Positions 1 through 64,000 of a stretch of DNA of 64,000 bases are shown here, one piece after another. Under the pieces are notes generated by a model that was not told the origin of the DNA, searched no databases, and saw only the letters and a program-made list of their open reading frames with translations. The stretch is from Buxus sempervirens (lineage: Eukaryota; Streptophyta; Magnoliopsida; Buxales; Buxaceae). Positions within the stretch are counted from its first letter, which is position 1. The number at the start of each line of letters is the position of its first letter. A program made the position numbers and the translations under genes. The stretch spans positions 35,452,392 to 35,516,391 of the forward strand of contig OX387190.1 of assembly GCA_947561395.2 (NCBI GenBank). Direction: 5' to 3'.

Positions 1-1264
1 ACGACCACCTCTTTGTTTTTTTTTCTTTTGCTCGCGTTTCTGAGAGCTGTCATTCACTGGAGATTTCGCGCTCTCTCACCTTAAACAAATGCCGTATGAC
101 AGCTTTTTCCGTTAACGCACTCGTTTTCGAATATCTTTAGAAAAAATAAAATAATACGTGGATCTTATTGCGCTAGACACGTGGCCTTGTTGTCATTTGA
201 CAAGTATTCGGACAATTTGTGATAATCTCAAAATGGCAAAAAAAATTAATGTGTTATGCTGCATCAGGCGAGATTGCGTGGAGAAGCGCTACCTCCCACC
301 ATGTGGAGAGATCATGTAGGTGATGTACATACTACATACTCCATTTCAAAAGGGCCGTCAGATAGGCTGAAGCTTAGGTTGCGTTTGGATTGTGAGATGC
401 CGGAAAGTGGGTGGGGAAAAGAAAAAAAAATTATCAGAAACATTCCACTAGTTATGATCCAAGTCCAACCTAATGCTTTTAGATTTTTCTAGCATAAAGT
501 GTAAAACAACATTTATTTATTCTTTCATTTAAAAAAAAAAAGGAGAATAACATCCTTTTTATATTTCTTTTAGCCAAACATATTCCGGATATAAGAAAAT
601 TTGTTTTAGTAACAGTTTTTTCCGAGATCGGTATGGATACATATGATTTGTATTAGTAACAATTTATATAAGAAAATTGTAAAAATTTACAATTGTACCA
701 TTTAGACGGTTTTTCGATACATATGACATGATCCTATTAAGGCTCCAAATAAAAGTGAAGATAGAGGTTTCATAGGATCTCAATTGCCTTCGGTTTTTGT
801 TGACCGCTTTATTGCAAAACATGCATTTTTATATAATATGGAGTTTATGTTCACGTTAAATATATATTATCAATTTAATCTTACTATTTAGGGCATTTAA
901 TTTTAGAATAAGAATAGTCGGTTGCTCCTAGTAGCTTGATTAAGGAATTAAAGAATAGTCAAACTGTCACTAATCATTATCTTGTTGACACGAAGATGTT
1001 ATTTCTTATGTCCTAAACAAGCATATGTCTTTTCTAAATCTGGAATAATTAGATTCACCATATTAAGACCATCTGTTCACGTGTATATTCAGTTTTTTTT
1101 TCTTTTCTTTCCCAATTATTAAAGATAAAGGCTCAATGTTTTCAATTACAGGCAAGAAGGTATTTTAGTGGTTGGAGCCATTAATTAAAGGTCTTGAAGG
1201 ATGTTATCAAAAGTCCAATTAAGTAGGGCACGTTTGGAATTATATATAAATTATCTATACTAAT
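1..1264. other. Intergenic, no recognised gene
   Basis: AT-rich sequence. Short open frames here resemble no family I know. The only structure seen is a dispersed repeat copy at about 680-830, listed separately. Confidence 0.6.
680..830 (+). repeat. Dispersed repeat, copy 1
   Basis: This stretch shares a block with 2520-2705: a 'catgatcc' core, then 'aaag' plus 'gatagaggtttcataggatc' (variant in the other copy), 'tctcaattg' and 'ctttattg', in the same order and orientation. Related pieces lie at 16981-17172 and, inverted, at 30405-30480. It is probably a non-autonomous transposon family, but ends were not resolved. Confidence 0.55.
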
Positions 1265-1272
1265 ATGTAAAG

Positions 1273-1779
1273 TTAGGATTGGCAATGGGTCGAATACGGT
1301 ATGGATCTATCATGATCCAAATCCAAACCGAAAATAAAAATCAGGTATCTGAATTTGATCTGAAATCCAACGAATCTTTTATACGTGAATCCAAATTCGA
1401 AATCGAATTTATATACTGTATCTGAAATTCGACTGAATAAATAACCGAAATCGGAATTCGATCCGAATTAGATCCGATTTGAACTTAAAACTCAAAAGTT
1501 AAGTTTAACTATCAAAACTAATGAGCCATATAAATATTAAAGCAAAACATGAGTAAGGATGGTTCAACCATGATTTATACAAAGTTTACCAATGGTTTAA
1601 TGAAAAGTATATGTTGATTTCAGTTCCAATTTTATTCGGATCAGATATGGACATATTCAAATTCGGTCAGATCCGATATCCATTTTCGAAACACGGATCT
1701 ACATCTCATATCCGAATTCGAGATTTTCGGATTAGATTCAGGTAAAATTTGGATATATATCTGACCCATTGCTAGTCCT
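1273..1779. mobile_element. hAT-like MITE, 507 bp, with 8-bp TSD
   Basis: Imperfect terminal inverted repeats: the left end carries 'aggattggcaatgggtc', and the reverse complement of the right end is 'aggactagcaatgggtc'. The element is flanked by identical 8-bp direct repeats, 'atgtaaag', at 1265-1272 and 1780-1787. An 8-bp target-site duplication and this type of GGCAATGGGTC end are typical of hAT superfamily elements. There is no coding capacity; the interior is rich in 'atccgaat'-like repeats. It is non-autonomous. Confidence 0.8.
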
Positions 1780-1787
1780 ATGTAAAG

Positions 1788-4460
1788 CAAGGCAAGATTT
1801 GGGCCTGATATTTGATGTCCAAAACACCCCCATTAATTTCTGTATTTACGTACAATTTTAATTCGTTACTAGATCTAATCGACGTCTTTGATGAGGTGCA
1901 CTTCCGAGTGCATTTTCTCGGCAATTGCCCGCCGATTTAACGGAAGTGAACAAATCCATCGTTCTTCGAAGACATTTTCCGGTTGCTCGATCCTGTTGCT
2001 ACTCAATAGAATGGCAAGACGTTACTGGTTTTTAGGATTTTGGCGACGGAAGGTGGTGGAAGAAGCTTCGTGCTCCGACATGGCAACGTGTTTCACAAAG
2101 ATCTTTGGGTTTTCTAACTTCAACACACGCGGACGCGTGCTTTCTTCTAGTTTTTTGAAAGTATGATATGCACGCGCACGAGTTCAATGTACATGTAACA
2201 TTTTTAATGAATTGAAACAAATCCTAGTTTAATTTATGAAGAACATGAACTCTTTTTTTTTGTATTTTTTTTAGCAATGGCGAAGGAAAGAACACAAGCT
2301 GGCGTTAGCCTTTCTAAAACTAGAATGACTCCAATATCCCCACGATAAGCACCCCTCCATGTAACTGTCCATATATAGGTTAAGGTTCATACGTGTAGGT
2401 TTGTACGCGAAATACCATACGTTCATACGTGCATGATGTACATGCAATACTGCACCTGCTACCCATAATAAATTATAAATAACAGAGTAAAGAAGACCGG
2501 TTCACATCCTGTAGGACCTTATTTGCAGCTTTTCACAGGATTGTTTAAAAATTTACAGATATATTATTCACAATACACATGGCATGATCCCAATGCAGGC
2601 TTCACATAAAGTTGTAGATAAAGGTCTCACAGGATCTCAATTGAAAAAAGACACATTTAAGGCAAATCAGTGGCGGCTTTATTGAGTTAAATCGCTCTAT
2701 TTATCATGACTTGATGCTAAAAGTGGTAAAATTGCAGAGGAGCAAATACTATAGTCTGAGCTGGTGTTTGCCATACAAAAGGATCTCCACACCAGAACAA
2801 GCGCCCTTTCAAGTGAGACCCAGAAGATCTTAGCCATTGAATCTTTGATTTTTCATTTTTTTTTTTTTGAACTGATTGGGCGCTTATTAGGATCTGACTG
2901 ATGAGTAATGAGGTTGAACCTGCATTGTTTATGATGATCTTGTCTTAATGAAGGCCTTCAGAATATTTGAAACACATGGTGAAACATTTGAAATGGTCGA
3001 AAACTGCAAATTGATTGTAACACATATCAGGCATTTTTCATCAAATTATTGAGCTGAAGTAGTCCTGTAGTATACTTAAGTCTTTCGAGGATTGAGGATT
3101 TTTTTGAACTTGCTTATACGTATGATTCTCTATGTTTAAATAACTAGGGCTGACATTATGGAGTTCATGGTTTCTTCGTGCAATGAATTAAAATTTCAGG
3201 CTAATTTTGCAAAAAAAACTATGTATTAATGTTCCTCCATAAGAGGAGATCTTAAGAGAGGGAATATTAAGATTTTGAGAGAATATTTACAGATATGCTT
3301 TGACACGAAATTGTGACATCTTGCGTGTTGTGGGTCGTTGAGGAAGGAGAGCTTCAGGGCTTTAACAGGCACCGACAAAGCTAACAAGACGCAGCAAGAG
3401 CTTAACCACAAAGCAGGTTGAGTTCATGACAGATCCCACCCGTGGTGTGAGAAAGGAGTGCGACGTGGGTGCCTTTAGTCCAGAGCCGCTGATCCATCCC
3501 GGTCATTGTATTTGGTTGGGTTTTGTAGGCATCCACCACTTAGCATCTGGACACCACCTCCGGATCCAACATTCCATGGAAACTGCTCTAAGATCAAATC
3601 ATTGAAACTGGGAATTACCATCCTTTGTGGTTCCACGTGAAGTTTGTTTAATTGAGGCTTCCGGCAAGCCTGATCCAACCTTCTAATTGTTATTTTATTT
3701 TCTTTTCAAATACCCAACCACTACACTGATACATGCCAAGTAACGTACACCTAAGAAGCAGTATATATATTTAAAATTCTCATAACCTTGTTCTTAACAT
3801 GAGTAAACCTTATTTGGATGATACCTCGCTTCTTTTTATTGAAAATGGCACGGACGGTGCTATCTTAAATGATGGTCAAACAAATCCTACCCATGTCAAC
3901 GAAGCCATCCCTATTTTCCCACTCCACCTGAAACCTTGAGAGCAAATATAGTCTACCCATCAAGCACACTAGTCCGTGAGGCATGCCTCATGATTCCCCT
4001 ATTCGAGGTCTTACCTCGAAGCAAAACAGTACAAACGGCATGATCACCGTGCCAGAAAAGAAAAAGTAAAGAGCTCAAGCTGAAGCTGGTTCCCATAAAT
4101 TTTGACGTCTGCTAAAGAAATAGATAATTACAATCATCTCAGTCCGCAAAAGAAACTCTCTGCTTCATACCTGCTACTCCAATTCAACTCAGCAATGCAA
4201 AGAAGGAACCCAAGGAGAAAGAGGGCAAAAATTGGTTTATATAAGACAATTAACAATTTCTATAATCACATTCGATTGGAGGTTCTCTATAGCAACTTTT
4301 AGAGGGCAATGGATCTGTATATAATTATGGTTCACAAAAAGAACCAAATCTGGGGAAGCCGGATAAGAAGTGAGAGAAAAAACAAAGTCGGAGTGCAGTA
4401 ACCAAAGGAAGGAGTCTACAAGGGGATACTGCATGCCACCAAAGCTCACTTGATCTAAAA
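1788..4460. other. Intergenic, no recognised gene
   Basis: Apart from the dispersed repeat at 2520-2705, nothing recognisable was found. The part nearest 4460 should hold the 3' UTR of the minus-strand ZFPL1-type gene. Open frames near 1888-2166 and 3226-3678 have no family resemblance and are taken as chance. Confidence 0.5.
2520..2705 (+). repeat. Dispersed repeat, copy 2
   Basis: Second copy of the family at 680-830. The shared landmarks are 'aaaatttaca', 'catgatcc', 'ggtctcacaggatctcaatt' (t/c variants) and 'ctttattg'. It is clearly diverged from copy 1. Confidence 0.55.
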
Positions 4461-7400
4461 TCACTGCTGCTCATCATCAGGTCGGTTCTCAACAAGACTG
4501 CTTTGTGCCAGCCTGTAGTACAAAATACCCATTGTTGCCATGCATGCCCTGCAAAATGACCATGAAATTCAACAGTTTATACTAGTAGGCGGGAGCAAGA
4601 ACTTCTGGCACATATGGACTTTAGGGTAGACCTTATATGTTTGTTTGTAAGTGGCAAACACACACAAGGGGGCTTGTATCTATTATACAATCGGTATCAA
4701 CTAATGATGCCAATGGATTCAGTTTAAACTGAACCTAAGCTTGGTTTGGTCCCAGTTTGATTCAGTTATGGTCTCAAGACGAAAGGCCGAATTTAATTCA
4801 GTTTTTATTGAAGGCTTCTATTGAACCAAACTAAATCAAACTACAGCAAGTATATACAAATTGAAAAACAAACCAAATTAAAACAAATACATGTATACAT
4901 AGATACATCTGTCAAGAAATAGAATGGAAGGAGCTGTCAGATCTTACATGATTGCCACAATGAGGAGTATTTTTCTTGGATCCATCCTTGAGGATCTTTG
5001 ATGCCGCAAACGACCTTCTGGAACATCATCTGCATTTGATGCATCTTTCCGTGGAGGTGCTGTAACTGGCAGAATTGGTAATGTGCTAGACCAGAAAGGT
5101 AGAAGCGCCCTAAGAAACTTATAGTGGAAAGGACCTGCAATCAAAAAGCCCCGTTATGTTATCTTATGCTAGTGATTTTGAGAAGTGTAGTAAAAAATAG
5201 AATGTAAGTGCTTTATATATGGTAAGCATGCATGTCTCGAGAGAACTAAATATATAAAGTCCATATGCTTATATTGAAAGCTTCAAATATAGAATGAAAT
5301 ACTTGGAGATGAATTTATTTGTTTGGTTCGATCACCTAACTGGATCCAGTCAACTAAAAAATTGCAATTCCTTTGCTAAAGCACAGTTGATGTGGCTGAT
5401 GGTAACTTCAAGCAAAGGCCATCAAGCTTTTGGCAGAATCAACACAGGAACAGGCCCACTAAACTAGAAACATAACTGCATTTGCACACTTTTTTCTTTT
5501 TTTTGCGTAACTACTTTTCAGACAAGAGAGAACATTAACTTAAATGGTTAACATTGCAGAATTAGTGACTAATTGTTGCATTAAGTCAAAGTTTTGAATT
5601 TGGGCAAACTCGAGATCTGTTTACTGAGTAGTTTAAATATGTAAGTAATTAAGTATACACTCACATGAATGTATATAAACACATATACATAAAGCATGTC
5701 CTGTTTACGTAATAAAGAGTAGATAAAATAGGGTTCAAGAGACTGAAGACTGAACATTAATGCTGACAAAATCTCTACAAAGACAGGGTTCTGGGTTTGG
5801 GTCTTAATCAATCATGCTATGCGATTCGTATACAATGATCCTCAAGCACATTTGCCTAAGTTGAGAAGAAAATCTAGTTTCTTGGAGAATCCAGAGAATA
5901 TAACTGATGTTTTCTGGGGCTTCTTTTTGCAACACTGTTCCTTACAAACTGAAGCTGATAAAGCAGTGTTCTAGATACATACAGGTTCCTGGCTAAATAA
6001 GAGAGGGAAATCAAATTAACGAGTTTAACCATTAAGACATTAGGAAGATAATTGGCCATAGATTTTCATTGATTTGAGTATACAAACTAATTTATAGAGA
6101 TTGACTGCTTAACCATATCAAGATTCTTTAAAGTCAGGTTTAAAAATAGCCTTTTGGCTACAAGCCTACAACATATTGTTAATTTACATAAACTTAGCAA
6201 ATGATTGAAGCTATTAAGACGTAATACCAGGTGAGAAATCAGTAACAGGTTCAAAGAACAAAACAAAAATCCATAACAGTATGATGCGGAACTTCCACCT
6301 TTTTATTCCCTTGCCTCTCAAGCTATAGCTGCAAATTTTTTAATCTGCTCTCTCCTATTGGACTACTTGACTGGATAGTCTGGATGTTAGATAGTTAGCC
6401 TCTGTTTATTGATGCCCTTTTTACAGCATATTGGATGGCATCATGATTCTAAGAATCTTTCTACACCTTACTAGACATACTAGTTCAGTCTCCAAGAATA
6501 TCTGACAGACCACAAGTAAATAACTTCTAATTAGTTTTAAGAGGTAAGTTTGCTCAATACATTCCCAAACTGTATTAATTATGAGAACATTTGCAATTAA
6601 ACAGGGTTCAATCTGACTGTAGGAAAAAAATATAGAGAATATTCTACTCACCCCGTCGAGAGTATTTTTTCCGGGACCCATCTTCATCATCAGCAAAATA
6701 TGAAATTTCTGAATTCTGCCTCTCAACATAGGCATTTTTTCTTGTTGTAGCACCAGGCTGCATTTTATTGAAAAAGAACCATGATAATCACATAAAAGAG
6801 TATGGCAACATATACAAATACAGGTAGCTAAAAATATATACATGACATCATACAAAAATAAATACATGCAACCTGAGAATAAGTAGCTAAAAATACTCAA
6901 ATCTTAATGCAATTTCAACCACAAAAATCCACCTACAACAGAAGGAGTGACGCTTTTCATGAAGTTGGGGTCAGAAACGAATTGACTCCCTGCTGAACCA
7001 GGACCGTCTATCTCCACGATATCTGTTGATGAAATTTTTGAAGAGCCAATTGCAGTTGAAGTTGAGTAACCTTCATTTGAGTATGTTTCATCTTTAGCCA
7101 CTGAAGATGGAAATGTGGGATCTGTTAAGGAGTCCAAAGAATTTGCATTATTTTTCTCTCTGCCTCCTGTGCCAGATACATGCATGAGTGGATCTGAAGT
7201 AAAAGCAGGAGGAGGCCCACGAGAGTCTGCTGCTGGCAATGTTACAGGATGATTCCCAAACAAGTTTTTCTCCATTCCAGTCTGCACATATTATAAGAGG
7301 GAGTTACTGAAAAATCTGATAAAAAATTCTTATGAGCAGCACTTAGCAATCCAAATGAATTCAGTTTCTTACATAAAGATCACTCTACTTACTTCAAGCA

Positions 7401-10400
7401 ATAATAAGGAATTCTTTATTAACAAATATAAATAAAAAAAGGAAAATTTTCTATACTAACCCTAAACTATATCTATAAATGCAAATTCAACCTTTTACTT
7501 CCATTGCTTTCTACTGTAATTAGAAAACCTAAGTTTGGTTCCAATCTACACCTTCCCTTCAATTTGTTAATAAAATGCCAATTTGACCCCTCATGACAAG
7601 TAAGCAAACCCATGGACTATTAATTTAACCTGAGTCAAGGCCGACATGTCAATGTTCTCAATCTTTTTACTTCATTACATGTCATTAGCTTTCTCTTTCC
7701 TTTTGTTTTGGCCTTCTTCTTCTTTTTTTTTTTGTCTTATTTAATGTTAACCAGTTGTAGAGGACATAATATTCGGTTAAAAAGGGATAAATTGGTCTTT
7801 GCATAAAGGAAAGGAGAGATTGAAACCAAACCTTGGTTTCTTGGGTAGGATGGCAAAGCAGTGAAAGTAGAAGGGAGTATTTGCAATTGCAGGCATAGTA
7901 AAGGGTTCACAAAGAAATTTTTCCATTGAAAAGGGATATCTATTTATGCACTCTCTTTTAGTAAGTCAGCACAGGAATATTCAGTTCATTGTAAACGATT
8001 TCTAGGAAAAGGATATCTTTGAAAACGGATATCTATTAAAGATCAGCCATAAAAATAGGATATTTATTAAAAAGATATCTATTAAAATAACCTAAGGAGT
8101 TCTTTTGTTTCAGGAATATTCAGTTTATTGGCACTGATTTCTAGAAGCATCTAAAATTTTTAATTATTTAAAAATGCACCTGATGCATTAATTAACTCCT
8201 CTCCTCATACTTACAAAAAAGGGTGAATTCTAAAAATGCAACCCTCTCTGAGTTTCAAAACTTATCTTTGGACGTTTCCATGTGTCAAACAAAAACCCTG
8301 CATTTATTTTATGCATCTCATTATAGGTTAAGTCAGATACTACTGAGAAGCTTTGACAGGAAAGAATAATAATGGAATAGACTGCTGACTAAGCATCACA
8401 ATTATTTGAATTGTCTAACTAACCAGTAATTTTTGAAGAAAGTCTCACTAACCACTATTAGATTCACTGATAAAAAATCGCTGAGTCTGAAAACTTTTAA
8501 TTATGGGAGTTCTGATCAACCTGGGATTCTTTACCACATAGGAAAAGAATAGAAAAAGGAATATCTGAAATGAAACTAGTTAAGAATCCCATTAGCAAGA
8601 AGTTTAAAGCAAGCCATGATAAGCTAAACTTTTGAGTGGACGTTGATAACAAAACTTGAGCTTGATAGTTGACGGCCATTTGTGCCCACTAAACCTGAGA
8701 AGCCATCCTCACCAACTTTTCAAAACGGAAAGCATATGATTCCTATAGAATTTGAAGTATCAACCATTGGAAATAAATATACTCATTAAATATAGCCTTG
8801 TCAACCATGTCAATTGCTTGTTATGATGCTTAGGAAATCACTATCATGCAAAAAAGGATGTAATGACAAGTGCCAAAGAGATGACAATCTCGTACCAAAA
8901 TTTCTCCCATCACTCAATCTCTTATCTTTTTAGGGTCTAGATGCACAAGGATTATCAAGTTATCATAATAATTATACATGTTATTACTGCTATGTCATCT
9001 CACGTTACCTTCATAGATGATTCACTAAATAGTATATAAAAGCATTGCCTCTCACAGGCCAAGACCCAAGGTAGTCCAGAATCCGGTGAATTCAACTGCC
9101 CGCAAGCTGCCACCGGCAATCTTTATTCTGATGGTTCACTCTATCCGTGCTTTCAAGTTTCAAAGACACATTTATTAACCACACTGACTTCATATGCCAA
9201 CCCATGGGTTTCCTCTAAACCTCTTTTCCGTCAAAAAATACAATAAGATATAATACCACCAAAGAAACTTGATTTAGTAGGTGTAAAAGCCTTCTAAACA
9301 AACTACAAACATGCTTTATCCCAACTAGTTGGACCTAAATCCTTTTCATTCACTTAAAGAACAATATGGTATTAAATTAAGAAAAATATCAAAACAGCAC
9401 TGCATCAGAGTGAAATAAGGATAAAAATTCTTAGTATAGAACTTTAATAGCTAATAGTGCAATAGACTGGGAATAACATTAATATGAAAAAACGTCATGT
9501 CAGTTAATAAAATAACAATTATATAGAACAAAACAGAACTATGGTTATTAACTTAATAAGATCTCTACAATATCAGAAAAAATCAAGGACAATACCTGCA
9601 AAATAGCTTCCTTCAACTTTGAATAAAGACATGATCCTGAATCCTTGACACTTTTAGGAGGCCATATCTGGAAAATAAAGAACAAGCTGGAAATGAACCA
9701 TATCCTAAAACAAAAACTGCCAGAACAGATTAAAGTAACGACCATCACAAAGTTGAACCATGCAACTATTCTGATCCACCAGTTTTCTTCTTTTTGTTAT
9801 TCTATCCGATTGCACGCCCTAGCTTATTACATTGATTTACACCAGTTTTCTTGAATAAATATTTCCATTATTGTATATCTAAAAGAAAAAAAAAACAGAA
9901 AGATGGGTAGCCCACAAAGGGCAAAATATTATTGTTTAATAGTACATCACATTCATTCTCTTCTGTAGTTAGAGATCAATTCTAATGCAGATTTCTAGGC
10001 ATCAAAACAGCACTGGTTTTCCTAACATGTTTACATCTACTTGTTGACTGGCTGAGTCTCCCTCCCAGACCAAGGAGCATTTCTCAGAGGTTGGCTGATA
10101 TAGCCAGGATGGCTCACAGTATGAAATTTTCATTTTTCCATATCTCTTGAGCCTTTAGTGAGCTAGCTGATTGGATGAATAAGAGTGCTGTGTAAAGAAA
10201 GCAAGTTTGCAGGACCTTGACTGAAATACGGAATATGAGAGGAATTAATCACTTTAGTACCTTGGTGTTGGTGGATACTTCTTTCCTTTTTTCTACTTGC
10301 CTTAAAATATTTTGTCCCAATCTCCCAACTGAGTTGGGGAATAAGAGGTTTTGCATATTATCTCTTTCTACTGAAGCTTTATTGACAAAAGAAAAGAAAG

Positions 10401-13400
10401 AAAAAAAAAAGGGAAAACTTTTCTACTAGTTTTCAACTTTTGACAGATGTGGAATATCATCAGTTTATGAAGACCAAGACAGAAAAGAAGAAAAAAAAAG
10501 AAGAAGGAAAGAGATGGTTAAATTATGCATCTTAGGAATGCATAATGTAATTTGATGTGAAGAAATATTCATCTATGATCCTATCATGGTTAGTATTACA
10601 CAAGAACGCTCCAGGAAGCATATCCACCTGGTCAGATCAGTTAAAATTTTTGAAAAAGAGGATTAATATAACATTATCCCATATGCTAAGATCAGCTAAT
10701 GAGAAACAGGACAGGCCTGAATGAGGGGATGGAAGGAGTCACATTACTCAAGTATGCTGCTGAAGAAGTTATTGTAAGCATTTGGATGTAAATATGCGGT
10801 TTTGGATTTGTAATGTACATACTCATTCCCTCACCACCCCACCCCCGCCCCCCCAAAGCTCTTTACCCCTCAACACCAATCCACCTCCCTCCCAAACACC
10901 CAGCCAACCCCAAACAGAAAGAAAAAAAAATCCACCCTACCCAACACACCACCCTCACTGCACATATGTACATTAATTGACCATGACACCAGGGGACACA
11001 CCTAACATTATTTCTTTCAATATTTGATAGTTGCTACAATACGTAAGGAATGATCTTAGCCTGATTGGTATATATAGATCTTAGCAAACTGGATTGTGTG
11101 CCACTTGTGCATCAAAATATCAGTTTCCAGAAAAGGGAAAAAGTTATCATTTGTTACATTTTCAAGGACATTCATTTCTAACAATATCAATGATTTGCAG
11201 TTTTCCAATTGCTGTTTCGTAATTAAAAAAACAAATCCTGCGAGTATCTACCACTTAAGGGAGTATACATTTTTATCTTCAAACATAAACTGTTAATCCT
11301 ACATTTTGTCAGATAAGATAAATACATGTTGTTACATGTTCTATTTGCATGTTTTTCCTTTTTTGGATATTAATTTTTATTTCTCAATAAGTAACTTTTT
11401 TGAAGAATAAAAACTACAGAAATATATTACACTAACTCTAGAAGCTTTCACATGAAAGCAATTTCCTTGTTCTTTTTTTCTTTCTCTTTTTTTTTTTAAA
11501 ATATATTAGAAGGATAGAGAAGCTATAATAAAAGTACCCCCAAGAAAAAAATACCCCATGCATTTTGTTTCACAGCTTGGAGGCTCTATTAGTGGACATA
11601 TATCAAACAAACAAAACATATGAAGGTAGTTTAGTCTGCAAATTTGCACTCAAAGTTAAAACAGAATGATTAGAATAGTAAACTTGTCCTTGTTATGGTG
11701 TCTTGACACTGTAGCTTAACTGCAGCTCAGCAACATGGTAGGAGATACGGAATAGTTAGATCCAAAGAAAACATGTGTAATAATATTTTTCCAGATATCA
11801 TAACAATTCATTGCGTTTGAGTAAAGACCAAGGTTTTCCGTGCTGGTTTTAGTGCCATTTCACTAGAACTTCATCGCCATGCTGCTCGTGACGGTTTTTG
11901 AAACAAACATGTTCTAAACACATAACCTGGGGCAATTTTTAGATGTAGGTCCTCAACGACCTCTTTAAGATTAAGGTCTTTGACTCTTCCTTTCTCTCCC
12001 TCTTGGTTTTACCAAAACCCAACCCCATCTTTCCATCTGATCTCTCCAGTCAAGAATGGAATAGGAAGGCGGAGAAATAGCAAGTACTCCCCCTCCCTCC
12101 CACTTCTCTCTCGAACCCCCACCCCTTCTCTCTGGTTTTTAGATGTAGGTCCTCAACGACCTCTTTAAGATTAAGGTCTTTGACTCTTCCTTTCTCTCCC
12201 TCTTGGTTTTACCAAAACCCAACCCCATCTTTCCGTCTGATCTCTCCAGTCAAGAATGGAATAGGAAGGAGGAGAAATAGCAAGTACACCTCCCTCCCTC
12301 CCACTTCTCTCTCGAACCCCCACCCCTTTTCTCTCTCTGGTTTTTTCCCTTTCCAATTAATGCCTATCCAACAATGCAAGAAATCCATATCATCTCTTCC
12401 CTCTCATCTTTCTCCAGTTAAAAGTTCTAACAGGAGGAGCATGATCCATGCATTCTCACAATCTCTCCTCTATCTAACCTCCTTTTCTCTCCCCCTGTAT
12501 TTGTTTTTTTTTAAACGCCTGATCCTTCCCCCAATTTATTTGTTTTTTTTTTCCCTCTCTTTAAGGATTCTGCATGGCATGCCATGTTTGCTATGTGGAA
12601 TCACTGCAACATTGACATCAAGACTAAGGCGGTCAATGACGTTGAAGTTTCAATCAGCACAAGGTGATGTGCCACTTGCAATGTTCAAAACAAAAGGGTT
12701 TTCCAACCCCTGAAGAAATACGACAAAATTTTGACAACATGGAATACAAAAGAAAAGAAAAATGAAATCAATGGACGATGCTGTTACCAGTATTTTGACT
12801 TAATAATATTGCATGTGCAGGCACATGTGTATGTGTGTACAAGATAATGATCAGCCGGTAATACATAAATTTGCGAGAAATCCAATGGAAACATGGATGC
12901 ATGGCCATTTACTCTTTGCTAGTTCTAATAATCCAAGAATAAAGAATGGTATTTAGATCCTTTAGGAGGAAATTTGCCAACACCTAGCCTTAATATCCTA
13001 GTTCTAATAATCCAAGCATAAAGAAAAGTATTTATATCCTTTAGGAGGAAAGTTGCCAATCTAAGTGTCATAATATATCTGGCAAACTTATGTAGTATCC
13101 AAGCCAAAGCCACCATAAAACTGGCACAATGCACAAGAATAAGACAATGAAAAATGGCTTCAGATGACAGAGAGCACGCATGATGTGCTGCTTAACTTTT
13201 TCACCCTTCAAATTGATGATTAACAAAATTGACTTGCTTGTAAACCTAATTATATCAAGGAATCCAAGTGTCAAAAAGAGATTGATAGTGATGGTTATGG
13301 GCTGGCTAGCCATGAAAGTAAGATATCATGATAGTGACTACTCTGCACAATTTCAGGACATACATGCAAGATATGTCACTTTGAACATCAACAATTAAAT

Positions 13401-16400
13401 GTTAAAAAATAATAATATAAAAGGATAACTAATTGATGAAAAAAACTCTTAAGACCACTATAACTCTTGCCTTCCCTCCCTCCAAAATTTAAATAAGATA
13501 ATAGACTGGCAGTTATGGGTTCGCTAACCATTAAAGGAGGATATCATGCAATACTGACTGTTGTACTCCATGTCAGTCTGTTTTTTGAAGATGTTTCACT
13601 TGCAGCTTCAATTGATTTAATGTTCATCCTTCAAGACCCATCAAATGCAAGATAATGATTATAAATGGTGAAAAGAAAAATTTGAGAAAACAAATCATGT
13701 TTTAAAGAGAAAATTCTGAAGACCAGAATCCTCCCCCCCCCCCACTTCCCCTCTCACTCTCTCTCTCTTCTAAAACTTGACTTTGGTATCAGACAAGCTG
13801 GTTAACACTTTCCGACATGTCGAAAGATAGAGAAGAAAGCATGACCAATTTTTATAAGTAAATCTTACCGAAATGGAGCATGAAGGACACACATATCCAG
13901 CAGGAGCAGTGTGGGGTGGGAAGCTTTTGATGTATGAAACCAAACAATTTGTGTGTATAATATCTGATTCAGAACAGAAAGAAACAAAACGTCATTGATG
14001 AATTATGAGTTCAATTTTTTGTCTTTCAAAGAAAACTAGAACCACGAGGCACTGAATATAAGTGAAAATCACATACGCAAACAACCCAATCGAGTTGTTT
14101 GAGAATCAGCTCCCTCTTCGAGCACAGCATGGCATTGGCAGCATGTAGGAGGCCAATCATACTCTCCATCTATCACCCACTCCGAATAAGTGCGTACCTT
14201 AGAGAGAAACACAATATCAGAACAGGGCCATGTAACCAATATATAAAGGTCTCATTGGCAACAAATATCAAAAGCAAAACCAAGACTTTAAACCATCAAA
14301 GATGAAGCCTAATAGAATCATGGATTTTAATATAGACTAGGCATGGCTTCTACTTCACAATGCAAAAGCTGATAAGTTATTAAATTTTCCAAAAGCAATA
14401 CATAGCAAACACTTTACAGTTCCTTGAACTAAAGGTCACACTTACAATACCTAAGTTATATCTAAGAAAATCAGCTTGTACACTTGGCGCTTCTGCCTTT
14501 CTTGAGTTCCAAAGTATTTCAACATGGTCAATAATTCGAAATTGGAGGGAATGAGGTAGCTTGTGAGTGGTGAAGTGATACTGTATGGTCTAGTTCATAG
14601 TATAACTTCAAGTATGCTCCCTGTACACTAAGGAGCATATTATTTGTAATTGGCTATTTGGCTTTGGCCTTGCATACTTGATATAAGATATAGATTATCT
14701 CTTTTATTTATCAAACTTAAAAACATTAATTAAAAAGATCTGCTTAAGGTGTTAACATGGGCCCATTAAAATTCCAACAGTCCAATCTACATGGGCCCAT
14801 CAAAATTCCAACAATCCAATCAACAAAAGTACTTCAAATAAGCAGAATGCACAAAGCTTGTATGGCTTCAGAAAGTATTCTAAGTAAAATTAGCTTTTGA
14901 AAGTCGCCTATTTATCTTTAAAGCTTTTTGCATATTATATACAAAAACAAATGCTTTTTGCCATCCAAATGCATGAATTAACAGTTAGACCATGTTCAAT
15001 ATCAAATTACGATTATAACATTATGTACGATAAGCTGCTAACTCCCAACTACGTTTTAATGCGAGGATAACCTAAATTTATATGTAGTCTTTCCACACTA
15101 GATTCAACTTTCTCTGTATGATCAAAACCAACTTACAGATAATTTTAACAAGAATTTGCCTTCATAAAAGCTGATGTCATCATCATTTATGAAAAAAAAA
15201 TTGGCGTACTGAACTGTGAGGTAGCCAACAACAACAGAGATGGCAGGTTAGCAGTCGTAATCTTAACATAGTCTTAATCTTTTTGAAAATGACTCAATAA
15301 ACCAAAGAAATAGTCCAGCCAGGCAAGAAATTTCAGAATTGCAATTTTTCTCAATTGCGAAGCTTCAAAGACTGCTGATTCTTCAAAGGTTAATCTACAT
15401 AGATACTCAAAGAAGACAAACTGTTAACATTTTGCCAGTGCTTCAATCTGCAATCCATTTTTTGGTTTTTTTTTTTTTTTTCTTCTATGGTATCTTATTT
15501 TAAATACTCCAAATTTAAATTTCAGTGAAGACTCAACTTCAGATTTAGTTTAAAACGCAAGTTCAGGAAATTTTTATCAGCATTGAAACAAAAATTTGTT
15601 ACGGAAAAAAGAAGATGACAAGACAATAACTCATATGAAAAGTATAGGTGTGTCCATTTCAGGCCTATTGATCACTAGCAAAGCAGGTACATAAATTGGC
15701 AGCCAAAAGAAACATAAGATAATATTGGATACCACACAGATTTGGTGTTCTGGGAAACAGATGCATTCTCCACACACAGGCACTTTATGCACAAAACAGT
15801 AAAGCTTGGTCGCCTGAAATAAAAAGAGAGAAAAAAATCGTTGTATGTTAGTATACATGTAATATGAACTTAGCTTATGGATGACTCTTGAAACAAAAGA
15901 ACAAAAAGATAAAATTATGACAGTTTTAGAGAACAAAAAAAACGGAGATACAAAAAAGAAAACGCATTCTTAGAATAACCAAGTGAGGAACTGTATATCA
16001 AAAGCTGACAATTAACCAGAGAAACTACCGCGCAAAACAAAAAAGTAATAATTAAAAAAAAATTGCCATCAAGCGGACAGAATCATTGATCCCTGCAGAT
16101 AGTTACAATGCATCAACCTAATATTCATAGAACCACACATCAAGAGTTAAACTGAAAAACTAGAATCCGATGCCGATCTGTCTTCTTCTTACGGTATCTA
16201 ATACGATTCATTATTTTCACTTCCGTTTTCTCTGTTTGTGATTCTTTTGCTTGACAAATTCCGATCCGTATGCACGTTTTCTTAAGCTAATGTGCATTTT
16301 TTTTTAAATTCGAAACTCAAACACTCAGATTTGTATTTAGATGTACTCGATCGGCAAGAGAAATCTCAAGCACATATCAGTGTGAACAAAAAGGAAAAGA

Positions 16401-16496
16401 AAATACACCAATTTCGGATAATTTTAAATAACCTTCTCATGATCAGAGATTCAGAGGAAAGGACAGGCGTACCTTGCGGCATTTGCAGACCACCAT
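4461..16496 (-). CDS. Zinc finger protein-like 1 (ZFPL1) homologue, 9 exons
   Basis: Exons, in transcript order: 16473-16496, 15733-15813, 14077-14197, 13869-13963, 9596-9667, 6937-7281, 6652-6757, 4948-5134, 4461-4548. These give 1119 nt and 372 residues, with every junction in frame at GT-AG sites. The start MVVCKCRK is split from ATKLYCFVHK. An N-terminal B-box-like finger (about residues 1-40) is followed by a RING-like finger (about 54-103, with CCQC, HIIHTNC and CPSC). A Ser/Pro-rich linker follows, then one predicted C-terminal membrane segment (about 337-356). In animals ZFPL1 is a cis-Golgi membrane protein that binds GM130; a Golgi role here is inferred from family. The 4.2-kb intron 4 and 2.3-kb intron 5 hold repeats. 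Exon 6 ends at a GTAGGT donor, and its neighbouring GT alternative would break the frame. Confidence 0.93.
7441..7924. mobile_element. Foldback MITE in an intron of the ZFPL1-type gene
   Basis: The two ends are inverted copies of each other over roughly 110 bp. The left end begins 'ggaaaattttct', and the reverse complement of the right end begins 'ggaaaaatttct'. Matching interior words include 'aacccta/t', 'tgcaaatt', 'cttctac' and 'aggtttggtttcaatc'. It has no coding capacity. The target-site duplication is unclear because both flanks are A-rich, so the superfamily is open (long ends suggest Mutator-like). Confidence 0.65.
11941..12343. repeat. Tandem duplication, 200-bp unit, in intron 4 of the ZFPL1-type gene
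   Basis: Two head-to-tail copies begin with 'agatgtaggtcctcaacgac' at 11941 and 12141, offset exactly 200 bp. They remain nearly identical through a pyrimidine-rich stretch, with a few substitutions and small length changes. The near identity implies a recent event. Long open frames here arise only from the CT-rich composition. Confidence 0.85.
12919..13060. repeat. Short tandem duplication, 79-bp offset
   Basis: 'ctagttctaataatccaag' occurs at 12919 and 12998. Each copy is followed by 'ataaagaa', then 'atcctttaggaggaaa' and 'ttgccaa'. It lies in intron 4 of the ZFPL1-type gene and has no evident function. Confidence 0.8.
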
Positions 16497-18143
16497 CGCA
16501 TCGACCGGTTAGGGTTTCGGAACCAACGAAAACAGAAGTCCACGAGGGAGATAATACGGGGGCCACCGGATTGCGAGAGTGGGCGAGCGAGATATGCATA
16601 TGAGGTGCAGCAAACCTTTCCTTGGGTTTTATGGTGAAATGCAGAGGGTGACAGGACAGAGATCTGCGAAGAAAAGGGTAAAGATATATATTTTGTTTTT
16701 TCGCCAAGAAGAAAGAAAGAGCTAAATATTACCGTTTGACACTTTTGGTACTGCAACATTATCAATGTCACGAAGGGGATCCATCCATCCACCCTTCAAA
16801 TAACGTGGATTCATCTGCTTATCGTAACTCTGTACTTGTCCGAGATGGTGCCAGCTGGATACTGAAACTGCAAACACAACATAGGCCCATTAGACTCTTT
16901 AATGCAAGCCCAATTGAGTTGGAGACGTGTTCTGGAGTCCTTGGTCGGAGGAACAAAATGACTGGACACCACGACCCTATAAAAGTGAAAATACATGCAG
17001 TTTCTGTTCGGAGTTTTCATAGGATCGTGTCATGTGTACTTAAAAAAAATTAACACTAAACAACTCAAGTTTTTCACATCCTTAAATTTTTTAATACGCA
17101 TGGCATGATTTTGTGGATGCTCTAAATAAAAGTGCAGTTCTGTTTGGAGCTTTCATAGGATTATGTCAAGGTTTTCATAGATCAACTGGATTCGATCATT
17201 TCACACAAGAATCTAAATTTAACAGTAAGAGTGGATGCTTCCAATATTGTGGTTGGGGGACCGGCACATAGCCGGACTCACACACACCTTGATGAGGGTG
17301 GGAATTGATTCCATGACTTGTGCTATTACCAGCATAATCTTTACCACCGGACCAGGCGGCACCCTGTGGGTTTAAACATTTGGTAATCGACTTTTCACTC
17401 ATATGGGGTTTATATGTATTACAAGTTTGATAGTGTTGTAACATAAAAGAATCTTTCATAATTAACAAATCTATCCTTGCCATGTAAAGAATTGTTCAAA
17501 CCAATTTCTATCATATCCTTCAGAATTTTTAAATATTACAAGTTTACCATCCAACATAACATACCGGGAACATGTTGTACTGTTTTCTCGTACTAGAATG
17601 ATACCCAAAGGTGACCTGGCAAGTGCAGCCTCAAAAACAACTCCCGAAGGTTGGAACAATATTCAAGTCAGCACGGCAGTCTAGCACCAGCCACCAAGGC
17701 CTGGGTATCTTTCACTGTTCACCCAAAAAAAAAAACAGAAACAAAAAAAGGAGCTGTATATCAATTCATATCCGGTTTATTCCCATTCTAAGCTAACGAC
17801 GGATGACATAGTTTATCATTGGGCAATTTCCATATTACAGCTGAAGCACTGCATAAAATATTCATCCACGTAGATACACAACAAAAAAATTCTGGACTCA
17901 GTAATTGTCATGAGTTACAATCCCACCTCATAAATTAATGATACACTGTTCCTCCACATTGTCTCCGTGCATGATCATTCATCACCTTAAGGGGAACATG
18001 AGGGTGGTAATAGTCGACATTATAAAAGAGGTTTAATCGCTATCCATTTTACCCTGTTCTATATGTGATAGAGAAGAAAAGACTATAATTCTATAAGAAG
18101 CTTTTCTTGCAGGAGATGTCTGATACATGACTGCTTTGCATCT
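16497..18143. other. Intergenic: ZFPL1 upstream region and ClpR1 3' side
   Basis: Contains the promoter and 5' UTR side of the minus-strand ZFPL1-type gene near 16500-16750 and the 3' UTR side of ClpR1 near 18144. A repeat lies at 16981-17172. No gene was recognised; small overlapping frames around 16292-17053 on both strands look like chance. Confidence 0.5.
16981..17172 (+). repeat. Dispersed repeat, internally duplicated
   Basis: Two direct copies of an 'aaaagtg...gcagtt' plus 'ttcataggat' block lie about 140 bp apart. The 'ggcatgat' and 'aaataaaagtg' words link them to the copies at 680-830 and 2520-2705. The AT-rich stretch between the copies, ending 'taatacgcatggcatgat', is also found inverted near 30405-30480. 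Confidence 0.5.
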
Positions 18144-19034
18144 CTACCTAAATCCTGAGGGAGCAACTTGTGGACCAGCACCTGCCCCTCTTCTCATTGC
18201 CTTTGATTGGGCAAGCATCTCATCGTAGTTCTAATCAGAGAATGACAATGTCATTAGTAATGAATATGAAAGTAAGGCAGCTGAAAACAGAAAATGGTGT
18301 GATGGGAGCTTTTACCCGTTTTTCGTAAGCAATATCCCTTGAGTCAATTATTTTATCTGCAATGCCATATGCGATGGCTTCTTGCGCTTGGAGATATTTG
18401 GGGCGTTGGACATCTTTAGCGACTTCCTCCTTTGACTTGCCAGTCCCCTTTGCTAATAGCTCAATGTAGTACTCTGTGTTTGCCTCTAGCTCTTTTGCCT
18501 GCAAAAAAGTAAAGTCTGGTTACAACTGATGACAGATAGGAAATATAAGAGAGCACATGATAGAAAATGAGGATGATTGCCTTGATCCACATATCAATGA
18601 CTGCTCCACTTGATCTATTGACTTTTGGCAAATATAATTTTGCTGCAAATCCAATATAAAATCATAAGAAACAGTGATGAAAAAAAGAGAGTGATGCTCT
18701 AAACCCAGAATACTCGTACAATTTGATCTAGACTGCTCCATTGGCAAGTTGCTTGGGAATAAAACCAGATCTATTGTATTATATGAATATTCAGATTAAT
18801 AGGTTTTTTTAAAATAGGTATATATAAAAGTTAAGTGAGACAGAAAGTAAGCAATCTTTTAAATTCTGTCTGGTTGGTGAGGCCGTTGTGTTATGCTCCA
18901 TCCTGTGGCTGATCGACTGATTATGAGAAAGTGGGATGTGCATTCATGGGAATGCAGTAAGGATAATCTTCACAGCTTCACTAAAAGAATTTAAGCCTTC
19001 CATGTGCAAAGAAATTACACTGTTCTATTTCTTT

Positions 19035-19075
<41 letters not shown>

Positions 19076-21810
19076 CAATCATACTTGAGGCATTTGGTTG
19101 TAGAGCACGATAACCCTTGGCTCCAAGAGACAGGAGCATAGCTGCTTGACCATACGCCATACCACAATTCACTGTATAGAATTTGGATTTGCAGTACTGA
19201 CAACAAGGTTAAAACAATAAGGTGCACAATTTGAGAGATTGAATCATCAAATACTTCTCCAGAAACAAAAAGAAAAATGCAGGAAGGCAAACTTCTTTGT
19301 ATAATTGAAAATCCAAGTGTCTAGTTACTTCTTAACATTTTCTTCTCCCAATATTTCATAACATCTTAAAATTTTTAAACACACAAAAAATTTCTTCACA
19401 GCTAAAAGAAAATTATAAAATATCTAGGCCCATTTCTTTTGCATGGAAAACAACAATGAAGAAAATATCTGATACCCCACAGGAATAACCATATTTACTT
19501 ACAGCCATGGTGTCAGCAATTGCATACGCTTCGGTTTCAGATCCAACAGCCTCCATTTTTTCATTCTGGAAAATAGAATGATTATGCCCAATTATTGCAG
19601 GAGGAATCCAAGAAGATCAAAAAGAATTATATGAACAATGTAAAATTGTTAATGCCTGTAGATGATACAGAAAGAAGATAATGTTCTAGACTAACCTGTG
19701 TCCCAGGTGAATTTATGTATAAATATATAGGCTTATTGGGGTTATCATAGTCCAACCACATAAGCTGTGCAACAACAAGCTCAGCTACTGCTGGAACAAT
19801 CTGTACCAAGCAAAATGCCAAAGAATCAAACAAAAAAGGATCTATTGTAATGGCATGAGAAAGGAGAAAATTTTAAATGGTTGTTGAATAATATCTTACA
19901 GGCATCCCCAGATAGCATATTCGAGCATCTAAGAGTAAAGAAGGCAAATCTGGAGGGGCAGTTCTTGGCCTTCCAAATCCTCTAGCTCCTCCACGATACA
20001 TGCTTACACTCATACTATACTTTGAAGGACCTCCCTCCTTCATGCCTGAAAGACTCCACATACCTCCCTGGTCTAAATAATTCCTGGCTGAGGAAATGCT
20101 CTCCTGTCACAGATTATTTTAAGAGAAATATTATTGAGGGTTATTTGTAAGACACGCAATAGAAAACAACACGAACTATCCAATCCATTGCCTTCCACCT
20201 CTCGTGTTTCACGAGCTGTTAGTTGGCTTTGGATGGATAGTGCTACCAGTATAATCACATGACTACGATGCACAATTAGCCATGAAAAGGTGTTTGGAGT
20301 GATATAAAAAATACTTTCAGTTTAAGGACTTGTCATATAGATCCACAAAAGTTACTAAGATGTTATAGAAGTTATTTAAAATAGATGACCTCTGTGACCC
20401 TTTCTGACTGTCGTCTGATGGGACTATCTTCAGTCATGAACATGTCCATCTGTGAAGCAGTAAGGCCATAGAGATACTTAGGAACATTTTTATAATTGTC
20501 CGCCACTGCAAAACACAAGATAACAGAAGATATTTTAATAAAATTGAAACATTTAGTCTTGCCTAGAAATTTATTTCAACAAGACCAAATTGGAATCGAG
20601 CAGATTAATATAATGATTACATAAGCTAGAAGCAACTGAAAAACTTTGAATTGCTGGCTTTGCAGAGGATATTCCGTTAGATGAAGAAACCAACAATTGT
20701 AGCAATCTTACAGATGTCTACTTATCAGATCCTCCAAAAAGAATAGGATTATATATAAATTCCCAGAATAGCATCTTGTTAAGTATTTTGGAATCACTTT
20801 AAGAATGTGTGACACATATAATTCTAAGACCAGATACACCAAGAGAGGGTTCATTCTAGTAGATAAACTCCAAATCCTTCTCAGGACAAGTGAGATAAGG
20901 AAAACTACTCCTGATACTAGGGCTGACAAAAGGCTATTCATGAAATCCAAAATTACCTATAATTTGCTAACCTAACATGGGAGCTTGTCAGAATATGTCA
21001 ATAGATATTTGTTCTGCAGGGAGTTTTAGTGCACCTTTGAATTCATTAATGCATCGTGTCTGAATGGACGATAAGAAGACAGCAATTTCTTATTTTTCTA
21101 CAAGAATTACATTAAGAAAATAGTAGCTTCTTAGATATATCAAGTAAGGTTTATCCTGCCCCAAGCATTCTAATTTTCCTTTTGAATCTCACAGGTATAT
21201 ATATGCTGGTGAGATATGTATTTCCATCTAATATCTGATGCTAATAACGATCTAAAAGTTTTCAACAATGATTATCTTACGACTCGGTGAGGTTAGAATT
21301 AAATGGATAAAATAATATAGCATCCGGAGTATTCAGATATGAACAACAAACAGAAAGAGCATCACACAGAGTCTCTTCATCGCAAAGCCGGAAGCGTATT
21401 TAGTACAAAATAGAAGAAAAAGTCATCAACAAGCGATAAATTTCAAAGGAAGCAAGAGTGGGAATTATAAAAAGCAAAATAAATAAAATAAGACAAAAAG
21501 GCAGCCATGAACTTGGTTTTTATTTTAGCGAAATAGGAAAGGTTTGGTTTTAGCGGGACTTACATCCGTCTTTCAGATTTTCTTCTCTGAACTTTTTAGG
21601 TACATGATCAATTGAACTCGAACACTTCAGATTTCTGCGCTTCCAATTGAGCAAATAAGATGAAGGAGCGGAGAAGAGCTTGGTGCCGCAAAGGAAAGAA
21701 GTCTTGGGTAACCCAACCCTAGAAACCAGTTCTCGATTTTGAGATTCGCCCGCTGGCGAAGAGACTGGAACAGCTATGGAAGAAGAAGAAGGGATTACAG
21801 AAGTGGCCAT
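18144..21810 (-). CDS. CLPR1: ClpR1, plastid Clp protease non-catalytic subunit, 9 exons
   Basis: Exons: 21564-21810, 20390-20505, 19900-20103, 19696-19800, 19503-19565, 19085-19196, 18581-18642, 18316-18498, 18144-18230; 1179 nt, 392 residues, close to the usual length of about 387. An N-terminal Ser-rich stretch (about 1-60) is a chloroplast transit peptide. The ClpP fold follows (PIYLYINSPGTQ, VPAVAELVVAQ). The catalytic serine position holds Gly261 in GMAYGQAAM, and the histidine position holds Leu277 in RALQP, as known for ClpR1. It should therefore act as a structural partner in the ClpP/R ring of the stromal protease. Intron 7 appears to be GC-AG (AAG|GCAATC). The start is the ATG of MATS, since no in-frame ATG lies just upstream. 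A truncated paralogue lies at 28769-29719. Confidence 0.96.
19036..19071. repeat. (GA)n microsatellite in a ClpR1 intron
   Basis: An uninterrupted run of about 18 GA dinucleotides that begins about 7 bp inside the intron after exon 6 (donor at 19084). On the transcribed strand it is a CT tract close to the 5' splice site. Confidence 0.95.
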
Positions 21811-21974
21811 GGCTTTCTGCAACTCAAACCCTACTTCCTTCCCATATGCGGTTCAGTTAAAAATAAATTTATTATTATTTTCAAATGATTATTACCTTCC
21901 ACATGGACTCTACATGGCCACGAAGGCATGGATGGCAAGGGATGAAATCGTCTGGCTGTGCGGCAGACGGAGTG

Positions 21975-22195
21975 AAATCGTCTGCATTTAGGTACTGAAT
22001 TGTTCCCTGCTTTTGAAGTGGATGCTTCCACGTGGAGCATCCCACGGCAGGTGTTTTTCACCTTTTTCTAAATGTTTTATATGAGCCCCGTTGAAAAACC
22101 CTTATCATGGAAGCATCCCATGCTCTACATGGAAGCATCCCACATCAAAGGCAGGAAACAAATCAGTGAAACATTACAGACGATTTGCTTTTGCG
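21975..22195. mobile_element. Foldback MITE with 'aaatcgtctg' ends
   Basis: Inverted arms of about 70 bp. The left arm has 'gaaatcgtctgcattt', 'ccctgctttt' and 'gatgcttccacgtgga'. The reverse complement of the right arm has 'caaatcgtctgtaatg', 'cctgcctttg' and 'gatgcttccatgtaga'. Similar 'gaaatcgtct' ends and 'gcatccca' words occur at 38519-38758 and about 33690-33725, so it belongs to a local family. It has no coding capacity. The outer boundaries may extend some tens of bases. Confidence 0.65.
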
Positions 22196-22292
22196 GCGTA
22201 CCCTGCATTTGTGGAATACTGCCACCTAATACCTATAACATCCTACGGATGCTATTTAAATCATATTTACCCATATGAAATGTAACTCCGAT

Positions 22293-22642
22293 GGCAAAGG
22301 AGCGGGGTTTTGACAAACCCGAACCTGCCCCTCAAGGTTTAGGTAATACGAAACCTTAAACTATCCTACCAGAATAGTAACGAAATGAGTCGGATTGTCT
22401 TGATTACATTATAGAATTTATAAAAAACTATTTTTAAGATAGAATATATAAACTAATATAAGTATTAATAAAATATGTAATTTTTATATATAATATAAAT
22501 ATATATAATATTTTTAATATATAAAATAATTTTTAAAAATAAACTAAGTTGGAGTCGAGGTCGAGGCAGAGTGGGTTGGGATAAACCCTAACCAAGTTTG
22601 GCAATACCCAAACCCATCCCACTTGGAGCAAGGCAGTCCCTA
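22293..22642. mobile_element. Degenerate hAT-like MITE
   Basis: The left end is 'gatggcaaaggagcgggg'. The right end, reverse-complemented, starts 'tagggactgcc' and leads into 'gtgggatggg'. Subterminal GGGTTTG/CAAACCC words flank a very AT-rich centre. The family style matches hAT-type MITEs, but no target-site duplication was found, so this is tentative. Confidence 0.45.
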
Positions 22643-22650
22643 CACGAAGG

Positions 22651-23164
22651 CAGGGATGTTAATCGGGCCGAACCATTACAACTTAAGCACTATTAGTAGG
22701 TTGCGTCGTGCCTATCATACCGGGCCCCAGGCCATGGCCTGCGAAACATGCGAGCGGCACAACATGCTTTAAGCGTGTCATATTGTGCCAACCCATGGGC
22801 TTACATTAAAAAGAAGGGTTTTTTTCTTTTACCTTTTGTTGGGGGTGGGGTGTTTTTTTTTTACAATTTTGGAGAAAATTGTATCCCAATATGTGTAAGA
22901 AATGTGTGTGAATAATAAATATATTTGTTTAGAATTTTCTGTGTTATTAATTTATTTTTTCCTTTTTTTAATAGTTTCTAAATTTCTTAATAAATTTATT
23001 ATATGGCCTGCTTGCCATCGCCCAACGATAGTTGTGTCGTGCCTGGGGTGTCAATATACAGGCCAAGCACGACACTCCCAGGTGGGCCTTGCTCGGCTCG
23101 TGAGCGGCCAGGCATGGGCTAAACGTGCCCGTGCTGTGCCAGGTCCGCACGATTAGCAACCCTA
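22651..23164. mobile_element. hAT-like MITE, 514 bp, near-perfect 8-bp TSD
   Basis: Ends are 'cagggatgttaatcgggcc' on the left and, reverse-complemented, 'tagggttgctaatcgtgcg' on the right. Flanks are 'cacgaagg' (22643-22650) and 'caggaagg' (23165-23172), one mismatch in eight. Subterminal GC-rich words such as 'ggcacg' and 'cgtgcc' surround an AT-rich core. It is non-autonomous. A related end lies at about 43211-43267. It is present in unit 1 of the duplication and absent from unit 2. Confidence 0.78.
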
Positions 23165-23942
23165 CAGGAAGGGCACGTTGGCATGCTATTAGGAGATCCA
23201 AAATCTTGGAACCGTGCTACAATTAGGTTGTGATTGATTCGTTTAATTTAAAAGAAATTGGGATATTTATAGTTTACCCCTTGAGGTTTCAAAAAACCCC
23301 AATTTCCCTGTGATATTTGAAATACTGGTCTACCACCTCGAGCCTTCTAAAGGTTTGACCATTAAAATTTTAATGGGTGGTATAAATGGATCTTTTTAGT
23401 TTTAAACCAAGTAAAAAAGGAATAAAGATTAGTTTTTAATTATATTTTTTCATTCTCTTTTATACAAAGGTTCTTTTTGATAAGACTCTTTTATACAAAG
23501 GTTAGTATAACGACGATGGCTCTGATAAATAAAGAGTATAGATATTACAATTCCGACTTTATATGACGCTGCCTACACCCTCTTGCCGGTCACTGACGCC
23601 GGAATGCTCACTAAAACCGACATTTCAAGCATAACCGTCAATGTTACATTACATTTTTGCAAATGACGGATTTCGTTAACTGACGATGTACTTAATTGGG
23701 AAGATACATTATTGCTTCAGTATATTCGTACTTTGAACTCTGTCCTAATACTGCAATTATAAAATCTCCTCTGCTCTTAGTCCTAGAAGCAGCAAATCAT
23801 GGAAAAATCTCCAGCCACGAAGCTTTTATCCTTCAAATACAAGTTTCTTCCCTTAACACAATGACTACCAGCTTTAAATACTCGAAATTTTGCAACCCCT
23901 AGCCGAACAGATGAAATCCTCCAACAAAAACCACGATCAGAC

Positions 23943-26900
23943 CTAGCTTACAAGGACAAACAATGGGTTGTCTCCCAACCTCTTTCGGCCCTGAAATCAT
24001 CACAATAAACATTTAGCAGTGACAAAGGACTACGAGCTGAAGAAGGCATCTCAGGAATTTAGTGAGAAAAACAGAAATGGGGAGTATGTGAAAGCTCTAT
24101 GTGAGTATGTGGTTCTTTTCTTACTTTCCTTGTTTATCTTAATTCCAGGATCAAACACTTTTTAGAGGAAATCCAGAATTCCAAATGTGTCATATATTGT
24201 TAGGTTTTGAAATCATCGTATACAATCAGACTGCCAAAGTAGCATAAATGGTGAAGGTTAGTTTTCACTGGTACGGTCAAAAGCTAAGTTGGACCACCCA
24301 ACCCAACTGTGATCATTTCCACTCACTTCATTTGCTACAAGAAAGCCATTTATGAGATGCCTATAAACCTGGCAGAATAATGAAGCTCTGGGTGTTCTAA
24401 TTTGAAGGAAAATGCAATGAATATATCTAACACCTGGGTTCTCCAAGTTTGATAAGCTAGTTTTGAGTATCTGAGAATTACTGATGTAAGTACTTATCTA
24501 TACAAAGCTGATTCCAATACTGACCTTCTAATCTCAGCAAATATTGATGATAAAGATAAGTTGATTAAATTCTGTATTTTTTATGCCAGATCATCTTCAA
24601 ATCAAGGATCATACCTGTAGCTCTGGCAATTCAATGACACAGGCACATTCAACCACCTCAACCCCAACACGTTCTGCAAAAAGATATGAACAGCGGAGAT
24701 TAAATAATAAAAATGAAACAGAAAAATAAGCCCATTAGAGCAATCATATGATCAACAAGTATGTCACCTTACAAACTCAAGAGTTGCCACCCCCTACCCC
24801 ATTTCTATGACCAAAGATTCATCCTCCAAGAATTCTATTACAGCCTCCATTGAATTTTTTACTGAGCTTACATGCCGGTACAGTATGATCAACAAGCAAT
24901 GGGAGATGCAGATGATTTTATTCTTAATAGTGAGGAAAATAACATCCAAGCATCATACAAGAATTAAATTATCACATGATCGTTGTAAGGGATAGGATTT
25001 TTCTTTTTTTCCCTTATGAATGGAACAAGAAAGCTTGTACAACTGTAAGGTGCATTCTGAGAAACTGTTGAGAATCAGAGTAAGCATTTACGCACCCACA
25101 AGCAAGAATTTTTAACCAGGTCCTCTCACCTTTTCACACTGAAACATCATAGCTCATGTTATCAGCTAATAAAAATTTGATCCCAAGTCTGGTTCTGAGT
25201 TCTAACCCTACCATTCTGCACTATCAGCATCTTTTGTCCTTTCTGAAATCATAATGCTTTCTGAACTGGAAAGTTTTCATCTTTTACAAAGTGAATATAT
25301 AGTTTTAACACAAATTACATCGGACTCATGACTTAATTATTTTCAATGACATTACTTATGCATTCATGCTTCCGGACTTCAAAAGAATCAATGAAAAATC
25401 TCTCAACAAACAGGTCAAAAACAGCTTATCAATATCTATAAAAAAAACATTACCCAGTAACCTGATTGCGGCACATAAAGTTCCTCCTGTTGCAATGAGA
25501 TCATCAATAACAATTGCATGTTCTCCAGCTTGTGCAGCTTCTACATGCATCTCCATCCTGTCTGTTCCATACTCTAAAGAATACTCTTCGGAAATAACCT
25601 CCCCTGAGTAAATTTCAAGACCACTGAAAGTTAAGGTATAAGCCCAGAGTTCTTATCATTAGTTTTTTTTAGACAAACATACCAGAGAGCTGATTTGACC
25701 TTCATGGTTATAAATGTATCACAGTTTTTCCCTAGTATATATCTTCTCCCAGATATTCCCATTCTATTTTCCAATTCGCCTTTTCAATCTTAGGTGATTA
25801 TTGGGCTACTCAAGGAAAATATCAAAATTAACAGGGTCCTCTTTCATAAATTCTCATAAAGAACAGATGAATGTATGATTTTCCTACTTTGCAGTTATAG
25901 GCTTTACTTTTCCACTATCCATTCTCTAGTGAGAAAGTATTGCCTAAGTGCACTTCTTAAATAAATTGTACTGTCATTTCAACATACAATTATGATGCAA
26001 TCACAAAGAGCAGAGTACTTAAACCCTAGGCAGATAGAAAAGCTCCACACTGATTGGAGCCACGCCAATTAAATCAAAGGCACATCTCCTTTTATGGCAA
26101 CATTTTCTTGTTCTATTTCTAATCCAATGTAAATGAAATAGTAACTTTGTATGTTGAAATACTTCCTTAACTTCGTTTCACTTAAACTCAGAGCTACAAA
26201 ATTCATAACTATCAAATTGAAACTCATTGGTGTGTGCAAAAAGAAATGTGCTGCAGATGAAAAATATGAACATTGTCTTGGTGACAGAGCTCCTAGGACA
26301 ATTTCAATCCTAAAACTGCCTTAAAACTCTCAGACAAGTTAGAAATATGAATACCCTTTTGTGTAGCACCTGAATCTTATTTTAACGAAAAAAATTTATA
26401 TTGAAAAAAAGAAAGAAAAGAAATTAGAATGTCATTAATCTAGAACATCCATATTTGAAGTAGCCCCTCCAAAAAGTAATATAAACCATGTAGTTAAGAC
26501 AGATAGAGAAAAGGAAGGATGTCAAATATATACCAGGCAACCTATTTGGTTTTCTCATGGGTACAAATTTTGCCCCAATGGCCAAGGCAATGGGAGGGCC
26601 AAAAATAAAACCTCTTGCTTCAATACCTACAATAATAGTCAGTGTCAAACAACAGAAAATAGACGTTACTATTGTTGATGTAAATAAAAGCATAAACAGA
26701 CAGAAATGCTATCATCAGTAGAACAAAAAAATAAAAAATAAGAAATCATATCAGGACATTACAAGTAGCTCTTAAATACATCCAGCAAATCGGAAACTTA
26801 TTTAAGTGAACAACCCATACGACTGGTTGTTTCAAGTCCTTTAAAAGATGCATTGTTCATTCTAGTAGGAAAACAGATTAATGAAGAAAGAAATCTCAAG

Positions 26901-27619
26901 AAGAAGTAACCAAATCCTGTAGGTAAAACAGGTAAATGAAGAAAGAAATTTCAAGAACAAGTAAGAACTAATACGTTTCTAGACCAAGAGAGGACCCAAA
27001 AAAAGAAGAAGAAGAAATCAAGAACCAGTGAGCTATCATCTGCTGCCAATTGACAGCACTAAAAAATTCAGCGAGCAACTCCAGGTAAAAAGAGATTACC
27101 AGCGACAACAGAGATGTCTTTGTCTCTGTATCTCTCAACAAATAAATCAATAGTGTCCTTAAATGCCTCTGGGTCAAGAAGCAGAGTCGTTATGTCCTGA
27201 AACATGATTCCTGCCATGAAAACACGGAAACAAAGAAAACAATAAAATGAAAACATTCTAGAATGAGAGAATTATGAGAGCCGAAGTAGAAATTTACTAC
27301 TTGAGATCTGAACTAAAATACCCGTTTCGAAAATCTAGACTGTTTATATTTTGAAATTGGAGAACGTAGGTGCCAAAGATAAGATTAGCTGAAAATTTAT
27401 GTTGGTGGGTAAGAACAAAGTTTTTGAGTTGACTGGAGAAATTAAGGATCTTAAGAACACTTCCTTCAAATTCCTTAACCATAAAAATACATAAAACAAG
27501 ACAAAAAAACGGTCGAACAGAAGAGTTTGTTGATTACCTGGTTTAGGAAAGTCGGGAATGACTCGAATTGTAGAAGCTATTCTGGCGATCCGACGGTCGT
27601 TACCTTCGTCACAAGCCAT
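23943..27619 (-). CDS. APT: Adenine phosphoribosyltransferase, 6 exons
   Basis: Exons: 27538-27619, 27100-27210, 26534-26626, 25454-25603, 24615-24673, 23943-23990; 543 nt, 180 residues, typical for plant APT. It converts adenine and PRPP to AMP and pyrophosphate (purine salvage); plant members can also act on cytokinin bases. Family landmarks are [18 protein letters not shown] (residues about 19-36), [13 protein letters not shown], the PRPP-binding loop [11 protein letters not shown] (about 127-137) and the C-terminus [15 protein letters not shown]. There is no transit peptide, so it is probably cytosolic. The start is the ATG of MACDEG; the open frame continues upstream but with no ATG. All introns are GT-AG. 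The tiny last exon (48 nt) is supported by frame, acceptor and family C-terminus. A broken copy lies at 31110-32042. Confidence 0.95.
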
Positions 27620-27902
27620 TTTCAAGGTGCAGCAAATCTGCTCAAACACAGCCACATCCCAGTCACAGAGAGAGAGAGAGCTATACTGACTTGGCACTCT
27701 TTTCGTAGTCGTCGCTCGTGAGGCATGGAATTTTTATGATTAGTTGGTTAACTTGCTATGACCAAATTATATGCTCTTCAGAATACCAACTACCGGTAAA
27801 ATTTTTTTTTTGCCACATATTTCTTTTTACAAGTTATTTTCTGCTACTTTTTACCTTTTTTTCTCTTTTTGTTAAATGCGAAAATGTCATCCAGCCCAGG
27901 TA

Positions 27903-28135
27903 GGGATGACAATGGACGGGTTTTAATGAACCTGAACCCGCTCCTATAAAGGTAATACCAATCCCGAACCTGCCCCTATCAGGTATTTAATAGTTCGGGG
28001 GCGGATTTAACCCGGTTTAAGTATAAGATGTTAAAAAAGAATATTCTTTTAATAGAATATATATATTAATAGTATATTTATTAATAAAATATGTCTTTTC
28101 CTGTTCGGAATTCATGCATATACTCGTGCCCGCCC
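27903..28135. mobile_element. hAT-like MITE remnant
   Basis: Begins 'tagggatgacaatggacggg', a typical hAT-type MITE end, with subterminal 'gaacccgctcc' and 'gaacctgcccc'. The opposite side reads 'gtgcccgcccaccattt' and abuts an AT microsatellite at 28149. No target-site duplication was seen, so it is truncated or degenerate. It lies upstream of APT. Confidence 0.5.
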
Positions 28136-28148
28136 ACCATTTAGCATG

Positions 28149-28175
28149 ATATATATATATATATATATATATATT
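28149..28175. repeat. (AT)n microsatellite
   Basis: About 13 uninterrupted AT dinucleotides next to the hAT-like remnant upstream of APT. Confidence 0.95.
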
Positions 28176-28768
28176 GCCAAAACCGAGAATTTCATTGAAT
28201 ACCACAAGAGAAGGCACCAACGTTGACTTCACTGCACGGTTCCTTCCTAGCATTGACTTTTTGATAAAACAGGATGGAGAGATTTCACCCAAATAAAGGG
28301 GTGGGGAGGTGGACATTGAGATCTGTAGATGATGATGTAAGGCATGACTTTATTTATGTATTTCTGTTTGGGAAGATCGATCTCCCTAATTCAGAATGCC
28401 CTAACTTCAGAAGGTAGAGTATAAGGTCATATTCTCTGTATATGTTATTTTTATTCTTTGTTACCTTTGGCATCTTCAGTTGAGACGTGGAAAGCAATGT
28501 CTAGACAACTCGCCAAAAATACAAATAGATACCCTGCAAAAGACGTATTTTGAGGGATGAAGAGGTGGGCAATCTCTGCAAGAGATTGTAAAGCTAATAC
28601 GATTGGCCCCCCAACGGAAAATATGTCTGCGTGGTTACCAGATACGAACGCCAATGATGAAAAATCGTGTTTGGAGTGCCATATGAGCATAATTTCAGTC
28701 TTAAGGACCTGTGATATGGATCCAAAAAAGCTACTAAAAAGATAGGAAGGTCATTTAAAGTGGAGGAC

Positions 28769-29719
28769 CTCTGTAACTCTTTCTGACTGTCGTCTGATGG
28801 GGCTGTCTTTAGTCACGAACATGTCCATCTTTGAAGGAGTAAGGCCATAGAGATGCTTGGGAGAACTTTTACAATTGTTCCTCACTGTGAAAGACAAGAT
28901 AACAGATGAGATTTTTATTAAACTGATACATCCAGTCTTGCCCAGAAACTTATTTCAGCAAGACGAAATTGGTTGCAGAAAATTAAGATACTGATTCCAT
29001 GAACTAGAAAAAAAAAACATTGAAAGAATTTTAATGCACTTTTCTAGAATTTATCCTGTCTCCCGCATTCTAATTTTCCTTTTGAATCTCATAGGCGAAT
29101 AAGCTGAGAACTTACATATTTCCATCTAATTTCTGAAGCCAATAACGATCCAAAAATCTTTAAAAATGGTTTATCTAATAACTCAGTGAGATTTTGAATC
29201 AAAGGGATAAAAGAAAATAACATCCAGAGTACTGAGAAATGAACAATAAACAGAGAGCTTCGCACAGAGTCTTTTCATCGCAATTCCAGAAGCAGAATTA
29301 GTACGAAAAATATAAGAGAAAGTTATCAACAATCAATAAATTTCAAAGGAAGCAAAAGAGGGAATTATAAAACAAAATGAAAAATCAGCCAGGAAATTTG
29401 GTTGTTATTTTAACGAAAGAAAAAAAGGGAAAAGTTTTTTGCGGGACTCACATCCGTCTTTGAGATTCTCTTCTCTGAAGTTTTTGGGCATATGATCAAG
29501 TGAATTCGAACGGGGCGACTTGAGACATCTGCGTGATGTGCACCTTTTCCAATTGAGAAAAGAAGATGAAGGAACGGAGAAGAGCTTGGTGCTGCAAAGG
29601 AAAGAAGTCTTGGGTAACCTAACCCTAGAAACCGGTTCAGGATTTCGAGAGTCGTCCACGGCCGATGAGATTTGAACACGTAAAGAAGAAGAAGAAGAAG
29701 AATTGAGGGAAGTGGCCAT
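28769..29719 (-). pseudogene. Truncated ClpR1 copy, exons 1-2 only
   Basis: Exon 1-like 29452-29719 encodes MATSLNSSS with a transit-peptide-like Ser-rich start and the ClpR1 words RLPKTSFLC and FREENLKDG. Exon 2-like 28769-28884 encodes LYGLTPSKMDMF and SPIRRQSERVTE. Both remain open and keep plausible splice sites (GTGAGT donor, CAG acceptor). By eye, exon 2 has 17 differences from ClpR1 exon 2 in 116 aligned bases (about 85% identity), many amino-acid changing. Exons 3-9, which encode nearly all of the Clp fold, are absent because the duplication began in intron 2. The duplicated 5' flank means it could still be transcribed. Reading past exon 2 meets a stop after a few codons, so any product would be about 130 residues with no protease domain. 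Confidence 0.9.
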
Positions 29720-30060
29720 GGCTTTCTGGGAATTAAACCCTACTTCCTCCAATTCATTACGAAGAATCACACATCAACTCCTTGTTTTTCTTCTTCTTTT
29801 TTTAGGGTAAACTGAGAAACACATCACACATCAACTCAGGCATGAGCCTCCTGCACTTTTTTTAGGGTAAAATTAGGATGGAAATGGGGCTCGGATCCTG
29901 CACTTTTTATTTGTACTTAATCCTGCTGCTCCAAAAGATTGTTACCACGTGTCCAACTCGCCACATCATTGGAAAGGTGTCATCTGTTAACCACAATTGA
30001 GATCCTTCGTGGAGCCTCTCTGTCCAAATGGCGGACTATGCAGCTCGTATCTACATAGTC

Positions 30061-30220
30061 CTATCTACATTTTTATTTGCAGTTCCCACAAGATCTTGCC
30101 ATATGTCTATTTTAATATTTAAATTGACTTCAGTTATACATCGCGTGAATGTCATGTGCATTAAACTGGACACGTGACCAGATCTTTTGTGGGAGTTGCA
30201 AATAAAGATGTAGGTAGAAG
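30061..30220. mobile_element. MITE, 160 bp, with 10-bp direct flanking repeats
   Basis: The ends are inverted: left 'ctatctacatttttatttgc' and right, reverse-complemented, 'cttctacctacatctttatt'. Matching 'cccacaa' and 'agatct' words lie further in. Identical flanks 'ctacatagtc' occur at 30051-30060 and 30221-30230. A 9-10-bp duplication suggests the Mutator superfamily. It lies in unit 2 of the segmental duplication, in the space where APT 3' exons were lost. Confidence 0.78.
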
Positions 30221-30259
30221 CTACATAGTCTGCTCTCTGTCTGAACTTAAAATCGGCTA

Positions 30260-30400
30260 GAGCCCTTTGCTAGAATATCTGTTAAGTCCAACGGTGAGTG
30301 TGGGTGTACACGTCTATGAATAGTGTTGATGTGTACACCCCACTCACCATTGGACCTAACAAATCTTCCCGTGTAAACTCCAGCAAATATGGCCTCCTCT
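30260..30400. mobile_element. Small inverted-repeat element
   Basis: Core arms of about 30 bp: 'gttaagtccaacggtgagtg' with 'ggtgtacac', and the reverse complement of the other arm 'gttaggtccaatggtgagtg' with 'gtgtacac'. Weaker pairing extends outward to 'tttgct(a/g)g' on both sides. It is a hairpin-forming MITE-like unit of unknown superfamily. Confidence 0.65.
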
Positions 30401-30404
30401 ATTT

Positions 30405-30480
30405 ACACTCTTATTTAGAGCCCCCATAGCATCATGCTATGTGTATTAAAAAAGCACTTGGTATAAATTTTTAACTATAC
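30405..30480 (-). repeat. Dispersed repeat, inverted partial copy
   Basis: 'cttatttagagc', 'atcatgc' and 'atgtgtattaaaaaa' match the reverse complement of 17090-17135. Partial copy of the family at 680, 2520 and 16981. Confidence 0.45.
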
Positions 30481-30819
30481 TTTGGCACAATCCCAAGAAG
30501 GTATAGATTGAGGCTTGCAATAAAAAAAAAATATAGAAACGGCCAGTTTTTTTTTTCTCAAGGCAAATAAAAATATAGAAATGGGAGTTGGGAGTAGCAG
30601 TATGCCAGGGAATCCATAAACGAAGAAACAATGTACAAGGGAAAAAATTGCGATACATTTATATAACGAAGGTCAAAATCATATATCTTTGTTTTATTTT
30701 TAACAAAAATTCTCACATGGAGACAAGAATTGGACAATAAAATCAAATGCCATTTCCAATTATAGGTAGGATGCCATCATAACAAAGGACTTATCATACA
30801 TTGATAGAAAAGCTACATG

Positions 30820-30990
30820 AGATGCTACGATAGACTATGCAACAGTCGTGGGATGCTGTCAAGTGTAGCATCTAATGAAAACTATCGTTTCGCATTTTTC
30901 AATGTGAAATGTCACTTCAACGACAATTTCACATTGAAAATGCAACTGCTGTCCCATGTGGTTGCAGGATCATGGCGGCGGAAGAATTTC
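30820..30990. mobile_element. MITE with central palindrome
   Basis: The centre pairs 'gcatttttcaatgtgaaatg' with 'aatttcacattgaaaatgc'. Outer words 'cagtcgtgggatgctg' and 'gctgtcccatgtgg' are inverted partners. The same centre occurs at 38519-38758, showing a mobile family. It lies in unit 2. Confidence 0.6.
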
Positions 30991-31109
30991 ACTCTAAGTA
31001 AATCAAGAGGTTTATATCATTTTAAAGCAAAAAAAGTCAACTAGGAAAAAACTTACAAAGCATTTTCAACTTGAACTTCAATGGTAGATATGTATCTGAA
31101 GAAAAGACA

Positions 31110-32042
31110 TGACAACCTTTTCTAGTTCTATTTCAAATCCAATGCAAATGCAATAGTAACTTTATATTTTGAAATACTTCCTTAACTTCCTTTCAGTTAA
31201 TTAGTTCTACGAAATTCATAACTGGTAAATAGAATCACTACAGTGTATACATATAGAAATGTGCTGCATATGAAAACTATGCCTGCCATTGCCATTGCCT
31301 TTGCCGCAGTGGTCAAGGCTATAACAGGGCCAAAAATAAAACATCTTGCTGTAGTGCCTACAATACGAGTCACTGTAAAACAACAGAAAGAAGATGTTAC
31401 AGTCGTTGCAGTAAATATAAGCGTAGAAAGATAGAAATGCTATCATTAACAGAACCAAAAAGGAACAAAAACAAAACCCAAAAAAAAAAAAGTAAGAAAA
31501 AGATCGTTCTAGAATGAGAGACTTCTGAGACCAGAACGATAAATACGCAATTTGAAATCCGAATTAGAATGAACATTGGAAAATCTAGACTGCTTTTGGT
31601 TTGAAATTGGACCACTTAGGTGCCAAAGATAAGATTAGTTGAATTTTATGTTGGTGGTTCAGATTAAATTTGTTGAGTTTACTGGCAAAATATGGATCTT
31701 AAGAAAATCTTAATTAAAAATAATAAAAAGAAAAGGGGGGCAAGAAACAGTGGAATATTGGAACAGGGTGTTGATCCCCTGTTTTAGAGAAGTCGAGGAT
31801 GACTCGATCGAATTGCAGAGGATATTCTGGCGATCCGACGGTCGTTACGATCTTCATAAGCCATTTTCAAGTGAAGCAAATCTGTTCAACACAGCGTCAC
31901 TCCCGGTCACGTACGGAAGCGAGAAACAGAGAGAGCGGTATACTGAGTTGGCGCTTTCTTGGGGCTCATCTCTCATCAGATTATTTGAGGCGTGGAATTT
32001 TGATATTAGTTGATAAACTTAATTACTATGACCAAATTATAT
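31110..32042 (-). pseudogene. Broken APT copy
   Basis: The exon 1 counterpart starts at an ATG at 31862-31864 ([14 protein letters not shown] against [14 protein letters not shown]). A 4-base insertion within the IRVIPDF region shifts the frame, and the splice donor reads AGGGGATC instead of AGGTAATC. The exon 2 counterpart is absent. The exon 3 counterpart (about 31300-31365) still reads like ARGFIFGP but with many replacements, and its donor side no longer matches. Exons 4-6, including the PRPP loop, are missing. It cannot encode APT. Homology to the intact gene also covers intron 1 and the upstream flank to about 32042. Confidence 0.9.
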
Positions 32043-32239
32043 CGTTTGGGACTTTTTCATAGTCACCTCAGCTTCTTTTGCTTACTTCTTTCGTTCCATT
32101 GGAAGTGCCAAAAGAAAAATAAATGGAATGCATAGGGATGCTCTAACTTGAGTGGGTAGAGTATAAAGCCATCTCCTATGCACTTATATTATTTTTAGTT
32201 TTTGTGGTAACCGATGGATTCACATCCCCTACAACAAAT

Positions 32240-32760
32240 GCTCTATATAGAAGTGGCAATTGTAACCCGTGACCCGTCAACTCACCCGGTCTTAGGCGGG
32301 TTTGGGTTGACTGTTTCAACCCACGGGTTGGGTTTGGGTCATGAATGCTCAACCCAATTATAAACGGGTTGGGTTAGGGTTTGACCCCTCAACCCGAAAT
32401 GATCCGATTACAACCCGATTATTTTTTTTGTGTAATAAAAGTTTGGAACATTATAATAACAATACTTGTAACTATTCAACCTTTCCTCTTTTAATATAAA
32501 TAATGACAAAGGATAAAGTGAAGAAAGACTTTTTACGTATAAATATTTCAAATTTCTTAGTTTCTACTAATATAAATTGAGGCATTAAATTAGGTTTGCT
32601 TTAATATTAGAATGACTTAAAAAATAGAATTTGTATAGACTTTGATATTATAATGAATTAAAATTTTTAATTTTTAGTAATAATTTAAATTATTTAAACG
32701 GATTGGCCGGTTAGAGCGGGTTTAGTTAGGGTTGGGATATTCCAACCCTAACTATTCACT
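32240..32760. mobile_element. hAT-like MITE, tentative
   Basis: Begins near 'agtggcaattgtaacccgtg' and is crowded with 'aacccg' and 'cgggtt' words for about 150 bp, followed by an AT-rich core and 'agcgggtttagttagggttg' near the far end. The composition is typical of hAT-type MITEs in plants. No terminal duplication was found. It interrupts unit 2 of the segmental duplication. Confidence 0.4.
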
Positions 32761-33877
32761 ATACATTTGACGGCCCCACTATCCATTTGGGGAGCCCTAC
32801 CATTCATTTGTGAGGGGCTGTTTACAACATGCGCGGTAGACGATGCCCATCCGTAACTGATACGTGGAAAGCAGTGTCTAGACAACTTGTCAAACAGAAC
32901 AACAGATGTACAGCAAAAGACGATTGGTCCTCGAGGGGAAATTTTGTCTACGGTGAGTAGGCTCTTATCAGTTTCTTTTTTTATTTTTTCTTTTTTTCGT
33001 AACGTGTTTAATATTGGTAGATGCGGCTTTAGATACGTGGAGTCTCTATCAGAGAGAGCTTGCCACGGCTCAGTTTGTCTGCGCCTTTTGATAAACGTAC
33101 TGAGCCACGCCTCTTTAAATCGTAGTGAGTCAGGTGTGGTTTTCTGCATGTGGACATTCAAACTACCACATTCTCCTTTAATTGATTTAATTAAAATCTT
33201 TTTTAAGTACCCAGCACAGCCGCCGTAACCTAGCAGCTTTATTCGATTTCGGAAGAGGACCAAACTCCTTAAAGTAGAAGATGAATTCAAGTTTACCTAA
33301 GAGTTACGTGTGTCCGAGTGATGATCGAGCTTTGAGCTGCCTTCGACTCTACGATTCCGCCAACGTTAGGCTGGTATGGATATCCATCCCTTTAACCATG
33401 CTACGGGTTTGGCCCCACATAAAAGCAGATTTCCAAAACTTGGATTGGATCACACTGGCCATTGTCGCTGGTCACCAGTCTTTTTTTTTTTTTGGTAAGT
33501 GGTCACCAGTCTACCGCACCGAAAATTGCGAAGGATTTCCAAAACTTGGATTGCTTGTCATGCAGCAACTCACAGTTGAACTTTTTAATCAAAAAATTTT
33601 TTTTTACATTTTAGAAGAGGAAAAGCTGCAAACCATTGGATGTTATATGCGTCAAAATCTGGATCAGGCAGCAAGGACGGCTGCATTTAACAGCGGTAGA
33701 CGATTTCAACCCTTGTTAATGGGATAGAGATATCTGCTGCAATCTTGGAATGCAATGGTACTTGTTGTCGGAGTGATGCCGCGTGTAGCATTTGACACTT
33801 TCACATTGAGTGTTTTTTCATGTAGGCCTCACGTGAGATATTTACAAAAGTAGATTGCAACACATTTCGTCCGCTTA

Positions 33878-34716
33878 TAAAGGGGCTTGACATCCTCAAC
33901 TTTTTATCTGCTTTGGTCCATGCATTTTGAGAAAGATATTACTACACAATCTCTCACAAACAACCAGAGCAGGGGGAACAATGCAATGGAAGTTTCTATG
34001 ATGCTTCCTACATGCATAAGGGCATAGCGGTTGTAGGACCATGGTAGCTAGGAACTATTGTATTGTGACAGTTTACTGTTAGTTTTTACGCATTTCTATA
34101 ACTTTCTATTTTTTAGAGTAATGGAAGCATTGTTCTAAGAGGAGTTAACTTGCTAATTAAGGCAGGAAACTAGATGAAAGCATTTTTGGACTTTGAAGGG
34201 CCTCGCTTCTAGAGTGAGATATTGGTACATGGAGCATATGGTAGTTGATTTTTTTTCCCTTCTTTTAAATGTTTCTCGTGGGGCCAATTGAAAAGCATTA
34301 TGCAATAGATGCTTCATGTGACAACATCTCATTCCAACACAGAAACTAATAAAACAACAAAAATGCATAGTAAATGTTATAAAGGATTTTGACATCCTCT
34401 ATACTTTTTTTCCTGCATTGTTCCCTTGCATTTAGATAGATATGTTGCCACACAGAGTATTAGAAGATTATAATTTTATAAACAAGAAAATATTTACCCA
34501 AAAAAAAACTCCTAAATGTCAGATGCTCCACGTGGGATCATAATATGAAGCATTGAATGGTGATAATTTACCATTAGTTTTTACCAATTTCTAAAACCTC
34601 TAATTTTTTAGAGTGATGCAAACATTGCTATAGGTAAGAGTTAACCTATTAATTAAGGCAGGAAACTCCATGAAAGTACATTTGGACTTTGAAGAGCTAT
34701 TGCTTCTGCAAATTTA
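33878..34716. repeat. Diverged tandem duplication, about 495-bp offset
   Basis: 'ttataaagg', 'gacatcctc' and 'catttgag/catttaga' at 33880-33960 recur at 34378-34460. 'ttagtttttac', 'tttttagagt', 'gcaggaaact' and 'ttggactttgaag' at 34079-34198 recur at 34571-34701, in the same order. Copies differ by many substitutions and indels, so the event is old. Confidence 0.75.
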
Positions 34717-35293
34717 GCTTCATTGGTATGCGTGGCAAGGCAAAGCGCTAAGCTCGTTTAGTACTGGCCCTACTGGGGCACACATAGTTTAACAACTATT
34801 CACTTAGCTAATTTATAATGATCCTTGTCAGGTTGGATCAGCTAGATCACTCCCTCACCTAAGATATTTATGTCTATCTAACATCTTTATCATACCTTTC
34901 ATCTTAATTTATATATAGCTAACTACTATTGGGCATTCAAACTTAAAAAACATGTTTAAAAATATATAATAATATTTTAAAGATTTTGGATGAAAATTTA
35001 GTGAATCTGCAGTTCTTATCTACAGCAAAGACGTTTTATGTGTGTTATTCACAAATAATTAATTTCGTATGGTGCATAAAACATGAATATTAATATTAAT
35101 ATATATAAATATCATCAGGATGCTTCATCAGTTACGCAGTGCTGACTGTGCCCTAATATAATCCACCAGGTTAACTGAACCTTTCCCCCAAGAAGACTGC
35201 TAGTTGAACACGGGATAAAATATTAATTCTTCGCAAAATATAAACGTGTCATGCAATTTCGTTGTTTTCTGCTGTTGTTAATGAGGCAAGGAA

Positions 35294-35725
35294 CACGTGC
35301 TCTAACGTGGATGGTTCCCCGAAAGCCCATGTCTTTCCAGAGCGAGTCCTAGAGAGCCAACCAAACAAGAAACCCCCAAATCAACCGTCACGAGGCCGAA
35401 AAACCTTTCGACAGATGAAAGAAGATAAAAAAGAAGTAAAAGAGAAGAGGGAGACCTGGCGGGGGCTTTCTTTTGTTTTGACTTGGAAATTGGAATGAGT
35501 CTTATAGTATTAGCCACCACTGCGCTACAGTCCCACTTCGCTTCATTTGACCGACTTCACTCGACACGCAACTTCCCTTTCTCCACTCTCCAACTCCTTT
35601 AAATGCCACCCACACCGGCTCATACTCCCTCACTCAGAATTCATCAGAGATCAGGAATCACCTTCTACATCTTTCTCACACATACTCTCTCTCTCTCTAT
35701 ATAGCTCTCTCTCTATATAGCTCTT
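35294..35725 (+). promoter_or_regulatory. Promoter and 5' UTR region of the C2H2 zinc-finger gene
   Basis: Visible words: a G-box CACGTG (35294-35299) with a second ACGTGG just after; a W-box TTGACC (35547-35552) overlapping a CCGAC dehydration/cold core (35551-35555); a possible TATA-like 'tttaaatgcc' near 35598; then a CT-rich leader containing two 'ctatatag' words. Such elements fit ABA, WRKY and cold or drought control known for ZAT10-type genes. Function here is inferred only. Confidence 0.4.
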
Positions 35726-35764
35726 ACAGTTGTTCCATTAACTCTCAGAATCTGATATCCTGAG

Positions 35765-36472
35765 ATGGCTCTTGAAGCTCTGAATTCCCCAACAACGGCC
35801 GCTCCTTCTTTTCGCTACGAAGACATGGACTTCCACTATGTCGAGCCATGGGCGAAGAGAAAGCGTTCCAAGCGCTCCCGTCTCGAGTCCCCAACCACGG
35901 AAGAGGAGTACCTAGCGCTCTGCCTTATCATGCTTGCCAGAGGCGGCGCCTCCACACATCGCAACCCCTCCCCACCTCCGCCGCCGGTTCTCAAGCTGAA
36001 TTACAAGTGTGCCGTCTGCAACAAGGCCTTCTCTTCCTACCAAGCACTGGGTGGACACAAGGCCAGCCACCGCAAACACGCCGGAACCGATGATCAATCA
36101 TCCTCAACCACCGCCGCCGCTACTGTTAGTACCACAAACGTGTCTCCCCTCAATCCCAGCGGTAGGACCCACGAGTGTTCTGTTTGCCACAAAACCTTCC
36201 CTTCTGGCCAGGCCTTGGGAGGACACAAGCGTTGTCACTATGATGGCGGGAACAGCGGCGTCACCGCTGCATCGTCTGATGCTGTGGGTTCCAGTCACAG
36301 TCAACGCGATTTCGACTTGAACATGCCGGCCTTACCGGACTTCTGGCCGGGATTTGGCGTTCACACCGCCTCAGAAAAACAAAATTCCTTCGACCAAGAG
36401 GTGGAGAGTCCTTTGCCTGTGAAGAAACCCCGTCTGTTGACTCCGGCCGAGACGAGTCCTTCCCAGTATTAG
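35765..36472 (+). CDS. ZAT10/STZ-type two-finger C2H2 zinc finger repressor
   Basis: Intronless, 235 residues, as usual for C1-2i plant zinc fingers. In order: a basic nuclear localisation signal KRKRSKRSR (31-39); an L-box [16 protein letters not shown] (46-61); finger 1 with C82, C85, H98, H102 and QALGGH; finger 2 with C138, C141, H154, H158 and QALGGH; and an EAR repression motif DLNMPALP (184-191). Proteins of this type (ZAT10/STZ, AZF, SCOF-1) bind A(G/C)T-type promoter sites and repress targets under cold, salt, drought or ABA. The start ATG follows a CT-rich leader. GC content is clearly higher than in the flanks. Which ZAT or AZF member it matches cannot be decided here. Confidence 0.95.
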
Positions 36473-39400
36473 TTACATAACTAGATTTCCCTTATTTCAT
36501 TTTTCTTAAGTGTCGCTTGTTCTTTCTTCTATTATGATTTCTGTACAGGGATTTTTTCATTCTTTTAGAACTCCCTCACTCGGATTTGGCTAGTTTAATT
36601 AATGTATGAATTCATTTTTATTCTAAAATTACATTTTCAGTGTTGCTCACGGAAAGAGAGTGGTGATGTATGAAATGTCTGCTCATGTTTCTGGTTTTTC
36701 TTTTTTTTTTTTTAAATTATAACGATGATAATTATGACGAGGATGGCGCATGATTGGTACGGATAAGAAGAAAACTGTTATCAATTATTATAATTTCTTG
36801 CTCGATTATCTAAATCGATTTGGCTGTTGCGTCAGAAACTCCTAATTAAAGGTTCCAAAACTTCCATTTAATTAAACGTTGCTTAAACACCTACCACAGT
36901 TCCCCGCAACTCATCGGTTAATCACTCAAGCATATTTTCATACACTACCTGTGCATTAATGACAAATACATTGGATCCTACTCCTACAGTCCCACGCATC
37001 TTTTATCATATTAAATACAAGGTGTTTTTTTTTTTTCCATGGAAACCGGCTACATCAGCGGAGCACCTTTCTACACGCTTGAAACGAAACTTCAAAAGAA
37101 GGACAAGTAATTGAGCAGCAGACTTCCGTGTGGAGGAAGTAATCGTCGCTTCGATTCCAACATAAACAAAGCTTTTACATTTAAAAGTCTGCATTGCTGT
37201 AAGAATAAAAGTATAAAACAAAGTCAACAGCTTCATACGCTGCATCCATTTGCAACGATATCTATGCGCGTGGAATCTCTCAGTCGGCAGCGGAGCCTCA
37301 GCCGTGGAAGTTGTTCTTACGGTGCTTCGACGCTACATCTGGCAGTTCGAAGGTTCTACCGAACTATTTTGATTTGTGGCCATGGTCCCAACCGACTCAA
37401 ACGAGTCTGGTCCAAAGTTTGCTTTGTCGGCTGAACGAGAATCACCGACTCTTGCATTTTAAAACTGATTGACCCGAACCGTTTATTACTCGGGTCAATA
37501 TCCAAACGCGTGATGACTTGGATTGGTTGCTGACCGAGCAAGGGTGTGCAGTGCGCATTGATCGGCATGTTGAGACGTTGACTGTGCAAATAAAACTCAT
37601 TAATAAAACTTGACTGACCGCCTCCATCACGAAGTCGTCCTTTCCATACCCAAAGAAGCCAACCTCAACATAAAATCCAAAAAACTTTTTTCTTTTCGCT
37701 CTCTTGTGCGGTACAATTCATTAATTGGTCCGTAAACCACTTGCTTATAGGAAAGACTCGGCGGATTCCAACAAAAAAAAAAGACTCGGCTGCTTCTGGA
37801 GAAGCTGAGTCAAGGGTTTCAGATGCGATGGATTCTACTTTGGCAGGCAAAAGGGGTACCCAAATGAGGACTAGATGCAATGTCCGAGCAACGTTGTCAA
37901 TTTGCATACACGTACATAGATATACACGATGGGAGATGTGAACAATAATCGAGTCACGAGAATTGCCTCAGCCATAGTAACACAGGAAGTTTCATTGTTT
38001 TGAAGTATAGTCGGGTCATACAAGTAATTAATAAGTGTGGTCTATAGGAGGAAAACTTTCCATCCAAATTCACATATTTGATGAAATCGGTCTTTCACCA
38101 TATCTATTTCTTTAGTGGGGTCAGTGGGATTGAATTTGGGCAGGCTTGATTTTCCACACCCAGATCTCATTTATTGGATAATCACAGTTGGTAGAGCTCA
38201 TAACTTCATCATTAATTTGTCGTGATGTTTTTTAAGAGTGTAGCTGAACCGATAAACCTAATTAAAAGCATTATACAAAGTCAGAGCTTCTTCAGAAATG
38301 GTAACCGACTAATGGTAAGGAAGGATTCAACCAAAACCATCAATCCAATCAAGAAAAGGAGGCAAAGATGAGGAAAGAGTATTAATTCGTTGAGAATGTC
38401 ACTTTTGACGGTGGTAGAATTTCAAGAATGTTATCTCCCAAACACGAGTTTGGAGACCCACTCTCACCAAATGGAGTTAATATTACATAGCTTTGCCTCC
38501 AACTAATATGTTGAAGAGACATCTCCAAAGGGGTTGAAATCGTCTACTGCAATTAAGTTGCATTAGACCTTTCAGCATCCCACGGCTACTGTTCGTTTTC
38601 ACATTTTTCAATGTGAAATGTCTATTAAAACGATATTTTACATTAGAAAATGTGAAATGAAAAACAGTCGTAGGATGTGCACGTGGCAGTATATGTTGCA
38701 GGGTCTGTTGCAAGGGTACGTTAGCAGACAATTCCATCCCTTCCAAAAGGTATGTATGATGAGTGTATGTAAACCGTAAACTGAATTTTCCTAGCTAGAA
38801 GGGGAGACAGAGAATTATAAGCCGCCCACTTATAGGTAGAAAGATATTTATGAGGAATCGCGTGCCCCTAATATTAGCCCAGGCTTTGGGCTAAAGCCGC
38901 TAAACCAATCCAAATTATAAGCAATCTCTTATCCGGTGAATGAACGCCAGAAGTTGCAACATATGATGGTTGATTATGGCCCTCCAGATACTTGAGCCCA
39001 GCCCCAGCCCTTGATGGGATGGACAGTAGTGACAGTTTGGACATTGGCCCGGATCGATGTGGACCCACCCATCAGTCTCGGTCCAAGTGAGAACAGCGTT
39101 GCTGCTTCTGTTTGATCCTCGTGACCTCGTCCATCCATGCCATGATGTCTCATTGCATGTGGAAAACTGGTATGATAGCCAGAGAATTAATCAAGCTCCG
39201 ACCCAAAAAGTATAGCCCATCCCTAACTAAGGCCCACATGTCGCTAACCAAAACAAGAACTAGCTTCCATATGACTCCAAAAGACAAGCAGACTAGTCCC
39301 AATCCCAAATGGATATCTACAATACTGAGAATCTCCAGTAGCATCTAGCTAGTCCTCCATGCTTCACTGATCCACAAAAAAGCACGATAAATAAATAAAT

Positions 39401-42394
39401 AATTTCTCAGTTTTGCATGTTTGGATTGTACGTTGATCAAGCAAGTCCGCAGAGGTATACAAGCAAAAGGCCCTTCTTTTTTTTCTCTTTTTTGTATGTT
39501 TAAAGGAGAAAAAGGGTCTATTCAGACATGAAACTGAGATAAAGGCAGCAACATGTTCCCCGTCCATGCCCGAAAGGATCTCTGCACACAGAAAAGTGAT
39601 CTCTCTCTCAGTCATGATTTGAAAAAGAATTTTGTTGCTTTCCTCAAGACACGTTGTGTGAACCACTGTCGATGGGCATGGCCATCCGCAAGGGACTCAT
39701 CTTTAAACGATAAGACGAGCTTGTGAAGGGATCGTGTCATGCCTCTCGCCAATACTCCAAAGGTCACTTCTCCCTTGCTGAGAAATTTACTTTATTGGAA
39801 ACTTCTTACGGAAAAAAGCTATAGCGTGGGCAGTGGGCACATTAACTGATATTTTATAATTTAATTATCTATTGTAATTATAAACAAACAGGGGTTTTTT
39901 CTTTTTGCTAATATTTTGTACCGAAAATACCCTCCAAATAATCTTTATTTTACAATTTTATTACCCATGTCTGCAATTTGGAGCTACCTAAAACGTCCTT
40001 GACTTTTTATCAAATTAACTTTTACATCAATTTGTTAATGTTAGGTGTATGAATAATTAACTGCTTGGCATTTTAATGCCTAAAACATCCTTAATTCTCT
40101 TTCAAATTTGCTACGCAAGGTGTGCATTCCCCCAATTTTGTTAAGAGAACAGCTTAGCTTCACAGCTTCTAGTTATAGTTCACTGTGATCCGAACCAAGT
40201 GGTATATAGCTAATAATCGTTAAAGTAGCTTAATGGTCTCTAATCATACTCCGTCTAAATAATTAAATCGCAATCTTACATTAGCATGTCCTTAGGTTAT
40301 CATTGTTAGCATAACGCTTACGTACATGGCTTCATTTCAATAATATATAAATCACGCATCACCACCTAAAGCAACCTAATAAGACTTATCGGATCTTCAT
40401 GTGCAAAGCCATTGAACCGATATCTTTATAACCAGCTGTTATTGTCTTTTATATATTCGTCCTTAATATTAATTCTTAGTCTCAAGACGAGTCTCACCGA
40501 TCTGAATGCTTTTCAGTTGCAACTGGGTTGGACGAAGCAGGCACATGCTAGATCGCCATCTCTCACCACTGTATCTTCGACTGTTAGTACATGCATGGAA
40601 TCCTCTTTGTTTGATATTGTTTGATTGCACCTGCAAGTTAATGTCCCCTTCTCTCCTAAAGTCTTGATTCTCATAAAGGAAAATCATATAAAATGAGATC
40701 CTGTAACATTTACAAATCTTTTGCCCACCTAAAAATTACTTGGCCCCAATTTCTTGACCGAGGCCTTAACCAAGCTACTTATTTATTACTATTATGAAGC
40801 CAACCCCTTGTTTTCTACCTAACATTTTGTACCTAACTTAAACGCCCTCCAATTTTTTCCAACTAGAGGAATAGCGCGTAGCAAATTAGAAATAAAGAAG
40901 ATCTTTTGCTTAATTTTTAAGTGATATGCTTTCACGAGGAACATCAAAATGTTAGTGTTTCGTATGTGCGGCTCCACAATTTGAAGAATACTAACCATGA
41001 GATGCTCCATTATGATGCTTCACATGGAAGCATCTCAATTTAAAAGCAAAGGTCAAATTGCATACCATTTCATCTTAGTTGGTTATTATGATGATACGGG
41101 ATAACAAAATTGTAATATCGAGAATAGTTTGAATGTATTTTCGGTATAAAATGTCATCTAGAACATCACCTATTCACTTTATAGTAATAATAGATCTAAT
41201 AATACAAAGATTTGTTATTGCCATGAGTATCATAACTAATTGCCCTAACATTCTATTTCCAAAAGGCCCTTCTCTGTTTCTTATGCGTGCATTCCCCTAG
41301 TATTACTTTAAATATCTTACTTATTTCATATGACATCTTTACATATGACAAACAAGTAAGGAGAAAAAAGGAAGAAAAAAATAGCTCTTCTTCTTCCTAG
41401 ATCTATCAGTAATAACGTCATTGATGCAGTCAGCACAAGTGGCAGTTGAAGAAGGTTAAGATGGCCCCGAGGAAGTTAGAAGAGAATGATGGCAATGGGG
41501 TTTCTAAATAAAAGAAATCAAAGCGTTATTATGGGGATGTGCATAAAGAAAGGGAATAGATATAAATACGATAAAACCAAGGTAATATAATATGATAAAT
41601 ATTGATTTTGGGTAACATTGGGGGAGGGAGCTGATTTGCATGCGATGTCGAAGGTCGTGGCCACATTGCATCCACTAGGGCCAGGAAAGATGTTCATCAT
41701 TGTGGGAGGATGAGCCAATAAACTTACCGGATTATTGTATTAAATAATTTGTGGGCTACCTTACTTAGATATATACGTTAACCTTCTTATTCCATGTCAT
41801 TATGATCATATTTTCCCAAGGAAGCATTGGACAATCTGACGTGTGCTTCACATGCCATAATTTCTTTTATGGAATGAACAATGGAAAACATATATATATA
41901 GTAAAAGGGTAAAGCAAGAATCATCATTAAATAACGCATATATACATATACTAAGTTCAAATAATATTTTTAAAATCTTTTTATCCCTTGTTTTTTTGTT
42001 AGTAAAAAATATTCACTACTCTATTTAAATTATTCTTCAAAAAATTTTAAATACCATATTTAATGAAACATTTAAAATTTTTTAAAGACTTCCATATCTT
42101 CCAAAAATTTACTCACCTTCCACTTGCACCCTAATTTGTATATAGGATAAGGTGTAGTTCATTGCCACATACAACATGTGATTGTACCTTATTAGCTTTT
42201 TTTTTTTTTAATAATTAGTGAGTATAATGTGAAACATTTTTAACCAAAAGAAAAACACAATCCATTATATATGTTGCATGTGACAGCATCTGACTTTAAC
42301 AACAAAGACCAATGCAGTATAAAAATGTAGATATGGCGTCCGTTGTTCCACGTTCATTACATAAAATATGAAAATGAAGATGTTGTGATAAACA
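36473..42394. other. Gene-poor intergenic region
   Basis: Nearly 6 kb between the zinc-finger gene and a putative Helitron. The first 200 bases should hold the 3' UTR of the zinc-finger gene. A MITE lies at 38519-38758; fragments with 'gatgctccattatgatgctt' words occur near 41000. Open frames near 37111-37434, 38483-38746 and 39364-39666 have no family resemblance. No RNA gene was recognised. Confidence 0.5.
38519..38758. mobile_element. MITE with central palindrome, second copy
   Basis: Outer ends are 'ccaaaggggttgaaatcgtc' and, reverse-complemented, 'ccttttggaagggatggaat' followed by 'tgtctgc'. Inner arms pair 'gcatcccacggctactgttc' with the complement of 'aacagtcgtaggatgtgc'; the centre is 'cacatttttcaatgtgaaat'. 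It shares its centre with 30820-30990 and its ends with 21975-22195. No TSD was resolved. Confidence 0.6.
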
Positions 42395-43267
42395 TCTTAT
42401 ATATTAAGCGAATCAGGGGTGGCTTCTGACGTGTCGAAGTGTAAAGCTTCGGGTCTGACGTGGCAGTCTCCGACGGTTCAGGGTTGGTTCAGTATTGCCA
42501 TGGCTAATCGGAATTTCTAGGTTGCAAACACGTGGAATGGGAGACGGGAGAGGGGGTTGCTTCCTCAGCAAGCTTCCAGTGCATAATATGTTTCTCTTTT
42601 GTCTCTCTCTCGCTCTCTCTCGATCCCTTCTTCCCTAAACATCACAAACCCCATCTTTGTCGCTCCCTCCCTCACTGTTTCATTCTCTCTCCCTTTCTCT
42701 CTCTCTAACCCGAACCCTAGAAGTGTCTCCACCTTCTCCATTATCGATTGTTAGCTGGAGGTCGACAGATTGAGCAAGAAATAATAATTACATAGAAACA
42801 TCACAAAGCCAGATCGACGTTCTGCTCCACCTCCATTGCAATGCCCTTTGTCGATCCAAGTATTTTTCTCCTCTTTGTTGGGATCGGTGGGAGAGAGGTT
42901 CCGGCGAGGCATATGAGCAGTGGGAGATGGTTTTCCGTCTGAGTCGGTGCGTTCGGAGTCAGAGAAGGCATCTGTTCTTCGTGCATTCCTGTCTGTAGGG
43001 GGTTCTCATTTGTGTTTTTGCGTTCAACTTCTTTTCATTTGTGTCTTTGCATTCATCGTTTTGGGGATCTCTGTTTCTGTTGGGTTGCTCACGGTTTTAA
43101 TGATTAAAGGGATTGAATTTCTAGGGTTTTACCTTCACTTCTTGTGTAAATTAATGACGCACCGACAATGCTAAAATGATTTATTATTATTTTCAAAAAG
43201 AAGATACTTTGTAGGGTTGCTTAACGGGCTGCCCGGCACGGCGCGGGCACAATTAGCTCGTGCCTAG
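42395..43267 (+). mobile_element. Possible non-autonomous Helitron with captured fragment
   Basis: The 5' end reads A|TCTTATATATTAAGCG followed by a 'ggcttctgacgtgtcg' subterminal word, a style seen in plant Helitrons. The 3' side has GC-rich self-complementary DNA (about 43229-43250) and ends CTAG|T. Between them lies non-repetitive, leader-like sequence (CT-rich run, 'aaccctag', then an open stretch around 42900-43170) that could be a captured gene piece. Against this, 43211-43267 also resembles the end of the hAT-like MITE at 22651-23164, so the 3' boundary is uncertain. No rep/helicase coding was seen. Confidence 0.35.
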
Positions 43268-45513
43268 TACACCTTAACCAAATCCTACCTTCATATATGT
43301 ATGTGTAAAAAAGATTAGTTGTGTGGCCTATTCAGATGGTCTCTTCCAAAATGCATGAGACAGTAAGCAATTTTGGCCAACATTGGCCATTATAGCTGAA
43401 GGGGATGTTTCCACATAAAGTATCTTATGACAGGGCTTTTTTTCAGATAAATGAAAAACACTAACCATGGAATACTTCACGTGGAGACGGGCAATGCAAG
43501 CCAAAATTGCGATTCCATCACTGGTAATGGAATTAGAAACTTCACTGATCTACGTGTAAAAGCTCTCGTTTCGGTAACTGGGCGAATCGTTCGGCTCACA
43601 GAAAACGTAGCTGGTGGATGCTATCATTGTCGAAGTACGAGAGTGAACACTGATAGATGGGTCGTTTTCTAGAACATATGGGTGCTATCGTTCATTAGGA
43701 GCAAACCTAGGGGTTAATTTAAAAAGTAGTCTACGTTAAGGGGAGCAGAAAAGCTTCGTGTCAGGTTGGCGTGCACGACGGTGCTCAGAGTCGGAGTTTG
43801 GGAGGAGAGAAAGAAAGGGAAAGAAAGCGAGAGGCATTGGCACGATCCCCTCTCCTTCCAGAGAAACTGTGAGGATTTATTTTTCGAGGGGGAAAAGAAT
43901 TTTTAATTTTTAACGGCTTTCTTCTTTTTTCTTCTTTTTTTCTCGGCTGATTTGTTGCTGTGTGAAAAGGAAAAATAATGAGGGGCGATGGTGCTGATTC
44001 AAATGAGACCGGGAACATTCTCAGCTTGGACTTCCGTGTGATTCGTGTTGTGGGGTTGAATGGCAAATTGAGAAACAGCTCAGCTTGTTGATGGCTGGTT
44101 CCTGTTTTTCCCACTTTTGATCGGTAAGCATGCGTGGATGCTGAACGGGTGGCGGTTTTCGGTCCAGCAGATATAATGCTCATGCACAGCGAATGATGTT
44201 ATTCTGTACTCCGGTACGAAGAATCAGTACTCACTTACCAGAGAGGAGGATAGAGAAGTAGAAAGAGCATTTGGATAGTTGGAGGTAAAGACATTTTTCT
44301 TTCGGTTTTCTTTTCGAGTTGTGCTTTCAATGCCGTTTCATTACAGTCGTCTCTTTCTCTGCTCCATTTGAGTGGGTTTCACTTGGTAATGAGATAGGGT
44401 AGATGATTTCAGATTTTTTGAGATGTGGTTTGGTCTGATCATAGAGGAGTCCTTTCATAATTTTTTTGAGTGTTTTATATTATACTATGTACAAAATAGG
44501 TGGCTTTAACATTCTCTTTCTCTCTCTCTCTCTCTTCCTTCTATGGGTTGATTTTGATGGGTTTTGGCCGTTTTATTCAAGCTACGGAGATTTCAGGTTT
44601 ACTTGTAGTTGGAATTGTTGTTAATGGTGTTGGCTTGTTAATCAATGCAACTTGATATTTTTAGCATCCTCTTTTTGTCTTCTAATTTTTGCCTCTCCCT
44701 GTAAAAGGAGTCGCTTATGCCTATTTGTGATTTTTGTCTACCGTTTTGGTGGTTTCTTAAACTGATACCGAGATGCTGTTTGCCATTTCAGGTCTTCGCA
44801 GCGGAGGAACCACTACGGAGAAAGAAACATTAAAAAGGAACATCGATTCTAGGGTTTGGGACTTGAAACTTTAGCCGACCAGGATGATGTGGATCTTCAC
44901 TCTTTGATGCTTTAAAGAGAAAAAAAAGGAGAAAACAAAACAAAACAAAGAACAGAGAAATCAGAGTGTGAGAGAGAAGGATAAACAAATAAATAGAGGG
45001 AGGTTGGTCTCAGTGTCAGTTTTGTGCTTGCGGGTGTCTCTGGTATTGGGAATTATCTAGTGACTCAGAATCTGTTGGCAATGTCTCGTGGGCTGACTGT
45101 GTGAGTCCGGGGTCCGTGGGCTCTGCCGCCGACCGAGGAAGCAAGCTTTTCTTTGGGTCTCTTGCCATTCAAGAGAAGCCTCTCAGAAAATTTACTCTTC
45201 TTCTTCTTGCTATTCAGCTCCTTCCTCGATTCCTGAAAAAGATTCGGTCATAACCCATAGCATATATCCTTCTCTGGCCCCTTCTTCGGCCACCTTGTAC
45301 CCCAGAAAATCGGTCGCATTTGGAAGTCCAAACACTACACCTGGAGTTCCCACGTTCTTCTGTTTTATTTCCCTGGAGATTTATTATTTTCGGAATATTT
45401 GCGATTTTGTGAGCGGTGTAGCTGAGTTGCTAACGATCCACTGAGAAGTGGGGAAAAAGACTGTTTCTAAATCAGGGGAGAAGCACAAGCAGATCTTTTT
45501 TTTTGTTAACAAG
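43268..45513 (+). promoter_or_regulatory. Upstream region and probable spliced 5' UTR of the NPY-like gene
   Basis: No protein gene was recognised. From about 43785 the sequence is purine- and then pyrimidine-rich, like a plant leader. A plausible leader intron runs from a GGAG|GTAAAG donor near 44285 to a TTTCAG acceptor at about 44791, followed by a leader exon reaching the ATG at 45514. A TC microsatellite lies near 44511-44533. The transcription start cannot be placed. Confidence 0.4.
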
Positions 45514-48500
45514 ATGAAGTTCATGAAACTTGGATCAAAGCCAGATTCGTTTGAGACTGATGGAAACAATGTTAGGTATAGTCATTTGGAGTTCTTTTAG
45601 ATATTATTACAATTGTTATAAAAGTTGGTCCCGGTATAATTAGAGGTTATTAATGATTTTTTCTGAATGTGAATACCAGTCTATTATCAGTTCGCGATTT
45701 TCTTCTCAATTGATGTATAATGGTGGTGTTTTCTGAATATTACAATATTCCTCTTTAGTGCAAAATTTATGTATTTTTTAGTTTTCCCTGCATGCTTAAC
45801 CTATTGTTTTATGGCAAATCTGGATTGCCAATTCTTATCTGGAAGATCATGTATTGATTACTTTGTGACAATACTAATCTTGACTCATGGTATAGTTTAT
45901 AACTTTTCTATTGTGGTTGATAAATGTATTGTGTTAGTTGAAAAATAGATGGCAACTTTCTCTAGGTTAGCAGGCATCTGATGTGCATTCAGACTCGGTG
46001 GGTCAGCTTTCTTCCTCCTTTCAACCTGGCTTTTGTTGGTGCTCAAGGAAATTGGTTATTTTGTTTTATGATCAGGATTTTATGGTTGTCCAATCAGATT
46101 TTCGTCCTCCATTTAACATGGAAATTGTTGTGGCTATTTTGTCTCTGACTGCATGAAAGTATTGCATAAGCTTGCATTTACTGGTCTTGCCACAAAGTAT
46201 TTAATATCAAGCATGAGTGTGGCATAAAGCTTTTGCATCCGTTACTAATCTCTGGGTACTTTTCCTTAACTAGGAAGCATTACCTAAATAACGTTAGCAA
46301 GGGCCTGTCTCCCCTAGTTATTGTTGCTGGAGTTTCAGTACTAAAGCACACAGTGAATGGTTTTCACATGTGCATCTTGGCATCATGCATGCTTCTAAAG
46401 CTCCTCCAATTTCAGCTGAATGATGCTGTTGTTGTGTTGATCTTTGTATTTTAATCTGAGATGCCTTGGATGAGTGGGCAATTTTCTCTGTGAAAACAAG
46501 TTTTTCAATGAGTCAGAATTCAGCTTACACCTCTTATATCAAGCTCTGGAACTAATCCATTGCTCCGTATAGTTCATGGGTGAAAATTGACTTACTTGGG
46601 TCCTGGAGGATTGACGAGCAAAATGCTAGTTTTCAGATACAAGATATCTCACTATGGGTGGATTTGCCCAATTAACGTGTCTGGAGGAATCAATATTGGA
46701 CTTATTGGATCCTTAGCAATTCATGTGACTATGAGAGGATTGCTCATTGAGGGACTTGTGATATTGACTAATATTCCTGTCAAGGTGGCGAGATCAAGAA
46801 TTTCAATGCATCATCTAAATTTTGGAGTATTGAAAAAAGAATTTTTCTAGGGCTGCTTTTTAAGCTAACATATGGATGGAGTGAATTAAGTGCTACTTAT
46901 GTGTAAATTATATGAACCGTGGGTAACCATTTCATAAATAAATTCGCTGTCACTTCCAAGCAAAAAGCTGTATTTCTCAAGTTGAAAGTTTAGTTTCAAT
47001 GGAAATGGATAAGATGAATCCATGTGACCCTGCTAAAGCTATAGTATTTTGATTGTCCCTTGATTTGGATTTAACATTTCCTCCCTAGGAAATACAAGCA
47101 ACTGCAGATATCATTTATGTCATCTAGTTCATTTGGAATTCAGTTATCTCTGTTTCTTCCTTTTCTTTTTTAAGACCCGAAGCAGACCTGAATTTAAGTC
47201 AGGTGGTTTACAAGCCCAACCATGTCATATTCATGAAAAAAGGGTGGGAACTGTGTGGGCATGTACTCCAAATTTTTTGAGGAGAGAAAGTCTTAATTAC
47301 GTCTGTTTTCAGCAGCTATTGGGCAATTTAGCCGTGACCTCAAATGCATGTCAAATAAAAAGTTGAAGGGGAAATTAATGGAGACTTTTATCCCACTCTT
47401 TATTTTGAAGCTCTAGATTCCAATTTCTGAATTAGTATTTTCTTTTCATCTGCATCCACACTGTGTATTCACATTGTATTGTTTTCTCCATACACTTTTA
47501 TCTTATGAAAAGTTCCCCCAGTTCTTCTCTCCCTTATTATGCAATCATCATGAAAGGATTTGACCATTTTGACTGGTAAACTATAATATTATGTTCAATT
47601 ATCTTCATCCATTTGGATCTATTCTTGCTTGCTTCAGAGATACAACTCTTTGGACCAATTTTCCTTTAGCATAAAATACACTTTTTACTTACACTATCCT
47701 TCAGAGAACCTCCTACTACTTTGAGGTCAAATCTATTCTTTGTGATGAACCACACGATTCCATATTCTCATTTTACTTGATTATAAGCAGTTGAGCTGGC
47801 GGCATCACAAAAAATATACTTGGAAATGTTTCCATTTCCTGTAAAGTTATCTGCATCTTGTTTTGAGTGCGTCATAGTTATCCATGCTGGACAAATCTTT
47901 TTACCATCTAGAAATAATTTAGTTGTGATTTCTAATTTCGGGGAAAGGACATCTGCAAGTTAAAGATTCATGGTATAATATTGTTATTTGGCCAATCTGC
48001 ACTTAATTTCTGCATCGTGCTTCTCTCTATATCTAGCATGCAATATCTTAATTAAATTGAAGGTGAGCAGCAGTATAGTATTTTATATTCCTGTGCATTA
48101 AAGGCGAATTCTTTTGGGATAAAACAGAAAATATTAAAAGTATAATTATCCATTAGCAACATTAATTTCTGTTTATGCAGAGTCTGCATGCAGGCTTTTT
48201 TTCACCCAATATTCTTATATTTTTTCATGACTAGTAGTTGGCATGATTTGCTTCTATCAATATTTTGTTATTATCGTGATAATTGATAATGACCTTATCC
48301 ATATGTACAGGTTTGTTGCAACCGAATTGGCAACTGACATTATCATCATTGTGGGGGATGTGAAATTTTATCTACACAAGGTTGGTACTCCTATAACCAA
48401 TATGGGGTTAAAAAAAATTGTAAATTCAAACAGTTGGGGTTAATAATCACAATTATACTGGGAATTTGTTGTGTTTGTTCTCAAACCATTGAATCATGTG

Positions 48501-51096
48501 CCGACGTAGTATAAAAATGTGTTATTTGACACTGTGCTACATGCTTAGAAACACCTATTTAGAAACATATTTGTAGCCAAAGAACTGGCACCTAAGCTGT
48601 TTTCTATGTATATAAATTTTTCTGTACCTTATTTTCTTTTCTGCTTATAGTATACTTGCTAAAGGGTCAAAATAAAAGGTTAAACCTGACGCTCTTGAAA
48701 TACTGCTACTGTAGTTTCCCCTTCTGTCCAAGTGCGCCCGTTTGCAGAAATTGGTTGGGACAACAAATGAGGAAAACAATGACGAAGTCCACATCCCCGA
48801 CATTCCTGGGGGACCTGCTGCCTTTGAAATATGTGCCAAGTTCTGCTATGGCATGACAGTCACACTCAATGCTTACAATGTTATTGCGGTTCGTTGTGCA
48901 GCAGAGTACTTAGAAATGCAGGAGAACATTGAGAAAGGGAACCTCATCTATAAGATTGAAGTTTTCCTGAATTCAAGCATATTCAAGAGTTGGAAAGACT
49001 CAATTATCATTCTTCAGACAACACAGTCTTTGCTGCCTTGGTCTGAGGAACTGAAGTTGGTCAGCCACTGTAACGACTCTATAGCTTCCAAGGCCTCCAT
49101 TGACACATCAAAAGTAGATTGGTCTTACTCCTATAACCGGAAAAAACTGCAATCGGAGAATGGTAGTGACCCACATTGGAATGGTGTCCGGAAATATCAG
49201 ACAGTTCCACAGGATTGGTGGGTTGAGGACCTATGTGAGCTTGAGATTAACTTATATAAGCGAGTGATAATGACCATCAAAACCAATGGGAGAGTGAAAA
49301 GCAATGTCATTGGAGAAGCATTGAAAGCCTACGCATATAGAAGGTTTCCAAGTTTCAGCAAGGGTATGATTCAGGGTGGCGATGTCATAAAAAACCGATC
49401 ATTAGTAGAGACTATTGTTTGGCTTCTGCCTTCAGAGAAAGGCAGCGTGTCCTGTAATTTCTTGCTCACGTTATTAAAAGCTGCAATATTGCTGGATTGT
49501 GGAGAGATGGGGAAGAGGGAACTGGTGAAGAGAATAGGCCAGCAACTGGATGAGGCTACAGTTGGTGATCTTTTGATTAAAGAATCAGCAGGTGAAACTT
49601 CAGTGTATGATGTTGATATAGTTCATAACTTGGTGGAGGAGTTTGTGACGCAAGAGCAGAGTGCTCGAACAGGCTCATCAGAGGACCATGAGCTTCAAGA
49701 GGTAAGGAGCCCCCAGTTTGTATCAGATGTTTCCAAGCTCATGGTAGCAAAGCTGGTTGATGGCTACCTGGCTGAAATTTCAAGAGATCCCAATCTACCT
49801 CTATCAAAATTTATCGGTCTTGCTGAATTGGTATCAGGCTTCCCAAGACCAGCTCATGATGGACTTTACCGTGCTATTGACATGTATCTCAAGGTAAATA
49901 TCTGAATTTTGTATTTAGTTTTTAGATTGCATCAAGTACTTGAATTATGAAAATTAATTGACCAGCAGTTTTAATACTGGAAATGTTCCTTTCACTAAGC
50001 TAGAGAGGGAGGGAGGGGGGATTATTTTCCTTGTGTGGGACAAGAGGACATGTAGAAGGATCTCAGTTAAATATAGAGAGGATATATTTCTCTGACTGGA
50101 TGAGAGGACAAGTAGAAGCCCCCTTAAATCTCCTTGTCTCTGCAGTGTGCAAGGTGGGGGAGCCGTAATCACAATTAGATGGTTATGATGAATGACATCA
50201 TTAGGACAAGTTATATTTCTGATGATCTGAGCCATCCAATGCATAGGCTTTTTTCTAGAGTTCTCTTTACTTCCTGTCATTAAAAACAGAATTTGATAGG
50301 TTTCCTTCTAGACCTCAAGTGCTTAGTCCTGGTCATCCTAGTTTGTGTTCTTTTCATCTTAGTATTTAATTGAACATTCCCTCTCTCTTATCCATTGACT
50401 TTCAGTGGATGTAGTTTGGTATTTCAAGAGTGAATAGAGAGCAGGTTTTTCAATTTGTATTGTAAAATACATTGAATTTTCACCAATTGAACTGAGTTGT
50501 GTTTTGAGCAGGAGCACCCTGGGATCAGCAAGAGCGAGAGGAAGAGGATATGCAGGCTTATGGATTGCAAGAAGTTGTCTGCAGATGCTTGCATGCATGC
50601 TGTGCAAAATGAGCGGCTCCCCCTGCGGGTCGTTGTGCAGGTCCTATTCTTTGAACAGGTCAGAGCTTCAGCATCTGGTACTGGTGCTAGCACTCCTGAC
50701 CTGCCTGGCGGTGTTAGGGCTCTATCCCGGCAAGAGAATAACAGGTCTCACGGAAGCTCAAGAACTGCCACGACAAACACAGACGAAGATTGGGATGCTG
50801 TGCCAACTGTGGAGGAGCTCAAGGCCCTCAAAGGAGAACTTGCTAACCTGAGGTTAGGAGCTAGAGTGGGAGGGAATGATAGAAATGGCGGTGAAGATGC
50901 CAAAAGCAACGTTGACAAGTTTGCTGTTGGTAAAGTGAAAGGGTTACTCATGTCAAAGATCTTTACAAAAATATGGTCAAGCAAAGGGGGCCATGGTGAG
51001 TGCAGTAGTTCTGATACATCAGGGAGCCCTGGTTCAGCACATCCGGAGGAAGGCAAGTCCACTCCATCCAGAAATAGGAGACATTCAGTGTCTTAG
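45514..51096 (+). CDS. NPY/MAB4-like BTB-NPH3 protein, 4 coding exons
   Basis: Exons: 45514-45575, 48311-48380, 48715-49893, 50512-51096; 1896 nt, 631 residues, near the length of Arabidopsis NPY2 as I recall it. The start [17 protein letters not shown] is the family signature. A BTB/POZ fold (about 28-105; [38 protein letters not shown]) is followed by the NPH3 domain (about 211-487; [12 protein letters not shown] to [17 protein letters not shown]). The Ser-rich tail ends RNRRHSVS, whose third-last serine matches the 14-3-3 site known in NPH3. NPY/MAB4/MEL proteins act at the plasma membrane with PIN carriers and AGC kinases (PID) to hold auxin-transport polarity in organogenesis and gravitropism. 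All three introns are GT-AG; intron 1 is 2.7 kb. Which NPY member it is cannot be fixed. Confidence 0.93.
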
Positions 51097-51727
51097 AATA
51101 TGGAGAAAATGGAGAGGAGATTGGGAAGTTGGTTGGACGGTCAACTCAAAAAGCTTTCAATTGACAATTAGGAAGTTAGAACTTTTGACTTGTTCTGGTT
51201 GAGGTGGGATGAAAAAGAAGGGGATTTGTTCACTGGGACTTCTGAGCAAAGTAGCACATGATTGAAAAGAGGAGGCTGGGACTTGACTGCTAGTGAGATC
51301 TCTTGATAAAGAATATGCTGAGTCTTTGTCTTAAGGAAAAAAAAATTTTTTTTTGGTCCCTTTCTTTTTCTTCTTGTCCTTCCTTCTTGGGTTATAATGG
51401 TGACCCAATTTTGCTGTACGATAAAAGGAAAATCTATATTTATCTGGTTTTAATGTTTCAGTTTCTCTTTCATGGTAACTTCACTATTTCCCAAGTTGAC
51501 AATATATGAAGTGTTTCTTTCTTACCGGTAGAGTTCTCCAAAGAAACTCTTCTTACTGGCAGAAACTATTTTAATTTGCGTCGTTGACAAGACTGAACTG
51601 AACGAGCATAGCCTCGCTATGGATCACCAAACTGGATCATATCGGCAGCGGATTTGAAATCGTGTCCCTACCTATTATTTGTACGTGAAGTATCGGCGCG
51701 GCTTCGTGAAAAACAGGGTTTTGACTC
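51097..51727 (+). other. Downstream region of the NPY-like gene
   Basis: Likely 3' UTR in its first 300-450 bases (T-rich, with 'aataaa'-like words not clearly placed). No gene was recognised. The neighbouring CK2 gene is convergent. Confidence 0.45.
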
Positions 51728-52946
51728 TAATAACACCTAGAGGGGGGTGAATAGGTGAAGCACAGCGGAATAAAAATTTTACTAATTAAAAACAAGTTCT
51801 TAATTAATAGGCATGCACAAGTCTATAACCAATCACACAAAATTGCAAATAAAGTAAATAGAGAACACAAGCAATTTTGGTGACGAAGGGAAAACTCTAT
51901 GAGAGCTCTCACTAGAGAAAAACCCTCCGGGCTATGCAGGAACCACCTAAAAGATCCAATATGAAAAGAAGACTTACAACTTGTAGTTTAGACGACTCAA
52001 CATCCCTATGCTAGACTCTGCAACTCCCAGACTTGAAAGTATCTGAGGAACTCCTCAGATTTGCTCCACAGCAACACTTCAGAACTCTGAAGATCTTCTC
52101 ACACGATCACCCAAACGAACTCGCCTGGTATCCGTAGGAACTCCTACGTGCAAACTCTCCAACCCGGAACTCCAAGGTAGAAAAGAAAGATGAAGAAAGG
52201 CTTTGATGGCTCAACAAAGGAGAAGGAAGAGGAGGAATAACTCTTGCTCTCACACACGAATTTAGGGTTTCTAAAACCTCTAGAGTTACCCTAACAATAG
52301 TCTAGACACTCCTTATATAGATTAGGAGAAGGAAGACTCGGAATAGGAAACAAATCAGAAAAGATCGGAATTCTAAAACTGAAGTTTGTTTACGAACGTT
52401 CGAACGTTCAGCGAACACGGGTCGAACGTTCAAGACAAAAACTCATTTTTCCTCTTCTCGTTCGAACGGTCAGAGAACGTGAGGCGAACGCTGCTCTCGG
52501 GTTTCTCTGTAGAACTCCATCGGTCGAACGGTCAGCAAACGTTCAGCGAACGTTGCTCTCTGGTTTCTCTGAGTGACACCAACGGTCGAACGGTCAGCAA
52601 ACGTTCAGCGAACGCTGCTCTCTGGTTTTTCTGAGTGACACCAACGGTCGAATGGTCAGCAAACGTTCAGCGAACGCTGCTCTTTGGTTTCTCTGTGTAT
52701 CACCAATGGTCGAACGTTCAGAGAACGTTGGTCGAACGCTAGTCTCTGTTTTCTCTTTGTAGCATGATCGTTCGAACGGCCAGCGAACGTTGATCAAACG
52801 TTGGGCATAACTTCTTCAATTTGACCCCGATGTAGACGCCGTTTGAACCATGTCTTCTTGGACTCAAACTAAACATTCTAAACACACTAAAACCACTTTC
52901 TCTTTGACACTGAATAAAGCCAAACTAAAATGTTAAACCTAACACT
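51728..52946. repeat. Retroelement-like repeat, family undetermined
   Basis: Opens near 'aacacctagaggggggtgaa', a motif I recognise from many plant repeats, and closes near 'tgttaaacctaaca'. It has TG...CA-like limits but no clear flanking duplication, so it may be a solo terminal repeat or non-autonomous element. No gag or pol coding parts were seen. It carries the tandem array at 52386-52800. It looks like a fossil of moderate age. Confidence 0.4.
52386..52800. repeat. Tandem array, about 62-bp unit, GTTCGAAC-rich
   Basis: About six head-to-tail units share 'ggtcgaacggtcagcaaacg', 'ttcagcgaacg(c/t)tgctct' and 'ggtttctctgagtgacacca' (with variants). Central units are most alike and outer ones most diverged. 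Each unit has several near-palindromes built on TTCGAA and AACGTT. It sits inside the retroelement-like repeat. Confidence 0.85.
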
Positions 52947-53350
52947 TCGGATGTAGAATTTGAGTCATTATTTTTGGTCCGGCATATTTGGTCTTTGCTC
53001 ACCTATTAAATTTTATTCCTTGCGAAAATGGAATCATTTCATCTGTAATGAGTTGGGGAAAGGAGACTTGACCCATGCGTAAGAACTGTAACAGTCAAGA
53101 CCAACAATTTAGATCAAATCTTAAAAAACCAAACTGAATAGTACCAAAAAGAGCTTTATGACAAGCACAAGTGTTTGTGCTTCTCTTTGAACGTGCAAAG
53201 CATCAAAATAAGATAGAAAGATAACCTCTATTAAACCTGAACAATCATGAAAATAATTTCCGAAAATATTCGGTATAATTTAATTGACATTCAAGATAAT
53301 CCAAGAATAATAATGTGCCAGGCACAGATTTTGGCCCCGGTAACTGGATA

Positions 53351-53564
53351 AGACACAACTGATAGGTTCGAAGGAAAAAATAACAAAAAAAAGAGATTAC
53401 CCCTCCCTCCCCACAGAAGAAGAGAAAAAAAAAACCCCAGTTCATTGGTAAATCAAGGAACGAGACACTGCAGATCATTAACCCAAGACCCTTTATCCTG
53501 AGCAAAAATAGAAAATCTACATCTCGATTAAGTACATAGTCCTGAACAAGAACAATATGCCATT
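53351..53564 (-). repeat. CK2 3'-flank segment duplicated into its own intron
   Basis: This 214-bp stretch starts 25 bp beyond the CK2 stop codon, so it is probably 3' UTR. It reappears almost unchanged, in the same orientation, at 55349-55554. The copies share 'ggttcgaagg', 'acccctccctccccacagaa', 'gaacgagacactgcagatca' and 'aagaacaatatgccat'. Only a few substitutions and homopolymer length changes separate them. Confidence 0.92.
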
Positions 53565-53588
53565 CTTTACTAGCATTTGGATATCAAA

Positions 53589-62842
<9,254 letters not shown>

Positions 62843-64000
62843 GAAACGGGGGAAACTCGCAATGGAAGAATACCAGCAACCAGCACAAACCCTCTCATCT
62901 CCCTGCCCTGCCTTTGTTTTCCCTTTTTTTTTTACCCTTTCTTTTTTTACTTCTTTTCCTTTTTCTCTTCCTTTCTTTTACTTTATTTAAGGTTGGATTA
63001 ACTGCTTAGATACCTGGTGAGACACTGAGTTATAAACGAGACAGTTTCACGGGAGAAGTAGAACGCATTTCCTCTGAGTAGGACGAGATGAACCGGCCTC
63101 GTTTTAACAAGGGTATACGAATACGACACACCACGTAAAACGGTACCACCGCATTTTGAACTGAATAAGTATTGATTGTCATTTTTGCAACCGGATAAGT
63201 TCTCATGTGAGCTGGACATGACAAGCGACTTATTGGGACTGTTTTACCCCCAAAAAAAGAAAAAAAAGAAGAAGACATATTAGGACTGGCTATTGAACCG
63301 GCTTGGGCAATTTAAATTCAGATAAAAGGGAATGAAATATTTTCTTCTATGTTTTGGTGAATTGACGCATTGGCATTGAGATGCTGCACATGACAGCATG
63401 TCACAACTAAAGCAGGCGCCAATTCACTAAAACATAGCAAAAGATTTCATTCAAACCAAATGTCATACATAAGATATACATCTAACCTTGTCCAACCCCA
63501 CTTAGTTCGATGGTTGGGCTTGTAGAATTATATCCAAGCTTGCCCATTTAAAAGTTATATATAAAGCCCAATGCTACTTATTGAAAGAAAAGCCTTTTTT
63601 TTTCTTTTTTTGCTAATAATGAATTTTTTTTTAAATAAGAAAATTTTATATAAATGAGAGAGACCAATTATATGAAGAATATATATATATATACAACTTC
63701 AAAATCCCAAATCAAATACTTTATACACGTATATTATTGTAGATAAAAAATTATATTTTATAATATTATTCACCATATATCTATATCTATACTATATATA
63801 TATATATAATGCAAGGTGCCCCTATAGGAATTGGGCTAGCAAAAATGTGCCATTTTTCAAAACAATTCTTGCACGTCATCATGAAGATTTATTAATAAAA
63901 TGGTACAATAGTCAAAACTACTTCAAATTTTCAGAAAACTTAACAATCAGTTGTAAAACAGTTCCTTTTCGTATATCTCTTTCTTCATACATGCAATACT
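62843..64000. other. Upstream region of the CK2 gene
   Basis: The promoter and 5' UTR side of the minus-strand CK2 gene should lie near 62843-63300. A pyrimidine-rich stretch (62880-62985) is the purine-rich leader on the transcribed strand. Beyond 63590 the sequence is AT-rich with short TA runs near 63682 and 63795. No further gene was seen up to the window edge. Confidence 0.5.

Follow-up and report, generated by a model that had tools for sequence, protein, structure and literature searches.

A duplication break that falls within a gene leaves a 5' piece of that gene at the junction. Partial gene duplication at the edges of duplications is reviewed in PMC3449122, as far as its accessible text goes, and in Arabidopsis chimeric mRNAs have been reported at rearranged gene pairs, whose upstream and downstream members are enriched in tandem duplicates, according to the available portion of PMC6545605. 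The accessible part of a survey of plant pseudogenes also indicates that, in every species surveyed except grape, tandem duplications make up a larger share of the pseudogenes than of the functional genes (PMC7935947).

The locus analysed here, which contains two adjacent copies of sequence from the gene for ClpR1, an inactive subunit of the plastid Clp protease, and from a purine-salvage gene, that for adenine phosphoribosyltransferase (APT), fits the kinds described in the accessible parts of PMC7935947 and PMC6545605. Like the tandem non-processed pseudogenes in that part of the former, it has an adjacent direct copy in which introns and flanking homology are kept, and one copy is disabled; unlike them, it involves two genes in one duplication, one cut by the edge and one copied whole that died later. 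As in partial gene duplication at edges, a 5' piece of ClpR1 lies at the junction and, as in the Arabidopsis pairs of the available portion of PMC6545605, one gene stands upstream of another; both likenesses are at the level of DNA. The sole literature search bearing on a prior description of the locus, which joined ClpR1, transit peptide and tandem duplication, found no paper combining all three. We regard the locus as an ordinary tandem duplication with pseudogenisation and one mildly odd detail, the open frame of the truncated ClpR1 copy (ClpR1'), and as a clean, readable example of a tandem duplication that truncates one gene at its boundary and leaves the gene within free to decay.

Extent of the two units and their junction

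Self-comparison of the window, the 64,000 nt stretch analysed (C12:35452392-35516391 of a 676,531,615-base genome, probably a plant's to judge from its genes and introns), together with a more sensitive run, revealed eight blocks of homology between two adjacent units, in direct orientation and collinear (Table 1), with a best E-value of 1.3e-157 in the self-comparison. The units are about 80% identical where shared, with a K2P of 0.239 over all shared blocks (424 differences in 2086 aligned sites) and of 0.259 over the noncoding shared blocks alone (308 differences in 1414 sites). A whole-genome search with a 272-base probe from ClpR1 intron 2 and exon 2 retrieved two matches, which are the two units (2 of 2 candidates scored). 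A sequence-only reading of this DNA had proposed a head-to-tail duplication with the same gene order, which the collinear direct matches bear out: the collinear similarity is present in the self-comparison of 20-33 kb, and the two units stand, with their edges corrected to those in Table 1.

Upstream of APT, the two units stay homologous as far as ~28634 (unit 1) and ~32955 (unit 2), and homology in ClpR1 intron 2 begins at ~28657 (20282 in unit 1), leaving ~20 bases assignable to neither side. The joining of a unit end to ClpR1 intron 2, previously placed at 28667, is found instead at 28634-28657. No microhomology is readable in this interval, where any at the breakpoint would be hidden by the ~20 unassignable bases and the 20% divergence; we infer a mode of breakage and joining such as end joining or replication-based repair. 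The outer edges of the duplication continue into flanks without shared sequence, with ClpR1 running out of unit 1 as far as exon 9 and unit 2 homology coming to its end, and one novel junction joins the right end to the left end. As judged from these alignments, the edge pattern, in which the left copy is whole at the left edge and the right copy is cut, is the one predicted for a simple direct tandem duplication.

Assemblies are also known to set similar sequences side by side in error, and the units could in that case be two haplotypes, or a collapsed repeat, placed end to end. However, 20% of the shared sites differ and the copies carry distinct insertions and deletions, far above ordinary allelic difference; haplotype duplication in the assembly is rejected on this divergence, and we consider an assembly artefact extremely unlikely. 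Almost certainly, the two units derive from a single direct tandem duplication of the segment from ClpR1 intron 2 to APT, followed by decay.

On this account, the segment copied in the nuclear chromosome began in ClpR1 intron 2, took in the 5' part of ClpR1 and the whole of APT, and ended at a point beyond the 5' end of APT. As the intact reading frames show, the left copy stayed joined to ClpR1 exons 3-9, so that ClpR1 and one APT remained whole. In the right copy, ClpR1 exons 1-2 were severed at birth and the redundant APT then shed exons and acquired a frameshift; deletions, a small inversion and MITE and hAT-like insertions built up in both copies.

Table 1. Coordinates of the features of the duplicated locus, in positions of the window
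Feature	Coordinates	Strand or orientation	Basis or detail
Intact ClpR1, 9 exons, 392 aa	18144-21810	-	PF00574 at residues 175-356
ClpR1 exons 1-5	21810-21564, 20505-20390, 20103-19900, 19800-19696, 19565-19503	-	Gene model
ClpR1 exons 6-9	19196-19085, 18642-18581, 18498-18316, 18230-18144	-	Gene model
Unit 1, complete copy with insertions	20282-28634		Self-comparison
Palindromic MITE-like repeat, unit 1 only	21969-22191		Self-comparison, genome relatives
Second dispersed repeat, unit 1 only	22287-22621		Genome relatives
hAT-like non-autonomous element, unit 1	22651-23164		Imperfect terminal inverted repeats, ends read by eye
Intact APT, 6 exons, 180 aa	23943-27619	-	Gene model
APT exons	27619-27538, 27210-27100, 26626-26534, 25603-25454, 24673-24615, 23990-23943	-	Gene model
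Dispersed repeat, unit 1, between shared flanks	27900-28100		Genome relatives
Duplication junction	28634-28657		Sequence upstream of APT (left) meets ClpR1 intron 2 (right)
Unit 2, decayed truncated copy	28657-32955		Self-comparison
ClpR1', unit 2, limited to exons 1 (29719-29452) and 2 (28884-28769)	28769-29719	-	Gene model
Palindromic MITE-like repeat, unit 2 only	30058-30233		
Palindromic MITE-like repeat, unit 2 only	30242-30405		
APT intron 3 remnant, inverted, unit 2	30624-30709		Matches 25663-25747 on the opposite strand, 71%, 46.8 bits
APT intron 3 remnant, collinear, unit 2	30736-30817		Matches 25960-26047, 67%, 39.7 bits
APT' pseudogene in unit 2	31265-31864	-	Exon 1 and start of exon 3
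Young dispersed element, unit 2, between flanks common to unit 1	32248-32748		Genome relatives
Shared block	20282-20650/28657-29024	direct	79% identity
Shared block	21150-21839/29050-29748	direct	78% identity
Shared block	26094-26268/31109-31281	direct	82% identity
Shared block	26569-26738/31300-31469	direct	79% identity
Shared block	27228-27772/31481-32042	direct	73% identity
Shared block	28396-28461/32138-32205	direct	78% identity
Shared block	28481-28545/32858-32922	direct	80% identity
Shared block, from the more sensitive run	28579-28631/32900-32952	direct	74% identity

ClpR1 and APT in each copy

The reading frame of ClpR1 is whole, with exons 3-9 extending past the left edge of unit 1 to 18144, and all introns of ClpR1 and APT are GT/AG, with the single exception of the GC/AG intron between ClpR1 exons 7 and 8. 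The protein carries the Clp protease domain PF00574 (E 1.5e-39), and its GMAYGQAAM aligns with GMAASMAAV of chain 6hwm_A, with loss of the serine; we take 6hwm to be a catalytic ClpP and the aligned serine to be the catalytic one. The assignment to ClpR1, rather than to ClpR2-4, is tentative and follows from similarity to an Arabidopsis ClpR1 sequence. None of the best 60 of 110 matches to solved structures covers exons 1-2, all starting at residue 156 or later, and these structures therefore give no outgroup N-terminus. Compared with the genome, the ClpR1 protein had 18 matches, 11 of them within the two units and the rest of the ClpR1 gene and the remaining seven on C9, C10, C15 and C19 at 34-67% identity; we take these seven for other Clp genes, and ClpR1 itself occupies one locus of the 676 Mb genome. 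The copy in unit 2, ClpR1', keeps the start codon and the GT/AG splice sites, with 128 open codons, and its protein matched no Pfam family.

The frame of the unit 1 APT is also whole, and its product carries PF00156, with a best APRT structure match of E 1.1e-54. In unit 2, exon 1 of APT' (31864 to ~31775) is broken by a frameshift and a stop, only the beginning of exon 3 is recognisable, from ~31357 downwards, and exons 2 and 4-6 were not found in the unit. Its retention of parts of introns 1-3, together with the disabling changes, marks it as a non-processed (duplicated) pseudogene. The decay earlier attributed to unit 2 describes APT' well, but less so ClpR1', whose exons 1-2 are open with splice sites.

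The nearest APT paralogue, on C4, has a dS of 0.88 over 178 codons, and the duplication (K ~0.24-0.26) is much younger than the split from this paralogue. Plant neutral rates range from 1.5 to 7 per 10^9 sites per year, with which the duplication would be about 17-87 million years old. Homology to the C4 paralogue ends just upstream of APT exon 1 (27632), and because of this it gives no ancestral right edge.

Losses, insertions and their order

Unit 2 lacks a counterpart of the unit 1 interval from 21840 to ~25660. The loss is a large one, as had been proposed, but its size is ~3.8 kb and not ~4 kb, since two pieces of APT intron 3 survive, one collinear and one inverted (Table 1). Both are above chance (the best score in 200 dinucleotide shuffles was 34.0), though they are short and show lower similarity than the rest of the shared sequence. 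Also missing from unit 2 are APT exon 2 and its surroundings (the counterpart of 26746-27218), a 56-base stretch upstream of APT and a 500-base block of ClpR1 intron 1 (20651-21149). The latter has a single match in the genome, in a search that skips very common words, which makes its deletion from unit 2 seem likelier than its insertion into unit 1.

A dispersed piece of APT, ~0.8 kb long and drawn from exon 4 and intron 3, lies at C12:20283607-20284421 and lets some losses be assigned to a single copy. Over 714 sites it differs from unit 1 by a K2P of 0.123, and over 247 sites from unit 2 by 0.263; the three-way block separates them less well, with values of 0.134 between fragment and unit 1, 0.195 between fragment and unit 2, and 0.285 between the units. 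Sixteen of the 137 gap-free three-way sites join the fragment and unit 1, 10 join the fragment and unit 2, and five the two units, and 86.7% of 2000 bootstrap replicates of this short block pair the fragment most closely with unit 1; it is likely, if not firmly so, that the fragment arose after the duplication. About 90 bases common to the fragment and unit 2 are missing from unit 1 at 26093/26094, indicating that unit 1 lost sequence too, and in the fragment this block has ATGGCAAC at both ends, as in deletion between short repeats.

The fragment, at C12:20.28 Mb, also means that distant copying did happen for APT, and unit 2 might likewise be a transposed or filler-DNA copy lying by chance beside its source. 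The collinear order of the whole unit and the shared noncoding parts are, however, more simply explained by tandem duplication, and we consider a transposed origin very unlikely.

Given a tandem duplication, the sequence-only reading had dated hAT-like DNA at 22293-23164, present only in unit 1, as a later insertion. This DNA is confined to unit 1, but it consists of two adjacent repeats, 22287-22621 and 22651-23164, the second flanked by 8-base repeats (22643-22650, CCTTCCTG, and 23165-23172, CCTTCGTG) that match at 7 of 8 positions as read by eye; a scripted comparison of the terminal repeats and flanks, set one base out of register, agreed at 5 of 20. Among 40 scored candidates of 2112, relatives of the repeats at 22.3-23.2 kb show 69-92% identity along parts of their length, and the repeats do not seem clearly younger than the duplication. 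Their absence from unit 2 is uninformative, because the host interval (21840-~25660) is gone there, except for 85 inverted bases left from its rightmost end; the dated order fails on this account, and hAT-like DNA is ruled out as a clock for the order of events. More generally, an insertion present in only one copy carries no information on timing if its site has been deleted entirely from the other.

The gain of MITEs claimed for the second copy is confirmed by the two palindromic MITE-like repeats of unit 2; another such repeat is present only in unit 1. The dispersed repeat at 27900-28100 is not clearly younger than the duplication, since its relatives are only 72-79% identical (40 of 346 candidates scored). 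For the element at 32248-32748, relatives of the main block (32248-32586) are 90-94% identical, except for one at 80% that spans the whole element across a length difference, and those of the second block (32590-32748) are 80-96% identical (40 of 1250 candidates scored for the element). Opposite this element, unit 1 is nearly contiguous at 28461-28481, and the gap nearly closes only if ~120 adjoining bases are also omitted, which blurs the exact empty site. The element's family is clearly younger than the duplication. These comparisons support an insertion that came after the duplication, and this is the sole insert for which the order is supported.

The open frame of ClpR1'

Exons 1-2 of ClpR1' could be expressed now, or have been so recently, as a short gene or a 5' donor with its frame under selection, possibly by splicing onto the intact APT, 1.1 kb downstream on the same strand; this would be compatible with a tandem origin. 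The 128-codon frame, with ATG and splice sites intact, agrees with such selection. When neutral decay was simulated from the ClpR1' sequence (20000 runs per indel rate), the intronic indel rate left an open frame in 0.4% of runs, half that rate in 2.2%, a quarter of it in 5.0% and the absence of indels in 10.9%. The intronic rate is probably too high for exons, as the introns seem to contain many T runs. An earlier simulation, which used different rates and started from either sequence, gave 0.2-1.9%. As a sign of selection, the open frame is suggestive under these models. All three exonic length differences are divisible by three, compared with 3 of 27 in noncoding DNA, although they may date from changes in the working copy.

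However, exons 1-2 show a dN of 0.164 and a dS of 0.252 between the copies (dN/dS 0.65; dN 0.146 in exon 2), a ratio that fits one constrained copy and one free copy and counts against selection on ClpR1'. Substitutions including M to V and E to K fall on residues that unit 1 and Arabidopsis ClpR1 have in common, the unspliced frame meets a stop six codons past exon 2, and the upstream sequence of ClpR1' is not common to unit 1, with no recognisable similarity between the units more than 29 bases 5' of the ATG (21839/29748). Selection acting on ClpR1' is unlikely, and we hold current or recent expression under selection to be highly doubtful. Splicing to any of three candidate acceptors that precede the APT start codon would keep the ClpR1' exon 2 frame open into APT, but they are weak (33-56% pyrimidine) and some in-frame acceptors are expected by chance. 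It is extremely improbable that the presumed plastid-targeting 5' end of ClpR1' has been kept open in an in-frame ClpR1'-APT transcript, giving a plastid form of APT from the only intact APT of the locus.

APT-like sequences elsewhere in the genome

In the Buxus sempervirens assembly, five APT-like (adenine phosphoribosyltransferase) exon matches lie inside 26 kb of chromosome C21 (C21:8193332-8218951); two of the five contain an internal stop, besides one more at a position of the exon 3 type, and the matches may come from a further set of locally duplicated APT genes. Additionally, a dispersed 0.8 kb piece comprising APT exon 4 and intron 3 sequence is found at C12:20283607-20284421, on the same chromosome as unit 1, the left copy of the tandem duplication, and 15 Mb distant from it. 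This fragment is approximately 89% alike to unit 1 (714 ungapped sites), and its exon part is free of stops.

ClpR1 splice site and other repeats in the window

Exon 7 of ClpR1 (18581-18642) is followed by a GC donor, resulting in a GC-AG intron. Self-comparison of the window also revealed tandem and spaced direct repeats elsewhere.

Repeats identified by self-comparison of the window
Feature	Position	Length or spacing	Identity
Tandem pair	11936-12345	unit ~205 bases	96%
Tandem array	52459-52803	offsets 124, 186, 248 bases	75-79%
Direct repeat	34049-34210 + 34544-34707	~164 bases	78%
Direct repeat pair	53347-53563 + 55345-55554	spaced 2 kb	94%
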